This document shows positions 1 through 64,000 of a stretch of 64,000 bases of DNA, piece by piece. The stretch is taken from NCBI RefSeq assembly GCF_004349085.1, contig NZ_SMFM01000009.1, positions 1-64,000 of the forward strand. Direction: 5' to 3'. Positions within the stretch are counted from its first letter, which is position 1. Each line of letters starts with the position of its first letter. The translations under genes and the position numbers were made by a program. The notes under the pieces were generated by a model. That model was not told where the DNA came from and did no database searches. It was given only the letters and a program-made list of their open reading frames with translations. This DNA comes from Flavobacterium caseinilyticum (GTDB lineage: Bacteria > Bacteroidota > Bacteroidia > Flavobacteriales > Flavobacteriaceae).

Positions 1-119
1 TTCTTTACCGTATTCCTGGAAAGGGATAAGTAGCTACTTATAAACAACTTACTCTTTCCTTCACAATAGAATTTAATTACTTTTCTAATTTTACTCATGT
101 CTGTTATTTTGTTTGCCAT
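1..119 (-). CDS. istA: IS21-family transposase IstA, N-terminal fragment (runs off window)
   Basis: Reading the minus strand from an ATG at 119 gives 39 codons (MANKITDMSKIRKVIKFY...) that remain open at the window edge. The segment LFISSYLSLSRNTVKK is the N-terminal helix-turn-helix typical of IS21 IstA, which binds the end repeats and catalyses transposition together with the IstB ATPase. The four GGTGGTCA-type repeats just upstream (203-285) fit an IS21 end. The rest of istA and istB must lie outside the window, so intactness cannot be judged. Identification rests on a short N-terminal sequence plus the end repeats. Confidence 0.72.
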   Translation of the reverse strand, partial: MANKITDMSKIRKVIKFYCEGKSKLFISSYLSLSRNTVK

Positions 120-202
120 AATCCGTATTTTTTTAACGAATGTATGGTGCTAACAACATGAAAAAGTCAGTAGTTTTTAATAATCAATTTACCCCAAAAT
201 TA

Positions 203-290
203 GGTGGTCAATTTGAACTGGAAAGTGGTGGTCAGTTTGCTCCGGAACTGGTGGTCAATTTACACTGGAAAGTGGTGGTCAATTTGACCG
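203..290. repeat. IS21-type end with four GGTGGTCAATTT repeats
   Basis: Copies of GGTGGTCA[A/G]TTT lie at 203-214, 227-238, 250-261 and 274-285, spaced 23-24 bp, alternating with GAACTGG/CTCCGGA-type spacers. Multiple internal repeats at the ends are known for IS21-family elements, where they bind IstA. The outermost copy forms a small palindrome (GGTCAATTTGACC). The reading frame of the adjacent TolC-like gene changes to repeat-encoded residues at about 290-296, which places the element boundary there. Confidence 0.7.
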
Positions 291-900
291 GTTTTTCCAA
301 AGAAGCATCTACTTCAGGGATTAACCCACTTTTAGCACGCGAATCGGTCATCTCGAAAAACACTTGGGCACGTTCGTGATTTCTTTCCTGAACATATTGG
401 ATTCGTTGACTTGCCAATAAATTAAAGTAGGAAGCACTTACTTTAATTTGATGATTAAAAATTTCCTGGTCTAAATCTGCCGAGGCAATTTGTTCTTTTT
501 TTCGACCTAATTCAACTTGATTTTTAATCCTTCCAAAGGTGAAAAGATTCCAATTGACATTCGCAAAATATAAAGATCCAAACGCGGCATTCCAGTTTTG
601 TTCTGCTAAAGGCATCGAAGAAGCCGCAGAAGCCAATCCGCCGTAAGCGTACATTGGTCCGTGTTGCGCATTGATAGTTCCAAAGCTTTGTTGTGCAGCC
701 AAAGTTACATCTGGAAGGTATTGTTGTTTCTGAAATGAGGTGTTCTGCGCTGCTGCCGAAACAATAGATTTTTTAGATTTTATTCTATCGTAACTGACTA
801 CAGAACGTTGTAGTGCGTCTTCTAAGTGAAGTATTTGGGCATAACTATTCGTGTTAAGTGCCAATACTAAACCTAAAATAGCAATGATTTTTACTTTCAT
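291..900 (-). pseudogene. TolC-family outer-membrane efflux protein, 3'-truncated by IS21 end
   Basis: The N-terminus has a signal peptide (MKVKIIAILGLVLALNTNSYAQ) and a TolC/CusC-like helical repeat with LHLEDALQRS near the start and SASYFNLLASQRI and SRAKSGLIPEVDAS further in. Family members are normally about 400-470 residues. Here homology-like sequence stops after about 200 residues and the frame runs on into IS21 end repeats (LTTTFQCKLTTSSGAN). The position after a copper cluster suggests it was the outer-membrane channel of a CusCBA-type copper/silver efflux pump, which is inference. It is almost surely non-functional as read here. Confidence 0.8.
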
Positions 901-989
901 TGTATCGTATATTTAAAAATTAGACATAAAGAATTAAAGTAGTTCCAATAAATCATTGGATTACTTTCAATCAATTCAATACGCTAAAA

Positions 990-1415
990 TCAAATTCTAT
1001 ATACGCAATGTAAAATATAGAGCGGATTGCCCCGAATGGGGACTTTGGAAGAAAGGTAATGGGGAATTTTTTCAGTATCAGAGGCAATCGGAAAATCAAA
1101 AAGAGTTCCCAACATTTTGTTCGGAATAGCCTCTCCTAAAAACTTAACCGAGGTTTCAAAATTGGATTGTTTTTTGGCAGCATCATCAACTTTGATAATT
1201 TTACTTTCGTGTTTACAACAATCTTTCTTTTTGTCTTTTAAACTCTTTTCCTTCGCCGAACAAATTGGACATGGTTTATCTGAATCTTGATGTGCCGTAT
1301 TGGTTAGGCTTATTCTTTCTGTTGCTGTTCCCTTGCAGAAATGCGAGTACTGGGTAAAGCCAGAAGACAATACCAAATAAATTAAGGAAAGGAAAAGGAT
1401 GAATACTTTTTTCAT
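990..1415 (-). CDS. HYC_CC_PP-like small secreted Cys/His protein
   Basis: About 141 residues from the ATG at 1415 (preferred over one 4 codons upstream because MKKVFILFLSLIYLVLSSGF is then a clean signal peptide). It contains HFC, a CPIC pair and DCCKHE, with many lysines between. This arrangement resembles the small HYC/CC proteins found beside Bacteroidetes heavy-metal efflux genes. A periplasmic copper-binding or metal-sensing role is inferred from the motifs and from its place between the multicopper oxidase and the truncated TolC gene. It lacks the C-terminal IWQPPK motif seen in the protein at 6610-7002. Confidence 0.65.
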   Translation of the reverse strand: MKKVFILFLSLIYLVLSSGFTQYSHFCKGTATERISLTNTAHQDSDKPCPICSAKEKSLKDKKKDCCKHESKIIKVDDAAKKQSNFETSVKFLGEAIPNKMLGTLFDFPIASDTEKIPHYLSSKVPIRGNPLYILHCVYRI

Positions 1416-1627
1416 ATTATAACGCACAAAGATAAAGATTCTAGCCTTCGAAGCTGTTAAAAAAACGATTTTTATAAATTGTTTATGATCGAAAAGTGGT
1501 TAGTGTACACCAAATACAATATAGTAAACAAAAATTTCATTTTTAAACAGCTTCTTAGCATAGATAATTATTAAATAATCTCCTTACAATTTTCTTTAAA
1601 TTGATTAATTACACCTGTTTATATACA

Positions 1628-3898
1628 CTAATAATTCAAAGATAGTCCTATGCCTAAACCCATATCACTATCATAATGTGTACGAATACCCATATTTTTA
1701 TTGATAATATATTTCAATTCTGCCATATATTCCATATCAGTATTTACCATAAATCCTGCTCTTAACCGCTTAGAAACAGGAATATCTTCACGCATTAAAG
1801 ACAAGCGGACAATACCATCGTGATATACTTCTGCTTGGAAATTAACCAACATTGGCAATGTGTACATAAAACCTAAACTAAAGGCTCTGCGTGTATCTTT
1901 TTCATTTTTCTGTCCGAATAAATTGGTTTCGTGTTCATCTATTCCCATTTTTCGATATCGCCAATCAAAACCAATAAAGGGCATAAGCCACTGCATTTTA
2001 CCAATGTATCTGCCTAAGTGTGTTTCTATTTCATAACCGTGCATATCATTGTACCCTAAACGCCATTCTGTGCCTAAGCTCCATCTTGCATTCTGAAGCA
2101 TTGCATCACCATCATTTCCATTGGTGGCAAAATCATTTTGTGCCATAAAATGAGGCATATTGCTCTCTTTCTGCAACATATTATATGCCTGTTTTTTATT
2201 AGGTAAATTGGGGTTTTGATAATCATCAACTGCAAAAACTCTATTCATTCCACCCATCATATGATATAGGATATGGCAGTGAAAAAACCAATCTCCTTCT
2301 TCATTTGCAAGGAATTCTATCGTATCGGTTTCCATTGGCATTATATCCAAAACATTTTTGAGTGGTGATTTTTCGCCTTTCCCATTAATCACTCTAAAAT
2401 CGAAACCGTGTAAGTGCATTGGATGACGCATCATTGAGTTATTATGAATGGTGATGCGTAGAATTTCTCCTTTTTTTACAGGGATTTTATCAACTTCTGA
2501 AAGGATTTTATTATCCATACTCCATACATAACGGTTCATATTTCCGGTAAGGGTAAAATTGAGTTCCTTAACGGGTGCGCCTTTGGGAAGTGAAGTATTG
2601 TAGGGCGATTGCAACATTGCATAATTTAAGGTCTTAATTTCGCCTAACGCATTTGCATTGTAACGGTTAGGGTCATTATCCATATTCATATTGTGTTGGC
2701 TATGGTCTTGCTTTTGTTTTGCATCTCCTGTGATTTCGGGATACATTACTACGTTCATATCCATTTGATTAAGGCTCATTTTCATTCCCATATCGTCCAA
2801 ATCGCCATTCATCTTCATCATATCGTTCATCATTTTCATACCTTCAAAATATTTCAATTTGGGAAGTGGCGATATTAATTGCTTAATGCCGTTACCTACG
2901 AAATAGCTTGCAGATTGCGTTCGGTCTTCGGTTGTAGCTAAAAATTCATAAGCAACACCGTCTTCAGGGATTGTTACCACTAGGTCGTAGGTTTCCGAAA
3001 CCCCAATAATTAATCTATCTACTTCAACAGGTTCTACATCGTTGCCATCATTGGCTACTACGGTAATTTTTCCCCCTGCATATCGTAACCAAAAATAAGA
3101 AGATGCACCACCGTTTGACACCCTTAACCTTACTTTATCACCTGCTTTTAGTGTTTTGCCATCAACCGTTTTTAAATCAGTAGAATGATTTCCGTTAATT
3201 AATATTTTGTCATAATACACATCGCTTACGTCCATTGCTAACATCCGCTTCCATTCGTTCTTTATTTTTGTTTTAAAATGACCTTCTCTAATAGCTTCTG
3301 CATAAGACTGTGTTGCACCTTTTTTTATAGCCGACCAATCATTAGCACTATGCAACATTCGGTTAATGTTATTGGGATTTAGGTTTGTCCATTCACTTAA
3401 AATGATGGGTACAGTTGGTAAATCATCTATTCCTTTTCTAAAGGTTTTATCGTTATTCTTTTTCTTCATTACAAAACTGCCATACATCCCAATCTGCTCT
3501 TGTAAGCCTGAATGTGAATGATACCAATGTGTTCCGTGTTGGATAATTGGGAAACGATAGGTATATGTTGTACCTGCCTTAATTGGCTTTTGCGTAAGCC
3601 AGGGCACTCCATCTTCTTTGTTAGGTAAAAATACCCCGTGCCAATGCAAGGATGTACTTTCTTTTAACTGGTTATGCACTACAATTTCAGCGGTATCACC
3701 TTCTGTAAATGTAAGGGTGGGCATTGGTATTTGCCCGTTTACGGCAATGGCTCTTTTTTCTTTACCTGCATAATTGACAAGCGTGTCTTTTACATACAAA
3801 TCATAGCGGACTACTTTTTGTGCAAATAAAGATTGCGTACAAAGTAGTATCAATACTACTTGTAGCAACTTTTTTGATATTTCTTTTTGTATATTCAT
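1628..3898 (-). CDS. copA: CopA-type multicopper oxidase fused to CopB-like C-terminal domain
   Basis: About 756 residues from the ATG at 3898. That start gives a signal peptide ending TQSLFAQ; an in-frame ATG 15 codons upstream would enter the preceding gene. All four copper-ligand motifs are present: HWHG (85-88), HWYHSHSG (124-131), HPMHLHGF (492-499) and HCHILYHMMGGM (540-551). A Met/Asp/His-rich insert (MKMMNDMMKMNGDLDDMGMKM and following) resembles the copper-binding loop of CopA/PcoA. Residues about 615-756 (WSLGTEWRLGYNDMHGYEIETH...GIGLSLNY) look like the outer-membrane barrel of CopB/PcoB, so oxidase and barrel are one polypeptide. Likely oxidises Cu(I) in the periplasm at the outer membrane. 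Part of the minus-strand copper operon, 23 bp after the haem-binding gene. Confidence 0.9.
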   Translation of the reverse strand: MNIQKEISKKLLQVVLILLCTQSLFAQKVVRYDLYVKDTLVNYAGKEKRAIAVNGQIPMPTLTFTEGDTAEIVVHNQLKESTSLHWHGVFLPNKEDGVPWLTQKPIKAGTTYTYRFPIIQHGTHWYHSHSGLQEQIGMYGSFVMKKKNNDKTFRKGIDDLPTVPIILSEWTNLNPNNINRMLHSANDWSAIKKGATQSYAEAIREGHFKTKIKNEWKRMLAMDVSDVYYDKILINGNHSTDLKTVDGKTLKAGDKVRLRVSNGGASSYFWLRYAGGKITVVANDGNDVEPVEVDRLIIGVSETYDLVVTIPEDGVAYEFLATTEDRTQSASYFVGNGIKQLISPLPKLKYFEGMKMMNDMMKMNGDLDDMGMKMSLNQMDMNVVMYPEITGDAKQKQDHSQHNMNMDNDPNRYNANALGEIKTLNYAMLQSPYNTSLPKGAPVKELNFTLTGNMNRYVWSMDNKILSEVDKIPVKKGEILRITIHNNSMMRHPMHLHGFDFRVINGKGEKSPLKNVLDIMPMETDTIEFLANEEGDWFFHCHILYHMMGGMNRVFAVDDYQNPNLPNKKQAYNMLQKESNMPHFMAQNDFATNGNDGDAMLQNARWSLGTEWRLGYNDMHGYEIETHLGRYIGKMQWLMPFIGFDWRYRKMGIDEHETNLFGQKNEKDTRRAFSLGFMYTLPMLVNFQAEVYHDGIVRLSLMREDIPVSKRLRAGFMVNTDMEYMAELKYIINKNMGIRTHYDSDMGLGIGLSLNY

Positions 3899-3921
3899 TT
3901 TGATATTTTTATTAACAGATA

Positions 3922-4371
3922 CTATTCTTGCTCTTCTAACCAACTTGTCAGTATTTTTATTTGTGCATTATTTAGTTCAGCATCCTTATGCATCAAAGTA
4001 TATGATGGTAAAGGCATTTTGCCTGTTTTAATTTGTTTTTTTATAGACGTTAATAATCTCTCCTGTTTTCGGTTTGAGTATTTTCCCCAATCGTTGAAAT
4101 TCAAGTCTTCTTTTGCACTTTTTATATGATTTTCTACCAAGAACCTTGCAGGTTGAATATAATCGTACCATACATAATTTGTATTATTACTATGGCAATC
4201 ATAACAAGAAGTCCTTAAAATATTTCCTACTTCAATAGGCACATTAGACGATTGGATAAAATCAGTTTGATAAACCTGTCCTTTATCTACATTTAGGGTA
4301 GGCTGATAAACCTGAATAGCAATGAAAAGAAATAGCAAAACCATTGCTATTATCTTTAATTTACTTTTCAT
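3922..4371 (-). CDS. Haem-binding domain protein (cytochrome c-like CxxCH)
   Basis: 149 residues with an N-terminal membrane anchor (residues about 5-22) and one CYDCH haem-attachment motif in the context ILRTSCYDCHSNNTNYVWYDY, followed by PARFLVENHI...FNDWGKYS and a GKMPLPSYTLMH segment that could supply the distal ligand. This is the pattern of the Haem_bd (PF14376) family. It probably sits on the periplasmic face and could pass electrons to or from the neighbouring multicopper oxidase, which is inferred from gene order. It follows the upstream DUF3347 gene by 1 bp, so translation is probably coupled. Confidence 0.82.
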   Translation of the reverse strand: MKSKLKIIAMVLLFLFIAIQVYQPTLNVDKGQVYQTDFIQSSNVPIEVGNILRTSCYDCHSNNTNYVWYDYIQPARFLVENHIKSAKEDLNFNDWGKYSNRKQERLLTSIKKQIKTGKMPLPSYTLMHKDAELNNAQIKILTSWLEEQE

Positions 4372-4372
4372 T

Positions 4373-5029
4373 TTAATATGTCTTTTTTACAGAACCGCAC
4401 GAAATCATCTGACTACCATAATAAGGGTTTTTGATTTCCTTACTCTCGCTTATCCAAATTGCCCCTTTGCCATCGTTATACATAGGACAATGGTCTTGAT
4501 AGAGTTTTTGTGGAGAACCAAACAATGCTATTAAATCGCTAACATCTTTACTTAATGGTGCTAAGTGCTCTCTTTGATGGTCTATCTTTCCAGCATTGTC
4601 ACCTATATGCTCTGCGTTTTCTTTTGCATCATCTGCAATCTCCATATAGTCTTTATGCTTGTTGGCAGGAATGGCTTTCATATCCACTGCTTTTAGCGTA
4701 GCTAATAGTTGTTTGCCTGCACTGGCTGCTGCTTTGTCATTATCTGCAACAAGTGCATTTTTTAAAACCAAGTAATCTTTTACAATTGGTGCGATACTAA
4801 AATTTTGTACCTGCTCTTTTACGTCTATTTTTTTTGATTGTTTAGCTAATGTATCCGCTGTTGAAGCTACTGTATCGTTTTGTTCTGATGATGGTAAAGT
4901 TTGCGTTTCAGATAGTACCGTACTATCAGTAGCTTGCTGATCGTTATTTTTATTGGAAAATTGATTACAGGAAACTGTTATTACCGCAACTGTTGCCAAT
5001 GTAATGATTGAGAAAAATATATTTTTCAT
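4373..5029 (-). CDS. DUF3347 lipoprotein
   Basis: About 218 residues from the ATG at 5029, which gives a lipoprotein signal (ATVAVITVSCNQF); an earlier in-frame ATG at 5062 would add 11 unhelpful residues. A low-complexity S/T/D/Q linker is followed by a helical DUF3347 domain (APIVKDYLVLKNALVADNDKAAASAGK) and the C-terminal signature HCPMYNDGKGAIWISESKEIKNPYYGSQMISCG. The Cys/Met/His tail is typical of copper-linked periplasmic proteins that often accompany CusB/CopA. It is related to the longer protein at 5630-6514. A metal-chaperone role is inferred. Confidence 0.83.
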   Translation of the reverse strand: MKNIFFSIITLATVAVITVSCNQFSNKNNDQQATDSTVLSETQTLPSSEQNDTVASTADTLAKQSKKIDVKEQVQNFSIAPIVKDYLVLKNALVADNDKAAASAGKQLLATLKAVDMKAIPANKHKDYMEIADDAKENAEHIGDNAGKIDHQREHLAPLSKDVSDLIALFGSPQKLYQDHCPMYNDGKGAIWISESKEIKNPYYGSQMISCGSVKKTY

Positions 5030-5095
5030 TTTATGAATATTTAATGTTAATGTGTTATGCATTCACCAAGCTGGTAGGGCATCTTTTCTTTCTTT

Positions 5096-5617
5096 TTATT
5101 TTTTTTCAAATTCTTTCAGCTTCCGCTTCATAAATTCTATTTCTTCTGCTTGGGTTGCGAGTATGTTTTTTTGCAATTGTATGAGTTCAGGATCGGTAAG
5201 GTTTGCTTTTTCTGCCATTAGGACTGCTGCTGCGTGATGAGGTATCATTCCTTTTACAAATTGCTTGTCGCCAACACCTATTTGTTCTCTAATGCCAAAC
5301 CACGAGAAACCACCAATAACAACTGAAATTATAATAATTGCCCAATTGATTTTTTTGTTATTGTACATGCTCTTCATTATCAATAATTCGATAAGTAACA
5401 TTACAGAAATCATCAGCAAAGTCATATACAAATTATTAACGTTAGGTATGAGGTTGTACAATCCATCAATCATCGCATACATAATAAAATACATCGCGGC
5501 AAACATTGCAACAGCCATAATTACAAAGCGCTTGTACATTGCTAAAGAATCTTTAGAATTATTTTCTCCATTCTTTGAGGTATGTTGCATTCCTTGTTTG
5601 TGTTCCATGTTTTCCAT
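5096..5617 (-). CDS. DUF305 membrane protein
   Basis: 173 residues. A His/Met-containing N-terminus (MENMEHKQGMQH) is followed by three transmembrane helices (about 30-115) and a C-terminal DUF305 domain with the hallmark GMIPHHAAAVLMAEKA and a charged helical end. DUF305 proteins are four-helix, ferritin-like domains frequently found in copper-tolerance clusters, and the paired His residues are the likely metal ligands. An alternative ATG at 5608 is possible. It starts 12 bp after the upstream DUF3347/HMA gene in the same operon. Confidence 0.87.
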   Translation of the reverse strand: MENMEHKQGMQHTSKNGENNSKDSLAMYKRFVIMAVAMFAAMYFIMYAMIDGLYNLIPNVNNLYMTLLMISVMLLIELLIMKSMYNNKKINWAIIIISVVIGGFSWFGIREQIGVGDKQFVKGMIPHHAAAVLMAEKANLTDPELIQLQKNILATQAEEIEFMKRKLKEFEKK

Positions 5618-5629
5618 AATAAAGAGTGC

Positions 5630-6514
5630 TTATTTGTTGCCAATTGTTTCAACTGTACTACCACAGGTAAGCATTTTGGAGCCGAAATATGGGTTTTTAA
5701 CCACATTTTCTTTGCTCAGCCAGTTTGCTCCTTTGCCGTTGTTAAACATCGGACAGTGTTGGTAATAAATAGGGGTATCTTGTTTAGATACTTTTGTCAA
5801 TTCATAAATATTTTTAGAAAGTAGTGCGAATGTTTCTCTTTGTTTTGAAGCATCCTTGGATTTAGAAATATTTTCTGCATTTGACATTAAATCCTTCATT
5901 ACTTTCATCCAAACAGTATGTTCTTCCATAGCAAGTTTATTCATATCAACGGCATTAATAGCTGCGACTAATTTGGTAGCTTGTAAGGAGGCTAGATTCG
6001 CATCGGTTTTTACCAACGCATCTTTTATTGAAAAATAATTGTCAAAAACAGCATTTAGTTGTGATATGTTTTGAGTAGTAGCTGTATTTGCTTGAACCAT
6101 TTCGCTGTGGTCATGGTTTTCGTGTTCATTTTTCATATCCATTCCTGCGTCTTTGCTTTTGGTTATTGGTTTTAACGTTCTTTCGTATTGGTAAGATGCG
6201 GGTAGTTTTGAATATAAATCATCAGGTGCTAAAAATTGCTCGTTATCATAACCTGCCAAAGCAATACGTTTTAAAATTTCATCCCGATTTGTTTTTTTGC
6301 TATCGTAAGTAAGCGTAGCAATCTTGGTGTCTTTAATCCATTCTACTTTTGCTACTTTATTTACGTTTCCTGCTTTTTCGATGTTTGTTTTACATATATC
6401 ACAGTCGCCATATATTTTTACGGTTTCTGTTTTTGAGTTTTTGATTTGGGCAAAACCATTTACGGCTGATAGTAATACGGTGATTACCATCAATATTTTT
6501 GAAATTGATTTCAT
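5630..6514 (-). CDS. Periplasmic HMA-DUF3347 copper-binding protein
   Basis: About 294 residues from the ATG at 6514, which begins a signal peptide ending in NGFAQ; the longer in-frame start would put 22 basic residues ahead of it. Residues about 25-95 form a heavy-metal-associated fold with the metal-binding pair CDIC (KIYGDCDICKTNIEKAG) and the closing LAGYDNE turn. After a His/Met-rich linker (NEHENHDHSEM) comes DUF3347, ending HCPMFNNGKGANWLSKENVVKNPYFGSKMLTCGS. HMA plus DUF3347 in one exported chain suggests delivery of Cu(I) between the P-type ATPase and periplasmic acceptors. This is inference from domain content and neighbours. Confidence 0.85.
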   Translation of the reverse strand: MKSISKILMVITVLLSAVNGFAQIKNSKTETVKIYGDCDICKTNIEKAGNVNKVAKVEWIKDTKIATLTYDSKKTNRDEILKRIALAGYDNEQFLAPDDLYSKLPASYQYERTLKPITKSKDAGMDMKNEHENHDHSEMVQANTATTQNISQLNAVFDNYFSIKDALVKTDANLASLQATKLVAAINAVDMNKLAMEEHTVWMKVMKDLMSNAENISKSKDASKQRETFALLSKNIYELTKVSKQDTPIYYQHCPMFNNGKGANWLSKENVVKNPYFGSKMLTCGSTVETIGNK

Positions 6515-6609
6515 TTTGATTTTTTTTAATTTAATAAGATATACGAAAGGTTTGCGAAAACTTGATTTAGTTTTCGACAAGACACACGTATGGCTAACAA
6601 GCCATCGTT

Positions 6610-7002
6610 TTAGCTTATTTTAGGCGGTTGCCAAATGGAAGAGTAACCTGAAGAATAATAGGCTTGTTTGAAACCAAATTTTTGCTTTTTAATTTCAGCA
6701 AAAGGGTTTGTTACTTTTAAATCAAGTGGTATTGGGAAGCTTACAGAAGATGAAGAAGTGCTACATCTGCAAGAACTGTGTTTACAACTGCCCCCGCAGT
6801 CATGACCATCCTTACATTTTTTACAGGACTTGTCCTTGCAACTGTCTTTATGGTGCGATTTTTCAGATTTTTCTTTTGAGCAAGACTTTTGCTCTGTCTT
6901 ATCTGTTTTTTTTGCACAAGCATAGCTTATGCTTGGCGTAAGGAAAACCCCCAAACACAGTAAGATAACAAAGCTGATATGTTTACTCAAATTTTTCAAC
7001 AC
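6610..7002 (-). CDS. Secreted Cys/Lys/His-rich protein with C-terminal IWQPPK motif
   Basis: 130 residues with a signal peptide (ISFVILLCLGVFLTPSISYAC), then a strikingly Cys/Lys/His-rich centre (CSKEKSEKSHHKDSC, CKDKSCKKCKDGHDCGG, CKHSSCRC) that could bind several metal ions. The last residues are SSIWQPPKIS, nearly identical to the end of the Cys-rich protein at 37215-37526. No ATG is available: the frame opens with GTG at 7002, followed by TTG. Related small proteins (HYC_CC_PP-type) occur beside Bacteroidetes metal-efflux genes. A metal-binding periplasmic or surface role is inferred. Confidence 0.68.
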   Translation of the reverse strand: MLKNLSKHISFVILLCLGVFLTPSISYACAKKTDKTEQKSCSKEKSEKSHHKDSCKDKSCKKCKDGHDCGGSCKHSSCRCSTSSSSVSFPIPLDLKVTNPFAEIKKQKFGFKQAYYSSGYSSIWQPPKIS

Positions 7003-7058
7003 TACAAAATTATGAAATTATTTCTTTTAATTGCTATATTTTGCACTTTCGTGAACCG

Positions 7059-7066
7059 CAAATATA
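7059..7066 (-). promoter_or_regulatory. Candidate Bacteroidetes -7 box TATATTTG
   Basis: Minus-strand TATATTTG matches TAnnTTTG and lies about 57 bp upstream of the Cys-rich gene start at 7002. A second match, TAATTTTG at 7005-7012, is too close to the start to be the main promoter. If real, the genes from 7002 leftwards can be transcribed separately from the P-type ATPase. Motif only; no convincing -33 element was seen. Confidence 0.4.
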
Positions 7067-7196
7067 TAATTTCAGATAAAATGTCTAAATGACCAATCTG
7101 CATAGTCCTTTTTATGCTCATTAAATAAATACCTGTTTAATTATCGACTTTGTTTCTTATACAATAAATAATTAAATAGGTATTCGGATAAAGAAG

Positions 7197-7427
7197 TTAA
7201 TCCTTGCTTAACGGCTCAATTTTGAACCCTGCTTTTTGTACCGTTTCAATTACCTGTTCTTGGGTAATTCCTTCGGATTTTACGGTAAGCACCTTGTCTT
7301 TATTATTTGTGTCCACTTCCCAATGGCAAACACCTTCTGCATCATTCAGAAAGGGGGTTACTTTGGCTACACAACCGCCACAATTAATATTCGTCTTGAA
7401 CTGTAGATTTTGATTATTATTTTCCAT
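7197..7427 (-). CDS. copZ: HMA-domain metallochaperone (CopZ-like)
   Basis: 76 residues forming a single heavy-metal-associated domain: LQFKTNINCGGCVAKVTPFLN at the N-terminus with the CGGC metal-binding pair, and the closing VQKAGFKIEPL turn. Size and fold match cytosolic Cu(I) chaperones that load P1B ATPases. It lies 92 bp downstream of the P-type ATPase gene on the same strand, which fits that partner. The CGGC form, in place of MxCxxC with a preceding Met, is common in Bacteroidetes homologues. Confidence 0.87.
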   Translation of the reverse strand: MENNNQNLQFKTNINCGGCVAKVTPFLNDAEGVCHWEVDTNNKDKVLTVKSEGITQEQVIETVQKAGFKIEPLSKD

Positions 7428-7518
7428 TTTTTTATATTTATTTGATAGTACAAAGTTGATGATACTTTTAAATGCGACTGTTGTACTATTTTTTATTTGA
7501 TTTGTGATATTTACTGAT

Positions 7519-9936
7519 TTACTTTTTCCATTTTAAAAGCAAACTATTGCTAACTACGCTTACACTGCTCAATGCCATTGCCGCACCTGCAATCATCGGA
7601 TTAAGCAAGAAACCATTGATTGGGTAAAGAATACCTGCTGCGATAGGAATGCCGATAAGGTTATAGATGAACGCCCAGAACAGATTTTGTTTAATGGTTG
7701 CCACTGTTTGCTTGGATAAGCGTATTGCATGTGGGATTTTTGTCAGGTCTGATGAAATGATGGTCATTTTGGCTACGTCCATTGCAATATCACTTCCTTT
7801 ACCCATCGCAATACTTACATCTGCCGTTGCTAATGCGGTACTATCGTTGATACCATCGCCAACCATTGCGACTACTTTGCCCTGTTTTTGCAGTTCTTTT
7901 ACAAAGTCGGCTTTGTGCTGTGGCAATACTTCTGCTTTGTAATGTTTGATGCCTGTTTGCTGTGCAATGGCTTTGGCTGTCGCTTCATTATCGCCTGTGA
8001 GCATATATAAGTCAATTCCCATTTCTTGCATTTCTTTGATTGCCTGTACCGATGTTTCTTTGATTTTATCGGAAATAGCAACTACCGAAAGAGCCTGTTT
8101 GTTGTCTGCAAACCATATTACGGTTTTGGATTGTTTGCCCCATTCATCGGCTTGCTGTTGTAATGGCTCCGCAATATTGATGTTGTTTTCTGTCAATAGC
8201 TTTTTATTACCTACAAAATAGCTCTCGTTATTGTGATTGGCTTTTGCACCTTTACCTGTAATACTGTCAAACATTGATATTGAAGTGGTTGATACGCCAT
8301 CAAGATGCTTCACTACTGCTTCTGCCAACGGGTGTTCCGATTGCTTTTCGATACTTAATAAAATATCTTTGGTTGCATCGTTATTGTTCAGCCATTGAAT
8401 ACCTGTTACCTGCGGTCTTCCCTCGGTAATGGTTCCAGTTTTATCTAAAACAATGGCATTTACTTTTTTGGCTAATTCCAAACTTTCAGCATCTTTTATT
8501 AAAATACCGTTTTCAGCACCTTTACCAACACCTACCATAATAGCGGTTGGGGTCGCTAAACCTAAAGCACAAGGACAGGCAATAACCAATACTGTAACTG
8601 CCGCTAATAATCCCTGTACCATGCTATTGTCGCCACCCAAAAAGAACCATAAAATAAATGTGAGAATAGCAATAACTATCACTATCGGAACAAAAATACC
8701 TGCAATCTTATCTACCAATTTCTGTACAGGTGCTTTACTTCCCTGTGCATCCTGAACGGTTTTAATGATTTGGGCAAGCATTGTTTCTTTGCCTACTTTA
8801 ACGGCTTTAAATTGAAAACTTCCTTTTTGATTGATTGTACCCGCAAATACTTTTTCGTTTTCTTTTTTGAGAACAGGGACAGGCTCTCCGCTTAGCATAC
8901 TTTCGTCCACATACGAATTACCCGATGTTACCATACCGTCCACCGCAATTTTTTCACCTGGCTTTACAAGAATAACATCACCTGCATTTACCTCTTCAAT
9001 GGCTACCTGTTTTTCAGTTCCGTCAGAATGTAATACAATGACTGTTTTAGGCTGTAAGCCCATTAGTTTTTTAATGGCTGATGAGGTATTTCCTTTGGCT
9101 TTTTCTTCTAACAGTTTACCTAACAGAATGAATGCAATAATAACAGCTGCCGCTTCAAAATAAACGTGTGCGTGTAATCCTCGTTGATGCCAAAAGTCTG
9201 CAAACAGCATATTGAATACACTAAAAATATAGGCAATACCTGTACTCAACGCAACCAAAGTGTCCATATTAGCAGAACGGTGTTTGGCTTGTTTCCACGC
9301 ATTGATAAAGAAATCCCTTCCAAGCCACAATACTACAGGAGTAGAAAATGCCCACATAATTTCATTCCCGTAAGGCATATCCATAAAGAACATACCAATA
9401 ACCACAACGGGTAGCGACAATAGCACTGCCCAAATAGTTTTGGTTTTTAGTTTTTTGAATTTCTTTTCGTGAATGGCTTCAAGTGTTTCCTGCTGTGCGC
9501 TTTCCTCTTTAATCAGTAAATCGTAACCGGCACTTTGCACTGCTTTTTGTAGGATATAAGGATCGGTCATATTGGGAAGATATTCCACAACAAGGTTTCC
9601 TGTACCATAGTTTACCGATGCACTTACCACTCCAGGTTGGAGCTGTATAATACTTTGCGCACTTCCAGCACAAGAAGCACAAGTCATTTCCAAAACTGGG
9701 AAAGTGCCTTTTACTGTTGTAACACCATATCCAAGGTCTTTTACTGCTTTCACTGCATCGGTTACAACCTCCGCATTACTTACGGTAATGGCCGCCCTTC
9801 GGTTATTCAGTTCCACCTTGTAGCTCTGGATACCTTTAACCTGTGCAAGCCCTTTTCCTACTATTAAAGCACAGTGCTCACTATCAACATCTTCCAAAGG
9901 AAGATAAATGATTTCTTTATTATTATTTGTTGCCAT
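7519..9936 (-). CDS. copA: P1B-type copper-translocating ATPase (CopA)
   Basis: 805 residues. Two N-terminal HMA-like domains: the first (about 8-75) has lost the CxxC pair (VDSEHCALIV), the second has MTCASCAGSAQ (CASC 86-89). The transmembrane metal site CPC is at 454-456, the phosphorylation site DKTGTITEG begins at D498, the SEHPLAEA nucleotide-binding motif follows, and MVGDGINDSTALA is the hinge. CPC with downstream MxxS-type helices (GAAMALSSVSVVSNSLLL) marks a Cu(I)-exporting P1B-1 pump. It exports cytosolic copper to the periplasm, where the multicopper oxidase and DUF3347 proteins act. The gene follows the HMA-AraC regulator by about 90 bp. Confidence 0.95.
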   Translation of the reverse strand: MATNNNKEIIYLPLEDVDSEHCALIVGKGLAQVKGIQSYKVELNNRRAAITVSNAEVVTDAVKAVKDLGYGVTTVKGTFPVLEMTCASCAGSAQSIIQLQPGVVSASVNYGTGNLVVEYLPNMTDPYILQKAVQSAGYDLLIKEESAQQETLEAIHEKKFKKLKTKTIWAVLLSLPVVVIGMFFMDMPYGNEIMWAFSTPVVLWLGRDFFINAWKQAKHRSANMDTLVALSTGIAYIFSVFNMLFADFWHQRGLHAHVYFEAAAVIIAFILLGKLLEEKAKGNTSSAIKKLMGLQPKTVIVLHSDGTEKQVAIEEVNAGDVILVKPGEKIAVDGMVTSGNSYVDESMLSGEPVPVLKKENEKVFAGTINQKGSFQFKAVKVGKETMLAQIIKTVQDAQGSKAPVQKLVDKIAGIFVPIVIVIAILTFILWFFLGGDNSMVQGLLAAVTVLVIACPCALGLATPTAIMVGVGKGAENGILIKDAESLELAKKVNAIVLDKTGTITEGRPQVTGIQWLNNNDATKDILLSIEKQSEHPLAEAVVKHLDGVSTTSISMFDSITGKGAKANHNNESYFVGNKKLLTENNINIAEPLQQQADEWGKQSKTVIWFADNKQALSVVAISDKIKETSVQAIKEMQEMGIDLYMLTGDNEATAKAIAQQTGIKHYKAEVLPQHKADFVKELQKQGKVVAMVGDGINDSTALATADVSIAMGKGSDIAMDVAKMTIISSDLTKIPHAIRLSKQTVATIKQNLFWAFIYNLIGIPIAAGILYPINGFLLNPMIAGAAMALSSVSVVSNSLLLKWKK

Positions 9937-10025
9937 ATTTCGCTTGTTTTACTTTACAATGCAAAATTGGCAATAATTAGAATGAGGGTTATTGTAGTTT
10001 TGTGGAATTGATTTGTAAGATTTAC

Positions 10026-10589
10026 TTAAACTTCATCCAAAGGCTTTCTTTTATCCTCACGAATTTGTTTAAAATGGCTGGGTGTTAGTCCGGTTACTTT
10101 CTTGAATTGGTTACTTAAATAAGCAACACTTGAATAATTCAGCCGGAAAGCAATTTCACTTAAAGACAATTCATCATACACCAATAATTCCTTGACCTTT
10201 TCTATTTTTTGAGCAATAAAATATTTTTCAATAGTAGTGTTTTCAATCTCTGAAAATAGGTTGGATAAGTAATTATAATCGTGGTGCAGTTTACTGCTTA
10301 GCACATCTGAAAGGTTGTTTTTGGTGTCGTTGTCTTGATGATGAACCAACTCTATGATTATGTTTTTTATTTTTTCGATGATACGGCTTTTTTTGTCGTC
10401 AATTAGTTCAAACCCTAATGAGGTAAGTACTTCCTCAAAATTCTTCTTTTGTTCATCGGTCAATTCTTTGCCCAATGTTACCTCTCCAAGTTTGATGTTT
10501 TTTACATCCAAACTTAATTTATCCAATTCATTTTGCACTACCATAATACAACGGTTGCAAACCATATTTTTAATAAAGAGTGTTGTCAT
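10026..10589 (-). CDS. HMA-AraC fusion transcriptional regulator
   Basis: About 187 residues from the ATG at 10589 (a GTG four codons upstream is also in frame). Residues 3-65 look like a heavy-metal-associated domain with the pair CNRC at 11-14 (FIKNMVCNRCIMVVQ) ending LTSLGFELID. The rest is a C-terminal AraC DNA-binding domain (DYNYLSNLFSEIEN and LSEIAFRLNYSSVAYLSNQFKKVTGLTPSHFK, the two helix-turn-helices). A metal-binding module joined to AraC suggests direct sensing of cytosolic Cu(I) and control of the downstream P-type ATPase operon. This is inferred from architecture and position. Confidence 0.85.
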   Translation of the reverse strand: MTTLFIKNMVCNRCIMVVQNELDKLSLDVKNIKLGEVTLGKELTDEQKKNFEEVLTSLGFELIDDKKSRIIEKIKNIIIELVHHQDNDTKNNLSDVLSSKLHHDYNYLSNLFSEIENTTIEKYFIAQKIEKVKELLVYDELSLSEIAFRLNYSSVAYLSNQFKKVTGLTPSHFKQIREDKRKPLDEV

Positions 10590-10629
10590 ATTTATTTGCA
10601 CATTATAAACTCACAATTAATTTAATGGA

Positions 10630-10637
10630 CAAATTTA
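10630..10637 (-). promoter_or_regulatory. Candidate -7 box TAAATTTG upstream of the HMA-AraC regulator
   Basis: Minus-strand TAAATTTG fits TAnnTTTG and lies about 40 bp before the ATG at 10589, a normal 5' leader length. It sits in the gap between the end of the coupling-protein gene (10674) and the regulator, so the copper island probably has its own promoter. No clear TTTG was found at the -33 position. Confidence 0.4.
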
Positions 10638-10673
10638 CGCTTTAAGTTTAATTACTCAGATTACTTACAGTAT

Positions 10674-12674
10674 TTATTCCTGTTGCACCAAATGTTGCAA
10701 ATCCGGATCATTCTTAATCCTTTCCAATTCCGTTGCAATAATTAGAACGATGTCTTTTTTTATCTGGCGATAATTGCTTTCGATTTCTTGTTTCATTTTA
10801 TCTTCACCCTGCTCATCAACAAAGGATAGGATTTGTGGGATCTTTTGGTAAGCTTTAGTTTCAGCAGCAACCTTATCATTATCCACTACAATTTCAGCGT
10901 GGAATATTTTTTGTTCGATGCGTTCATCAAAATTATCCGAAACAGCACCTACAAACATACCTTGGGTTAATGTTGAGATTTTAGAAGCCGGAATTAAACT
11001 ATCTAATTGTGTCGATATTGAAGTTGAGGTATCATTTCTGTTGATTGATAAACTTTGACGTTTCTGCAATACTTTTCCAAAACGTTCAGATAAACTTTTT
11101 GCTGTTTCGCCTACTACCTGACCGCTAAAAATATTACCAACGGTATTTTGGATAACCTTTGCCTCTTTATCTCCATAGTCCCTTATTAATTGAGAAAAAT
11201 CCTGAAATCCTAAACAAACTGCTACCTTATTACTACGGGCAGTTGCAATAAGATTGTCCAATCCTCTAAAATATATCGTGGGCAACTCATCAATGATAAC
11301 CGAGCTTTTGAGCTGCCCTTTTTTATTAATGAGTTTTACAATTCTCGAATTATACAATCCCAATGCTGCTGAATAAATATTTTGACGGTCGGGATTGTTA
11401 CCTACACATAAAATCTTTGGCTCTTTGGGATTGTTGATGTCCAGTGAAAAATCATCGCCAGTCATTACCCAATACAATTGTGGCGAAATCATTCTTGACA
11501 ACGGAATTTTTGCGGATGCAATTTGTCCCTGTAATTGGTCTTGTGCTCCGGATTGCCACGCATCCATAAAAGGCGATAGATAATTTTCCAAATCGGGATA
11601 GGAGGTTAAAATTGTAAAAACGTCCGAATATTTTTTGTTCAGCAATTCAATAGCGTGTGGAAATGTACAATACTTGCCGTCCTCATAGATTTTTAGATAC
11701 CAAATAATGGCTGCCAATAGGATAATTGGGCTTTCCACGAAAAAATCGCCTTGCTTTTGTATCCACGACCTGTTGAGGTTAAGCATTATGGTATAAGCCG
11801 CTTCGTAAGCATCGGAAATATCCGTCATAAAATCTGGATTGAGTGGATTGCATCGGTGGCTCTTTCTCGGGTCGTCAAAGTTGATGACGTAAAATTTGGG
11901 TTGAACTTTGTACTTATCGCCGTGTTTCAAAAGATGGTTATAAGCAATAGTAGAAAGGTCGTCAAACTTGAAATCGTAGATGTACATTGAGAAGCCCTTT
12001 TCTATATGCTGCTTGATATAGTTGTTTACGACGGCATAAGATTTTCCGGAACCTGGAGTTCCTAAAACAATCGTTGCCCTGAAAGGATTTACAATGTTAA
12101 TCCAACCCTTGTGTTCCTTTTTATTATACCAGAATTTGGTAGGCAGGTTTACAGAGTATTCATTTTCCATTAGTTTGGTTTCCTGCATGAAGCTTTCGTT
12201 TTCCATATTGAAAACGTCATTCATAAGGTTATTTTTCAATAACCTACTTATCCAAACACCAGCCATCATCAAGGTAATATAACCTAATGAAATAGTAAGG
12301 ATATACAAAAAAGTGCCTATTACCGGAGTTAGTTTTAATAAAGACGTATTCAGAAAAAACAGCACAAAACCAATTCCCAAAGCAACATAGATTTTAGCCC
12401 ACGTTATCTTTTCGTTCTTTACGCCTTTCGTTCCTAAGCAACTCAAAGCAAGCAAAACCAAAGCGAATGCTTTAGTATATAAGGTATGTGAAAATAAACC
12501 TGCTGTTCTGTCGAAATTGCCAAGTATTTTATTGATGACTTCCAACGTCCAGCCACGTTCTAAAAAGAAACCATAGCAGAACCAATAAAGATGCATTAGT
12601 ACCAAAAGGATACTTACTGCCCGCATAAAAGCCATAATCTTGGCAAGTCCTCTTAAATCATCTTCTCCCTGCAT
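10674..12674 (-). CDS. mobC: Type IV coupling protein (MobC / VirD4-TraG type)
   Basis: 666 residues. Four N-terminal transmembrane stretches (about 14-35, 65-80, 95-112, 118-142) precede a cytosolic ATPase with Walker A GTPGSGKS (205-212), SSVIIDELPTIYF as Walker B and a TraM-recognition-type C-terminal region (NVGNIFSGQVVGETAKSLSERFGKV). It should bring the relaxase-DNA complex to the secretion channel made by the tra genes. It ends a minus-strand mobA-mobB-mobC series, about 105 bp beyond mobB. Length and order match conjugative transposons of Bacteroidetes. Confidence 0.92.
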   Translation of the reverse strand: MQGEDDLRGLAKIMAFMRAVSILLVLMHLYWFCYGFFLERGWTLEVINKILGNFDRTAGLFSHTLYTKAFALVLLALSCLGTKGVKNEKITWAKIYVALGIGFVLFFLNTSLLKLTPVIGTFLYILTISLGYITLMMAGVWISRLLKNNLMNDVFNMENESFMQETKLMENEYSVNLPTKFWYNKKEHKGWINIVNPFRATIVLGTPGSGKSYAVVNNYIKQHIEKGFSMYIYDFKFDDLSTIAYNHLLKHGDKYKVQPKFYVINFDDPRKSHRCNPLNPDFMTDISDAYEAAYTIMLNLNRSWIQKQGDFFVESPIILLAAIIWYLKIYEDGKYCTFPHAIELLNKKYSDVFTILTSYPDLENYLSPFMDAWQSGAQDQLQGQIASAKIPLSRMISPQLYWVMTGDDFSLDINNPKEPKILCVGNNPDRQNIYSAALGLYNSRIVKLINKKGQLKSSVIIDELPTIYFRGLDNLIATARSNKVAVCLGFQDFSQLIRDYGDKEAKVIQNTVGNIFSGQVVGETAKSLSERFGKVLQKRQSLSINRNDTSTSISTQLDSLIPASKISTLTQGMFVGAVSDNFDERIEQKIFHAEIVVDNDKVAAETKAYQKIPQILSFVDEQGEDKMKQEIESNYRQIKKDIVLIIATELERIKNDPDLQHLVQQE

Positions 12675-12778
12675 TATTTTAATTTTTAATGTTCGGGCGT
12701 GAATTTAAAGGCTGTAAAGACTGACTTTGGAAAAGTGGTAGTCGATGGCAGTGAAAGGAAGCGTTTGGCTATCAGTTA

Positions 12779-14065
12779 CTACTGACCTCTTATGCGTTTC
12801 TTTTTCTTCTTCATTTTGTTGGCAAAATCCATTTCTTCATAATCTTCACCTTGGGTTTCAGGTAGCAATCCTCCTAACGCTTCAACCAGTCCATCTTCGT
12901 GTTTTTCAGTATTTAAGAAGTCAAATAATTGATGAGGTTTTTCCGTTGGGACATCTTCTATATCGTTGGACTGTGATACTTTTTGTTGAGGTTGATTAGG
13001 ATCTTTAAATTCGGGTTTGATATTATTGTTCCAATAAGCATTAAAGGTATTGGCAGAAAGTTCTTTGTCTAAACGGGAACCGTTCCAAACCGTTTTAGAA
13101 TTGTGGTCAATAAAAGTTATTCCGTAAATACGACCAGTATCATTCCTACGAACCACAACATTAATGCCCTGTTCGGCTAATTGTTTTTTAAAGGTTTGTT
13201 CATCCTTTGTAGCTTGCAGAGCCGTAGTAACAGCTGATTTTAAAGTCTGTTTAGTTGGGTGGTTTTTTAAGGTTTCTTTCGATTTTTCAAAATGTAATTC
13301 CAATGCCGAAATTCCAACATCTTTTCCAAATAAGGAAGCTTTGAAGGGGTGACTTACTTTTTCACCTTTATCATTCAATGCGAAATATAATAGTCCTTGT
13401 TGGAATTTACCTTGCAGCTCGCCTTCCACTTTTTCCGTAGTAATATGGAACAACGAGAGTAAAGCATTGTATTCACCTAAAGTTTGAAACTGATAATAAT
13501 TCGGCAGGTGGCGGACAACCGAAGCTATCTGACTTTTTGCATCACCTTTCTGGTAATTCACAGGGCTAAAAATCTTATTGTTCTGCTTATGTTCTTTATC
13601 CGTTGCAGGTATCAGTCCGTGTTGCCTTTCGAGTTCTCGGCACACATTCATAGACCGCCTTTTCTCAAATTTATCTGAAATCTTTTTGCCTTCTTCATTC
13701 ACGCAAACCGAAACAATATGTATGTGCGTTCTGTCAATATCAGTATGCTTAAAAACTACAAAAGGTTGTTCCCCGTAGCCCATTTCCCGCATATACTGTT
13801 CTGCCAACTCCCTAAATTTTTCATCACTAACATTATCTTTCGGGTCGGGATTGAGCGAAATATGCAACGTATGTTTTTCGGTATTTCGATTTGCAATAAG
13901 ATAAGGCATAAAAGATTGGCTTAATTGTGCTACAGAGTAATGCCCGCTTGGTGTTTCAATTATCTTATTGGCAAACAGAATTTGTCCATTTTCCTTTTCC
14001 ACTTTAAGATTATTGTATGCCAAAGCACCATATAAATTACTGCTCCTTCCAATTTTTACTATCAT
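12779..14065 (-). CDS. mobB: Relaxase/mobilization nuclease (MobB)
   Basis: 428 residues beginning MIVKIGRSSNLYGALAYN, the conserved N-terminus of Bacteroidetes MobB relaxases. The metal-binding motif HTDIDRTHIHIVS (H107, H114, H116) is the three-His motif of MOB-family relaxases, and a tyrosine near the N-terminus (Y12 or Y17) could be the nicking residue. The C-terminal part is polar and helical. It nicks oriT and leads the transferred strand. It starts 2 bp after mobA, so the two are translationally coupled. Confidence 0.92.
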   Translation of the reverse strand: MIVKIGRSSNLYGALAYNNLKVEKENGQILFANKIIETPSGHYSVAQLSQSFMPYLIANRNTEKHTLHISLNPDPKDNVSDEKFRELAEQYMREMGYGEQPFVVFKHTDIDRTHIHIVSVCVNEEGKKISDKFEKRRSMNVCRELERQHGLIPATDKEHKQNNKIFSPVNYQKGDAKSQIASVVRHLPNYYQFQTLGEYNALLSLFHITTEKVEGELQGKFQQGLLYFALNDKGEKVSHPFKASLFGKDVGISALELHFEKSKETLKNHPTKQTLKSAVTTALQATKDEQTFKKQLAEQGINVVVRRNDTGRIYGITFIDHNSKTVWNGSRLDKELSANTFNAYWNNNIKPEFKDPNQPQQKVSQSNDIEDVPTEKPHQLFDFLNTEKHEDGLVEALGGLLPETQGEDYEEMDFANKMKKKKKRIRGQ

Positions 14066-14067
14066 TT

Positions 14068-14508
14068 TTAGACCTGCTTTTTCAGATGTTTTGCTTCAAA
14101 TTCTTCGGTCATTTGAATGATTTTTTGGCATAGCATCGCCATTTCAGCCGTTTGTTTTTCTAATTTGTAGAGAAATGCTGCGGCTTTTTTCTCCGAAAAA
14201 TTCTTGTACAATAGCTTTACAACTTGATTATAATTTACACCGACCGAGCGAAATTGACTGTGAAACGAGGTCAATCGCATATAGAAATCAACTGTTCCTT
14301 TATCAATTTGAATGGTCTTTATCGTTTTTTCAAAGATGCAAGACGTTATAAAATGTGCCTTTACCAGCATTCCCGATTGGTCAAAGAGCGAAAGAAATCG
14401 GCTGTGCTCTTCTTCATTAAAGGAAATTGTATATCTAATCTTTGCCGGGTCTTCTTTAGGTCGGCGTCCGGTCTTCTTTAATTGTTTTCTGTTGTTTTCG
14501 TTCATCAC
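14068..14508 (-). CDS. mobA: Mobilization accessory protein MobA
   Basis: 146 residues, basic at the N-terminus (KQLKKTGRRPKEDPAKIRYTISFNEEEHSRFLSLFD), which resembles a ribbon-helix-helix DNA-binding region, followed by a helical region (VGVNYNQVVKLLYKNFSEKKAAAFLYKLEKQ) shared with plasmid mobilization proteins. It likely binds oriT and positions the MobB relaxase. It directly precedes mobB and faces the oriT-like region at 14540-14700. Confidence 0.88.
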   Translation of the reverse strand: MMNENNRKQLKKTGRRPKEDPAKIRYTISFNEEEHSRFLSLFDQSGMLVKAHFITSCIFEKTIKTIQIDKGTVDFYMRLTSFHSQFRSVGVNYNQVVKLLYKNFSEKKAAAFLYKLEKQTAEMAMLCQKIIQMTEEFEAKHLKKQV

Positions 14509-14570
14509 AAATCCATTTATAATTTACACAAAACCCTGACTTCGGAAGGTGTTTTTCAGCCCCCGGCAGG

Positions 14571-14667
14571 GCAAGTTGTTTTGAGCATCCGAAATCGTTT
14601 CGAGATGCTCAAAACACAACTTGCCGTGTTCTGATGAACACAAAAATCCGCCCTTCGGGACGGATTA
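14571..14667. other. Candidate oriT: inverted repeats upstream of mobA
   Basis: GCAAGTTGTTTTGAGCATC at 14571-14589 faces its near-perfect complement at 14604-14624 (the right arm has 2 extra nt). The 14-nt centre holds a smaller GAAA-TCG-TTTC palindrome. Just beyond, 14644-14667 folds as AATCCG CCC TTC GGG A CGGATT. The location immediately upstream of mobA-mobB and the nested hairpins are as expected for a transfer origin and nic region in this element class. No nick site can be assigned from sequence alone. Confidence 0.5.
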
Positions 14668-14869
14668 AATGTAGCAGGGAAAAACGGCTCGATGCCGTTC
14701 TGCTTCGTGTCCATTTTATCAAGATGCTTTGTATAAATCCGTTAGTAAAATTCATTTTACAAAGTAACCAACTGTTGATAAGAGTATTGCAATGTGATAC
14801 TAGGACAAATTCTGCCTTTGGAAGCCAAACACTACCACGATAATGTAAACACCTATTTATCTGCATTTA

Positions 14870-15200
14870 TTTGTACTTACAAACACATATAGGGACATAG
14901 TTAGCTATGGAGGTAACAACGTAAGTACATCATTACCAATGTAAATAAATACAAATGTGCAGATGTAAAAAAGCGCTTATTGAAATACTTAAATATGCAA
15001 TTGCGTATGCAAAAAAGCAGATACATAAATAAGTAATTATGGTTGTACAAATCTATTTGTCTACAGCCATAAAAATGTATTCAAGTACATAAATAGCCTA
15101 GTACGTAATTACCTGCTTATCTCTATAATTCTGTATAGAGCTACAAACCTATATACGCACCTAAGTAATTGAGAATATAAATTTTAAAAACAGTTAAAAT
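14870..15200. other. AT-rich intergenic region with short repeats before the ParA gene
   Basis: No gene is seen between the oriT-like hairpins and traA. The stretch is rich in TAC/TAAATA words: TACATAAATA occurs at about 15023 and 15088, each followed by a GTAATTA, and TATCTGCATTTATTTGTA near 14860 is partly mirrored by AAATAAATACAAATGTGCAGATG near 14945. Such iteron-like repeats next to a ParA gene could be a centromere (ParB/TraB binding) or an operator for the tra promoter. The function is inferred only from place and repetition. Confidence 0.35.
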
Positions 15201-15968
15201 ATGAATGCAAAACACAAAACAGTATTTATCGCCTTTTCATCTCAAAAAGGCGGTGTGGGAAAAAGTACATTTACAACATTGGTTGCAAGTACGATGCACT
15301 ATCGGTTGGGTTATAATATAGCCGTATTTGATGCCGATTTTCCCCAGCACAGTCTGATGAAAATGAAGGCTCGTGATTTGGCGATGGTAATGGAAAACGA
15401 AGCTTTAAAAAAGCTGGCTTACAAACAATTTACCACCATCAACAAAAAAGCCTATCCGATTATGCAATCCAAAGCTGATAGTGTATTAGAAACCGCTCAC
15501 GAATTTTTAAGTAGTTCTTCAGTGCCGATTGATGTGGTCTTTTTTGACCTGCCCGGAACGGTTAACACGCCTGGTATTTTGAATGCATTGGCAGGAATGC
15601 ACCACATTTTTACACCTATCACGGCAGACCGAGTGGTAATGGAAAGCACACTGATTTTTACACAGCTTTTGCAGGATGTGATTATGAAAAAAGGCGAAAC
15701 TTCCATAGAAACCATCAATCTGTTTTGGAACCAGGTTGATGGCAGGGAAAGTACACCTTTATATGAGGTTTATAACCAACTCATCGACCAATTAGGATTA
15801 AGCCTGATGCAGAGCCAAATCAAAAACAGCACCCGTTTTCGCAAAGAAAGTGAAGTAAACAGCAAAGCCGTTTTCCGCTCTACGGTAATGCCACCTGATG
15901 AACGCTTGATGAAAGCCTGTCAGTTAGATCAATTTGTAAATGAATTTTTAAAAATCATTCAATTATAG
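15201..15968 (+). CDS. traA: ParA-family ATPase (TraA)
   Basis: 255 residues with a deviant Walker A, SSQKGGVGKSTFTTL, near the N-terminus, VFDADFPQHS, and VVFFDLPGT as Walker B. This is the ParA/MinD-type ATPase that begins the tra cluster of CTnDOT-like elements. It may place the excised element or the transfer complex in the cell. It is followed 4 bp later by a DUF3408 gene, in line with a ParA-partner operon, and preceded by the repeat-rich region at 14870-15200. Confidence 0.9.
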   Translation: MNAKHKTVFIAFSSQKGGVGKSTFTTLVASTMHYRLGYNIAVFDADFPQHSLMKMKARDLAMVMENEALKKLAYKQFTTINKKAYPIMQSKADSVLETAHEFLSSSSVPIDVVFFDLPGTVNTPGILNALAGMHHIFTPITADRVVMESTLIFTQLLQDVIMKKGETSIETINLFWNQVDGRESTPLYEVYNQLIDQLGLSLMQSQIKNSTRFRKESEVNSKAVFRSTVMPPDERLMKACQLDQFVNEFLKIIQL

Positions 15969-15972
15969 TCTA

Positions 15973-16413
15973 ATGGAAAAAGAAAATAAAAAAAAACATA
16001 CGCCCGATATTAACGAGGAACTGATGATGAGCCTGATGGTAGATGGCGTAAAAAAAGAGGGATTACAGTTACCCATAGAACAAACTGTTGCAACCCTCGA
16101 AAAGGAATATGTTCAGCCCGAAAAATTACTATTGGAGAAACCTACTGTGAAGGAAAAGACCAAAATTAAAAAAACAAACGAAACAGATTACGAAAGCCTC
16201 TTTTTCAAAAGAACAGACACGAATGCCCGAGATGGAAAAACGGTATATATTCGACCAGATTTTCACGAAAAATTGTCACGTATTGTACAAGTGATAGGCG
16301 AAGACAAAATATCAATTTACGGTTATTTAGACAATTTACTGGATTACCATTTTCAGGAATTTGGTAAACAGATTACCAAGAGTTATGATGATAAATACAA
16401 ACCCATTTTATAA
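15973..16413 (+). CDS. traB: DUF3408 conjugal transfer protein (TraB-like)
   Basis: 146 residues: a charged, disordered N-terminal half (KENKKKHTPDINEELMMSLM; many Lys/Glu) and a conserved C-terminal end YESLFFKRTDTNARDGKTVYIRPDFHEKLSRIVQVIGEDKISIYGYLDNLLDYHF, in pattern the DUF3408 domain with a ribbon-helix-helix-like DNA-binding appearance. Position directly after ParA suggests the DNA-binding partner in a partition-like pair. It is 3 bp from the next gene. Confidence 0.83.
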   Translation: MEKENKKKHTPDINEELMMSLMVDGVKKEGLQLPIEQTVATLEKEYVQPEKLLLEKPTVKEKTKIKKTNETDYESLFFKRTDTNARDGKTVYIRPDFHEKLSRIVQVIGEDKISIYGYLDNLLDYHFQEFGKQITKSYDDKYKPIL

Positions 16414-16416
16414 GTT

Positions 16417-17052
16417 ATGGAAATAGTAATTGTGATATGCCTGCTGATTGTGATTGCCCTGCTTGTGCATGACAAGATTGTAATCAAAAAAAATTCAGAA
16501 AGAAAACCGATACAGGAAAAAAGCAACCCTAAACTGCCCGATATTATGGGGCAACCTAGACCTAAGAGAAGCCTTTCGGTGCCAAACAATGCCACCGAAA
16601 GCCAAGTTGAAGAACTGGAAATAAATCCAGATAATTTTGACATAGAATACGACGAAAATGAAAACGTAGGTATTCAAATTCCGCAGGAAGAACTGGATGA
16701 AGTTTTCAGAAATATGCCTGATTTTGAAGATGAGGAAGAAGAATGGAACAGGTACGGAATATCCAGTGACGATAACGGTTTTGCCCAAGGGGTTACCTTT
16801 GAAGAACTAAGCTCCGTGGGGATGTTGCTACAAAAAGAAAAATTGGAGCCGTCTCAAAAGGAAACAGCGATAACTATAGTTCAGAAAATACAGGGAACCG
16901 AATTATTCAGCCTTTTGGAAAATTCTATGGAAGGCGCTTCTCGTAAAATAGCAGAGCTATTGGACAGTAGCCTTTCTTCTGAAACGGAAGCCAGTTCTTC
17001 CACTTTGCGGAAAAATGATTTGAGAGATTTTGATATCGGGGAGTTTGTGTGA
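16417..17052 (+). CDS. traD: Conjugal transfer protein TraD-like (single-pass, acidic)
   Basis: 211 residues with one N-terminal membrane helix (MEIVIVICLLIVIALLVHD), a basic patch, then a very acidic region (about 70-120: NPDNFDIEYDENENVGIQIPQEELDEVF...DFEDEEEEW) and a helical end. It occupies the traC/traD slot of Bacteroidetes conjugative transposons. The role within transfer is not established from sequence. The stop codon lies in the loop of a transcription terminator, so the last residues (DIGEFV) are encoded by its stem. Confidence 0.75.
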   Translation: MEIVIVICLLIVIALLVHDKIVIKKNSERKPIQEKSNPKLPDIMGQPRPKRSLSVPNNATESQVEELEINPDNFDIEYDENENVGIQIPQEELDEVFRNMPDFEDEEEEWNRYGISSDDNGFAQGVTFEELSSVGMLLQKEKLEPSQKETAITIVQKIQGTELFSLLENSMEGASRKIAELLDSSLSSETEASSSTLRKNDLRDFDIGEFV

Positions 17053-17076
17053 GCAAACTCCCCGATATCATTTTTT
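17032..17076 (+). terminator. Rho-independent terminator overlapping the traD stop codon
   Basis: A perfect 16-bp stem (17032-17047 with 17054-17069; arm GATATCGGGGAGTTTG) surrounds a 6-nt loop TGTGAG that contains the traD stop TGA (17050-17052), and is followed by a T-run at 17071-17076. It would end transcription of traABD before the convergent defence genes and isolate them from the downstream traE operon. Confidence 0.88.
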
Positions 17077-17092
17077 AATTAACAATAGCCGC

Positions 17093-19024
17093 TTAATCAA
17101 TATTAATTACGTTATCGTTCCCGAACCATCCATTTGCTTTTGCAATTACTTGTGCATCTGGATTATGAAAGAATACGGCTAAATTTTCTTTAGCTCGTGT
17201 ACAACAAACGTAAAATAATTTTTGAGTTCTTTCTAAGACACTTGGGGTAGCTGTGCCCAAGAACATTTTTTCAAAATTGTAATTATTCCATCCTCCATTA
17301 TCGAGAATAACTAAGACATTGTCAAATTCAGCACCTTTAGTTTTATGTTGCGTAGAAAATGGAGTTTGACCTTCTAAATATTCATACAACTTTTGAAACT
17401 CATTAAATTTGACATCTTTTACACGGTTATATAAATATTGGTTCTTCTCCTTAAATACAAGTAATCTGTCATCTATCAAGGAAATACCTTTTTCGTGAGC
17501 ATCAGTAATAACTTCCTCAATTGTTTTTTCTCCAACATTTATAAGATTATCGATATTCTCTTTCAACAATCTTTTGTTGGCAATACTTCTTATGTGTATT
17601 CTGTAATCCGTTACTCTCAAAAATTCATTATACTGCTTGTTTTTATAAAGAGATATACTATTCTGGATTTTGAACAAATGTTTAATCAAATTATCTCTTT
17701 TTGACCCTTTCTTGTTTTCATCATCTTTATCTTGTTTTTTATCGTCAGTCAGAGCGTCTTTATTCATATAAATTTTCCTTACCTCAGAAAATAGCTTGTC
17801 CTTTAATTGATTGTATAATTCTGCCTTTATTGGGTCTGCTAATAAAATATCTTTCTTTAAATTTCTTTGTATGTTTTTCAACTGAAATTTATCGACTACA
17901 ACATCAAAAGTGTCATTATCATCTATTGCAATTTCCGGTCTATTATTTTTCTTGTTATCCTTTATTTTATTAAGGATATCCGTCTTTAATCCAATGATAG
18001 GGTCACTATCGTAAATATCCATTAATTCTCTAAACCCTGCCTTACTAGCTATCAAATTGTGTGTAAGATTGAGTTCTTTTGTTTGCTTCGTATTATTGAA
18101 ATCCCAACCATAATTTTCCCTTAAGGATTTCTCTACTTTTTCAATATTGCCATCAGTTGAATATAAAAACAAAACTGTCCCCTGTTTTACTAAACCTTCA
18201 ACCATATTGGGTGCATTAATATCGATTGAGGGTTCTTGTATAATACCATCTGTCCGAAGTTTGTTAGCAAGGTTGATAACAAGCTGAGGATTTCTTCTAT
18301 TCTGTTTCTTTAGAATTTCTTTTACTTTATCTGCATCTTGACCTTTGTATTCATCTAAATTACCAATACCATCTTCATAAATTGATTGCATTGCATCGCC
18401 AAAGAAACCAATAATATTCTTCCTTTCGCTTTTCTTGAAATGAGTAAGAAAGGTATCTACAACAGCTTTGCTTGTATCTTGGTATTCATCAATAAAGATG
18501 AATTGGAATTTATCCTTTACAATACTGCTAAGCTTTGGGTATTTGTCAAAAAGATAGTTTGCAACCAAAAGCAATTCATCGTGGGATATAATACCATCTC
18601 TTAACCTGACATATTCCTTGTATTGTATTCCATCTTCTAGACCCTCATAGTAAGTATTAGGAATAGGGTTTGCATCATCAATGGAAATTCTACTAACCTC
18701 TTCATCATTAGCCAATGCGATAATAGCTACTTTAAGCTCTTTTTGAAAGTGTTTTATATTATCCCAAAGAAAATCGTGGATTGTAGATACGTTTAGGTTT
18801 TTATGATTAACCCTTTCTTCAATTTCTTTAACAGCCGCATTCGTATAAGTCATACAAGCAACTTTAGCAGTTGGATTTTCTAAAATTGCCTGACGAATTA
18901 CACTTACTAAAGAATAGGTTTTGCCACTACCAGCTCCACCACTAAGAAGGAAATTTCTACCTGCATCAATTGATTGAAATATTTCTTGTACTTCGAGTTC
19001 TAAATTTAATCTTTCTTCAACCAT
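17093..19024 (-). CDS. gajB: UvrD/PcrA-like helicase, GajB of a Gabija defence system
   Basis: 643 residues with superfamily-1 helicase motifs: Walker A GGAGSGKT (29-36), motif Ia CMTYTNAAVKEIEERV, motif II DEYQDT (179-184), motif III GDAMQSIY (209-216), motif V STQHKTKGAEFDNVLV and motif VI YVCCTRAKENL near the C-terminus. It overlaps the end of the upstream OLD-type ATPase/TOPRIM gene by 19 bp. That order and coupling is the GajA-GajB layout of Gabija, where GajB senses or unwinds DNA ends and regulates the GajA nuclease. It is longer than the well-studied Bacillus GajB (about 490 aa), with a Lys/Asp-rich insert (DKKQDKDDENKKGSKRD) in the middle. Confidence 0.85.
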   Translation of the reverse strand: MVEERLNLELEVQEIFQSIDAGRNFLLSGGAGSGKTYSLVSVIRQAILENPTAKVACMTYTNAAVKEIEERVNHKNLNVSTIHDFLWDNIKHFQKELKVAIIALANDEEVSRISIDDANPIPNTYYEGLEDGIQYKEYVRLRDGIISHDELLLVANYLFDKYPKLSSIVKDKFQFIFIDEYQDTSKAVVDTFLTHFKKSERKNIIGFFGDAMQSIYEDGIGNLDEYKGQDADKVKEILKKQNRRNPQLVINLANKLRTDGIIQEPSIDINAPNMVEGLVKQGTVLFLYSTDGNIEKVEKSLRENYGWDFNNTKQTKELNLTHNLIASKAGFRELMDIYDSDPIIGLKTDILNKIKDNKKNNRPEIAIDDNDTFDVVVDKFQLKNIQRNLKKDILLADPIKAELYNQLKDKLFSEVRKIYMNKDALTDDKKQDKDDENKKGSKRDNLIKHLFKIQNSISLYKNKQYNEFLRVTDYRIHIRSIANKRLLKENIDNLINVGEKTIEEVITDAHEKGISLIDDRLLVFKEKNQYLYNRVKDVKFNEFQKLYEYLEGQTPFSTQHKTKGAEFDNVLVILDNGGWNNYNFEKMFLGTATPSVLERTQKLFYVCCTRAKENLAVFFHNPDAQVIAKANGWFGNDNVINID

Positions 19025-21087
19025 AACAAGCCATTTTTAATGTAAGCCGGAATATTCCAATTATTAAATTTTTCATCACTGTGATATAAAATATCTAAAG
19101 CGAAATGGGTTTTCTTTTTAATACAATTATCTGCTAAGACATAGGGGCTTTTCGTGTCATCATCAAAATAAGAAGCATTTTTTATTCCCTGAAAAGTAGC
19201 TTTATTTCCTTTTACAAATTCTCTATTAAGATGTATAAAAGCATCTTCAAAACTTCTTGCGTGATAAGTATTTTCTTCCTGTTGGTAACATATACAAATT
19301 GTAGAACTCCCAACAGTAATTGTTCTATCGCCAACTGCCAAGGCTTTTAAATCGTCCCACGTTACAGCTTTTAGGAAATGATTTATTGCAGAATTGCTTG
19401 TTTTGGTACCTTCATTAACAGGACACGCTCCCCAAACATCTTGTTCTTTGTCATTTTTCCCTACGACCTTCATTGCATCAATGTCTGTTAATATCAATGA
19501 TTTAATACCCAAGAAGTCAATAAACTTCTCAAAGATTTGTGAATATGCACCGACTTCGATAGTTGATATATTTTGAGATAGAAGCGGTAAGAATGTATCC
19601 TCGTTTCCTTCCACTTCTAAACGTGCAGCTTCTTCTAAGTCAACTTTTCGCATAAAAGTTGGTATTAAAATCCTTTCTGTATCTCCTTCAATAAGAACAG
19701 CCTTATCAGCAAAAAAGATTTCAGCTCTGCTAATTGTTAGGTACTGTTTTAAGAATTGATATTGTTTTGGGTCGGCATCATATTGAGTTCTTAAATCTTT
19801 AAGATTTTTCGCAGTTACATTATTCGTTGCTATTGTTTTCAAATATTTTATATCATCGAAATCACTATCTGCAACAATATGTGATGAATGCGTTGTAATT
19901 AAGTACTGTAATGTTCTATCTATACCATCATTTCTTTTGATACCTTCTCCAAGTAGTTTTTTTATATTTTTTATAAAGACATACTGCATTTGGGGATGGG
20001 TATGAGCTTCCGGTTCTTCTATAATAAGTAAATTAATATCGGCAGGCTTCTTGTCCTTATCTTTTTTGAAATCTTGTACCAAAATTTCAATTTCAAAAAT
20101 CATACTTATTAGGTTCATATAACCTAAACCGTTGTAATGCTCTGGTAACTTATGGTCATCGTGAGTGTATACTACTGTAGTATTTCCTTCAAGTAATTCT
20201 CGATGTTGTAATGTTGAAATAATTGCTATATCAGTATCATTCAACTTAACGCCACCAAAATCTTGTACTTTTTTTATTACGTCTTTAAATAAATCTTTGT
20301 AGATGTCGCTTAACGTACTATCTGTTTCTGAAAGCTGGTCTTTAAAATCTTCAGTAGCTTGATCCTTATCACTACTGTCTTCTTGTTTTTTATAGAGACT
20401 TGACGTTTGTTTTGAGAGTGTGTTTTCTTTTTCTTTATTTGTTACATCTCTTCTTGCACTTATGTACTTAAAGTTGATAATATCCTTTAAATTAATGTTT
20501 TCACTAACAAGGTCGATTGGCTTAGTTTCGGTAATCTTATTTGCAGTCGTATCGTATTCAAAAGAAAATTTATGAATTTTATAATAAGCTTCTATGTTTT
20601 GCTTTAAAAAATCTTTTAGTTCCCGTGGCTTATATTCTTTCTTCTTAGCATTTTTCGCATTTTCACTGGCTGCGAAGATTGCATAGTCAGCTTTTATTTT
20701 TAAAAAAGCATCATAACTTACAGTGTATTCAAAACCTAAAACAATATTGTTATTGTCAGGATCTAAATCCATCAATACTCTGCTAACATTAGATAAATCA
20801 TCAGTATCGTTATATTCAATATAGATTTTCAGTTTAATACCTTTAGGAGAGAATTCATCGGGAACATCAGCCGATTTGATTAAACTTTCTAATTCGTTTT
20901 TAAAATCAATATTCAAATCATCATAAGAAAATTTACTTTTTTCATTTATAAATTTATCCAGAACTGACAGAATAGAAGTCTTTCCTGTATTGTTTTTTCC
21001 GATAACAAGAGAAAGTTCATTTTCAAGGTCCATTGAAAAAGTCTTCAGTAATCGAAAATTTTCAACTTCTATTTTTTTTATCTTCAT
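19006..21087 (-). CDS. gajA: OLD-family ATPase/TOPRIM nuclease, GajA of a Gabija defence system
   Basis: 693 residues. An ABC/SMC-like ATPase: Walker A GKNNTGKTS (30-38), a long helical insert (about 130-260), Walker B/signature LLIIEEPEAH (353-362) and the switch histidine TTHSSH (H400). A C-terminal TOPRIM nuclease follows: VLIEGDTE (E467) and LTDIDAMK (D535, D537). This is the GajA architecture, a sequence-specific DNA nickase held off by nucleotides until phage replication depletes them. A paired UvrD-like gene overlaps its 3' end and an XRE regulator lies 23 bp upstream. A solitary OLD nuclease (class 1) lacks the helicase, so Gabija (class 2 OLD) is the better call. Confidence 0.86.
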   Translation of the reverse strand: MKIKKIEVENFRLLKTFSMDLENELSLVIGKNNTGKTSILSVLDKFINEKSKFSYDDLNIDFKNELESLIKSADVPDEFSPKGIKLKIYIEYNDTDDLSNVSRVLMDLDPDNNNIVLGFEYTVSYDAFLKIKADYAIFAASENAKNAKKKEYKPRELKDFLKQNIEAYYKIHKFSFEYDTTANKITETKPIDLVSENINLKDIINFKYISARRDVTNKEKENTLSKQTSSLYKKQEDSSDKDQATEDFKDQLSETDSTLSDIYKDLFKDVIKKVQDFGGVKLNDTDIAIISTLQHRELLEGNTTVVYTHDDHKLPEHYNGLGYMNLISMIFEIEILVQDFKKDKDKKPADINLLIIEEPEAHTHPQMQYVFIKNIKKLLGEGIKRNDGIDRTLQYLITTHSSHIVADSDFDDIKYLKTIATNNVTAKNLKDLRTQYDADPKQYQFLKQYLTISRAEIFFADKAVLIEGDTERILIPTFMRKVDLEEAARLEVEGNEDTFLPLLSQNISTIEVGAYSQIFEKFIDFLGIKSLILTDIDAMKVVGKNDKEQDVWGACPVNEGTKTSNSAINHFLKAVTWDDLKALAVGDRTITVGSSTICICYQQEENTYHARSFEDAFIHLNREFVKGNKATFQGIKNASYFDDDTKSPYVLADNCIKKKTHFALDILYHSDEKFNNWNIPAYIKNGLLWLKKD

Positions 21088-21109
21088 AATAGTTGGTTAT
21101 AGTATTTGA

Positions 21110-21406
21110 TTAGTTTTTATTCTCATCTTTTCTTAATCTTTTTTGCGATATTTTTAAAACTTGTTCTGCTACAGGTTCATTTAGTAGCAATTCAATTATT
21201 TTATCTGACAGCCATAAAACCAATAGTTCATTAATATCGGTATTGAAAAATTTTGCAAGTTTTTCAATATGTTTTCTTGGCAACAACCTTTCCCCGTTTT
21301 CTACCTTACTGATAAAAGCATTATCTAACTCCAAAGCTGCGCCAACTTCTCTAAGGAATAAACCTTTACTTTCTCTCAATTCTTTTATGCGTTTTCCAAA
21401 TGTCAT
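21110..21406 (-). CDS. XRE-family regulator of the Gabija-like genes
   Basis: About 98 residues from the ATG at 21406. A longer in-frame start at 21484 is rejected because it lies upstream of a strong promoter motif (21437-21444). Residues 1-65 form a Cro/C1-type helix-turn-helix (FGKRIKELRESKGLFLREVGAALELDNAFISKVENG, then a tail resembling restriction-modification controllers), followed by a helical LSDKIIELLLNEP segment. It heads the gajA-gajB operon on the same strand. A likely autorepressor that limits toxicity of the nuclease; an inverted repeat overlaps the promoter. Confidence 0.8.
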   Translation of the reverse strand: MTFGKRIKELRESKGLFLREVGAALELDNAFISKVENGERLLPRKHIEKLAKFFNTDINELLVLWLSDKIIELLLNEPVAEQVLKISQKRLRKDENKN

Positions 21407-21419
21407 TTTGAATTTATAA

Positions 21420-21444
21420 GACTTGTCTAAATAAGTCAAATATA
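21420..21444 (-). promoter_or_regulatory. Promoter -7 box TATATTTG with overlapping GACTT...AAGTC operator
   Basis: Minus-strand TATATTTG at 21437-21444 matches the Bacteroidetes -7 consensus, preceded by a T-rich stretch and followed about 30 bp later by the XRE start at 21406. GACTT (21420-21424) and AAGTC (21433-21437) form an inverted repeat that touches the -7 box and covers the expected transcription start, an apt site for the XRE protein to repress its own operon. Confidence 0.6.
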
Positions 21445-21484
21445 ACAAAAAAACTTTAAAAAAATAAGGATTTAAGTTTCCCAA

Positions 21485-21611
21485 TTATGCCACCCACAGC
21501 CAAACAATTCCTTTGACTGTCACTTTGTTATAACGCCTTTATTTCTGAAACACCTTTGTCACGAAAGCCCGCAAGGTGTGGGAAAGAATAACAATTTAAT
21601 GTGTTTCAATT
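21485..21611 (+). promoter_or_regulatory. Probable leader/promoter region of the traE-Q operon
   Basis: This 127-bp gap separates the divergent XRE gene from traE and must hold the promoter of the long tra operon, since a terminator closes traABD. It contains CTTTG words spaced about 11 bp apart (CCTTTGACTGTCACTTTG) and a 7-bp hairpin ACACCTT...AAGGTGT at about 21549-21580. No unambiguous TAnnTTTG was found. Confidence 0.35.
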
Positions 21612-21917
21612 ATGAAAAAACAGAGAAAAAAAGCTTTGCTGGCAGCCGTGGCTATGCTGTCGGGAATTGGTGCCTTCGCACAAGGAAATGGTACAGCCGG
21701 TATCAACGAAGCAACCCAAATGGTAACGTCTTATTTCGATCCTGCCACACAACTCATCTACGCCATTGGTGCCGTAGTAGGTCTCATCGGAGGTGTTAAA
21801 GTGTACAACAAGTTCAGTTCGGGTGATCCTGATACGAGCAAAACGGCGGCTTCGTGGTTCGGTGCGTGTATTTTCCTCATCGTAGCGGCAACCGTCCTTC
21901 GTTCATTCTTTCTTTAA
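21612..21917 (+). CDS. traE: TraE (DUF4134), pilin-like T4SS subunit
   Basis: 101 residues with a signal peptide (KALLAAVAMLSGIGAFAQG), a conserved GTAGINEATQMVTSYFDPATQLIYAIGAVVGLIGGVKVYNKFSSGDPDTSK core and a second hydrophobic helix at the C-terminus. This is the DUF4134/TraE pattern of Bacteroidetes conjugative transposons, a VirB2-like small membrane subunit. It opens the main tra operon and is followed 11 bp later by traF. Confidence 0.92.
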   Translation: MKKQRKKALLAAVAMLSGIGAFAQGNGTAGINEATQMVTSYFDPATQLIYAIGAVVGLIGGVKVYNKFSSGDPDTSKTAASWFGACIFLIVAATVLRSFFL

Positions 21918-21928
21918 TCCCCTGCCTT

Positions 21929-22261
21929 ATGAGTAATTATAACATCAATAAGGGTATTGGAAGAACGGTGGAATTTAAAGGGTTGAAAGCGCAATACTTG
22001 TTCATTTTCGCAGGTGGATTGCTCGGCACATTAATCCTGGTGATGATACTATATATGATCGGGGTTAATTCTTACATCTGTCTTTTTCTTGGAGCAGGTG
22101 GTGCTTCGCTGATTGTGTGGCAAACCTTCTCGCTGAACAGAAAATATGGCGAATACGGATTAATGAAAATAGCGGCTAATAAACGGCATCCTCGCTACAT
22201 CATTTGTCGCAAGCCTGTACATCGTTATTTAAAATTTACCACTAAACCTAATGTACGATGA
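21929..22261 (+). CDS. traF: TraF (DUF4133), VirB3-like T4SS membrane protein
   Basis: 110 residues from the ATG at 21929 (MSNYNINKGIGRTVEFKGLKAQY); the longer open frame begins inside traE and is rejected. Two transmembrane helices lie in the middle (FIFAGGLLGTLILVMILYMIG and ICLFLGAGGASLIVW), then a YGLMKIAANKRHPRYI tail typical of DUF4133. Like VirB3 it should anchor the VirB4-type ATPase. Its stop TGA overlaps the ATG of traG. Confidence 0.92.
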   Translation: MSNYNINKGIGRTVEFKGLKAQYLFIFAGGLLGTLILVMILYMIGVNSYICLFLGAGGASLIVWQTFSLNRKYGEYGLMKIAANKRHPRYIICRKPVHRYLKFTTKPNVR

Positions 22262-24762
22262 TAAATACAGCAAAATCAACAACACTGGAAAGCAAGTTTC
22301 CATTATTGGCGGTAGAGAACAATTGTATTCTGTCAAAAGATGCGGACATTACTGCCTGCTTTGAAGTACATCTGCCGGAGCTGTTTACCGTGGCTTCTGC
22401 TGAATATGAAGCTATCCATTCCGCTTGGCATAAGGCTATCAAAACCTTGCCAGATTTCACGATAGTCCATAAACAGGATTGGTACATCAAAGAAAATTAT
22501 GCGCCAGATCTGGCAAAAGATGACCAAAGTTTTCTAGCAAAATCCTACCAACGCCATTTCAATGAACGTCCTTTTCTGAACCATTATTGTTATCTGTTCA
22601 TAACTAAAACGAGCAAAGAGCGTATGCGAATGCAGAGTAATTTCAGTTCGCTTTGCAGAGGAACACTGATACCGAAGGAAATCAGGGATAAGGAAGTGAT
22701 ACATCGCTTTATGGAAGCCATAGCACAATTTGAACGTATCGTAAACGATAGCGGGTTTATCAAACTGCAACGGTTGACCGAAGACGAAATCATAGGTACA
22801 GATGGAAAGCAGGGATTATTGGAGCAATACCTAACATTATCAAGAGAAGTTGGAACACCGATGCAAGACATTGCATTGGGTGGCGAAGAAATTCGTATTG
22901 GTAACAAAAGATTGTGCCTGCACACTTTATCTGATACCGACGATTTACCCGGAACAGTATCTGCTGATACCCGTTTTGAAAAACTATCTACCGACCGAAG
23001 CGACTGCCGTTTGTCGTTTGCTGCACCTGTGGGATTGCTGTTAAGCTGTAATCATATTTACAACCAGTATTTGTTTTTGGATAATAGCGAAGCCAACCTG
23101 CAAAAGTTTGAAAAGTCTGCAAGAAATATGCACTCGTTGGCTCGCTACAGTCGGGCAAATCAAATCAACAAAGAGTGGATAGAAAAATACCTGAATGAGG
23201 CACATAGTTTTGGACTGTCATCCATCAGAGCGCATTTCAATATTATGGCTTGGTCAGATGATGCCAACGAACTAAAACAAATAAAAAATGATAGTGGTAG
23301 CGCTTTGGCATTAATGGAATGCAAACCACGCCACAACACTACGGATGTAGCAACACTATATTGGGCAGGAATGCCGGGTAATGCAGGCGATTTTCCGAGT
23401 GAGGAAAGTTTTTACACGTTCATTGAACCTGCTTTGTGTTTTTTTACAGAAGAAACCAATTACGACAATTCGCCATCGCCATTTGGCATTAAGATGGCTG
23501 ACCGATTGACCGGAAAGCCTATTCATTTGGATATATCGGATTTACCGATGAAACGGGGTATCATCACGAACCGGAACAAGTTTATACTGGGTCCTTCGGG
23601 AAGTGGAAAATCGTTTTTCACTAACCATATGGTTCGCCAATATTATGAGCAAGGTGCTCACGTTTTGTTGGTTGATACTGGCAATTCTTATCAGGGTTTA
23701 TGCGAACTCATCAAAGGCAAAACCAAAGGCGAAGACGGCGTTTACTTTACTTATACCGAAGATAATCCTATTGCCTTTAATCCTTTCTACACCGATGATG
23801 GTGTGTTTGACATTGAAAAAAGAGAAAGTGTCAAAACCTTGATACTTACCCTTTGGAAACGTGATGATGAACCGCCGACCCGTTCGGAAGAAGTTGCATT
23901 ATCAAATGCCGTAAGCGGTTACATCGAACGCATTAAACAAGATGATATTTTTCCATCCTTCAATGGTTTCTATGAATATGTGAAAGGCGATTATCGTAAG
24001 GTATTGGAAGAAAAACAAGTAAGGGAAAAAGACTTTGACATTGCCAATTTTCTCAATGTTTTGGAACCTTATTACAAAGGTGGCGAATATGATTATCTGT
24101 TGAATTCCGATAAACAATTAGATCTGCTTTCCAAACGCTTTATTGTGTTTGAGATTGATGCCATCAAAGACCATAAAATCCTCTTTCCAATTGTGACCAT
24201 CATCATTATGGAAGTCTTCATCAACAAAATGAGAAGGCTAAAAGGTATCCGAAAACTCATCCTGATTGAAGAAGCCTGGAAAGCCATCGCCAAAGAAGGA
24301 ATGGCTGAATACATCAAGTATTTATTCAAAACGGTAAGGAAGTTTTTTGGCGAAGCCATTGTGGTAACACAAGAAGTGGACGATATCATCCAATCGCCCA
24401 TTGTAAAGGAAAGTATCATAAACAACAGCGATTGTAAAATCCTGCTCGACCAGCGAAAGTATATGAACAAGTTCGATGATATACAGGCAATGCTAGGACT
24501 TACAGATAAGGAAAAAGCGCAAGTACTTTCTATCAATATGAACAACGACCCATCACGACTTTACAAGGAAGTATGGATTGGCTTGGGTGGAACACACTCT
24601 GCGGTATATGCCACAGAAGTTAGTTTGGAGGAATATCTCGCATACACCACCGAAGAAACCGAAAAACTGGAAGTGATGCAACTCGCATCTGAACTGGATG
24701 GCAATGTAGAACTCGCCATTAAACACATCGCTATGCAACGGCGTGATAGTGCAAATCAATAA
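22258..24762 (+). CDS. traG: TraG conjugation ATPase (VirB4-like)
   Basis: 834 residues. The C-terminal half carries Walker A GPSGSGKS (445-452), VLLVDTGNSY, Walker B RKLILIEEAWKAIAKEGMAEYI and a TQEVDDI motif; the N-terminal half (SKFPLLAVENNCILSKDADITACFEV) is the conserved start of TraG-family conjugative transposon ATPases. It powers pilus assembly and substrate transfer at the inner membrane. Start is coupled to traF by a 4-bp overlap. The name follows CTn usage and is distinct from the VirD4-like coupling protein at 10674-12674. Confidence 0.95.
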   Translation: MINTAKSTTLESKFPLLAVENNCILSKDADITACFEVHLPELFTVASAEYEAIHSAWHKAIKTLPDFTIVHKQDWYIKENYAPDLAKDDQSFLAKSYQRHFNERPFLNHYCYLFITKTSKERMRMQSNFSSLCRGTLIPKEIRDKEVIHRFMEAIAQFERIVNDSGFIKLQRLTEDEIIGTDGKQGLLEQYLTLSREVGTPMQDIALGGEEIRIGNKRLCLHTLSDTDDLPGTVSADTRFEKLSTDRSDCRLSFAAPVGLLLSCNHIYNQYLFLDNSEANLQKFEKSARNMHSLARYSRANQINKEWIEKYLNEAHSFGLSSIRAHFNIMAWSDDANELKQIKNDSGSALALMECKPRHNTTDVATLYWAGMPGNAGDFPSEESFYTFIEPALCFFTEETNYDNSPSPFGIKMADRLTGKPIHLDISDLPMKRGIITNRNKFILGPSGSGKSFFTNHMVRQYYEQGAHVLLVDTGNSYQGLCELIKGKTKGEDGVYFTYTEDNPIAFNPFYTDDGVFDIEKRESVKTLILTLWKRDDEPPTRSEEVALSNAVSGYIERIKQDDIFPSFNGFYEYVKGDYRKVLEEKQVREKDFDIANFLNVLEPYYKGGEYDYLLNSDKQLDLLSKRFIVFEIDAIKDHKILFPIVTIIIMEVFINKMRRLKGIRKLILIEEAWKAIAKEGMAEYIKYLFKTVRKFFGEAIVVTQEVDDIIQSPIVKESIINNSDCKILLDQRKYMNKFDDIQAMLGLTDKEKAQVLSINMNNDPSRLYKEVWIGLGGTHSAVYATEVSLEEYLAYTTEETEKLEVMQLASELDGNVELAIKHIAMQRRDSANQ

Positions 24763-24789
24763 TTCATTAACAATTTAAAATTTAAGAAA

Positions 24790-25422
24790 ATGAAAAAAAT
24801 CATTTCTATGGTGTGTATGGCATTAACGCTTGCCGTAGCACCGTCCGCAAAAGCACAATTCGTGGTTACAGATCCTGCAAATCTGGCTTCAGGCATCCTC
24901 AATAGTGCGAACGAAATTATACAGACTTCTTCCACTGTAAGCAATGTGGTTAAGAATTTTAAGGAAGTGGAAAAAGTGTATAAGCAAGGCAAAGAGTATT
25001 ACGACAAACTACAGGCTATAAACAACCTTGTAAAAGATGCTCGTAAAGTGCAACAAACTGCTTTGTTGGTAGGTGATGTTTCGGAAATGTATGTGCAGAA
25101 TTTTGGCAAGATGATGAACGATCCAAATTTTTCGCCACAGGAATTGGTAGCCATCGGCAACGGTTATTCTTCATTGCTAAATGAAAGTACGGAACTGCTA
25201 AAGGAATTGAAGCAGATTATAACGTCGTCCAGCCTTTCGCTAAATGACAAAGAGCGTATGGATGTTATCGACCGTGTGTACAAAGAGGTAAAGGATTATC
25301 ACAGTCTTGTTCGCTATTACACCAACAAGAACATATCTGTAAGCTACCTGAGAGCGAAAAAGAAAAACGATGCCAAACGAGTGCTTGACTTGTATGGAAC
25401 TTCTAACCAAAAATACTGGTAA
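24790..25422 (+). CDS. traI: TraI (DUF4141), exported T4SS protein
   Basis: 210 residues with a signal peptide (ISMVCMALTLAVAPSAKAQF) and a long helical body (VVTDPANLASGILNSANEIIQTSSTVSNVVKNFKEVEKVYKQGKEYYDKLQAINN) characteristic of DUF4141/TraI, comparable to VirB5-type proteins. It ends 2 bp before traJ. Secreted to the periplasm, probably a minor pilus or channel component. Confidence 0.9.
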   Translation: MKKIISMVCMALTLAVAPSAKAQFVVTDPANLASGILNSANEIIQTSSTVSNVVKNFKEVEKVYKQGKEYYDKLQAINNLVKDARKVQQTALLVGDVSEMYVQNFGKMMNDPNFSPQELVAIGNGYSSLLNESTELLKELKQIITSSSLSLNDKERMDVIDRVYKEVKDYHSLVRYYTNKNISVSYLRAKKKNDAKRVLDLYGTSNQKYW

Positions 25423-25424
25423 AA

Positions 25425-26420
25425 ATGGAATGGAATAATCTTCACGAAGTACTGCGTTCGCTGTACGATGATATGATGCCACTTGCCGGTGATATGGCAG
25501 GAGTAGCTAAAGGTGTGGCCGGATTAGGCGCTTTGTTCTATGTGGCATTAAAGGTTTGGCAGGCTTTAAGCCGAGCCGAACCAATTGATATGTTTCCATT
25601 GTTACGTCCGTTTGCTTTGGGACTTTGCATTATGTTTTTCCCAACAATCGTGTTGGGAACCATCAATGCAATTCTCAATCCGATAGTAACAGGAACCCAT
25701 TCCATTCTCGAAGACCAGGTACTTGACCTCAATAAATTGCAACAGCAGAAAGACCAATTGGAATACGAAGCAATGGTAAGAAATCCCGAAACCGCATATA
25801 TGGCATCGGATGAGGAATTCGATAAGAAATTGGAGGAATTGGGCTGGTCGCCTTCTGATGTGGGAACAATGGCAGGAATGTATATGGACAGGCAAGCCTA
25901 CAAGATTGAGAAAGCAATAAAAGAATGGTTTCGCAATTTACTGGAAATACTTTTTCAGGCGGCAGCATTGGTTATTGATACTATAAGAACATTTTTTCTG
26001 ATAGTGTTGTCCATACTCGGACCAATTGCCTTTGCTATTTCCGTGTGGGACGGTTTTCAATCCACGCTCTCGCAATGGTTTACAAGGTATATAAGTGTTT
26101 ACCTCTGGCTTCCTGTTTCAGATTTGTTCAGTTCAATGTTGGCAAGGATACAATCGCTGATATTGGAACGGGACATCGAAATGCTTGCCGACCCAACCTA
26201 TATACCCGATACTTCCAATACTGTGTATATCATTTTTATGATAATTGGTATCGTGGGGTATTTTACAATTCCAACGGTAACGGGCTGGATTATTCAGGCA
26301 GGGGGTGCCGGAAACTTTACCCGTAATGTTAACCAAGCTGCAATGAAATCGGGAAATCTTGCCGGAGCCGGAGCTGGTTCAGTTGCAGGAAATATTGGTG
26401 GCAGGCTAATCAATAAGTAA
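25425..26420 (+). CDS. traJ: TraJ, polytopic T4SS membrane protein (VirB6-like)
   Basis: 331 residues with several transmembrane segments (about 30-45, 60-85, 175-205, 260-290) and a Gly/Ala-rich C-terminus (AGAGAGSVAGNIGGRLINK). N-terminus WNNLHEVLRSLYDDMMPLAGDMAGVAKGVAGLGALFYVALKVW is the usual TraJ start in these elements. It is the likely inner-membrane channel scaffold. 21 bp separates it from traK. Confidence 0.92.
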   Translation: MEWNNLHEVLRSLYDDMMPLAGDMAGVAKGVAGLGALFYVALKVWQALSRAEPIDMFPLLRPFALGLCIMFFPTIVLGTINAILNPIVTGTHSILEDQVLDLNKLQQQKDQLEYEAMVRNPETAYMASDEEFDKKLEELGWSPSDVGTMAGMYMDRQAYKIEKAIKEWFRNLLEILFQAAALVIDTIRTFFLIVLSILGPIAFAISVWDGFQSTLSQWFTRYISVYLWLPVSDLFSSMLARIQSLILERDIEMLADPTYIPDTSNTVYIIFMIIGIVGYFTIPTVTGWIIQAGGAGNFTRNVNQAAMKSGNLAGAGAGSVAGNIGGRLINK

Positions 26421-26441
26421 ACAAAATTAATCATTTAAGAA

Positions 26442-27065
26442 ATGGAATTTAAAACACTCAGAAATATCGAAAACAGCTTTAGACAGATAAGGTTGTATGC
26501 CATTGTGTTTGCCGTTCTATGCATTAGCGTTGTAGGATATGCCGTATGGCAGTCCTACAGCTTTGCAACAGAACAACGCCAAAAAATTTATGTACTGGAC
26601 AATGGAAAATCATTGATGTTGGCTCTTTCGCAAGATGCGTCCATCAACCGCCCGGTTGAGGCAAGGGAACACGTAAGACGTTTTCACGAACTCTTTTTTA
26701 CACTTGCACCCGACAAAAATGCCATTGAAAGCAATATGAAACGGGCGTTCAATCTTGCCGATAAAAGTGCCTTTGATTATTACAAAGATCTTTCCGAAAA
26801 AGGCTATTATAACCGTATCATATCGGGTAATGTACAGCAACGTATCGAGGTGGATAGTGTGGTCTGCAATTTCGACAATCATCCTTATGCAGTGCGTACT
26901 TACGCTAAGCAATTCATCATCCGTTCCAGCAATGTGACAAAGCGAAGCTTGGTAACGTCCTGTTTCCTTGTAAACTCTGTCCGTTCAGACAATAACCCGC
27001 AAGGTTTCAATATTGAAAAATTTGCCGTGGTAGAGAATAAGGACATTGAAGTTATTCAACGTTAA
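26442..27065 (+). CDS. traK: TraK, VirB8-like T4SS protein
   Basis: 207 residues: short cytosolic head (LRNIENSFRQIRLYAIVF), one membrane helix (about 19-38) and a periplasmic domain with REHVRRFHELFFTLAPDK, conserved in TraK of CTnDOT-like elements and structurally like VirB8. It links inner- and outer-membrane parts of the channel. Confidence 0.93.
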   Translation: MEFKTLRNIENSFRQIRLYAIVFAVLCISVVGYAVWQSYSFATEQRQKIYVLDNGKSLMLALSQDASINRPVEAREHVRRFHELFFTLAPDKNAIESNMKRAFNLADKSAFDYYKDLSEKGYYNRIISGNVQQRIEVDSVVCNFDNHPYAVRTYAKQFIIRSSNVTKRSLVTSCFLVNSVRSDNNPQGFNIEKFAVVENKDIEVIQR

Positions 27066-27076
27066 AATCAAAGATT

Positions 27077-27508
27077 ATGAAACAGTTACTTGATTTAGAC
27101 ACATTCGTGAAAACACTGACAGATAAAGGATACAACGGTTACTTCCAAACGGAAGCATCTTATCCTGGCAAGTTAAAAGAAAGCATTAGTGAATACTTGG
27201 AAGCCTCTCACAACGGTACAAAAAAACCGAATAGACACGAACTTTTTTTATTATCGACTTACCTCCAATGGAATGGAGATGACAAGCCGAGGATTGAATG
27301 TAATATGTGGATAAGACATGAAAACGGCATTTTCGATGTACAAAAGATGGACATTGAAAGGACAGACCGCTACGGACAACTATTGAAGAAATCAGAACTA
27401 ACAAATCTTTCAACAGGTTCGGTTCCTATATTAAAGGAAGCCGTAGCCGAAGTGTCTGAAGATCCTAAACAACACATTTCTTCCCAAAAAAGAGGGTTTA
27501 AAATGTGA
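27077..27508 (+). CDS. Unknown 143-aa protein between traK and traL
   Basis: It lies in the tra operon with 11-bp and 21-bp gaps to its neighbours, so it is very probably translated. It has no signal peptide or membrane helix. Visible features are a compact mixed fold (VKTLTDKGYNGYFQTEASYPGKLKESISEYLEA), a WNGDDKPRIECNMWIRHENGIFDV segment and a low-complexity tail. I do not recognise the family. Cytosolic location between two membrane T4SS genes suggests an element-specific accessory rather than a channel part. Confidence 0.7.
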   Translation: MKQLLDLDTFVKTLTDKGYNGYFQTEASYPGKLKESISEYLEASHNGTKKPNRHELFLLSTYLQWNGDDKPRIECNMWIRHENGIFDVQKMDIERTDRYGQLLKKSELTNLSTGSVPILKEAVAEVSEDPKQHISSQKRGFKM

Positions 27509-27529
27509 TAGCCAATAATAATTTAAGAC

Positions 27530-27817
27530 ATGAAAAAATTAAGAGCAAATATGGATAGGTATTTTAACAAGTTGGACGAACGATGGCTGGCATTACCCGT
27601 TGGAAAACAGCATAAATACACCTTATACTTTTTTATAGGCTATCTACTTCTTACCGCAGGAGTTATTTTAAAAGTATGGTATGATGCAGGCAAAGCCGAT
27701 AACAATTTGGTCATTGAGCATATCGAAAATCCTGTTCTCAAAAAGAAAGAAAGTCCTGAAAAACTGAAGGACACATTGACAACAATTTTTAAAAATAAAT
27801 TTTATGAAAGAAAATGA
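27530..27817 (+). CDS. traL: TraL (DUF3989), small T4SS membrane protein
   Basis: 95 residues with a basic N-terminus (MDRYFNKLDERWLALPVGKQHKYTLYFF), one transmembrane helix (about 30-48) and a polar periplasmic tail, as in DUF3989/TraL of conjugative transposons. Its 3' end overlaps the traM start by 14 bp, showing translational coupling. Confidence 0.85.
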   Translation: MKKLRANMDRYFNKLDERWLALPVGKQHKYTLYFFIGYLLLTAGVILKVWYDAGKADNNLVIEHIENPVLKKKESPEKLKDTLTTIFKNKFYERK

Positions 27818-29120
27818 AAAAAGGGTCAGCATTCTGGTTGAGGAAGGCGACCAAAACAAAGTATCCAACCTTACGGAGGATAAAAAGAGTGCCATTGAAC
27901 GATTTAAAAAACCACTCATTTTTGGTTTAATGGGGATTGTTTTTATTGGTTGTTTATACCTGATATTTAAACCCTCGGCAGATAAAAAAGAAATGGAAAA
28001 CATCGGACTAAACGATGCTTTTCCACAGGCTACCGAAGCAGGAATGCAGGATGATAAACAAAAAGCTTATGAGCAAGATATGCTGGAACAGAAAGACCAG
28101 GAAAGCCGAAATGCCCTAACTACGCTATCGGATTATTGGAATACCGATAGCACACAGCAGACTAAAGAAGAATTGCCCGAAGAAGACCAAAACAATGGTA
28201 TGATGACTGGAAAATCGGGCACTTCTACACTAAACAGTTACCGAAATGCACAAAGCACATTAGGTTCATTTTATCAGGATAATAACAGCGAAACACAAGA
28301 ACTACGCAGGCAATTGGACGAACTAAAAGAAAAATTGGCTGAAAAAGATATACCTGTCGGTGTAACTGTAAATGACCAATTGACGTTGATGGAAAAATCG
28401 TATCAGATGGCTTCAAAGTATCTGCCTTCGGGAGGAAATACCGAAAAACCTGTAAGCACCGACAGTGCTAGCCGAGGTTCTTCTTCAAATTCTCAGAAAG
28501 AATATTTTGTAGCATTCACACCTACAAGAAAGAAAGCTGTATCGGCTTTGTACAGAGAACCTACGGATAGTGCTTTTTTAGCCGACTGGAGCGAAAAAAA
28601 AAACCGAGGTTTCTATACTGCTGGAACAGTAGAGCAAGTCGCTCAACCAAAAAATAGCGTAAAAGCCAGCATACAGGAAACACAGACCATTATTGGCGAA
28701 AGCGGTGTACGACTGCGTTTGTTAGAACCTGCACAAACGCCAAACCGTACCATTCCGCAGGGAACAATTTTAACGGCAATCGGAAAGTTTCAAGGTGGCA
28801 GGTTACAGTTAAAAGTTACATCTATTGAGCTTGAGGGCAATATTATCCCAGTAGATATAACCATCTACGACCTCGATGGTCAGCAGGGTTTGTACGTTCC
28901 CTATTCGCCAGAACGTAATGCAGTTACCGACATCGTAGCCAATATGGGAAATGCCACAGGTTCAAGCTTCAGTATGAACTCGTCAACAGGACAACAGATT
29001 GGTTCCGACCTCAGTAAAAGTGCCGTACAAGGTATTTCGGGTTATTTCGCCAAAAAAATACGAACACCAAAAGTTACGCTAAAAGCAGGACATCAAGTTT
29101 TCCTTGTTTCTAAAAAATAA
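27804..29120 (+). CDS. traM: TraM, VirB10-like T4SS protein
   Basis: 438 residues. One membrane helix (about 38-54, PLIFGLMGIVFIGCLYLIF), a long polar Gln/Glu/Ser-rich linker with coiled-coil character (ETQELRRQLDELKEKLAEKD) and a C-terminal domain with GVRLRLLEPAQTPNRTIPQGTILTAIGKFQGGRLQLKVTSIE..., the TraM/VirB10-like fold. It spans from inner to outer membrane and joins TraK and TraN. Confidence 0.93.
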   Translation: MKENEKRVSILVEEGDQNKVSNLTEDKKSAIERFKKPLIFGLMGIVFIGCLYLIFKPSADKKEMENIGLNDAFPQATEAGMQDDKQKAYEQDMLEQKDQESRNALTTLSDYWNTDSTQQTKEELPEEDQNNGMMTGKSGTSTLNSYRNAQSTLGSFYQDNNSETQELRRQLDELKEKLAEKDIPVGVTVNDQLTLMEKSYQMASKYLPSGGNTEKPVSTDSASRGSSSNSQKEYFVAFTPTRKKAVSALYREPTDSAFLADWSEKKNRGFYTAGTVEQVAQPKNSVKASIQETQTIIGESGVRLRLLEPAQTPNRTIPQGTILTAIGKFQGGRLQLKVTSIELEGNIIPVDITIYDLDGQQGLYVPYSPERNAVTDIVANMGNATGSSFSMNSSTGQQIGSDLSKSAVQGISGYFAKKIRTPKVTLKAGHQVFLVSKK

Positions 29121-29144
29121 TATTGAACTCAAATAATTAAGAAA

Positions 29145-30038
29145 ATGAAAAATCATATAAAAACTTTTTGGGCTTTTGCCCTTATCATCGGCTTTGCCGT
29201 AAACACTTTTGCACAAGACAGTATAAAAGCACCGCTAAATTTAGGCAAGATAGAACCGTACCAAATGCAAGTAACTTATGACAAGACTACTCATTTGATT
29301 TTCCCAACCGCCATACGTTATGTGGATTTGGGAAGCGAATACCTGATTGCAGGAAAAGCAGAAGATGCGGAAAACGTACTTCGTGTAAAAGCATCGGTAA
29401 AAGATTTCGAAACGGAAACCAATTTTTCGGTCATTACAAATGACGGTCGCTTTTACAGCTTCAATGTATATTATAGTGCTTATCCGGAAGCGTTGAGTTA
29501 CGATCTGCTGACAATGCAAAAAGCAGTGGATAAGGAAAATGGAAATGATGTGCTTTTTGAAGAATTGGGTAACAATTCGCCATCATTGTCAGGTTTGCTT
29601 TTGGAAACGATTTACAAAAAAGACCAGCGAATTGTAAAGCATATCGGTGCTAAAAGTTTCGGTATTCAGTTTATCCTAAAAGGAATTTACATACACAATG
29701 GCAAATACTATTTCCATACAGAATTGAGAAACCGTACCAATGTGCCTTTCGGAATTGATTTTATCAATTTCAAAGTAGTAGATAAAAAAGTAGCCAAGCG
29801 TACCGTAGTGCAGGAAAGACCAATGATACCATTACGTACTTATAAGCCATTGAATGAGATTGGCGGGAAAGCAATCGAACAAAACGTATTCCTTTTAGAC
29901 CAGTTTACCATTGCCGATGACAAGGTTTTGCTGATTGAAATCTTTGAGAAAAACGGTGGCAGACACCAAACGCTTCAGGTAGAAAATTCGGATTTAATCA
30001 AGGCTCGTTTGGTTAATGATATGCACCTGAAATTTTAA
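29145..30038 (+). CDS. traN: TraN (DUF4138), VirB9-like T4SS protein
   Basis: 297 residues with a signal peptide ending AVNTFAQ and the conserved beta-rich body QVTYDKTTHLIFPTAIRYVDLGSEYLIAGKAEDAENVLRVKA of DUF4138/TraN. It is a periplasmic/outer-membrane partner of TraM, similar to VirB9. Operon spacing to traM is 24 bp and to traO 20 bp. Confidence 0.93.
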   Translation: MKNHIKTFWAFALIIGFAVNTFAQDSIKAPLNLGKIEPYQMQVTYDKTTHLIFPTAIRYVDLGSEYLIAGKAEDAENVLRVKASVKDFETETNFSVITNDGRFYSFNVYYSAYPEALSYDLLTMQKAVDKENGNDVLFEELGNNSPSLSGLLLETIYKKDQRIVKHIGAKSFGIQFILKGIYIHNGKYYFHTELRNRTNVPFGIDFINFKVVDKKVAKRTVVQERPMIPLRTYKPLNEIGGKAIEQNVFLLDQFTIADDKVLLIEIFEKNGGRHQTLQVENSDLIKARLVNDMHLKF

Positions 30039-30058
30039 TAACCTATTAAAACAATAAG

Positions 30059-30619
30059 ATGATAAAGTATATCCATACCGTAATGCTTGTGTTAATGGGC
30101 ATTACCGCTACACAGGCACAACGAATGTTACCTAAGCAAAAAGGCTTGGAAGTAAGTGCTGGTGTATTGTCTAATGATAAAATCGGAAACGATTATTACA
30201 TCAATGTAGCAATGACCGTAAATGGCAAAAACGGCAATTACCAATTTTGGGCGTTGGAATATACGCACCAATACCATTCTTATAAAGACTTGCGCATTCC
30301 GAAGGAAACTTATACTGCTGAAGGCGGTTACAGTTTATTCCTTTTAGGCGATGCCCGAAAAAACATAACGCTTAATACTGGAATATCTGGCGTCATCGGT
30401 TATGAAACCATCAACCGAGGCGAAGCAATGTTGGATGACGGAGCGAAAATAGTGAGTGAAGACAATTTCATTTACGGAGCTGGCGGTAGGTTGACTTTTG
30501 AAACGTATCTGTCCGACCGATTTGTATTAGTCCTGCAAGGACGTACAAAGGTTTTATGGGGTACGGATATGAAACAATTCCGACCGTCCGCAGGTGTGGG
30601 ATTAAGGTTTAACTTTTAA
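30059..30619 (+). CDS. traO: TraO, outer-membrane beta-rich conjugal protein
   Basis: 186 residues: signal peptide (IHTVMLVLMGITATQAQ), conserved start RMLPKQKGLEVSAGVL and alternating aromatic/polar strands ending GVGLRFNF, typical of a small outer-membrane barrel. Matches TraO of CTnDOT-like elements. Probably part of the outer-membrane exit of the channel. Confidence 0.9.
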   Translation: MIKYIHTVMLVLMGITATQAQRMLPKQKGLEVSAGVLSNDKIGNDYYINVAMTVNGKNGNYQFWALEYTHQYHSYKDLRIPKETYTAEGGYSLFLLGDARKNITLNTGISGVIGYETINRGEAMLDDGAKIVSEDNFIYGAGGRLTFETYLSDRFVLVLQGRTKVLWGTDMKQFRPSAGVGLRFNF

Positions 30620-30630
30620 AACGTATAATA

Positions 30631-31080
30631 ATGACAACATTTTTCAAACAATTCAAAAGAGGATTACTGCCAGTATATGTATTGCTGGTAATCCTCACAA
30701 GTTCGGTTACTTTGGTATCTTGTAGCAAAGATGATGAACTCGAAATACAGAACGATTTTCCTTTTGAAGTGCAGGTTATGCCTGTTCAAAAAGATGTATC
30801 GAATGGGCAAACCGTAGAAATAAGGATGGCGATAAAGCGAAGCGGTAATTACAGCGATACGCAATATTTTATCCGTTATTTTCAGTTTGATGGTCAGGGA
30901 ACTTTAAGATATTCTAATGAACTTGCGTACTTACCAAACGATTTATATCCTTTACCAACAGAGCAGTTCCGATTGTATTACACTTCTTCATGCACTGTGT
31001 CGCAATCATTTGATGTATGGATTTCTGATAGTTTTGGAAATGAGAAGAAACTCACTTTCCAATTCAATAGTAGCGATTAA
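30631..31080 (+). CDS. traQ: TraQ (DUF3872) lipoprotein
   Basis: 149 residues with a lipoprotein signal (LVILTSSVTLVSCSKDDELEIQNDFPFEVQVMPVQKDV) and an Ig-like beta domain (RLYYTSSCTVSQSFDVWISDSFGNEKKLTFQF) as in DUF3872/TraQ. It is the last gene of the tra operon before a strong terminator; no TraP primase gene is present between traO and traQ. Confidence 0.88.
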   Translation: MTTFFKQFKRGLLPVYVLLVILTSSVTLVSCSKDDELEIQNDFPFEVQVMPVQKDVSNGQTVEIRMAIKRSGNYSDTQYFIRYFQFDGQGTLRYSNELAYLPNDLYPLPTEQFRLYYTSSCTVSQSFDVWISDSFGNEKKLTFQFNSSD

Positions 31081-31087
31081 CAAATAA

Positions 31088-31115
31088 AATCCTGTCCACA
31101 AGACAGGATTTTTTT
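31088..31115 (+). terminator. Terminator of the tra operon
   Basis: AATCCTGTC (31088-31096) pairs perfectly with GACAGGATT (31102-31110) across a CACAA loop, followed by TTTTT. It begins 8 bp after the traQ stop codon. Confidence 0.92.
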
Positions 31116-31207
31116 ATACTACCACGCTCACATTTTATATTTTTGTGATGTAGTGAAACAAATATTTTTTTTGTAAATTCATATTTATAAATGTAATAGC
31201 TATTATT

Positions 31208-31495
31208 ATGGTTGCATCATTAGTTATAGGGATACTATTTTTGGTTTTAGGCTTGGCACTTCGCTATTGGATAAATCGTAGAAAGTTTTACAGGCGTAGT
31301 CCTATGGGTGCCGAAAGTTTTTCTTCTTACGAAAAATCGATTGGCATTAAATTCATTGAACGAGTTGGCAAATGGGTAGCCTATGCACTGATTATTTTTG
31401 GGCTATTGTCGTTATGGGTTTATTCACGCGAAAAAAATGATAATGAAAAACAGAAAGTGGAGATAGAAACCGAACCAACCGACCAACGCAGATAG
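31208..31495 (+). CDS. Small two-helix membrane protein, unknown function
   Basis: 95 residues: an N-terminal membrane helix (ASLVIGILFLVLGLALRYWI), a basic loop (NRRKFYRRSPMGAESFSSYEKS), a second helix (WVAYALIIFGLLSLWVY) and a charged tail. Similar small proteins follow the tra operon in related elements but have no established role. It has its own terminator at 31522-31556 and lies about 130 bp after the traQ terminator, so it is probably a separate unit. Confidence 0.7.
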   Translation: MVASLVIGILFLVLGLALRYWINRRKFYRRSPMGAESFSSYEKSIGIKFIERVGKWVAYALIIFGLLSLWVYSREKNDNEKQKVEIETEPTDQRR

Positions 31496-31521
31496 TGATT
31501 TTTAAAATACGGTTGTAAGAA

Positions 31522-31556
31522 AATCGGATAACCCCAAAGGGTATCCGATTTTTTTT
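31522..31556 (+). terminator. Terminator after the two-helix membrane protein
   Basis: AATCGGATAACCC (31522-) pairs with GGGTATCCGATT (to 31550) around an AAA loop, followed by a run of T. It sits about 27 bp after the stop codon of the gene ending at 31495. Confidence 0.88.
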
Positions 31557-31912
31557 GTGCCGGTTAGTAAAAGCCACATATTTCTTTTAAATGCCAACAA
31601 ATTCAAACGTTATCAATCCTTTTAAAAGCCTTTATAAATTAGATTTCATACCAAAATTGAGCAGAAATGGAAGTAATCGCAATACAGAAATCTTCATTGG
31701 ATGGAAATAAAAATGAACTGAAAGAGCCTTTAGGAATGGCGAAAAGAGAAGATAAATTACTGCCATACATCCAAATAGGGGGGGATCATTTTTAAACAAA
31801 CAGATATACTCACTGAACTAGAGCATAATTATTTAAACAATAAAGCCAGTAACTAATAGGTTTTTTGCCCCAATTGGTTTTAAAGATATGATGAGTATCT
31901 AAAGCAGTTTAG

Positions 31913-31920
31913 TATCTTTG
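31913..31920 (+). promoter_or_regulatory. Candidate -7 box TATCTTTG upstream of the rod-like structure
   Basis: TATCTTTG matches TAnnTTTG exactly, which predicts a transcription start near 31927, about 25 bp before the long inverted-repeat structure at 31953-32081. No convincing TTTG is present at the -33 position. The stretch from 31560 to this box holds no gene I can support. Confidence 0.45.
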
Positions 31921-31938
31921 TAACGAAATATAGAAAAT

Positions 31939-32081
31939 CTTAAAGTGTTTTTACTTTAAGTCCCACATTGAAAACTGGTAATTTTTAGACAACGGGACAA
32001 TAAGAAAGAACACCTATGCCATAGGCGTAGGTGCTCGCTTATTCGTTGTCGGGTATACCAGTACCTCAATGTGCGTTAAGT
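31939..32081 (+). ncRNA. Candidate rod-shaped structured RNA (extended inverted repeat)
   Basis: Six consecutive stem segments nest around one centre: ACTT(T)AA/TTAAGT (31953-31959 with 32076-32081), CACATTGA/TCAATGTG (31964 with 32073), ACTGGTA/TACCAGT (31974 with 32062), GACAACG/CGTTGTC (31988 with 32050), AATAAG/CTTATT (31999 with 32043) and CACCTATGCC/GGCGTAGGTG (32011 with 32033), with small internal loops between. The innermost stem contains a T-G mismatch that pairs only in RNA. CTTAAAGT at 31939-31946 also pairs with ACTTTAAG 31953-31960, an alternative to the outer stem. It could be a regulatory or 6S-like rod RNA, or a foldback recombination site. Direction is chosen from the promoter motif. 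Confidence 0.5.
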
Positions 32082-32142
32082 GTAGTGGTCTGCGCCTTAT
32101 TTTTTGTGCAGGGCTACATCAATTTCACAAAAGTATGATGAT

Positions 32143-32532
32143 ATGGAAACTGGTACAACACAAGAAAAAATTACCTTAGCTTTTATAAATGACAAAAGTC
32201 CAATTTTGGATATAACTTGCAACGACCTAGTTGCCTCAGGAATGGATGTTTTATTCCGCTCAGAAAATATCGAAGGCGGATTATCTCAGTTATTAACATT
32301 AAAAACACTTCCCAAAGTATGTATTATTGATCTTGATTTTTACAACAGGAATGTGCTGGCAGAACTTCAAGAATTGAGAGCACTATATCCAACAATAAAA
32401 CTTATTGCTCATAGTGATATTGATGATCAGAAAGTCGGTAAAGATTTGTTAGATATTGGTTTTTCGAGTTATTTGCTTATCGGAAGTGGTAAAGATGATT
32501 TTAGAAAAGTCGTTGAAGGGGTTATCAATTAG
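32143..32532 (+). CDS. Stand-alone response-regulator receiver-like protein
   Basis: 129 residues from the ATG at 32143 (METGTTQEKITLAFINDK); the frame is open from a TTG at 32104, which would overlap the structured region. The fold reads as a receiver domain: ITLAFINDKSPIL (strand 1), PKVCIIDLDFYNRNVLAELQELRALYPTIKLIAHSDI (strands 3-4, with the phospho-acceptor position at the DLDF aspartates) and GFSSYLLIGSGKDDFRKVVEGVIN at the end. No output domain or partner kinase lies nearby. The acidic pair expected after strand 1 is not evident, so phosphorylation is uncertain. Confidence 0.6.
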   Translation: METGTTQEKITLAFINDKSPILDITCNDLVASGMDVLFRSENIEGGLSQLLTLKTLPKVCIIDLDFYNRNVLAELQELRALYPTIKLIAHSDIDDQKVGKDLLDIGFSSYLLIGSGKDDFRKVVEGVIN

Positions 32533-32653
32533 GGACATGGTATATTAAATGATTTCTAGCCATCGAAATAGCAACAAATTTAATGAATTAAAAATATTAA
32601 TTAAAAAGTGCTAAGTCAAAAACCAAACATAATCCAGCGACGTTCTTTTGCTT

Positions 32654-32869
32654 CTCCTATGTTTGTATAATATAATCTAAGTGAGGAAAAGTGAGATAGA
32701 TTTTGCTTTAAAGAGCTTAATAGTATTTTCAAGCGAAGAAACTGCCTCTTCTTCTTTTACCTCCTATGTTTGTATAATATAATCTAAGTGAGGAAGAGTG
32801 AGAGCAGATTTTGCTTTAAATAGCTTAATAGTATATTCAAGAAAAGAAACTGCCTCCTCTTCTTTTACC
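32654..32869. repeat. Two imperfect 108-bp tandem repeats
   Basis: Unit 1 (32654-32761) and unit 2 (32762-32869) both begin CTCCTATGTTTGTATAATAT, share GATTTTGCTTTAAA and GAAACTGCCTC blocks, and end in TTCTTTTAC, with scattered substitutions between them. They are non-coding on both strands as far as I can see, and lie just upstream of the IS110-type transposase. They may be a duplicated target region, a duplicated end of the element, or repeated promoter/RNA sequence. Confidence 0.85.
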
Positions 32870-32985
32870 TTTTAGAATCTGAACAGAATGTAAGGAATTC
32901 ACCCACAAACATTGGGTTGTATAGCCAGTATATCCATTCAGGAGAAAAGATGTAGAAAGGTTATCACTTACCTAAACCAGATAAG
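32870..32985 (+). other. 5' non-coding end of the IS110 element (possible bridge RNA)
   Basis: About 115 bp between the tandem repeats and the transposase ATG has no gene. In IS110-group elements the non-coding left end upstream of the transposase carries the promoter and encodes the bridge RNA that selects donor and target. This stretch and the repeats before it are the place to expect it. No secondary structure was established by eye. Confidence 0.3.
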
Positions 32986-34026
32986 ATGAAGGTATTATTA
33001 AAACAGACAGTAGGAATTGATGTCGCACAAAATGAATTAGTTGTATCGCTTGGTCGAATGGATCAACAGATAAGCATAGAAGTTTATGCCTATAAAGTAT
33101 TTCCCAACACACAAAAAGGATTTTCCAGTCTTGTATCATGGGTAAATAAGCAAACATTAACTAATGTAGAGGTACGGTATGTGATGGAAGCTACCGGAGT
33201 TTACCATGAATCCTTAGCTTATTACCTTTGCACTAATCAAAAACAAGTTAGTATCGTTTTACCAAACAAAATCAGTAATTATGTAAGGACACTTGACATA
33301 AAAACTATTACCGACAAGAGTGCTTCACAAGCCATTGCAAGATTTGGCTTGGAAAGGCAATTAGAAGTATGGCAACCTCCATTAAAAATATTCAATGATT
33401 TGAGACAGCTTTGTCGAGAACGAGAACAACTGGTACAGGAACGGACTATGTTAAAAAATCAGCTACATGCTGAGCGTACTTCTGCAACATCTAGCGAAAA
33501 ATCAATAAAACGTACCAAGAAAAGAATTGCCATGATTGATAAGCAGGAAAAGGAAATAATGGAGGAAATTGCTGCACTTATCAAAGGAGATGAAGCTATA
33601 GCTAAAAAGATGAAAGTAATAACTTCTATACCAGGAATAGGAAATCTGACTGCTGTCACCATTATCGCTGAAACCAACGGATTTGAATTAATAAAAAATA
33701 AAAGACAGTTGGTAAGCTATGCTGGATTGGATGTAAGGGAAAAAACATCTGGAACTTCTGTGAAATCTAAACCCCGAATATCCAAGCGGGGTAATCGGAA
33801 TTTAAGGAAAGTAATGCACTTCCCCGCATTGGCTGCAATCAGAACCGATGAAAACTTCAAATGTATTTTCTTAAGATTGGCTTCAAGGCATGGCATTAAA
33901 ATGAAAGCAATTGTTGCCATTCAAAGAAAGCTTCTGGAGCTAACGTATATCCTATGGAAATCAAATACGTCTTATTGCCCAAATTATCACAATCAGAGTA
34001 CTACAACAGAAACAATAACCATGTAA
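32986..34026 (+). CDS. IS110-family transposase (DEDD-type recombinase)
   Basis: 346 residues. The N-terminal RuvC-like DEDD domain starts KQTVGIDVAQNELVVSLG (D12) and continues VRYVMEATGVYHESLAYYL and DKSASQAIARFGL. A coiled-coil linker (REREQLVQERTMLKNQLHAERTS) precedes the C-terminal Transposase_20 domain with ITSIPGIGNLTAVTIIAE, VSYAGLDVREKTSGTSVKSKPRISKRGNRNLRKVMH, the region of the catalytic serine. Complete length for the family. IS110 elements lack classical terminal repeats and use an RNA guide encoded beside the gene; the element ends are not defined here. Confidence 0.93.
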   Translation: MKVLLKQTVGIDVAQNELVVSLGRMDQQISIEVYAYKVFPNTQKGFSSLVSWVNKQTLTNVEVRYVMEATGVYHESLAYYLCTNQKQVSIVLPNKISNYVRTLDIKTITDKSASQAIARFGLERQLEVWQPPLKIFNDLRQLCREREQLVQERTMLKNQLHAERTSATSSEKSIKRTKKRIAMIDKQEKEIMEEIAALIKGDEAIAKKMKVITSIPGIGNLTAVTIIAETNGFELIKNKRQLVSYAGLDVREKTSGTSVKSKPRISKRGNRNLRKVMHFPALAAIRTDENFKCIFLRLASRHGIKMKAIVAIQRKLLELTYILWKSNTSYCPNYHNQSTTTETITM

Positions 34027-34035
34027 TAAAATGAA

Positions 34036-34064
34036 AAAAGGGTAGCTGTTTTATATGCTACCCA
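34036..34064 (-). terminator. Hairpin terminator for the CDF-transporter operon
   Basis: GGGTAGC (34041-) pairs with GCTACCC (to 34064) across a TGTTTTATAT loop. Read on the minus strand it is followed by TTTTTT, so it ends leftward transcription of the metal-transport operon (34156-37526). Read on the plus strand it has no T-run but could still slow transcription leaving the IS110 gene. Confidence 0.7.
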
Positions 34065-34155
34065 ATAATAAATATGCAAAACAAGATGAATTCTCAGTAA
34101 GAAATTCATCCGCAGTGTTATGCTTTCTCACGAACAATTCTGTTAACCTTCATTA

Positions 34156-34950
34156 TTATTTTGCAAGTTTTAGAATGCGATACGCACCTTTTGCCACAAT
34201 TAGGAATACAAGCGCTCCAATAATAAGATCGGGATAACTTGAATTGAGCCAATTAACTAAAAGACCAGCAACAATAACTCCCGAATTGATAATGACATCA
34301 TTTGATGTGAATATCATCGAAGCCTGCATATGCGCTTCTTTACTTTTGTTCTTTTGTAAGAGATAAAGGCAAAATACGTTTGCAATCAATGCTAAAACTG
34401 AAACGACAATCATTGTTTTGAAATCGGGCATAGCTTCAATTCCCATAAAACGTCTGATCACTTCAACGAAACCTACAATAGCAAGTAAGACTTGGAAGTA
34501 TCCTGCAAATCTGGCGATGTTGTTTTTTAGGGCGATTGTTCCACCAACAGCGATTAATGCCAATGCGTAAACGACACTGTCTGCAAGCATATCCAAGCTA
34601 TCGGCTATCAATCCCATTGAACCTGAAAAAATACCGAACAACATTTCCAGTCCAAAAAACAGGAAGTTGATAATCAACACGATCCAAAGTAATTTCCGTT
34701 GCTTGTTGCTTGTATCTGTTTCAACAACAAAATTGCTTTTTTCAGTTGAAACCAATGTCGTATTTAGGTTCAGTGTTCCCAAAGCCAAAAAAATTGGCTC
34801 TGGGTTTCCATTGTGATAAACGTCCAATTTTCTATTGGCTATATCAAATTCCAATCCTTTTACCGTATCAAAGTCTTGCAGTTTCATACGGATTAATTGC
34901 TCCTCGCTTGGGCAATCCATTTTAGTTATATTGAATATGGTTTTTTCCAT
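34156..34950 (-). CDS. Cation diffusion facilitator with N-terminal HMA-like domain
   Basis: 264 residues. Residues 1-70 are HMA-like with a single Cys in the metal loop (FNITKMDCPSEEQLIRMKL). About 85-262 are five to six transmembrane helices of a CDF exporter: FGLEMLFGIFSGSMGLIADSLDMLADSVVYALAL is helices 1-2 and FTSNDVIINSGVIVAGLLV is helix 5. The usual HxxxD zinc site in helix 2 reads DxxxD and the helix-5 His is absent, so metal preference may differ from zinc. No cytoplasmic C-terminal domain is present. Last gene of a minus-strand operon after a TonB receptor. Confidence 0.85.
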   Translation of the reverse strand: MEKTIFNITKMDCPSEEQLIRMKLQDFDTVKGLEFDIANRKLDVYHNGNPEPIFLALGTLNLNTTLVSTEKSNFVVETDTSNKQRKLLWIVLIINFLFFGLEMLFGIFSGSMGLIADSLDMLADSVVYALALIAVGGTIALKNNIARFAGYFQVLLAIVGFVEVIRRFMGIEAMPDFKTMIVVSVLALIANVFCLYLLQKNKSKEAHMQASMIFTSNDVIINSGVIVAGLLVNWLNSSYPDLIIGALVFLIVAKGAYRILKLAK

Positions 34951-34955
34951 TTGTT

Positions 34956-37127
34956 TTAAAGCTTGAATTTTATTCCTCCGTTAATCACAAATCCGTCCAA
35001 AGGTGCATAAATGTCTTTAAAAACCGGATTGGTTATTGTTCCTGTATAAATGCTACCAAAGCGTGTTTGTCGGGTGTCAAGGAAGTTTTCAAAGTTGATG
35101 TACAGAGAAAATCTTTCCCAAATCTTTTCAGCCATAAACCCGGTAATAAAGTAACCTTTGCCCGTAGTTCCATTATTCAGTTTTTGAGGACTGAAATAAT
35201 AGGCTTCCAGACCAACTTTCCATTTGTCTTCTATTTCATACATCAGGATGGAATTAATGCGGTGCTTTGGCGTTAACGGGCTTTCTACAGTCATTCCATT
35301 TTGGTTTAATCGAGCATCTGTATAAGTGTATCCCAAAAATAATTTCAGGTCATCGTAACCAATTTTAATATTGGTTTCTGTTCCTTTAGTATGAATATAA
35401 CCTGGAGAATTAACGAACTGATACAGATTTGCAGAGGGGTTTTCAAGTAACAAGGGATTATCCAGATAGGTGTAAAAGAACAATTGGTTTATGCTAAATG
35501 ACCAATCTTCCCCAATGTAGGTGCGGTAATTGATGTCTGCATTTGCTCCATAACTTTTTTCCAATTTATTGATTTTGTTGTCAATAGGCATTACATTTTG
35601 ATATTGTAGGCGTTCGCTTTCTTCTGTAAAAATGGTTGGTGTTTTATACCCAAATCCACCTCCAATACGTGAAGTCAATCCGTTTGCAATCTTAAACAAT
35701 GCAGATACTCTTGGCAAAAATACAGCTCCGTAATCTATCACGTAATCCGTTCTTAAACCCGCTTCTAATTGAAGCCAATCAGTAGCCTTAAAAGAATTTT
35801 GAACGAAAGCTCCGAATGTGTTTTGGCTGTAATCCCTCAACGGAAATGCAGTAATCTGCTTTTCTTTAAAATTGTCTGTCCAAATATTGACCCCTGCTAC
35901 CCATTCCGATTTTTCTGTACTGTTGGTATAATTTGCTTCTGTAAAAGTTGCGGTTTGTGTTCCCTCAAACTGATAGTTGGGAATTGTTGTATTTCGGTTA
36001 AAATAACTCACGCTATTTTTAATTTGAAAAGAACTTTTTTCATCAATTAAGTGGTCGAAAACAAATTGTGTGGAATAGCGTTGTGTTTTATTTTTCTCGA
36101 AATATTGATGTGTGTTATCTCCTTTACCTTTGATGTAAAGCATATCACCTCCCAAACGGTTTTCGATAGTTGTATTGACACCGAAATTCATTTTTGTTTT
36201 ATCATTGAAATAAACAAACAATTTAGGGTTCAGTACAAAACGTTCAAATTTTGGAATGGCAGAAAAACCAATTTTTGCTGGGTCGTAAGCTCCGTTTCTA
36301 TTATGCGAAGCAAATATGGTTGTTCCGATTTTCTTAAACTTCTGTCCGTAAAAACCGTTGATGTCTAAACCTCCACCTGATGTTCCGTTTAAATGAAAAC
36401 GCAAATCCCTTTCTTCCGTTGGTGTCTTGGAAATCAGGTTTACCAAACCTGCTATTGCTCCACCACCATACAGCGTAGATGTAGAACCTTTGATAACTTC
36501 AACCTGCTTTAAGTCAAGCGGTGGAATTTGCAACAAACCTAATCCGCTTGAAGCACCCGAAAAAATAGGAAAGCCGTCTTTCAAGATTTGCGTATATCTT
36601 CCGTCAAGTCCTTGAATACGGATACTTGCATTGGCACTTGTGGGCGAAGTGGTTTGTACGTGAATACCTGTACTTTCCGCCAAGAGCATACGAATATCCC
36701 CAGGTTTCATATTGCCTTTTTCGCCCAATTCTTCACTTCCGATAAATTCAATGCGGGTAGGAATATTTTGTATGCTCCTTGTACTTCTTGTAGAAGATAT
36801 AACCACTTCCTCTAACTCCTCTGAACTTTCTTTGAGTAAGATTTCAATAACGCTGGTGTCCTTTAATGGAAATTCCAATGTATCAATACGTTCATTAAAG
36901 CCTACGTAACTAAAATGTATTTCCTGTACACCGTCAGGAACATTTACTATTATGATTTGACCATTTTCGTTGGATGTCGCTGCAAGCGAGGTTCCTTTTA
37001 TAGATGCCGTCACACCAATCAAAGGATCTTTGTTTTCACTGTTTCTAATAACAGCATTTAAATTGTTTTGTGCAAATACACAGAGATTTAGTGTCATAAA
37101 AAATGACATAAAGAGTATTTTTTTCAT
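34956..37127 (-). CDS. TonB-dependent outer-membrane receptor
   Basis: 723 residues from the ATG at 37127, which starts a signal peptide (KKILFMSFFMTLNLCVFAQ); a longer in-frame ATG at 37184 is rejected. A carboxypeptidase-like regulatory domain (about 25-95) is followed by a plug (EEVVISSTRSTRSIQNIPTRIEFI, GIHVQTTSPTSANASIRIQGLDGRYTQILKDGFP, QVEVIKGSTSTLYGGGAIAGLVNLISKTP) and a 22-strand-type barrel ending FVINGGIKFKL. Five bp from the CDF gene, so probably metal-linked uptake or sensing, although the substrate cannot be read from sequence. Confidence 0.92.
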   Translation of the reverse strand: MKKILFMSFFMTLNLCVFAQNNLNAVIRNSENKDPLIGVTASIKGTSLAATSNENGQIIIVNVPDGVQEIHFSYVGFNERIDTLEFPLKDTSVIEILLKESSEELEEVVISSTRSTRSIQNIPTRIEFIGSEELGEKGNMKPGDIRMLLAESTGIHVQTTSPTSANASIRIQGLDGRYTQILKDGFPIFSGASSGLGLLQIPPLDLKQVEVIKGSTSTLYGGGAIAGLVNLISKTPTEERDLRFHLNGTSGGGLDINGFYGQKFKKIGTTIFASHNRNGAYDPAKIGFSAIPKFERFVLNPKLFVYFNDKTKMNFGVNTTIENRLGGDMLYIKGKGDNTHQYFEKNKTQRYSTQFVFDHLIDEKSSFQIKNSVSYFNRNTTIPNYQFEGTQTATFTEANYTNSTEKSEWVAGVNIWTDNFKEKQITAFPLRDYSQNTFGAFVQNSFKATDWLQLEAGLRTDYVIDYGAVFLPRVSALFKIANGLTSRIGGGFGYKTPTIFTEESERLQYQNVMPIDNKINKLEKSYGANADINYRTYIGEDWSFSINQLFFYTYLDNPLLLENPSANLYQFVNSPGYIHTKGTETNIKIGYDDLKLFLGYTYTDARLNQNGMTVESPLTPKHRINSILMYEIEDKWKVGLEAYYFSPQKLNNGTTGKGYFITGFMAEKIWERFSLYINFENFLDTRQTRFGSIYTGTITNPVFKDIYAPLDGFVINGGIKFKL

Positions 37128-37214
37128 TATATGAAAAATTATTAATGTTTGAAAAATAAGAATTGACGGTTTGTAGCACCGCAATTTGTTATTGTGCCGA
37201 AGACACTAAAAACA

Positions 37215-37526
37215 TTAATTAATCTTAGGCGGTTGCCAAATGGAAGAGAAGAAGTCTGAAACAGCTGACGCAGTTATTACACCTAATTTCTTTTTAGGTT
37301 GTTGGACATAATTGGATGTTAAAGCATAAAAAGAAGTAATTACAAATCCAGTACAGGTATTGCATTTAGAAAAAGGCGAGCAACATTCCATACCGCAACC
37401 GTCGCTATCTTCTTCCTGATTATTTGTTGTTTGATGTATGACGTCAAAGCATTTATCTTCCATAAAGCCTGGCAAGATCGATAAGACCAAGACCATTAAT
37501 GCTAATATGAATGATAAATTTTTCAT
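37215..37526 (-). CDS. Cys-rich small exported protein (DUF6660-like)
   Basis: 103 residues from the ATG at 37526, giving a signal peptide (KNLSFILALMVLVLSILPGF). A cluster of cysteines (DGCGMECCSPFSKCNTCTG) and the ending SSIWQPPKIN follow. The tail nearly equals that of the copper-island protein at 6610-7002. Proteins of this kind lie upstream of TonB receptors and metal exporters in Bacteroidetes. Probably periplasmic metal binding or sensing for the two genes downstream (TonB receptor, CDF). Confidence 0.68.
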   Translation of the reverse strand: MKNLSFILALMVLVLSILPGFMEDKCFDVIHQTTNNQEEDSDGCGMECCSPFSKCNTCTGFVITSFYALTSNYVQQPKKKLGVITASAVSDFFSSIWQPPKIN

Positions 37527-37559
37527 TTGGCAAATGTATAAATTTATGCTCAATTTCAC

Positions 37560-37901
37560 ACAGTAATAAAGAATTAGAACATCAACTGTTATTTTTAAAT
37601 AATATATAGCGAGAATTAGAGAAGAGATAGTATTAAATTTCTATCATTTTTAAAAAATATATTTGGTTTATAACACAGAATCTTTTCTTTGGTCGCAGAT
37701 GTGAAAAGAAAAGAAGTCCGTTAAAATCAATAATGGGATACTGAATATCCCACGAAAATATCTCGCAACTTGTTTGGCGAAAATAGGGAAATGAAAGAAT
37801 GAAATGGAAGATTTTTGACAAAGTGGTTGCACCTTATTAGATGCAAAAATGCGTTTCCGACCATAGTGAGGAATTGCATTTTTGCCACCCGATTTTTCGG
37901 G
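37560..37901. other. Intergenic region with two hairpins after the PRTRC operon
   Basis: No gene is seen. ACCCGA/TCGGGT (37887-37902) is a short hairpin that abuts the thiF stop on the minus strand. Beyond it, GCAAAAATGC (37843-37852) faces GCATTTTTGC (37876-37885) across 23 nt. The rest (37560-37830) is AT-rich and should contain the promoter of the Cys-rich/TonB/CDF operon. The double hairpin may serve as terminator or DNA-processing site for the PRTRC block; neither copy is followed by a good T-run. Confidence 0.5.
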
Positions 37902-38702
37902 TCAGGGGACTTTTACCGGGTGGGTGCGGAAGTCTTTCAGATTATGAAAAAATCCTCTGTATTCCGTCATTCCATAACGAAATAAGTTCCAAAGCAAAGA
38001 ACAACCCATTTGCGCCAATGACGAATTAATAAATAAATCCTGTTTTTCCAATGCTTCAGCTAAACTGCAACTTGGCGTGTCGTCCTGCTCTTCAGACTGT
38101 TTTAAAAGTTCGCCAAATTCATCGGTAACCAATGGCAGGCTTGCCACCGTTTCGAATCTCTCTGAATTGGGTTGTTGGATATTTCCTATTGTAGATAGTA
38201 AAACTTGTCCTGTATGTTGGCTATTGCCAAAATCCAACCAATACCGTGGGCGATTTGAATAGGCTTTACCGTTGTTTAAAATTTTTAAAATGTCTGCAAT
38301 CTCAAATCTTGCTTTTACGCTGTCCACACAAGAAATATAAATACTTGAACCAGCTTTTTCGGGTAATTTATCCAAATAGTCTTTTTCGAATTTTGCCGTT
38401 TCCGATTTCCAATTTGTCCCCGAAAATCGGTTGGCTCTGTTAATTAATGCAACGGATTTGTACAATCCAATTTCACATTCTGCAAAACGCTGTCTGCCTA
38501 AATTTGCTTGGGTAATTACATCATCATCCCAAAGGCGGATTTGTAGTCCTGCGTGTCCCAACTCAATTAAACTGTGGTTCATTTCCATCAAGGCAGTCAA
38601 AACCTTTGAACCTGTTCCACCTGCACCAATTAAATTTACTAAAATCGGATTGGTCGGATTAATTAAATCAATATCTGTAAAATGTATTTTCGTTTTCATC
38701 AC
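37902..38702 (-). CDS. PRTRC system ThiF-family protein
   Basis: 266 residues with an E1/ThiF nucleotide-binding fold: NPILVNLIGAGGTGSKVLTALMEMNH (glycine-rich loop) then LRIQ-type strand IRLWDDDVITQANLGRQRFAECEIGLYKS, the ATP/adenylation region. The catalytic Cys of E1 enzymes may correspond to ISCVDSVKARFEI. PRTRC ThiF proteins occur only in this plasmid/ICE cassette, and their reaction is unknown. It overlaps the PRTRC B gene by 4 bp. Confidence 0.9.
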   Translation of the reverse strand: MMKTKIHFTDIDLINPTNPILVNLIGAGGTGSKVLTALMEMNHSLIELGHAGLQIRLWDDDVITQANLGRQRFAECEIGLYKSVALINRANRFSGTNWKSETAKFEKDYLDKLPEKAGSSIYISCVDSVKARFEIADILKILNNGKAYSNRPRYWLDFGNSQHTGQVLLSTIGNIQQPNSERFETVASLPLVTDEFGELLKQSEEQDDTPSCSLAEALEKQDLFINSSLAQMGCSLLWNLFRYGMTEYRGFFHNLKDFRTHPVKVP

Positions 38703-39421
38703 AATAGATTTTTAAGTGTTTTGTTATTTGGTTTCAATACTTCTTTTGGAAAGGGGTTGTCTGTACCAATTAGGTCTTTCCACATAGTTACACAATTTCC
38801 TTTTACTGGATTGTATTCGCCTAATAAGTGACTGAAATAACTATTAAAAAAATAACTTTCCCAAGCCTGTATAAATTCCTCCACCGTAGCCGAATTTTGA
38901 ATATCAATAGTTACCGTTCCCATACATACATTTCCGTTTTCATACACATTGAAAAATGGTGCGTAATGCAAAAGCGTTTTTTGTGTCGGTCTTCTATCGC
39001 TTGACAAAGCAAATACTGCCAGGCTATTTTTATTAGCAAACCAAAGCATTGGCGGTACTTGTGCTTTTCCATTAGGAATGCCCAAACCATCTACAAAATA
39101 CAGTTGTCTTTGCTGTGATTTGGTGTACCAAAGTACCGTACCCTTTTCGCTCGGGTTGATTTGTAAAATGTTGGTTGGTAAAATCCCTTTTGGTTTTAAA
39201 AAAGCTTTATTTTTTTCTTCATCCGTCTGTAATGATTTTGCCAATAGATTGGCTTCTTTTACAGTCAATGGATGCGCATTAATTGGATTACCGTTCTTGT
39301 CCATATCGAAATGCTCTACATACATATCTGTATTTATACCTTTGGTTTCATAAAAAACCAAAGCAGATTTCGGGTGGTATAATGTGCCAAAATTCTCGGT
39401 TATGTCGTTTGTATTATTCAT
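38699..39421 (-). CDS. PRTRC system protein B
   Basis: 240 residues; conserved PRTRC-B features include HPKSALVFYETKG, GNPINAHPLTVKEANLLAKSLQ, PTNILQINPSEKGTVLWYTKSQQRQLYFVDGLGIPNGKAQVPPMLWFAN and the end FFNSYFSHLLGEYNPVKGNCVTMWKDLI. The function is unknown. Both ends overlap neighbouring genes by 4 bp (ATGA-type coupling), showing a tight operon. Confidence 0.9.
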   Translation of the reverse strand: MNNTNDITENFGTLYHPKSALVFYETKGINTDMYVEHFDMDKNGNPINAHPLTVKEANLLAKSLQTDEEKNKAFLKPKGILPTNILQINPSEKGTVLWYTKSQQRQLYFVDGLGIPNGKAQVPPMLWFANKNSLAVFALSSDRRPTQKTLLHYAPFFNVYENGNVCMGTVTIDIQNSATVEEFIQAWESYFFNSYFSHLLGEYNPVKGNCVTMWKDLIGTDNPFPKEVLKPNNKTLKNLL

Positions 39422-40593
39422 TTTTCTGCTGTTTTATATTCATCTAATAAACCGCATAAATCATTTAGTATCGGAAACAAGCGGTTTTCAAAATCAAGGT
39501 TAGTATATGTTTTCTCGCTTCCGTCAAAGTGTTTGCTAATTGTTGGTTCTGCCATTGCTCCATACTCATTAAATTCATTGTTAATGCTATCCGAAAGACG
39601 TTCATACAGCCAACCTTTGGTATCTGCTACAAATGAAATGTACTTTTCCATTCCAAGGATTTCATTGTCGTAATCATTGTCGTAAGAGTCTTGTTCGGAA
39701 ATGGGTGCATTTTTAAAAATACTTGTTATTGGATATTCCGTAAAAAGTTCAAAAACTTTACAAGCTACTTGCCAACATTCTTGGTCAAATTCATCAAGTT
39801 TTTTGAAGTTTTTTAAACGCTCTTCAAATAGTTGTAAATTGATACGGTTGAATATTTTCTGTTCTATTTTGTCGCCAATTTGTTCGGCTTGCCTTAACTC
39901 ACTTTTATATTTCTCCGTTTCGTCCGTTTCATTGTCCTGTTCCACCCAATCGGTCATCATCTCATACATCCAATACAGATAACTATTTTCTTGTCTGTAA
40001 TACGGAATACCAACAATGTGATACAGATAACTGCATACGGAAACCAATAATTGAGCAGTCTTTTTACGCCTTTTGTCGTTGAGCATTTTAAAGAGCGGAA
40101 CGATAGGAATATAATACAAGGTCGTTCTTGTATCGTATCGTTCCTCACTTACAAAAAATGTTTTCTTACTGTCCTGTACCAATCTCAAACTATTCCAATT
40201 TAAATGGGTGCGTTTTAACTTGGTTTCTATATCCCACATCGCCAACGCTATATTGTAGGGATAGCCATAAATTTGTGTTTGCATTGGTTCTATGCCATAT
40301 TGCTCGGCAAGTTTGGAAAGGGATTGATAAAAATCCCTCTCTGTTTTTGCTATTTCTTTACAAGCCTGTAAGGATTGTTGCGTTTTCAGTTTAGGCAGGA
40401 ATATACACTTTAGAAAACCATTGGCAACATTGCTATTGGTACGGCTTTCCGCTTGTCTTTTTGTACTTGGTTTGCATCTTTTGGTCTTTGCATCCATTGT
40501 GCGAACTCGCCGAATTGTCGGTGCAATTGCCGTTGTCTTTTCTGTTCGGGTATGCTGATAATTCCCGATAGGATATGTGGTTGCATAATTCAT
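39418..40593 (-). CDS. PRTRC-associated 391-aa protein
   Basis: 391 residues lying between PRTRC C and B, overlapping B by 4 bp. A basic, probably disordered N-terminus (TMDAKTKRCKPSTKRQAESRTN) is followed by a helical body (QTQIYGYPYNIALAMWDIETKLKRTHLNWNSLRLVQDSKKTFFVSEERYDT, SYLYWMYEMMTDWVEQDNE) with a Glu/Asp-rich C-terminus. I cannot assign a known enzyme. Its constant place in Bacteroidetes PRTRC cassettes makes it a probable functional member (perhaps the protein F position). Confidence 0.7.
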   Translation of the reverse strand: MNYATTYPIGNYQHTRTEKTTAIAPTIRRVRTMDAKTKRCKPSTKRQAESRTNSNVANGFLKCIFLPKLKTQQSLQACKEIAKTERDFYQSLSKLAEQYGIEPMQTQIYGYPYNIALAMWDIETKLKRTHLNWNSLRLVQDSKKTFFVSEERYDTRTTLYYIPIVPLFKMLNDKRRKKTAQLLVSVCSYLYHIVGIPYYRQENSYLYWMYEMMTDWVEQDNETDETEKYKSELRQAEQIGDKIEQKIFNRINLQLFEERLKNFKKLDEFDQECWQVACKVFELFTEYPITSIFKNAPISEQDSYDNDYDNEILGMEKYISFVADTKGWLYERLSDSINNEFNEYGAMAEPTISKHFDGSEKTYTNLDFENRLFPILNDLCGLLDEYKTAEK

Positions 40594-40609
40594 CGTTTTG
40601 ATTTTTGGT

Positions 40610-40828
40610 TTAACCTTTTGTACCCATTACGCTTTCAAATTTGTACTCAATTGCATCGTCTTTTATTTGCGGAGCAGATACTTTTGCCGTTGTAAGTATC
40701 GGGTACAAATTGGCGTAAAAATTCATTACGGCTTCCACGCTCCAACGTGGTTCGGGTTCGGTTAGTCTAATGTCCTGTCCTTTATCTTTGAGTATAAAAA
40801 CTCGCTTTAATTGCGTTGCTACTAACAT
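40610..40828 (-). CDS. PRTRC system protein C
   Basis: 72 residues: LKRVFILKDKGQDIRLTEPEPRWSVEAVMNFYANLYPILTTAKVSAPQIKDDAIEYKFESVMGTKG, the ThiS/MoaD-like small fold expected for PRTRC C, which may be the carrier partner of the ThiF-like protein. It lacks a C-terminal Gly-Gly, ending GTKG. It sits 17 bp from each neighbouring gene. Confidence 0.88.
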   Translation of the reverse strand: MLVATQLKRVFILKDKGQDIRLTEPEPRWSVEAVMNFYANLYPILTTAKVSAPQIKDDAIEYKFESVMGTKG

Positions 40829-40845
40829 AACTCTGATTTTTTGGA

Positions 40846-41454
40846 TTAATATTCTTGTTCTTCGTCCGTTTCATCGGTAGGATAATTTACTGTAACTTCT
40901 TCCTCTTGGTGCAGTTCGGGTTTTACTTCTTCCATTGCTCCAAAAAGGCTCGGTGTTACAAACTTTTCAGACAATGCGTTTTTACGTTTGCGTATCTCGT
41001 CCGCTTTTTCGGGAAACTCTGTTATCTCGGGTACTTTCATCCATGCTTCACGGAATTTGCCTTCTTTTTCTAGTTCTTCCGCCTTTGCCATTGCATCTTT
41101 AAATTTCTTGTCTTTGGCTTCTTGTTCTTTCTTCTGTTTATCGGCTTTTTCTTTCTCCATAGCCGATTGTTTTCTGACTTCTTCCATTTGTTTTAGAAAT
41201 TTCTCCATATCCACCATTAAACCCGAAACGGTTTGGATAGGTGCGGTAATTTGCTCAAAAAATCCATCGTCAAACTCTTGGGGCGTTGCATTAAATGTCA
41301 ATGGCGGAATTAGATTTTTGGCGTTATCTCCGCATTGTTCGTTGTTGAGGATAACCGAAACAATTAGGTTATTTTCTGCTCCTTTTGAAATATTCAGTTG
41401 TAATACTCCTGTAAAGTCCAACTGTGCTATCTGATTGAAAAAATTAGTATTCAT
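40846..41454 (-). CDS. PRTRC system protein E
   Basis: 202 residues from the ATG at 41454 (MNTNFFNQIAQLDFTGVLQLNISKG); the longer open frame runs into the upstream gene and is rejected. The N-terminal domain (LTFNATPQEFDDGFFEQITAPIQTVSGLMVDMEKFLKQMEE) is typical of PRTRC E, followed by a long Lys/Glu coiled coil and an acidic end. Function unknown. Upstream member of the cassette. Confidence 0.87.
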   Translation of the reverse strand: MNTNFFNQIAQLDFTGVLQLNISKGAENNLIVSVILNNEQCGDNAKNLIPPLTFNATPQEFDDGFFEQITAPIQTVSGLMVDMEKFLKQMEEVRKQSAMEKEKADKQKKEQEAKDKKFKDAMAKAEELEKEGKFREAWMKVPEITEFPEKADEIRKRKNALSEKFVTPSLFGAMEEVKPELHQEEEVTVNYPTDETDEEQEY

Positions 41455-41465
41455 TGCTATAAAAT

Positions 41466-41660
41466 TTAAGATGTTGTTAATTGCGTATTGATTGCTCTTA
41501 GTTTTTCGTACATATCTGACCAATAGGTTATTTGTCTTTTGTCAAACTCCGAAAAATTGCTGTCCTGGTGGTTATATTCTTTGTATCGCCTTGCTATTTT
41601 TATAGCTTCCTTTAAATCTGTTACTTCGATTTGGCAACCATTTATGTCTGTTACGTTCAT
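41466..41660 (-). CDS. Small PRTRC-linked protein, unknown
   Basis: 64 residues from the ATG at 41660: NVTDINGCQIEVTDLKEAIKIARRYKEYNHQDSNFSEFDKRQITYWSDMYEKLRAIN. Compact, with a strand-helix-helix pattern and no motif I recognise. It ends 11 bp before the PRTRC E start and so belongs to the operon. Confidence 0.65.
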   Translation of the reverse strand: MNVTDINGCQIEVTDLKEAIKIARRYKEYNHQDSNFSEFDKRQITYWSDMYEKLRAINTQLTTS

Positions 41661-41673
41661 AGCTGTTTTATGG

Positions 41674-41703
41674 TAGGCTACCACCGCTTAAGGCGGTAGC
41701 CTA
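41674..41703 (-). other. Intercistronic hairpin between the DUF932 gene and PRTRC genes
   Basis: TAGGCTACCACCGC folds onto GGCGGTAGCCTA with one bulged base and a TTAA-type loop. There is no T-run in the minus direction, so it is more likely an mRNA-processing or stability element than a terminator. Confidence 0.5.
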
Positions 41704-41710
41704 TAGTTAT

Positions 41711-42784
41711 TTAATTGAGGTTTAAGATTTCCGCACCGTCCAATGCAAAGGCGGTACACAATTCAAATGCTTTTTGAGATTTGAGTTGAGCTGTTCCACC
41801 CAATACAATACTCTGCAACTTGGCTTCATCATTTTTGTAATTGCGTACATTCTGATAGTATCCTGTAACGGCATTGTATGCTCCGAACAATGTTCCTTTT
41901 GTAGTGTCCATTTGTTGCGTGTCGCTCATCATTGCGTAAGAAAAAGCATCGTCAACGGTGTTTTTAAATAAGGTTGAAATTTCATCTTCTGCACCTTCTT
42001 TAATTAACTCAAGCGTTTCTTTATTCGGGCAAAGTGCCAATTGGATTAGCTTTCTTACTTCTCGGTCTGTAACTTTTACGCTTGCCCACTCATTAAAAAT
42101 ATTCTCTAATTGGTTGCTCAAAGTGTTCGCTAGTCCCATAATTTTATGGGCGTTTTCGATACGTTGTTTTGCTCCCGAAGTATGTTTTATACGAACTACA
42201 TTGGTCATACTACGTAGCGAAGCATTCAACGTATTTTGGCAAACTATTCTAACAGGTGTAAATGCGGCTGTGATACTTCCGCTACCATCGTGCGAAGTAG
42301 TTAAGAAAATGTACTTTTCTGTTACATCATCGCCATTACCTACACGGATATAGTCGGGCAATTTGGCTGTGATAAATATGCGCTCTCCGTTGCCTAACGC
42401 TCCTGCGGTTTCATACAGAATACCCTCGCCACCTCCTACAATAGCATCAAAGAAATTGAATGCTTCACGGTTTTGTACGATGTGGTAATCTTTACCCACC
42501 ACGCCCAATACTGCGTTGTTATCGTTACGGATGTTGGCAAAATAGTTAGGAACTTCAATTTCAGTATCTTGCATAACAATACCCTCGGTTATTTGAATAA
42601 TTCCTGAGCCATTAGTATATAAAGGTCTTTTTACAACTTCGTAATCTAACCCTGCATGTTTTATAGCTTCCTCGCTCGTTGGGTACTGCTCTACGATTTG
42701 CCCTAAACCGTGCCACGCTTTTTGTTGAACGCTAAAGAATGAATAACGTCCTGTTCTCTCGTTGAAATTGATATTATGTGCCAT
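41711..42784 (-). CDS. DUF932 (phage/plasmid-related) protein
   Basis: 357 residues with DUF932 features: ERTGRYSFFSVQQKAWHGLGQIVEQYPTSEEAIKHAGLDYEVVKRPLYT at the N-terminus, AVLGVVGKDYHIVQNREAFNFFDAIVGGGE, PDYIRVGNGDDVTEKYIFLTTSHDGSGSITAAFTPVRIVCQNTLNASL and an AYNAVTGYYQNVRNYKNDEAKLQSIVLGG end. Commonly encoded with ssb on plasmids and phages and suspected to act in DNA replication or anti-restriction; the biochemical role is not known. Confidence 0.92.
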   Translation of the reverse strand: MAHNINFNERTGRYSFFSVQQKAWHGLGQIVEQYPTSEEAIKHAGLDYEVVKRPLYTNGSGIIQITEGIVMQDTEIEVPNYFANIRNDNNAVLGVVGKDYHIVQNREAFNFFDAIVGGGEGILYETAGALGNGERIFITAKLPDYIRVGNGDDVTEKYIFLTTSHDGSGSITAAFTPVRIVCQNTLNASLRSMTNVVRIKHTSGAKQRIENAHKIMGLANTLSNQLENIFNEWASVKVTDREVRKLIQLALCPNKETLELIKEGAEDEISTLFKNTVDDAFSYAMMSDTQQMDTTKGTLFGAYNAVTGYYQNVRNYKNDEAKLQSIVLGGTAQLKSQKAFELCTAFALDGAEILNLN

Positions 42785-42828
42785 AATGCTTAAAATTTAT
42801 AGTTTGAAAAATGATTAAATACTCGTTG

Positions 42829-43221
42829 TTAAAATGGGAGGTCGTTTTCCGTACCTTGTTTTGTAGTTTTGTTACTTTCAGTTTGCACAGTAGCTTGTAC
42901 GGTATCAGTCTTTCTACTGCCTCCGTGTAGTTTGATTTGTGAGGTATGAAAATTCAGTCCTGCTCTTAATTCTCCGTCATTACCTGTCCACGCTCTTGTA
43001 CTTACTCTTCCCGATAGTTCTACCAAAGTGCCTTTTGTGAGTAGCAAGGCTACGTTTGGGCTTATCCAATAGGAGCAGTCGAAATAGGTCGTCTGGTCTA
43101 TGCGTTCGCCCTGTTTGTTACGGTAGCTGTCGTTGATTGCTACTGAAAAGTTTACTACTTGTTTTTGCTGTGACGTTGTGCGTACTTCCGCATCTCTCGT
43201 CAATCGTCCTGTGATGTTCAT
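42829..43221 (-). CDS. ssb: Single-stranded DNA-binding protein
   Basis: 130 residues forming one OB-fold: MNITGRLTRDAEVRTTSQQKQVVNFSVAINDSYRNKQGERIDQTTYFDCSYWISPNVALLLTKGTLVELSGRVSTRAW, then a Gln/Thr-rich tail and the acidic end NDLPF that recruits partner enzymes. A plasmid/ICE-borne SSB that coats the transferred strand and aids replication. Confidence 0.93.
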   Translation of the reverse strand: MNITGRLTRDAEVRTTSQQKQVVNFSVAINDSYRNKQGERIDQTTYFDCSYWISPNVALLLTKGTLVELSGRVSTRAWTGNDGELRAGLNFHTSQIKLHGGSRKTDTVQATVQTESNKTTKQGTENDLPF

Positions 43222-43242
43222 GATTTCTACTTTTTTGAGTTA

Positions 43243-43353
43243 TTAAATTTGTACTGATTTTATTTTTTTTAATTTATTCGGTAATGAGAGGAGGTTCTGA
43301 AGTTTCGTTTCTCTTTTACCATTTCTAATGCTGTATATTTTCGTTTCTGACAT
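43243..43353 (-). CDS. Possible 36-aa ORF upstream of ssb
   Basis: An ATG at 43353 opens 36 codons (MSETKIYSIRNGKRETKLQN...) that stop 21 bp before ssb. It is basic, with no recognised domain. The spacing fits an operon leader peptide or small protein, but length alone cannot prove coding. Confidence 0.25.
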   Translation of the reverse strand: MSETKIYSIRNGKRETKLQNLLSLPNKLKKIKSVQI

Positions 43354-43830
43354 TTTTTTTATTCGTCTAAAGAGCCGGAGTATGCTTTGTTTCGTTTCAC
43401 GAGCATAAAAGGTTCGTGTTTAGCAGCAGCAAGGTTTTGACAAAAAATACGACCCGAATGGGTGGAGATTTTTTGGCAAACCCGCAGGGCTTGACCTTGA
43501 TGTTGCGTAAAGAACACGGAAATACCTTTGCTCTTGAAATGGGACAAAACAGCATACTGGCTATTGAATAAAAACCTTGTGGAAGCCAATGGAAAAGGCA
43601 TTAAGAAATGGTCTATGTAATTACAAAACCAGCATTTATCTGGCAGAATTTTTAACTATGTTTAAGTGTTGGTGGCTATGAAAGCCACTAAAAAGATATT
43701 GGAAAATTTTGACTAGGGTTTTTTCTAAATTTTTGAATATGTTTTTCAGTATATCCAACCAAAGCTCTTTTATGCGAAGGGGGTGAGTAAAGGAAATAAA
43801 TGTGCTTTGGGGATAAAAAGTGTGGGCATA
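43354..43830. other. Non-coding or weakly coding stretch after the integrase terminator
   Basis: The only long frame is 80 codons at 43359-43601 on the minus strand, without a recognisable domain. I see no RNA gene. The region probably contains the promoter of the leftward ssb-DUF932-PRTRC operon. Confidence 0.4.
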
Positions 43831-43858
43831 AAAAAAGCAGAACCGTTAAGTTCTGCTT
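43831..43858 (-). terminator. Terminator downstream of the first integrase gene
   Basis: AGCAGAAC (43836-43843) pairs with GTTCTGCT (43850-43857) over a CGTTAA loop. On the minus strand it is followed by TTTTTTT. It lies about 170 bp after the integrase stop codon at 44028. Confidence 0.8.
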
Positions 43859-44027
43859 ACAATCATTGTTATTCTAAATATCAAATGGTTTAAGTAAAGG
43901 CTTTTTCCATTTTCTAAAAATTCTACAATATAAAATCATCTGTTTTCGAAGTTTAAAGAGTTTGAAATGGTAGCTATAAAGTAAAAATAAAACATTAATG
44001 TTCTTGATTTATTCAGTATTAAAATTT

Positions 44028-45170
44028 TTACTTAAATGATATTTTATTTATTGTTTCGCGCTTTTTCTCGTCAATTATTTTTGTATATATCTGCGTTGTC
44101 TTTATATTTTTGTGTCCCAGCATTTTAGATACAGTAAAAATATCTGTCCCTGCTGCCATTTGTAATGTTGCATACGTATGGCGAAAGCAGTGAAATGTTA
44201 TATGTTTTTCAATACCTGCATCTTTAACCCAAATAGGTATCAAGCGATCAAAATCCCATTTCTTTAAATCTAAAAAGATTTTGCCTTGATCCACTCTTTT
44301 TTCTCCTAGGAATTCAAGTGCTTCCTCGGAAATGGGATTGGTTGATGGTCTGTTAGTTTTCTGATGCTTAAATCGTATATAATATCCTTCATTTTTACTG
44401 TACTGTACTTCATCCCATGTAAGTTTAGAAATATCAGAATATCGCATTCCTGTTAGTAGAGAAAACATACTGACGCGCTTGACAATATCTTTTTTACACG
44501 GCGTACTGAACAACCTTGAAGCTTCTTCCATTGTTAAGAAATTTCTTTGAGACTCCTGTTCCTTGATACTTTCAACCATTGCATTAACATCTGTTTGCAA
44601 TAATCCTTTTTTGTACGCTTTTTTAAGAGTTGCTTTGATCTTGTTAAAATAAGATAGGGCAGTGTTTTGGGCTAAGAACTGGTTTTTTCTCCGTAGACTT
44701 TTTGCGTTCAAGATATATTCTCTAAAATCTTCTATAACGGTTACGTCTATTTCCCGCATTATTATATCCTCATTCTTAAGGAACATCTCAAAGTGAATAA
44801 TCGCGTACTTCCAGATATCACTGTTAATTCCAATTTTACTTTCTGCTGTCTCTTTTAAAAACTGAAGAAATGATTTTTCACCAATCTCAATCAGACGAAG
44901 ACGCTCCTGCTCGAACGGAGTATAGATTTGCAACTTGTTCAGTTCATTTAGCCTATTTGCACATATAATTTCAGCCTTGCACAGATTCTCTAAATTCATT
45001 TCTCTATCCATATTGCTTTTGGGATTTGAAACGAGATATAAGCCTAAATATTCTCTTCGTGAGAATTCACGGATTTTAGGGTTATAGACTGCGGGAAAAA
45101 AATCAAGATATAATGTGATCTTTCCACTAGGCAGCTTTCTCTTTCTTAGCGTAACATTTACATTTTTCAT
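44028..45170 (-). CDS. Tyrosine recombinase/integrase (module 1)
   Basis: 380 residues. N-terminal arm-binding domain (VNVTLRKRKLPSGKITLYLDFFP), SAM-like core-binding domain (about 100-200), then a catalytic domain with TGMRYSD (R243), a lysine in YIRFKHQKTNRPS, HCFRHTYA (H-x-x-R), LGHKNI and TTQIYTKI (nucleophile Y362). All catalytic positions appear present. It overlaps the upstream HTH gene by 4 bp. Likely drives excision and integration of the large element or of a nested one. Confidence 0.93.
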   Translation of the reverse strand: MKNVNVTLRKRKLPSGKITLYLDFFPAVYNPKIREFSRREYLGLYLVSNPKSNMDREMNLENLCKAEIICANRLNELNKLQIYTPFEQERLRLIEIGEKSFLQFLKETAESKIGINSDIWKYAIIHFEMFLKNEDIIMREIDVTVIEDFREYILNAKSLRRKNQFLAQNTALSYFNKIKATLKKAYKKGLLQTDVNAMVESIKEQESQRNFLTMEEASRLFSTPCKKDIVKRVSMFSLLTGMRYSDISKLTWDEVQYSKNEGYYIRFKHQKTNRPSTNPISEEALEFLGEKRVDQGKIFLDLKKWDFDRLIPIWVKDAGIEKHITFHCFRHTYATLQMAAGTDIFTVSKMLGHKNIKTTQIYTKIIDEKKRETINKISFK

Positions 45171-45730
45171 CTTCTCACGTCATTAAAAATTATATCAATA
45201 TCCTGTTTGGCTACATAGTTAAATTTTCCAACGGAATATTTAACTATGCCCTGTCGCTGAATCAAAAGATAGAGTGCCCCTGAAGAAATATTGTACTTCT
45301 GTTGAATTTCTGTTATTGTATAGCAATTGTCAAATCCAGGAAATTGGTGACCAGTACTCAAGGTTACATCCTGTATGGGAATAGCAAAAAAAGATTCAAG
45401 ATCGCATCGTCGGATAACTGTTCTTTTGCCGAACTTTCCAATGTCCAAATGTCCATTGTTAATTAACCTATAAATAGTACTCCGGCTGATTCCAAAAAGA
45501 AGGCTTGCCTGAGTAATTTTTAGAAACTCTAGCGGCTTTATTTTTTCCAAATCTGTGTTTAATAGCTGAACTGTTTCGCTATTGCTTTTTTCTAGTTTTC
45601 CGTTGCGCACGATTGATTTATATCCTCTGCTGTTGCAAATGTGTGAACAATATCTTGTACGCGTTGTTCTGGCTGTGAACTGCTTTTTGCAGTACTCGCA
45701 AATTCTGATAACCTCAATTTTAGAACTCAT
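45167..45730 (-). CDS. HTH protein with N-terminal zinc-finger-like motif (excisionase-like)
   Basis: 187 residues from the ATG at 45730 (MSSKIEVIRICEYCKKQFTARTTRTRYCSHICNSRG). Residues 11-32 hold C-x2-C...C-x3-C, likely a zinc ribbon. Two MerR/excisionase-type helix-turn-helices follow: FLKITQASLLFGISRSTIYRLINNGHLDIGKFGKRTVIRRCDLESFF and YTITEIQQKYNISSGALYLLIQRQGIVKYSVGKFNYVAKQDID. Coupled by a 4-bp overlap to integrase 1. Probably the recombination directionality factor or regulator for it. Decamer repeats lie right upstream. Confidence 0.8.
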   Translation of the reverse strand: MSSKIEVIRICEYCKKQFTARTTRTRYCSHICNSRGYKSIVRNGKLEKSNSETVQLLNTDLEKIKPLEFLKITQASLLFGISRSTIYRLINNGHLDIGKFGKRTVIRRCDLESFFAIPIQDVTLSTGHQFPGFDNCYTITEIQQKYNISSGALYLLIQRQGIVKYSVGKFNYVAKQDIDIIFNDVRR

Positions 45731-45743
45731 AATATGACTAATT

Positions 45744-45780
45744 TTGTGTCCCATTGTGTCTAAGCGTCTCTAATTGTGTC
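45744..45780. repeat. TTGTGTC repeats at helical spacing upstream of the excisionase-like gene
   Basis: TTGTGTC occurs at 45744-45750, 45754-45760 and 45774-45780, with a degenerate GCGTCTC at 45764-45770, i.e. four decamer units in phase with one DNA turn. They sit 14-50 bp before the HTH gene start, so they may be its operator or cooperative Xis-binding sites. Confidence 0.6.
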
Positions 45781-45822
45781 ATAATTTCGCCTAAAAAATT
45801 CCCAAGTTGGATTTTTTTTTAA

Positions 45823-45845
45823 GTGGTACAATAATGGTACAAAAA
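45823..45845. repeat. GTGGTACA direct repeats, possible integrase arm sites
   Basis: TGGTACAATAA (45824) and TGGTACAAAAA (45835) repeat with an 11-bp period. GTGGYACA words also occur upstream of the second integrase (48320-48364). Repeats next to an integrase gene are candidate arm-type binding sites or attachment-site parts. Confidence 0.45.
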
Positions 45846-45888
45846 AGAACAAACTCTCTGTAAATAAAACTAAATAAACAGAAAGATA

Positions 45889-45931
45889 AATCCCAGTTAA
45901 AATGTTATTTTATAACATTTTAACTGGGATT
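45889..45931. terminator. Perfect 20-bp inverted repeat, likely bidirectional terminator
   Basis: The 20-nt arms (45889-45908 and 45912-45931; arm begins AATCCCAGTTAAAATG) are exactly complementary around a TTT loop. It separates the two integrase modules. The arm has an A/T-rich end toward the loop, and only short T-runs flank it, so a terminator or a recombination/boundary palindrome are both possible. Confidence 0.6.
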
Positions 45932-46292
45932 CTTTGTTTTGTTTTGCGTTATTTTGTCCTGTTATTTGCCAATACAGAAAATTGCAAAAAAACTCTCGGC
46001 AAAAATTACAAAATACTATCGCTGAAGGTTTTCTTCAACCCGAGGATGATTCGTTTGCTTAAGGCTCGTTTTTGAAAGTATTTTTGAAGTAGCCTTTACT
46101 ATAGATTAATTGCCAAGAGTTGATGAACAGACAATCATAGCCAAGAATCTCCTTTTAAAGCCGAAGATTGATTATTTCTGTATCATTCTAATAATTTAGT
46201 AGTTGTACCGATTAAAAAAAAGAAATCAAAAAAGCAGAATTTATTTTTTGGTAAATGAAAATATGCAACAGTCAAATTTTTAAAAAAATGTT
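45932..46292. other. Intergenic region between integrase modules
   Basis: No gene, tRNA or clear promoter is seen. It contains one small hairpin (GAAGGTTTTCTTC near 46023) and otherwise simple AT-rich DNA. This is where a boundary between two elements, or the regulatory region for the HTH gene at 46293, should lie. Confidence 0.4.
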
Positions 46293-46571
46293 ATGGAAGA
46301 AATTATAACAAAAGAAGATTTAAGGCAGTTTGGTCTGCAATTATTAGATAAAATGCGCATTATAGTTCAAGAGACCACTCCTACGCAAACGGAATTAGTA
46401 CAGCCAGAATGGCTCAAAAGTAAGGCTGTCAAAAAGCTGCTGGATATCTCTGCAGGTTCAGTGCAGAATCTCAGAGTGACACAGAAAGTCCGATTTAAAA
46501 AAGTTCTGGGCTCGTATTATTACAATAAAGAAGATCTTCAGAAACTTTTTAATGATGAATCAGACAAATAA
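46293..46571 (+). CDS. Small helix-turn-helix protein (excisionase-like, module 2)
   Basis: 92 residues: acidic/hydrophobic N-terminus (ITKEDLRQFGLQLLDKMR) and a winged HTH_17-like region PEWLKSKAVKKLLDISAGSVQNLRVTQKVRFKKVLGSYYYNKEDLQKLF. This is the form of small Xis-like proteins beside CTnDOT-type integrases. Its 3' end overlaps the next gene by 20 bp. Confidence 0.8.
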   Translation: MEEIITKEDLRQFGLQLLDKMRIIVQETTPTQTELVQPEWLKSKAVKKLLDISAGSVQNLRVTQKVRFKKVLGSYYYNKEDLQKLFNDESDK

Positions 46572-46872
46572 ACCAAGTGAAGACCAAATCATGAACTATT
46601 TATCCATTTGTATGGACGATCCAAGGCTTAATGTTTGGCATCTGGCCATTTTAGCGGCAATTCTAAATTTAGGTTACAGGCAGAGACAATGGCAGAGAAT
46701 CAAAGTTAGTCGTAGTAAAATAATGGCATTGTCGCACATAAATACACTGCCAACATACCATAAATACTTTAAACAGCTTCAAGATTTTGGATATTTCAAG
46801 TACAGCCCCTCATACCATCCAGACTATAGGAGTGAAGTTGAATTACATGAAAAAAGGTTATCTCATAACTAG
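46552..46872 (+). CDS. Hypothetical 106-aa protein, integrase module 2
   Basis: 106 residues starting at tandem ATGs (46552, 46555) inside the end of the HTH gene. The body (LSICMDDPRLNVWHLAILAAILNLGYRQRQWQRIKVSRSKIMALSHINTLPTYHKYFKQLQDFGYFKYSPSYHP) reads like a winged-helix DNA-binding domain, similar to phage/ICE replication-initiator or regulator N-domains. Its final codons form one arm of a terminator. Confidence 0.7.
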   Translation: MMNQTNKPSEDQIMNYLSICMDDPRLNVWHLAILAAILNLGYRQRQWQRIKVSRSKIMALSHINTLPTYHKYFKQLQDFGYFKYSPSYHPDYRSEVELHEKRLSHN

Positions 46873-46891
46873 TGAGATAACCTCTTTGTTT
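46855..46891 (+). terminator. Terminator overlapping the end of the 106-aa gene
   Basis: AGGTTATCTCA (46855-46865) pairs perfectly with TGAGATAACCT (46873-46883) across a loop containing the stop codon TAG, followed by CTTTGTTTT. The convergent integrase 2 gene ends about 30 bp further. Confidence 0.83.
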
Positions 46892-46919
46892 TACTATTTA
46901 TTTTTTTTCCAAATATGAA

Positions 46920-48230
46920 TTAAGATGAGGGTATATTGTATTTTTCCTTAATTGTTTTTATATCTTTTTCTAATCTTGAAAGTACAGCCAGATCTACTTT
47001 GGACATCTTAAAGGACGTTTTAGACAGTCTTTTATTGAGCAGTGACATTTCGCGTCCAATGGTTGCCTGTTCTGTAATGGCATAGGCTTCCGTCTGTTTA
47101 ACAGACGCATGGCCTAGCATTTCTTTAACTACATTAATGGGGACATTATTGTTTAATGTAACTGTACTTCCAAAGGTTCGACGTGCCATATGTGTATTTA
47201 ATGTGAAGGGAAAACCGCATAGAGTCGCAATCTCTTTAAGATACTCGTTCATTTTCTGGTTGGAAGAAACTGGTAAAACTGTGCCACGCTGTAAGCACAG
47301 AGGGTGTTCTTTATATTTTTTAATTATTTTGAGTGCTTGAGGCAATAGTGGGACATTGGTAGGAGAACCCGTTTTTTGTCTTTCAGACATTATCCAAGAA
47401 TTCCCGTCAATACCATCTTTGATATCGGTTTTTTTTAATTGATATGCGTCGATATAAGCCAATCCCGTGTAACATTGGAATACAAATACATCTCTGACAA
47501 CATTAAGTCTTTCTGTGGTAAAATAATGCCGTTCCAATTCATACAGTTCTTGTGTGGAAAGAGGTTTCTTAACTATTTTGGTTTTTCGGCTTTTAAAGTT
47601 TTTAAAAGGGTCTTTTAGGATGACTTCCTTATCGATTGCACGAATGACAATTTTTTTGAAATTAGCAATGTATTTAAGCGTGGTATTGTTGCTGCAATTT
47701 CGAACTGTTCTCAGGTAAAACTCAAAGTCCTTAATAAATTCAAGATTTAGATCTGTAAATTCAATATCATCAGCATTAAATTTAAATCTAATAAATGACC
47801 TTAAATGATTTATCGTAATAGTAAAACGATCAAGAGTTCCTTTAGCATATCCTTTTCCCAGTAAGGCAGTCATTTCATCATTATGTTTTTGAAATTCTTC
47901 CAGTACTTTAACCCTTGGAGTAACGTTTCCTAATATGTAATCCATGATCTTTTGGGAAGTTATTGGTTTTCCGCTGTACATGATGTCGGTCTTGTATTCA
48001 TTGATTTTTAAAATCAGTGAATCCAGAAAAAAGTTAAGGGATCTCGCATCTTCTTTGGTGCCGATAGCCCTTTCGGTTTTCTGGTCCCAGCGGGCGCTGT
48101 CCCATTTTCGTTTGGTGGATGTTTCCTTAGGGATTCCATCTACAGTTATTCTAAGATAAACTGTTCTAATTTTACTTTCATTGCGGGGGATTTTCAAAAA
48201 GAAAACCAACCCAAAGCTGCTCTCTAACAT
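46920..48230 (-). CDS. Tyrosine recombinase/integrase, CTnDOT-like (module 2)
   Basis: 436 residues. N-terminal SAM-like domain typical of Bacteroidetes integrases (RNESKIRTVYLRITVDGIPKETSTKRKWDSARWDQKTERAIG), catalytic domain with HMARRTFGSTVTL (H-x-x-R) and LGHASVKQTEAYA (His and nucleophile Tyr). The first catalytic Arg position reads TGLAYIDAYQL, i.e. Ala in place of Arg, as known for the IntDOT group. The gene ends the element about 290 bp from the 3' end of tRNA-Tyr, a likely attachment site. Confidence 0.93.
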   Translation of the reverse strand: MLESSFGLVFFLKIPRNESKIRTVYLRITVDGIPKETSTKRKWDSARWDQKTERAIGTKEDARSLNFFLDSLILKINEYKTDIMYSGKPITSQKIMDYILGNVTPRVKVLEEFQKHNDEMTALLGKGYAKGTLDRFTITINHLRSFIRFKFNADDIEFTDLNLEFIKDFEFYLRTVRNCSNNTTLKYIANFKKIVIRAIDKEVILKDPFKNFKSRKTKIVKKPLSTQELYELERHYFTTERLNVVRDVFVFQCYTGLAYIDAYQLKKTDIKDGIDGNSWIMSERQKTGSPTNVPLLPQALKIIKKYKEHPLCLQRGTVLPVSSNQKMNEYLKEIATLCGFPFTLNTHMARRTFGSTVTLNNNVPINVVKEMLGHASVKQTEAYAITEQATIGREMSLLNKRLSKTSFKMSKVDLAVLSRLEKDIKTIKEKYNIPSS

Positions 48231-48269
48231 AATTCAACTTTTTAGATTAATAAATGTAGAATTATAGCA

Positions 48270-48364
48270 TCAAAAAAACAAGTCGTTAACCTCGTTAACC
48301 TCTGTATTTACTAGTGTTTAAGTGGTATTCTGTGGCACATTTTGTGAACACGGTAATGTGCCAC
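48270..48364. repeat. Repeat-rich region upstream of integrase 2 (candidate att/arm sites)
   Basis: CGTTAACCT occurs twice with 10-bp period (about 48283 and 48293). GTGGCACATT (48332-48341) faces its exact complement AATGTGCCAC (48355-48364) across 13 nt. AAGTGGTA at about 48320 echoes the GTGGTACA repeats at 45823. The place between the integrase and tRNA-Tyr suits integrase-binding sites at the element end. Confidence 0.5.
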
Positions 48365-48420
48365 GATTTTGCCATAGAAACTTTGAGCGTTTTTATAAAT
48401 ATTGAAAAGTGCTTTAAAAT

Positions 48421-48455
48421 AAAAAAACCTGCGAATCCTTGGATTTGCAGGTTTT
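48421..48455 (-). terminator. Terminator of tRNA-Tyr
   Basis: AAACCTGCGAATCC pairs with GGATTTGCAGGTTT (one G-U pair) around a TT loop, and is followed on the minus strand by TTTTTTT. It lies about 65 bp beyond the tRNA 3' end, so insertion of the element left the tRNA unit and its terminator intact. Confidence 0.85.
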
Positions 48456-48519
48456 ACCACGTTTTTTGCGGGTTTTTGAAAAGATTGAAAAAGTTGCCTT
48501 TTTGCTTCTTTTACCCTTT

Positions 48520-48603
48520 TGGTGGGGAGAGCAGGATTCGAACCTGCGAAGTTTACACAGCAGATTTACAGTCTGCCCTCGTTGGCCGCTTGAGTATCTC
48601 CCC
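48520..48603 (-). tRNA. tRNA-Tyr (anticodon GTA)
   Basis: The minus strand folds as a class II tRNA: acceptor GGGGAGA/TCTCCCC (48597-48603 with 48524-48530), anticodon stem GCAGA/TCTGC with loop CTGTAAA (anticodon GTA), a long variable arm, T-loop GGTTCGAATCC, discriminator A and an encoded CCA (48520-48522). A consensus promoter precedes it. It marks the junction between mobile and chromosomal DNA. Confidence 0.97.
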
Positions 48604-48641
48604 AAGTCTCAATAAGCATTGCTTATCGTGCTAACCGGGTG

Positions 48642-48672
48642 CAAATATAGAAACAGTTTTGAGTTTTCCAAA
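48642..48672 (-). promoter_or_regulatory. tRNA-Tyr promoter, TTTG-N19-TATATTTG
   Basis: On the minus strand TTTG (48669-48672) is followed after exactly 19 nt by TATATTTG (48642-48649), the full Bacteroidetes sigma-A consensus. The expected start is near 48635, about 30 nt before the mature tRNA. Confidence 0.85.
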
Positions 48673-48726
48673 CAATATTTGCACTTAATTTTGGTATTAT
48701 TTTTAATGTATTGGTATTGAATAAAA

Positions 48727-48758
48727 TAAAAAAATCTCCACAAGGGAGATTTTTTTTA
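48727..48758 (-). terminator. Terminator after the tlpA-like gene
   Basis: ATCTCC (48734-48739) pairs with GGAGAT (48745-48750) across ACAAG with A- and T-runs extending the stem (AAAAAATCTCC...GGGAGATTTTTTTT), so it can act in both directions. It lies about 20-50 bp after the gene end at 48777. Confidence 0.78.
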
Positions 48759-48776
48759 TTTTTCCAAAAATGGAGA

Positions 48777-49943
48777 TTATTTGGCTAAAAGTTCTAAAAT
48801 TTTAGCTCTAAGTTCAGCTCCTCTTAAATCTTTTGCTACAACTTTTCCTGACGCATCAAGAATAAAAGTGGCAGGGATTGACTGAACATTGTATTGAGCA
48901 GCTATCGGTTCATCCCAAAATTTTAAATTTGAAACCTGGTTCCATGTTAGCTTATCTTTTGCAATTGCATCTTTCCATGCTTTTGCGTCTTTATCTAAAG
49001 AAACACCGATAATATTAAGCCCTTTGCCGTGTAACTCATTGTAAAGAGCTACAACATTTGGGTTCTCCTGACGACATGGACCACACCAGGAAGCCCAAAA
49101 ATCTACTATTGTTACTTTCCCTAAACTTTCTTTCAAAGAAATTATTTTACCTTGAGGATTAGGTCCGGAAAAATCTGCTCTTCATTTTGCATCTGTGGTA
49201 GGCGCTGCTGGCGCTCCAACTGCTGGCATTCCTTTTACCTCAGCTAATTTAGCTTTAATTGCTATTCCCGGCTTAGTTTTTTTCAATGATTCATCTAAAC
49301 TATTGTATAATTTTTCTGATTTTGCAACATCAGCAGTTGGATCATTTAACATTCCTTGAATGATTAAAGCTGAGATAAAAGATTTTGGATGTGATTCAGC
49401 ATATGTTATGTATTTAGCTTTTGAAGTAGTAGCAACCTCTTCTTGAATCGCAGAAAATTCTTTCATCAAACTATTGATAACTACTGTATCTTTAGCTTGC
49501 TGTGCTGCATTCATTGCCTGCATGTTTTTAGTTTGGAAATCCATTAACTTCTTTTGAACTTTAGTGATGTCCTGGTTGAAACTAGTGTATTCGTCATTGT
49601 TATATGTTCCTGAAACTTTAGAAATTGAGATGCTATCTTTGTTTATGGCAATAGTAACTTCTCCATTTTCTAATATAAAAGGTATTTTAGCTTGTGCTCC
49701 TTCTAACTGAATTGCGTAAAAAGCAGGCTCTGTAATTGATCCTTTCATTTCAAATTTACCATTTTCAACTTTTACCGTATCTTTTGGCAGCATCGCTCCT
49801 GTTGCATCTTGGGTTTCTAAGATGATAGTTTTACCATTTTCAATTCCTGTTGCAGTACCTGAAATGATGTATTCGTCTTTGCCAACTTTGTTACAAGAAA
49901 TTAAAACAACAGCAGCAGAAAGTAAAAAAATTATTTTTTTCAT
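48777..49943 (-). pseudogene. DUF4369-TlpA thiol-disulfide oxidoreductase, split by an in-frame stop
   Basis: Codons 1-253 (49943-49185) encode a lipoprotein signal (LSAAVVLISCNK) and a DUF4369 domain. A TGA at 49182-49184 follows. Translation in the same frame then continues RADFSGPNPQGKIISLKESLGKVTIVDFWASWCGPCRQENPNVV..., a thioredoxin-like TlpA/ResA domain with the CGPC active site, to 48777, giving about 388 residues as in intact homologues. The frame is exactly preserved (807 nt from start to the internal ATG), so it is a nonsense change rather than a frameshift. The redox domain is made only by readthrough or an internal start. A sequencing error is possible. Confidence 0.88.
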
Positions 49944-49971
49944 TATAAATTAGTTAATTGAGTTAAGTCTG

Positions 49972-49979
49972 CAAAAGTA
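49972..49979 (-). promoter_or_regulatory. Candidate -7 box TACTTTTG of the tlpA-like gene
   Basis: Minus-strand TACTTTTG (TAnnTTTG) lies 28 bp before the start codon at 49943, a normal leader. A clear -33 TTTG is not evident. The remaining intergenic DNA up to 50240 shows no gene. Confidence 0.5.
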
Positions 49980-50240
49980 TTTAAAATTATAATTTATAAA
50001 TACTTTTATTCCCTAAATTTTTGTTATTGTTCCTTAATTTTTAATTGTAAGTAGATCAACACCGATTTTTTGTGATTGCTAATGCTGTTTTTATAAAGAT
50101 GAACCCGTTTGATAAAGGGAGTTTTTATCAGAAAAGTGCCTATTGACTGAATGTTATCTACGCCGCCAAGAATTGTAAAGCTATTAAAAAGGAGATATTT
50201 AATAAAAAAAGAAAACTAAAAAACAGGAAGGTTTCTTTGT

Positions 50241-50480
50241 TTAATTATTGGTTGAATTGTATTTCATTATGCATTTTTCAATGTCCGCTTCGGCATGCTC
50301 TAATTCATTTACAGTAATTTTGATATCTAAGTTTACGGTCCTTAATTCTTTGTGTAATACCGAGCAAATAGGGTTTGAAAGTAGACTCAAATCTATTTTT
50401 GCTCTTTGTCTTTCCAGAATATCAAGTGTTTCTTTTGCTTTTTTAAATTGCGATTTGTACCTAATGCAAGGATCTTCCAT
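50241..50480 (-). CDS. Hypothetical coiled-coil protein, about 79 aa
   Basis: From the ATG at 50480 (MEDPCIRYKSQFKKAKETLDILERQRAKIDLSLLSNPICSVLHKELRTVNLDIKITVNELEHAEADIEKCIMKYN). Heptad-like pattern over most of its length, two cysteines, no signal. I do not recognise the family. A start 5 codons upstream (50495) is also possible. Confidence 0.55.
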   Translation of the reverse strand: MEDPCIRYKSQFKKAKETLDILERQRAKIDLSLLSNPICSVLHKELRTVNLDIKITVNELEHAEADIEKCIMKYNSTNN

Positions 50481-50596
50481 AATTATTAATATCAATTTTG
50501 ATTTTTCAGGACTGCTAAAGTACTAAAAACATGCTGATTAAACAACCGTAATTTTACTGATTTTTCACTCATTTTTTAAAAGCCGCTTAAAACAAA

Positions 50597-50623
50597 AAAA
50601 GCATCCTTAAGAAGGATGCTTTG
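50597..50623 (-). terminator. Terminator of the KTSC/DnaJ-like gene
   Basis: AAAGCATCCTT pairs with AAGGATGCTTT around a short AAG loop. On the minus strand it is followed by TTTTTTT. It sits about 25 bp past the stop codon at 50647. Confidence 0.88.
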
Positions 50624-50646
50624 GTATTTTTAATTTTGAAAAAAAC

Positions 50647-51087
50647 CTAATCTTGATTGATCGTTTTTCTCCAAGTAAATGAATTCAGGATATGTCTTTT
50701 TGCAAATCTTCCAGGAGAATCTGCGTTCACCATTTTTACATAAGTTGCTTTTGGAACACTGATGTATTCGTAAACACTTCCGTTTGAAAAATTGATGATT
50801 AATCTTCCTTCAACAAATTTATAATCTGTAATTGTGGATGTAGCTATGGTTTCAGTATACTCAGGTAAGTTTGCTTTTATAGTTTCAGGATTGATGCTTA
50901 CCAAAAAGTGATATGCTTCAATAATTTTTTTACTATTTTCTTCAGCAGCTTTTAATCCAGCTTCATCGCCCGAAAATTTGTCAGGATGCGCTTCTTTCAT
51001 CGCATTACGATAAATCGTTTTCAAATCTTTTAGCTCTGCAGTTTTGTCTACATTTAGCAGTTTGCGGTATTCAACTATTTTTTTCAT
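50647..51087 (-). CDS. DnaJ-like plus KTSC domain protein
   Basis: 146 residues. Residues 1-65 form a J-domain-like helical hairpin with the HPD tripeptide (YRKLLNVDKTAELKDLKTIYRNAMKEAHPDKFSGDEAG). Residues about 85-140 are a KTSC domain (YKFVEGRLIINFSNGSVYEYISVPKATYVKMVNADSPGRFAKRHI). The combination is common in Flavobacteriaceae. A co-chaperone or RNA-associated role is suggested by the domains only. Confidence 0.85.
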   Translation of the reverse strand: MKKIVEYRKLLNVDKTAELKDLKTIYRNAMKEAHPDKFSGDEAGLKAAEENSKKIIEAYHFLVSINPETIKANLPEYTETIATSTITDYKFVEGRLIINFSNGSVYEYISVPKATYVKMVNADSPGRFAKRHILNSFTWRKTINQD

Positions 51088-51260
51088 AAATAAGGTAACT
51101 ACTTGTCTTTTACTATAAAATCAATGTAATTTGATTTCAAAATCGACAAATTTTTTGCAAAGGTACACTTTTTTTTATTTTTTTGGTTTCACACCAATAA
51201 ATTTTCCTAAAAAAGTACTTTTTAATGTTCTTATTTGAATATTTTAGAAGTTAAAAGCAA

Positions 51261-51506
51261 CTATTGTTGTGGCTTATTATTTGCTTTATCGAAGTTTTTC
51301 GATTTTTTTGGATATTTGTTATAACTGATATCACTTGGATTTTCAATAATTGATTTTATCGTAATGTAATCTCCTATAGCGTGTTTCTGTGCCATTTTAT
51401 AATCTAAAAGATACACACCACAAAAAAAGTTGTTATTTTCATCTTTTTCCATAATTCCGGTGAAAACACCTTTTTGTAACATTCTTTCTTCAGCAGCTTT
51501 AGTCAT
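51261..51506 (-). CDS. Conserved hypothetical 81-aa protein
   Basis: 81 residues: MTKAAEERMLQKGVFTGIMEKDENNNFFCGVYLLDYKMAQKHAIGDYITIKSIIENPSDISYNKYPKKSKNF and a polar tail. The middle reads as a small beta-barrel-like fold. No signal and no known motif. Its own transcription unit on the minus strand. Confidence 0.6.
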   Translation of the reverse strand: MTKAAEERMLQKGVFTGIMEKDENNNFFCGVYLLDYKMAQKHAIGDYITIKSIIENPSDISYNKYPKKSKNFDKANNKPQQ

Positions 51507-51596
51507 AATCCGTTTATTTTAAAAATTCTAGTTGGCAAAGTTAATCAAATATTGTTTGTCTTGCTACGAATTGGGCATTCTGATTACCTTTGTATC

Positions 51597-52142
51597 ATGG
51601 AAAAAAATTTTCGACCAAACCCTAATTCGTTCAAGAATACGTTCTGTGTTTTTAATGAAGTAGCTATTGAGTCTATAAATGGATTGAAAATCCAGTACGA
51701 CAGTAAATCTGGAAGTAAATATTACTACACTAAAATAGGTATGTATCGCTTGTCAAATCATTGGGGTCGCTTGGCTAATAGTAAATGGCGTTTAGAACCC
51801 TTGGAACCTGAAACTATTTCTAAAATTAAATTGGGTTTCGCCTCTTGGGAAAATTTTTATCCCGATAATGCTGTTGAAGGACTCTATTATTTAGAGGCAA
51901 ATTTCCAAAAGAGGACGGTCAATTACCAACACAAGAATAATCCAAACTACGATAAAAAGGCAATTTTAAGAACGAGCTTTGAAACCACTAAACGCATCAA
52001 ACAAGTTCGGAATCTATTCAGTCTTACTTCCTGGGCCAAGTATTTTGAATATGATGATATAGATGATTTGCGAAAAAAAATCATCCAGCAACTAATTTTC
52101 ACCAATAAAACTTTGGAGGAAATAAAAAAAGAATTCATCTGA
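51597..52142 (+). CDS. Conserved hypothetical protein, about 181 aa
   Basis: From the ATG at 51597 (MEKNFRPNPNSFKNTFCVFNEVAIESINGLKIQYDSKSGSKYYYTKIGMYRLSNHWGRLANSKWRLEP), preferred to an upstream start in a hydrophobic run. The W/Y-rich first half and the C-terminal helix (DDIDDLRKKIIQQLIFTNKTLEEIKKEF) look like a soluble globular protein. Function unknown. Confidence 0.65.
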   Translation: MEKNFRPNPNSFKNTFCVFNEVAIESINGLKIQYDSKSGSKYYYTKIGMYRLSNHWGRLANSKWRLEPLEPETISKIKLGFASWENFYPDNAVEGLYYLEANFQKRTVNYQHKNNPNYDKKAILRTSFETTKRIKQVRNLFSLTSWAKYFEYDDIDDLRKKIIQQLIFTNKTLEEIKKEFI

Positions 52143-52189
52143 GATTTCTAATTTCAGTCTCTTTGCGATTCAAAATTCAGCTTAAACTT

Positions 52190-52585
52190 TTAATCATTCG
52201 AAGCAATCAATACTAAATCATTTACTGTAACTGGTTTGGATAAATAGCCTAAAATATTTTGATAAGACTTTGATTTGTTTTTATCCTCAACGGCAATAGA
52301 GGAGCTGACAATGTATACTACGATTTCTTTAGGAAATTTAGGTTTTATCAATCCCATTTCTTCCATGAATTCCCAACCATCCATAATTGGCATATTGATG
52401 TCCAATAAAATAATATCCGGAAGATCTGCATTATTTTCTAATGAAGTATGAAGGTCATCAATAGCTTCTTTTCCATTTTTAAAAGTGGAAATGACAGAAA
52501 ACATGTCAGATTTTTGAATTATTTTATTAACGATGATTTGGTAAATAGCATCATCGTCTACTATCCAGATTGCTTTTTTTGTCAT
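52190..52585 (-). CDS. Response regulator receiver protein
   Basis: 131 residues, a complete receiver: AIWIVDDDAIYQIIVNKII (acidic pair), PDIILLDINMPIMDGWEFMEEM (phospho-acceptor Asp in LLDINMP), YIVSSSIAVEDKNKS (Ser/Thr switch) and GYLSKPVT (Lys). No output domain. Its start overlaps the stop of the histidine kinase by 4 bp, so the two form a coupled pair. Confidence 0.93.
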   Translation of the reverse strand: MTKKAIWIVDDDAIYQIIVNKIIQKSDMFSVISTFKNGKEAIDDLHTSLENNADLPDIILLDINMPIMDGWEFMEEMGLIKPKFPKEIVVYIVSSSIAVEDKNKSKSYQNILGYLSKPVTVNDLVLIASND

Positions 52586-55425
52586 TGAATATAGATTTTA
52601 AATGTAGTTCCAATATTTGGCTCACTTTCCACGGTAATATTTCCTCCCATGGCATCAATTTGATTCTTTGTAATAAACAATCCAATTCCTTTTGAATCAG
52701 AATTATTAGTGAAAGTTTTATACATTCCAAAAATTTTGTCCGCATTTTTGACAAGGTCAATTCCTATGCCGTTATCCGAAATTTGTAAAACTTTCATATC
52801 GTTTTCGACAAGTAATTTAATTTTTATGATTGGTTTACGTGAAGGATGTCTGTATCTGATAGAATTTGAAATGATATTATAAAGGATGCTTTCCAGATAA
52901 GCAGGATTGTAATTAATCATTGCTTCATCGGGTATTTTTGTTAAAATCGTTACTTCATTGGTTGTGATTTGTTCCGACAGTACGTTTCTTACAGTAGTGA
53001 TGTACTGCTCTAAATTTAAAGGTTCCGATACCAAACCAATATTTGTTCTAATGTTGATTACTTCGTTTAAATGAAGCATGGTTTCGTTGAGCGAACTTGA
53101 TACTGTTTTTAATAATTCCATCATTTGTTCTCGTTCTTCTTCAGTTTCCGAGGATTCAATCAAAGAGACAATAGAGGCAATGTTACTGGTGTGCGATCTT
53201 AAATTATGAGAAACGATATAAGAGAAGTTTAGCAGTCTTTTGTTTTGTTCGGTAACCAGGTTGAACGAGTTATGCAGTTCCTTTTCTGCTTCTTTTGTTT
53301 TCGTGATATCAATCATTATACCTCGTAAACTTTTTGCTTTGCCGTTTTCAATTACAGTATTTACAATATCTCTCAGCCAAACAATTGAACCGTTTTTTGC
53401 AACCATTCGGTATTCAAAATCATGATCTAAAACATCATTTGTTTTTATTTTGCAATAGTCCTGAACCCATTTGCTATCTTCGGAATAGATATGATCACGC
53501 CAAAATGTTGGATTTCCCAGCCATTCTTCCGGAGTATATCCCAAAATATTCTCTACTTTTTGACTGATAAAATTAAAATTAAAAGTAGCTGCGTCGCATT
53601 CCCAAACAATTCCGTCAATAGTATTTATAAGCGATTCGACTCTTTGTTGCGAATTGAGAATTATATTTTCAGAGGATTTACGATCTGTTATGTCTTCCGT
53701 TGAAACAATGATACGCTCTAATGTTTTTTCATAACCACGAATGACGTTCCACCTTAAATTCACATCTCGGAATTCGCCGTCTTTATTTTTTATTTTGGTG
53801 TCTACAATCAATTTTTTTTCGCCTTGTGTTATAGCAATTAATTGTTTTGTGAAATCCGTAATAGAATTTTTATCAATTATTTGTGCAAGATCTAAAATTA
53901 ATTCATTTTTTGTTTTGACTTGATGAAGATCCAGGCACATCGTATTGACATCAATAATTTTTACCAAGGAAATGCATTTTTCAACAACATCAGGATGCAT
54001 TTTGAAATAAAGAGAAACAGTTTCAAGACTTTCACCGACAAGTTTTAAATCTTGCAAATAATTTTTCACTTCAGAGAAATCTTCTTCCCATAAAGGAATA
54101 GGAGAGTCCTCGAACAAACTTTTGAATCTAATTTCACTTTTTTTGATTAATTTTTCACTTTCTTTTTTTGCTGAAATATCTTCAACAATGGAAATATGGG
54201 TGGTAACTTTTTTGTCTTTTTTAAAAAGTGGTGATACGGTAAGATTTACCCACACAATACCGCCTGATTTTGTATAATACCGTTTCTCCATAGAATACTC
54301 ATTGATTTTTCCATCCCTAAGTTTTTCTAAGTTCATTAAATCCTCCTCTAAATCTTCTGGGTGCGTCACAGATTGAAAATTCCTCTCTTTCATTTCTTGT
54401 TGAGAGTATCCTAGTAATTGACAATATTGATTATTGATTTCAATAAAATCTCCTGTAAACGAGTTTATGTGTGCAATTCCAACCGCTGCCTGATCAAATA
54501 TGGCTTGAAATTTTATTTCTGAATTCAGTAATTTAGTGGCTTGAGTATTTACTAAAGATTGTAACTCTTCGGGTATTTTTAAAAGTGTAAATATTAAAAC
54601 CCCAAAAAGTGCTGCCAGAATAATTCCAATAATTCCAGGAATTACTATCTGAGAATAAAGATAATTCTGATGTTTTGATATTAAGTATAAATTCCATTCG
54701 CCATCCGGTATAAGAGTACTAATGCTATAATTTTTTGAAAAGTCAGTTTTATTAGGTAGATAGAAAATCTCTTTTTGTTTTTCAATATCATATTTTGAAA
54801 ACTGAAAATAATATTTAGAATCATCTACGTTTTTAATTCCCGAAGTATTTAAAAAAGTTTCTAACCTAATAATAACTGCTGAAAAACCCCAAAACTTATT
54901 ATTTCGAAAAACGGGTAACCTTCCTACGATTCCAACTCCGCCTTGTTTTAATTCAAATGGGCCTGCAAAATACATCTTTTTTTTAGCGATCGACTTTAAG
55001 GCTTCGTCCCTAAGATGAGGCGTTTTTATAATATTTAAATTTAACGCTGTTTCATTTCCTTCAAGAGGGTAAGTATATTTAATAATTCCATTGGGAACCA
55101 ATTGAACAGCATCAATATTGGGATTTGATTCCATTAGTTTTTCACTTACATAATCAAAATTTTCAGGAATGCCTTTATCGTTGATTGTTAATGCCAGGGT
55201 TAAAGTGGTCGTATAGCAGTTTTTAAGTGCCTGTTCGATATTTTGATGAACAACTTGCAATATGTTGTTCATTTCCCGCTGTTCATCTTCTTTTATTAGT
55301 TTGTACTGCTGTGAGACTATGAAGGCTGCCACATAACTTAAGAATAAAAATGTTATGAAGCCAGTTGTTTTTGGCCTTTTTAAGAACCAGTGAATGAATT
55401 TTGTGTGTTTATTTTTGGACTTCAT
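52582..55425 (-). CDS. CHASE-PAS sensor histidine kinase
   Basis: 947 residues. First membrane helix about 17-38, a periplasmic CHASE-type sensor domain to about 262, second helix about 263-287, then at least three PAS/PAC segments (FQAIFDQAAVGIAHINSFTGDFIEINNQYCQLLGYSQQEMKERN; IKNKDGEFRDVNLRW; ILGYTPEEWLGNPTFWRDHIYSEDS), an atypical H-box FSYIVSHNLRSHTSNIASIVSL (H740) and HATPase_c (ILYNIISNSIRYRHPSR, LQISDNGIGIDLV, SKGIGLFITK). Membrane signal sensor that phosphorylates the downstream single-domain regulator. Signal unknown. Confidence 0.92.
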   Translation of the reverse strand: MKSKNKHTKFIHWFLKRPKTTGFITFLFLSYVAAFIVSQQYKLIKEDEQREMNNILQVVHQNIEQALKNCYTTTLTLALTINDKGIPENFDYVSEKLMESNPNIDAVQLVPNGIIKYTYPLEGNETALNLNIIKTPHLRDEALKSIAKKKMYFAGPFELKQGGVGIVGRLPVFRNNKFWGFSAVIIRLETFLNTSGIKNVDDSKYYFQFSKYDIEKQKEIFYLPNKTDFSKNYSISTLIPDGEWNLYLISKHQNYLYSQIVIPGIIGIILAALFGVLIFTLLKIPEELQSLVNTQATKLLNSEIKFQAIFDQAAVGIAHINSFTGDFIEINNQYCQLLGYSQQEMKERNFQSVTHPEDLEEDLMNLEKLRDGKINEYSMEKRYYTKSGGIVWVNLTVSPLFKKDKKVTTHISIVEDISAKKESEKLIKKSEIRFKSLFEDSPIPLWEEDFSEVKNYLQDLKLVGESLETVSLYFKMHPDVVEKCISLVKIIDVNTMCLDLHQVKTKNELILDLAQIIDKNSITDFTKQLIAITQGEKKLIVDTKIKNKDGEFRDVNLRWNVIRGYEKTLERIIVSTEDITDRKSSENIILNSQQRVESLINTIDGIVWECDAATFNFNFISQKVENILGYTPEEWLGNPTFWRDHIYSEDSKWVQDYCKIKTNDVLDHDFEYRMVAKNGSIVWLRDIVNTVIENGKAKSLRGIMIDITKTKEAEKELHNSFNLVTEQNKRLLNFSYIVSHNLRSHTSNIASIVSLIESSETEEEREQMMELLKTVSSSLNETMLHLNEVINIRTNIGLVSEPLNLEQYITTVRNVLSEQITTNEVTILTKIPDEAMINYNPAYLESILYNIISNSIRYRHPSRKPIIKIKLLVENDMKVLQISDNGIGIDLVKNADKIFGMYKTFTNNSDSKGIGLFITKNQIDAMGGNITVESEPNIGTTFKIYIQ

Positions 55426-55784
55426 TTATCGTAATAGCAGATTTGGGAGGCAACTTGGTTCAAAAAATAAAGATATAAAAAAAAATGAATTAGCAAAATA
55501 ATTTATTAAGTACAGTCCTATTCTTTATAATTTAATTCGAAAATACTTTGTAATACATATTGCAATGAGCATTAAGGTTTACAACCTTACGCATTATAAA
55601 ATAATAGACCTGATTTTAAATAAATTAGTTCTATCAACGTTGTGAATAACTACCAAATTGTTTCTGCAATTTTTTAGCAAACTAAAACTACCAAACTAAA
55701 ACTATTTTAGTTTCAATAATAAATCCGAACTTTGCAGCAGTTTAGGAATCAAATAATTGATTTGATTCTTTAAAAATAAAAGTC
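55426..55784. other. Intergenic region upstream of the histidine kinase
   Basis: No gene is seen in this 360-bp AT-rich gap between divergent genes. It contains a short hairpin TAAGGTT-TAC-AACCTTA (55573-55589) and a doubled CAAACTAAAACTA word at about 55676-55705. Promoters for both flanking units should lie here. Confidence 0.4.
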
Positions 55785-55934
55785 ATGAGCAGAAATAACG
55801 AAAGAAATATAAAAAAACATAACGATAAGTTACACAAAGCGCAAGACAAGGCCAAACAATCCGTGTTACTGCGAAAGGAAAAGCTAAAACAAATTACTAA
55901 AAAGTTTAATGAAGACAAAGCTTCAGAAGAATAA
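55785..55934 (+). CDS. Small basic protein, 49 aa
   Basis: ATG at 55785 opens 49 codons (MSRNNERNIKKHNDKLHKAQ...KASEE) rich in Lys/Asn/Gln, predicted as one long helix. It is followed 15 bp later by the acidic 80-aa gene, suggesting a two-gene unit with opposite charges. Short, so coding is supported mainly by spacing and a regular amino-acid pattern. Confidence 0.5.
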   Translation: MSRNNERNIKKHNDKLHKAQDKAKQSVLLRKEKLKQITKKFNEDKASEE

Positions 55935-55949
55935 TATAAAACTCGTGTC

Positions 55950-56192
55950 ATGGAAAAAAATAGATTTAACGAAGTGAAAGATGGAGTTCAGCAAATAATT
56001 GATTTTATTGCCGAAAAAAATGCCAAAGAAGCCAACAATAAATTAGCGGACGTCAGCGAGGAATTAGATGAACTCCTTGATTTTGCTGAGGAAGATGAAG
56101 ATCTGATGGAAATAAGCCGTTATCAAGTGTTATTGAATCAGCTACATCAACGAATAGTAGGGCTTAATGGTCAGGCAACGAATCCAATTTAA
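55950..56192 (+). CDS. Hypothetical acidic helical protein, 80 aa
   Basis: 80 residues: MEKNRFNEVKDGVQQIIDFIAEKNAKEANNKLADVSEELDELLDFAEEDEDLMEISRYQVLLNQLHQRIVGLNGQ. Entirely helical in appearance, strongly acidic in the centre. No known motif. It lies 20 bp before the YchJ-family gene on the same strand. Confidence 0.65.
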   Translation: MEKNRFNEVKDGVQQIIDFIAEKNAKEANNKLADVSEELDELLDFAEEDEDLMEISRYQVLLNQLHQRIVGLNGQATNPI

Positions 56193-56212
56193 ACGATTTT
56201 CATCAAAAAATA

Positions 56213-56593
56213 ATGGCAAATAAGTGTTATTGCGGTTCCGATAAAATTTTTCAGGACTGTTGTGAACCAATTATAAAAGGCATTCAAAAAGCGCCAACAG
56301 CTGAATCCTTGATGCGTTCCCGATATTCGGCTTATGCAACTCATCAAGCCGATTATTTGTTGGAAACCACTCATATTTCAGAACGGAAATACTATTCGAA
56401 ATCCGACATTCTAAATTGGGCAACTTCAAATCAATGGCTTCAATTAGAGATTATAAATGCTACAGAAAATACGGTGGAATTCAAAGCTTATTTTTTGGAC
56501 AGCAAACGTCAAAAACAAATTCATCATGAACTTTCGACATTCAAATTCGAAAATGGAAGTTGGTTCTACGTAGATGGACAATTTTTTAATTAG
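56213..56593 (+). CDS. YchJ-family SEC-C motif protein
   Basis: 126 residues starting MANKCYCGSDKIFQDCCEPIIKG, an N-terminal SEC-C-type zinc motif (C-x-C...CC), followed by APTAESLMRSRYSAYATHQADYLLETTH and a NTF2-like body (VEFKAYFLDSKRQKQIHHELSTFKFENGSWFYVDGQ). This is the UPF0225/YchJ family, of unclear cellular role. Confidence 0.9.
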   Translation: MANKCYCGSDKIFQDCCEPIIKGIQKAPTAESLMRSRYSAYATHQADYLLETTHISERKYYSKSDILNWATSNQWLQLEIINATENTVEFKAYFLDSKRQKQIHHELSTFKFENGSWFYVDGQFFN

Positions 56594-56684
56594 CTTAATT
56601 ATATCCTTTTCACAGTATTGTTTTAACTAAAAATTAATAAACGTTTGTATTCAGTACATTTTTATTGATGTAATTTTATTGTCT

Positions 56685-57803
56685 ATGAAAAATGATAATA
56701 AAAAAGGATTTTATTTCAAGCAATACGAAGCGCCATTCCAGACTCCGTTTGATAAACTCTTTGGTATTTTCAAAGAGTTAATTACGCATACTTCGGGAGA
56801 TTTTGATGAAGCAATCGACTGGTTGAGGGAATTAGACAAAGAATATAAACTCACCGATGAACACTATACCATCGATGATTTTATCGAAGATTTAAAGAAA
56901 AAAGGCTACATCCGCGACGAACTCAAAGAGGATGGAACCTCGGGAATTGGAATTACTGCCAAGACGGAGCGCGCCATTCGACAACAAGCGTTAGACAACA
57001 TTTTTGGTAATCTAAAACGCTCTGGAAGCGGTAATCACAAAACCAAACATTCCGGAAACGGAGACGAACATACCGGTGAATTTCGGGAGTTTCATTTTGG
57101 TGACGGTCTCGAACGGATTTCGTTAACTGAAAGTTTACGCAACGCGCAAATCAATAATGGAGTGGCGGATTTTATGTTGACCGAAAATGATTTGGTTGTC
57201 GAAGAAACACAGTATAAATCTCAGATGAGTACCGTTTTGATGATAGACATCAGTCACAGTATGATTTTGTACGGAGAAGACAGAATTACGCCTGCTAAAA
57301 AGGTGGCAATGGCTCTTGCTGAATTGATTACGACCCGTTATCCAAAAGATACTTTAGATATTCTGGTTTTTGGAAACGATGCCTGGACAATTGCGATCCG
57401 GGATTTGCCGTATTTAAAAGTGGGTCCTTATCACACAAATACGGTTGCCGGTTTACAATTAGCCATGGATATTTTGCGTCGAAAAAGAAATACAAACAAG
57501 CAAATTTTCATGATTACCGATGGAAAACCAAGTTGTGTCCGCGAAAAAGACGGTTCCTATTATATGAACAGTAACGGACTCGATGAATATATTGTAGATA
57601 AATGCTACAATCAGGCACAACAAGCCCGAAAACTGCACATTCCAATCACCACTTTCATGATTGCGAATGATCCGTATCTGCAAAAATTCGTAAATAAATT
57701 CACGGAGTCAAATCAAGGTAAAGCATTTTATACCGGATTAAAAGGACTGGGAGAAATGATTTTTGAAGATTATGAAACCAATCGAAAGAAGAGAATTAAA
57801 TAG
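56685..57803 (+). CDS. VWA-domain protein (partner of a MoxR-type ATPase)
   Basis: 372 residues from the ATG at 56685 (MKNDNKKGFYFKQYEAPFQTPFDKLFGIFKELITHTSGDFDEA). The C-terminal half is a von Willebrand A domain with a MIDAS motif (VLMIDISHSMILYGEDRITPAKKVAMALAELI, D-x-S-x-S) and IFMITDGKPSCVREKDGSYY. Acting with the AAA ATPase gene 85 bp downstream it resembles the BchD/BchI or MoxR-VWA pairs that remodel or insert metal into target proteins. The target is unknown. Confidence 0.88.
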   Translation: MKNDNKKGFYFKQYEAPFQTPFDKLFGIFKELITHTSGDFDEAIDWLRELDKEYKLTDEHYTIDDFIEDLKKKGYIRDELKEDGTSGIGITAKTERAIRQQALDNIFGNLKRSGSGNHKTKHSGNGDEHTGEFREFHFGDGLERISLTESLRNAQINNGVADFMLTENDLVVEETQYKSQMSTVLMIDISHSMILYGEDRITPAKKVAMALAELITTRYPKDTLDILVFGNDAWTIAIRDLPYLKVGPYHTNTVAGLQLAMDILRRKRNTNKQIFMITDGKPSCVREKDGSYYMNSNGLDEYIVDKCYNQAQQARKLHIPITTFMIANDPYLQKFVNKFTESNQGKAFYTGLKGLGEMIFEDYETNRKKRIK

Positions 57804-57888
57804 AAGATAGTTTACAGTCTCAGTTGTCAGTTCGAGCGCAGTCGAGAACAAATTGACAATAAATAACAATAACAATTTTAAAAGCAAT

Positions 57889-59352
57889 ATGAAAATAGAA
57901 AATATAAAAACACTCGGAGAATTAAAAAAATCAGGTTACGAAAGCAAAAGCATTAAAGATGAGTTGCGTTCTAATCTTAGAGAAAAAATCAAATCGGGAA
58001 AACCAACCTTTGAAGGAGTTCACGGTTTTGAAAACACGGTGATTCCTGAATTGGAGCGCGCTATTTTGTCACGCCACAACATCAATTTGTTGGGGCTTCG
58101 TGGTCAGGCCAAAACCAGATTGGCACGCAAAATGATTGAATTGCTAGACGAGTACATTCCGTTTGTGACAGGTTCCGAAATTAACGATGATCCATTGCAG
58201 CCACTTTCCCGTTTTGCAAAAGATATTATTGAAACCAAAGGCGATGAAACTCCGATTTCTTGGTTGCATAGAAGTGATCGTTTCTTTGAAAAATTAGCTA
58301 CGCCAGATGTGACCGTTGCGGATTTGATTGGAGATGTTGATCCTATAAAAGCGGCAAATTTAAAACTGTCCTATGCAGATGATCGTGTGATTCATTTCGG
58401 GATGATTCCAAGAGCGAATCGTTGTATTTTTGTAATCAACGAATTACCTGATTTGCAAGCGAGAATCCAGGTAGCGTTGTTTAATATTTTGCAGGAAGGC
58501 GATATCCAAATTCGCGGGTTCAAATTAAGAATGCCGCTCGATATGCAATTTGTTTTCACGGCAAATCCTGAGGATTATACCAATCGTGGTAGTATTGTAA
58601 CGCCATTAAAAGATAGGATAGGTTCTCAAATCCTGACGCATTATCCAGAAACTATTAAAATTGCCAGAACGATTACAGAACAGGAAGCAAAACTGGATGT
58701 AACGCAAAATGATATGGTTTACGTGCCGTCATTAGCAAGGGATTTATTGGAACAAATTAGTTTTGAAGCAAGAGAAAGCGAATATATTGATAATAAAAGC
58801 GGTGTGAGTGCTCGATTGAGTATTACTGCTTTTGAAAACTTATTAAGTACCGCAGAAAGAAGAGCACTGAAATCAGGAGCTGATAAAACAACATTGCGTT
58901 TATCCGATTTTATGGGAATTATTCCTGCTATCACCGGAAAAGTAGAGTTAGTTTATGAAGGAGAGCAGGAGGGAGCTGCCGCTGTAGCGCAACATTTATT
59001 GGGCGATGCGATTCATACTTTTTTCCCGGCTTATTTTCCGAAAATTGAAAAGTTAGAAAAAGAAGGTGTCAAAAATGCCTATACGGATATCATCGAATGG
59101 TTTTTTGCCGAAAGCGGTTTCGAATTATTAGATGATTGTTCTGATGAAGAATACGAAAGAATTTTGGGAAGTATTGTTCCGCTTGAAATTTTAATCAAGA
59201 AATACCAACCGCAATTGGAAAAAGAAGATAAATTTTTCATGAAGGAATTTATTCTTTGGGGATTGGTGGAATATAAAAAATTGAGCAAAGACCGCTTTTC
59301 TGAAGGATATCAGTTCAAGGATATCTACGGAAGTTTTATTAGTAAACTATAA
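57889..59352 (+). CDS. MoxR/magnesium-chelatase-like AAA ATPase
   Basis: 487 residues from the ATG at 57889 (MKIENIKTLGELKKSGYESKSIKDELRSNLREKIKSG). Walker A GLRGQAKTR in NINLLGLRGQAKTRLARKMIELLDEY, Walker B-like CIFVINELPDLQARIQVALFNILQEGDIQIRGFKLRMPLDMQFVFTANPEDYTNRGSIVTPLKDRIG (sensor 1 and arginine finger). Chaperone-type AAA+ module partnered with the VWA protein upstream. A Lys-Thr-Arg rather than Lys-Ser/Thr-Ser Walker A end is seen. Confidence 0.88.
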   Translation: MKIENIKTLGELKKSGYESKSIKDELRSNLREKIKSGKPTFEGVHGFENTVIPELERAILSRHNINLLGLRGQAKTRLARKMIELLDEYIPFVTGSEINDDPLQPLSRFAKDIIETKGDETPISWLHRSDRFFEKLATPDVTVADLIGDVDPIKAANLKLSYADDRVIHFGMIPRANRCIFVINELPDLQARIQVALFNILQEGDIQIRGFKLRMPLDMQFVFTANPEDYTNRGSIVTPLKDRIGSQILTHYPETIKIARTITEQEAKLDVTQNDMVYVPSLARDLLEQISFEARESEYIDNKSGVSARLSITAFENLLSTAERRALKSGADKTTLRLSDFMGIIPAITGKVELVYEGEQEGAAAVAQHLLGDAIHTFFPAYFPKIEKLEKEGVKNAYTDIIEWFFAESGFELLDDCSDEEYERILGSIVPLEILIKKYQPQLEKEDKFFMKEFILWGLVEYKKLSKDRFSEGYQFKDIYGSFISKL

Positions 59353-59375
59353 AGAACATAGTTTTTTTACCATAT

Positions 59376-59606
59376 AAGTCATTTAAGAAATTCCTTTTTT
59401 GTAGTTTCTTAAATGACTTCTATGTTTATTTATTTTTTACCACGGACTGTCATTTGATCATTTAAGATTGATTTACAATATCCAAAATGCCTAAAAAGTA
59501 CTCGCAGGAAAATTATGTAGCGTAAATTGAAGTTTTGATTTAGGCACCTAGACCCAACCATATAAGTCATTTAAGTAATTCTATTTTGTAGTTTCTTAAA
59601 TGACTT
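59376..59606. repeat. Two copies of a palindromic REP-like element
   Basis: AAGTCATTTAAGAAA (59376-59390) pairs perfectly with TTTCTTAAATGACTT (59405-59419). A second copy at 59564-59606 has the same arms with one difference (AAGTCATTTAAGTAA). Both are preceded by CCATATA or CATATA. The pattern of dispersed, identical hairpins after genes matches flavobacterial REP-like repeats; the first could also act as terminator of the ATPase gene. Confidence 0.75.
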
Positions 59607-59758
59607 AATTGTTTAAAATTGAAATCGTGCTTTTTCAATTTATATGAGCAAAGGAAAAAATTACCATTTAATTTTTTATTTATTTCAGAATCAGTCTTTA
59701 ACGATTTTTATTAGTCTACCTTGTCCCGTTGGCGGTATTTTCAGTCAATGCAAATGTC

Positions 59759-60352
59759 ATGGAAAATAGCTTTGAGGATTTAATTGCCTCTTACATTGAA
59801 AATAAAGTGGGGATATCTGAACATTTTTTGAGCACCAAATTGGCTAATAATCTAAAGCAAAACTTAATTGTTTTAAATCAAAAAAGTCTGTTGATGGAAG
59901 CTGGAATTGGCAACTCGGAGAAGGTTTCTTATGATGGCGCGATACGAAGCGATTCTATTTATTGGTTGGATAAAAAGCACAACAACGCATTCGAAAACGA
60001 ATTCTTTGCCCAAATAGAAGCTTTTATTATTTATTTGAACCAGAGTTGTTATGCCGGAATAACGGGTTATGAATTTCATTATTCGTTGTATGAATCGGGT
60101 GATTTTTATCTAAAGCACTTGGATCAATTCAAAAATAATCCCAGTCGGAAATACTCGATGATTAGCTATTTGAATAGCAATTGGCAAGAAAGTGACGGCG
60201 GTGAATTACTGATTCATCAATTGGATAACAATCAAAAAATTTCACCCACTCAGGGCAAAACCGTTTTCTTTAAAAGTGATGAATTAGTTCATGAAGTTTT
60301 GGTTACCCAAAATACCCGAATGAGCATTACAGGATGGTTGAAGAGTGATTAA
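59759..60352 (+). CDS. 2-oxoglutarate/Fe(II) oxygenase (prolyl-4-hydroxylase-like)
   Basis: 197 residues from the ATG at 59759 (MENSFEDLIASYIENKVG); the frame is also open from a TTG 30 nt earlier. The double-stranded beta-helix core shows YESGDFYLKHLDQF (H-x-D iron ligands), YSMISYLNSNWQESDGGELLIH, then TVFFKSDELVHEVLVTQNTRMSITGWL with the distal His and the 2OG-binding Arg. Likely hydroxylates a protein residue; substrate not deducible. Weak start context. Confidence 0.9.
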   Translation: MENSFEDLIASYIENKVGISEHFLSTKLANNLKQNLIVLNQKSLLMEAGIGNSEKVSYDGAIRSDSIYWLDKKHNNAFENEFFAQIEAFIIYLNQSCYAGITGYEFHYSLYESGDFYLKHLDQFKNNPSRKYSMISYLNSNWQESDGGELLIHQLDNNQKISPTQGKTVFFKSDELVHEVLVTQNTRMSITGWLKSD

Positions 60353-60371
60353 TATTTTAAAAAATAAATAC

Positions 60372-61367
60372 TCAGTTTCCCTTCATCCGCGTGACTATTT
60401 TTTGAAGCAATCGCTTCCCGTCTCTTTTACTTTTTGGAACTTCTATTGCTTTCAGTTCAGCTTTGTTTGCAATAAATTCATAACTGAAAGCAAATTGTGG
60501 GTTTTTTGGGTTGTCATTTAGCAGTCCAAAGCGCAAATCATTGAAGTATAAAGATTGATTTATTTGAGAAATGATATACCAGCCTTCACTGGCTTTCTTC
60601 AGTTTTTCGAAATCCGAATTGCCTATTAGCTGGGATTCTAAATTTTTATTTTTGCTGTAAGCAGTGAACGAAATGGGTTGTGTGTCAAAAAGAGAGTAGT
60701 CTCCCAATAAGTAATTCTCAGAAGTAGCTACGTTAGCATTCCACAAAATGACGTTGAAAGCGGTGGGTTTTACAATAATTTCAGAATAGTGGATTCCTTG
60801 TTTTAATAGCGCTTTTTCAAATTGGTTCAAGGCGTATATTTTTATAAAACAGGACAAAAGCAAATAGGAACTGCTGATGAATAACCCTCTGATGATGTAT
60901 TTTTTACGAAGTATGGTGTCTTTTTGTTTCCAGACCATAACCAATGCAATGACAAGCGGAATGGTGTACAGCGGGTCAATTACAAAAATGGTTTTTAAAG
61001 CAAACCGATAGTCCAATGGCCATAAAATTTGTGTGCCCCAAGACGTAAACATATCCAATAAAACATGGGTAAACAAACACCAAAATGCCATTGCTGTTGC
61101 TTGCATGACGTTGATTTTGTCCCTTTCTATTTTTGAAATAAGCCAACCCAATAAAGGCGATAAAAATAGAAAAAGAAAAAGGGAGTGACTGATGCCACGG
61201 TGAATCAGGACTGCATCTACAGGATTTAAAATTAATCCCACAACAATATCTAAATCTGGAATTGTTCCCAGAATTGAACCGTATAAAACCGTTTTGTTTT
61301 TAAGTTTTTTGCCAGCACAAACTTCGGCAACTGCAATTCCTAAAGCGATTTGAGTAAAAGAATCCAT
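60372..61367 (-). CDS. YdjM-like membrane-bound metal-dependent hydrolase
   Basis: 331 residues. N-terminus MDSFTQIALGIAVAEVCAGKKLKNKTVLYGSILGTIPDLDIVVGLILNPVDAVLIHRGISHSL holds the conserved PDxD and HRGxSHS motifs of DUF457/YdjM (LexA-binding inner-membrane) hydrolases, with four to five membrane helices and HVLLDMFTSWGTQILWP. C-terminal 120 residues form a soluble domain. Function in the cell unknown. Confidence 0.88.
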   Translation of the reverse strand: MDSFTQIALGIAVAEVCAGKKLKNKTVLYGSILGTIPDLDIVVGLILNPVDAVLIHRGISHSLFLFLFLSPLLGWLISKIERDKINVMQATAMAFWCLFTHVLLDMFTSWGTQILWPLDYRFALKTIFVIDPLYTIPLVIALVMVWKQKDTILRKKYIIRGLFISSSYLLLSCFIKIYALNQFEKALLKQGIHYSEIIVKPTAFNVILWNANVATSENYLLGDYSLFDTQPISFTAYSKNKNLESQLIGNSDFEKLKKASEGWYIISQINQSLYFNDLRFGLLNDNPKNPQFAFSYEFIANKAELKAIEVPKSKRDGKRLLQKIVTRMKGN

Positions 61368-61547
61368 AATGCAAAAGTAGTGGAAATCATGGAATATCTT
61401 AATGACACGAATCTAAATGTTTGTTATTCATTGAACCATTTAGTGCAAGCAATAATTGGGATGAAGAACGGAAATTCATATTAAAATTTTATAAAAGCAG
61501 CATTTGAAAGGACAATATATGGTAATTTTGCGCTCTAAAAATTTACT

Positions 61548-62402
61548 ATGTTATTTCTTATTTTAAGTATTATTTGCAGTGTCACCGTTGGAGTGTTGTT
61601 TAAAGTGGCTCGCAGATATGAAATCAGTCCTGTTCAAATTGTTGCTTGGAATTATGTATTTGCGCTTATTCTTTGTTATTTTTTCTTCAGTCCTGATGTA
61701 ACAAACTTAGTAACCTTGGCACCTTGGGGAATTTATATCCCTCTTGGGATTTTGTTGCCTGCTATCTTTCTTTTTTTGGCGGCTTCAATTAAACAAGTAG
61801 GGATTGTAAAAACAGATGCTGCCCAAAGGCTTTCCTTGTTTATTCCCATTTTAGCTGCTTGGCTGCTATTCAAAGAGGATTTTAATACACTAAAAATAGC
61901 TGCGCTGTTGGTAGCATTTCCGGCACTGTTACTAATTCTTGCTAAACCTTCCGAAAAAACAGAAAATAAATGGATCTATCCAGCGGTAGTTTTACTTGGA
62001 TTTGGAATTATAGACATCCTTTTCAAGCAAATTGCACTTCACACTACTTTGCCATATACTACGTCATTATTTGTAGTTTTTGGAATCGCGTTATTGACCA
62101 TGATTAGCGCCGTTATTTATGACGTGATAATAACTAAAATTCCATTAAACTTCAAAAATATTATTTTTGGAGGTTTAGTAGGTGTTTTCAATTTTGGAAA
62201 CATACTTTTTTATCTAAAAGCGCATAAAGCCTTCGCGGAAAATCCTTCAACGGTTTTTGCCGGTATGAACATGGGAGTAATTGTGATTGGAAGTCTTGTT
62301 GGGATTTTTGTTTTTAAGGAAAAACTATCTAAAATGAATTTCGCTGGACTTTTTCTGGCTTTACTAGCGATTATTTTAATCGTAATCTCGCAGACTATTT
62401 AA
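61548..62402 (+). CDS. EamA/DMT-superfamily transporter
   Basis: 284 residues, about 10 transmembrane helices in two EamA repeats (MLFLILSIICSVTVGVLFKVARRYEISPVQIVAWNYVFALILCYFFF and VLLGFGIIDILFKQIALHTTLPYT...GVIVIGSLVGIFVFKEKLSKMNFAGLFLALLAIILIVIS). The KEKLS...N..G end of the second repeat is typical. Drug/metabolite transporter at the inner membrane; substrate unknown. Confidence 0.88.
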   Translation: MLFLILSIICSVTVGVLFKVARRYEISPVQIVAWNYVFALILCYFFFSPDVTNLVTLAPWGIYIPLGILLPAIFLFLAASIKQVGIVKTDAAQRLSLFIPILAAWLLFKEDFNTLKIAALLVAFPALLLILAKPSEKTENKWIYPAVVLLGFGIIDILFKQIALHTTLPYTTSLFVVFGIALLTMISAVIYDVIITKIPLNFKNIIFGGLVGVFNFGNILFYLKAHKAFAENPSTVFAGMNMGVIVIGSLVGIFVFKEKLSKMNFAGLFLALLAIILIVISQTI

Positions 62403-62575
62403 AGGACAAGTTGTCGCTATAACAGTTTTCTTAAATAAATTTTGATTTTTGATTGCGCTGGTTCTTAAAGTATCAGCTTAAAATTGGTACTAAAGGCGAA
62501 TAAAAATCCCATAAAATTAAATGCATAAAATCGATGTTTTTTATGTTTTTAATTTTACGGAATCATTCTGTATTT

Positions 62576-63715
62576 TTACACTTTACCGTAAACGGGTACA
62601 ATATAATTACCATTCAAAAATGCTATCGGATCAATTTGGCTTTGGAGAATCACTCCGCTAAGAGATGTTTCCAGCAAAAGTTGTGCGACTTGGGCTAATG
62701 GCGCTGCAGTTGTAGTTTGTATTGCCCGTAATTGATGTTTCCCAACAATTTGCGGAATAATGCGCTTGGCAATTTCTCGTCGTCGTAAAACTCCTGATGC
62801 ATCTTTCCCTTCTACGGCAGCATACAAAATAATTTGGTCATCCTCAACATGTGGAATTATGGCTTCCATTTTTTCTTGTAGGCTTTTAATTGTATCTGTT
62901 GTTTCTAAATCATCTAGTTGCGTTTGTATCCACGCATAATGTCCGGGATGACGTAATGTTTTGTAATCGAGTGAACGTACTTTTCCCGACAACGCATCTG
63001 GCAAATCCGCAGCGCCACCGGAGGTGAGATCTTCCTCGTAGGTGATTCCGTCAATAATGATTGCGGCTCTTTCAGATAATGATGGTCGATTTGTTTTTTT
63101 GAAATCCCGAAGTACAATAGTGTCCTTTACATATTCAGTAGCAACACCCACGGGGCTCCAGGTAAAACCATAATAATGTGGTGCAACGGCATGATTGGTC
63201 AGCGCTCCAACTTTAAATTCCAGCTTATCTACAGCATCTACTTCAAAATCCTTGCAAAATTGTTGAAAAAGCCCATTGGCTAGTAAATCGATATATCCTG
63301 GGGCTAAGCCGGTTTGAAGTACAAAACCAGTTTTGGCATCTTTTGCCAAAGCTATTATTTGTTCGGTTTCAGCAACATATTCAGTTAGGTTGGCGTAATG
63401 CAGGTTGTAATCTTTGGCAAATTGCGCTATTCTAGGTGCTTGGCTACCCGGCAAGCAGTCAAGAATAATGTCTCCTTGACTCAGTATTGCTTTCATTTCC
63501 TCAGTTAAACCATTTTCTGCAAGATGAAAATCCTGGACTGATCCATTTTTTGTTGTTCCTTCTTGAATCCATTGAGCGACTTTTTTTGCTTTTGAATGGG
63601 TTCGATCACCAATGAAAATAGTTGGCGCTACGGTGCTCCATTCCATTAGTATCAAACCAACAGCTTCGGCAATACCGCCGGCTCCTGCTATAATAATAGT
63701 GTGATGTTTTTTCAT
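62576..63715 (-). CDS. Saccharopine dehydrogenase family NAD(P)-dependent enzyme
   Basis: 379 residues with an N-terminal Rossmann fold (TIIIAGAGGIAEAVGLILMEWSTVAPTIFIGDRTHSKAKKVAQW), DIILDCLPGSQAPRIAQFAKDYNLHYANLTEYVAETEQI and LQTGLAPGYIDLLANGLF, as in saccharopine dehydrogenase-like proteins. A catabolic lysine/aminoadipate or related imine-reducing role is possible. Bacteroidetes members are not well characterised. Confidence 0.9.
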   Translation of the reverse strand: MKKHHTIIIAGAGGIAEAVGLILMEWSTVAPTIFIGDRTHSKAKKVAQWIQEGTTKNGSVQDFHLAENGLTEEMKAILSQGDIILDCLPGSQAPRIAQFAKDYNLHYANLTEYVAETEQIIALAKDAKTGFVLQTGLAPGYIDLLANGLFQQFCKDFEVDAVDKLEFKVGALTNHAVAPHYYGFTWSPVGVATEYVKDTIVLRDFKKTNRPSLSERAAIIIDGITYEEDLTSGGAADLPDALSGKVRSLDYKTLRHPGHYAWIQTQLDDLETTDTIKSLQEKMEAIIPHVEDDQIILYAAVEGKDASGVLRRREIAKRIIPQIVGKHQLRAIQTTTAAPLAQVAQLLLETSLSGVILQSQIDPIAFLNGNYIVPVYGKV

Positions 63716-63925
63716 ATTTTAAATATACTGTTTTTTATTGGTTAAGCATTTGACTTCTAATTTAAATTACCAATCCTAAGTAAGCATTGTCAGAAAGTGA
63801 ATAAACCCTAGAAACAATAAATGCTTCTAAAAATAAGTTTTTTTTCCATCTTCGCATAGGATTTCTGTAGTCCATTTAATGGTCTTGACGGAGTGTTAAA
63901 TTTGTTGATAAAAAATTTTTCGTTT
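63716..63925. other. Divergent promoter region
   Basis: This 210-bp gap lies between the saccharopine-dehydrogenase-like gene (minus) and a possible rightward gene at 63926. It is AT-rich and I see no RNA gene or convincing promoter motif. Confidence 0.3.
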
Positions 63926-64000
63926 ATGATATCCAAAGAAGTAAAACTGTCTTTTTCTAATATCAATATAACGGCTTATTCCCTCTTTTCATTATTGGAA
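63926..64000 (+). CDS. Possible partial gene running off the window
   Basis: ATG at 63926 opens 25 codons without stop to the window edge (MISKEVKLSFSNINITAYSLFSLLE). The spacing of about 210 bp from the divergent gene fits a start. Too short to identify. Confidence 0.4.
   Translation, partial: MISKEVKLSFSNINITAYSLFSLLE

Follow-up and report, generated by a model that had tools for sequence, protein, structure and literature searches.

Gene layout and slot boundaries

The window, meaning the whole stretch of 64,000 nucleotides analysed here (Flavobacterium caseinilyticum, contig NZ_SMFM01000009.1), carries three minus-strand genes between a traD-position gene (16417-17052, plus strand; 211 aa, name taken from the initial annotation, no Pfam match) and traE (21612-21917, plus strand; an ORF with a Pfam DUF4134 match). 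In their own reading direction these are an XRE-family HTH gene (21110-21406; 98 aa if started at its ATG, 124 aa if started at a TTG upstream; Pfam HTH_3), gajA (19006-21087; OLD-family ATPase/TOPRIM nuclease, 693 aa) and gajB (17093-19024; UvrD-like SF1 helicase, 643 aa). XRE and gajA are 22 bp apart, and the intact, co-directional gajA and gajB overlap by 19 bp. The open reading frames bear out the initial annotation on the position and strand of all three genes and on the overlap of the OLD ATPase/TOPRIM gene with the helicase gene, and, together with the HTH_3 match, on the XRE gene in front of the pair. The GajA residues that it had listed (Walker A at 30-38, E467, D535 and D537) are all in place in the sequence.

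The edges of the insertion were defined by comparison with an ICE whose TraG is 100% identical to that of the window in a rounded table (L131). Homology between the two covers 14000-17062 (94.7%) and 21489-22558 (97.4%). The sequence that separates these two blocks is unrelated, and the L131 slot holds a different Gabija pair, 23-26% identical to that of the window. The cargo unit without homology in L131 thus spans 17063-21488, and its G+C content is 31% compared to 38-41% in the flanking tra genes. On the right it is bounded by a conserved traE leader of about 120 bp (21489-21611, plus strand), recognised from the homology starts and kept upstream of traE in the aligned slot variants; in L168, where the junction is empty, the BLAST match on the right does not begin before 21550. 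On the left lies a hairpin with a T tail (17031-17070, plus strand; 18 pairs, z -7.1), which we read as the putative terminator of traD because traD contains its 5' arm and is followed by a similar hairpin sequence at the empty junction L108. An assignment to gajB was rejected, since it is the traD strand that carries the T tail. The terminator claimed for one side of the island thus corresponds to a hairpin that is read as belonging to traD and not to gajB. The window and a Flavobacterium sandaracinum contig (L027) share 99.9% identity over 14476-31087 and diverge beyond; because the identity ends there, the contig represents another copy of the element and not the same locus.

Identity of the gene pair

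PADLOC and Pfam were used to name both proteins, PADLOC names being annotations. The top PADLOC model was GajA (PDLC00079, 952 bits; model length 702 aa) for the first protein and GajB (PDLC00135, 785 bits; model length 603 aa) for the second, while Pfam assigned AAA_15 and OLD-like_TOPRIM to GajA and UvrD-helicase to GajB. E467, D535 and D537 of GajA were invariant in a 56-row alignment, motifs of the UvrD type were present in GajB (among them GGAGSGKT at 29 and DEYQDT at 179), and a GajB match was found in all 106 of the 106 loci fetched with GajA. The initial annotation had considered that the greater length of both proteins, compared to the Bacillus pair, might mark a distinct subtype. This was rejected, since the lengths are ordinary for the proteins' own PADLOC models and therefore mark no subtype.

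An AlphaFold model of GajA built from the 56-row alignment (pLDDT 81.9) was compared to solved structures. The five lowest Foldseek E-values all belonged to Gabija GajA chains, with modest TM-scores of 0.42-0.43 by query. By VIA, the model aligned to 8tjy over 433 residues (Z 18.8, rmsd 5.1) and to the OLD structure 6p74 with a Z of 17.9, the two being tied within 1. PDB sequence searches, whether by GajA itself or by its profile, did not list solved GajA; it was the fold search that retrieved it. For the GajB model (pLDDT 87.9), Foldseek placed UvrD/PcrA first and the solved GajB 8sm3_B at rank 37 (E 6.3e-11), solved GajB was absent from the best 50 VIA rows, and PcrA outscored GajB in the profile search. 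Best matches to stand-alone OLD nucleases or repair helicases had been named beforehand as evidence against Gabija; they were found for the fold of GajB, which is nearest to repair helicases, and not for that of GajA, which is nearest to Gabija. Judged by the gene pair and by GajA, the pair is Gabija, as the PADLOC models for both genes and the GajA fold search support; the helicase alone would not decide.

Survey of related traD-traE junctions

We located related junctions through TraG and not through Gabija. Sixty-seven had both traD and traE in view: 11 with TraG 86-95% identical, and 56 of 60 further stretches, all from one genus, of which 4 were without traD (G1041, G1140, G1042, G1007, three places of G496, all rows below 82% and any place already retrieved were not part of the 60). 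In 33 junctions a gene was found that matched a named defence system, 21 by direct PADLOC scan and 12 by BLAST similarity to a scanned relative; in another 10 the match was limited to a candidate gene of PADLOC (PDC) or to a PD-Lambda-3_B gene, 3 were empty and 21 contained other genes (6 only a 270-aa family, 15 further kinds of gene, e.g. for metal transport, or unassigned ones). Unassigned content concerned 13 of the 56 traD-bearing stretches, where only part of the genes was scanned. The named matches comprised three Gabija types, Avs2, Avs3, Tmn, Hachiman, Timatal, Lamassu LmuB, IetAS, Septu PtuA, HerA, SspC, Argonaute, type I and type IIG restriction-modification (RM), Olokun and a Mokosh-like helicase. 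All of them are matches of single genes, mostly the largest of a junction, and thus name genes and not complete systems. In three sets of slot proteins, 7 of 10, 5 of 10 (a set that included three Gabija-locus proteins) and 23 of 29 (cut-offs 1e-25 and 1e-15) matched PADLOC models, compared to 1 of 10 ICE backbone proteins used as a control at the looser cut-off of 1e-8 (TraG-mad8, 1.5e-13).

By the matches made, Gabija itself was present in three of the 67 junctions (L114, L131 and L149), the remaining 64 having other content or none, which excludes the pair as a fixed tra component. More distantly, no cargo gene was seen in five ICE stretches with TraG 71-76% identical, and slots were undefined in seven with TraG 55-57% identical because TraD was not found there. 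By these sequence comparisons, the traD-traE gap is a recurrent cargo slot, with the conserved flanks and variable, defence-rich interior expected of a defence hotspot. The status of the genes as ICE cargo is supported by the 67 junctions and the L131 breakpoints, and the comparison of related ICEs proposed in the initial annotation did reveal other cargo at this junction. Its view that the genes interrupt a conserved traD-traE order held in so far as they lie between traD and traE; the order is not otherwise fixed, as the junction is a recurrent cargo slot.

The survey also bears on the reading of the pair as an OLD-type nuclease and helicase serving DNA repair or ICE transfer instead of defence. 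Such a role would agree with the closeness of GajB to UvrD/PcrA and with the match of the TOPRIM part of GajA to class 2 OLD nucleases. However, defence-type genes, named or candidate, occupy the slot in 43 of the 67 relatives, and the tra genes are kept in ICEs without the gajA-gajB pair, so we regard this reading as very improbable.

Several further observations were made on slot contents. The host genome has three TraG copies with three cargoes, namely Gabija (C27, the window), Tmn (C5, L107, where traD is not in view) and an LmuB-type set (C12, L163, assigned by its cluster with L144). The family of about 270 aa lies on the tra strand and is the sole slot gene in L116, L138, L148, L158, L169 and L170; a longer relative in L145 was without a Pfam match. 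Slot genes without a PADLOC match in L136, L173, L183, L117 and L119 are candidate new defence genes; they comprise genes of 607 aa, 893 aa and 693 aa (the last with GAP1-N1) and an NA37 gene with 301- and 378-aa genes. Since the slot is bounded within a few tens of bases and its defence genes differ among closely related ICEs, it is a practical place to seek new anti-phage genes.

The XRE gene and its upstream site

A predicted -7 box TATATTTG, followed after 8 bases by the palindromic AGACAAGTCT, lies upstream of XRE on the minus strand (21419-21444). The Bacteroidota -7 consensus is TAnnTTTG. The combined pattern had one match in the window and none in 100 shuffles; as it was written from the window sequence, it is its conservation that constitutes real evidence. 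A related form of the site occurred in 9 of 190 loci, all of them XRE-Gabija. Since L002 and L114 denote one place, the site is found in the window (L001) and seven relatives (L002, L027, L028, L030, L031, L035 and L052), most of these matches arising by construction because the pattern was written from aligned loci and only L031 lies outside the alignment. A short site pattern was also present in ten IMG/VR contigs, which may be chance. A dedicated promoter, as claimed initially, is plausible by the conserved motif alone; a sigma-70 scan of the region gave no excess, with 20 sites compared to 23.8 expected, and no clear -33 element was seen upstream of XRE.

An XRE gene close upstream of gajA is uncommon in this Gabija family: using one narrow HMM, it was found within 250 bp in 9 of 92 loci, 6 of which lie in the traD-traE slot. 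Among the 53 stretches searched by the XRE HMM, a close relative occurred only in L152 (this search and the clustering left out seven stretches, i.e. four without traD and the very long L143, L175 and L178). The L152 protein is 70% identical, its site has one palindrome base changed, and SIR2 and HerA genes follow on the same strand. Homology of L152 to the window begins within XRE (21196) and not at 21489.

These data help to judge two other roles for the XRE protein. It might be an ICE regulator of the divergent traE promoter, with gajAB merely lying behind, since it is transcribed away from traE and its putative site is 45 bp from the traE leader. This is improbable, because the leader is kept at junctions with other cargo or none, a close XRE relative occurs only in L152 among the 53 stretches searched, and XRE is 22 bp from gajA. 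It might otherwise be a leftover control protein of a lost RM system that no longer regulates, as the order XRE-type IIG RM-methylase-gajAB is found in the traD-traE slot of four ICEs and the window XRE weakly matches RM control proteins in PADLOC (2.1e-07). Control (C) proteins of RM systems are small XRE proteins encoded ahead of their target genes, and they bind their own promoter. However, identity between the two XRE types is no more than 38-41% in the XRE-type IIG RM loci, and the site of the window type is retained in the window and seven relatives, which makes a leftover protein unlikely.

Proposed model

We consider it likely that the locus is a Gabija anti-phage system, preceded by an XRE autorepressor, which a Bacteroidota ICE carries in its traD-traE slot as exchangeable cargo. 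Autorepression is suggested because the site adjoins the predicted start: XRE would bind the predicted palindrome near its own start and keep the XRE-gajA-gajB operon low. GajA would be restrained by nucleotides, as in other Gabija systems; the nuclease of LsGajA is inhibited by dNTPs (PMC13304284). Upon phage entry, GajA-GajB would attack linear DNA free of host RecBCD and block its circularisation, as was proposed for Gabija in PMC12407980; that the window genes act likewise is presumed from their family. The cargo would be exchanged probably by homologous recombination between the conserved flanks, sometimes within the XRE gene.

A more tentative proposal is that the traE side of the slot acts as a docking module, in which a regulator with its promoter and operator stays in place and unrelated defence operons are exchanged behind it. 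We hold this to be possible but rather doubtful. The putative regulator XRE in front of either Gabija or SIR2-HerA is the clear case. A second may be a pair of an AbiEii-like and a 173-aa gene that adjoins traE, before type I RM in L135 and before Olokun in L171; in L156 the pair is also beside traE, the neighbouring ThiF set running the opposite way. This pair may itself be cargo. The proposal that a regulator is kept while the cargo changes is drawn from the XRE and AbiEii-like cases. If the docking module is real, a regulator already in place would control newly acquired immunity upon entry of the ICE into a host, and if the regulator is kept, one could test how a mobile element governs immunity that might be harmful to its host or its own transfer. 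Gabija itself is known; the interest of the locus is in the slot and its possibly exchangeable regulator.

Comparison with known systems

Gabija on a conjugative element is not unusual, in contrast to what was first assumed. The Gabija of P. aeruginosa PA14 lies in PAPI-1 (PMC12407980), and in a PAPI-1 hotspot flanked by TraG (GI-Hotspot 2) Gabija is one of the top two systems by abundance (PMC12629846). Both cases share with the window a conjugative-element cargo whose hotspot is bordered by a conjugation gene, while the host phylum and the flanking genes are different. The word 'regulator' was found 0 times in PMC12629846, and titles and abstract openings in the literature contained nothing pointing to the traD-traE slot or to an XRE-Gabija pair.

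The Gabija of Bacillus cereus VD045 (8sm3 and others) resembles the window in its gene pair, the ATPase-TOPRIM fold of GajA and the UvrD-like helicase partner. Compared to it, the window GajA is about 19% identical over the overlay, both window proteins are longer, and the XRE gene in front is a feature of the window. Known traits of Gabija also include a GajA-GajB 4:4 complex and the restriction of phages. Class 2 OLD nucleases, whose solved C-terminal domains are 6njv and 6nk8, have a TOPRIM domain with conserved E and DxD and stand beside a UvrD-type helicase gene, and gajA-gajB shows the same TOPRIM residues and adjoining helicase gene.

Within the wider GajA family, slot carriage of Gabija requires 5 changes, gains or losses, on an 85-row GajA tree from a short search, and the slot has therefore probably gained or lost Gabija at least twice. 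Type IIG RM genes of several protein subfamilies lie upstream of gajAB in 11 loci, four identified by PADLOC scan (L032, L045, L077 and L105) and seven by similarity to L032 (L029, L047, L048, L043, L070, L071 and L079). With 10 of the 11 loci included, this association changes 8 times on the tree, so that a recurrent type IIG RM-gajAB partnership is possible. The locus missing from the tree, L048, has gajA matches in two overlapping pieces in different frames (10001-12078), either a real break or a sequencing error of the draft genome. The nearest arrangement to the window is found in L032, L029, L048 and L047, where an Eco57I-like type IIG RM and an XRE gene are joined to gajAB: the slot, the gajAB family and the leading position of XRE are the same, whereas these loci have two extra genes and a different XRE type.
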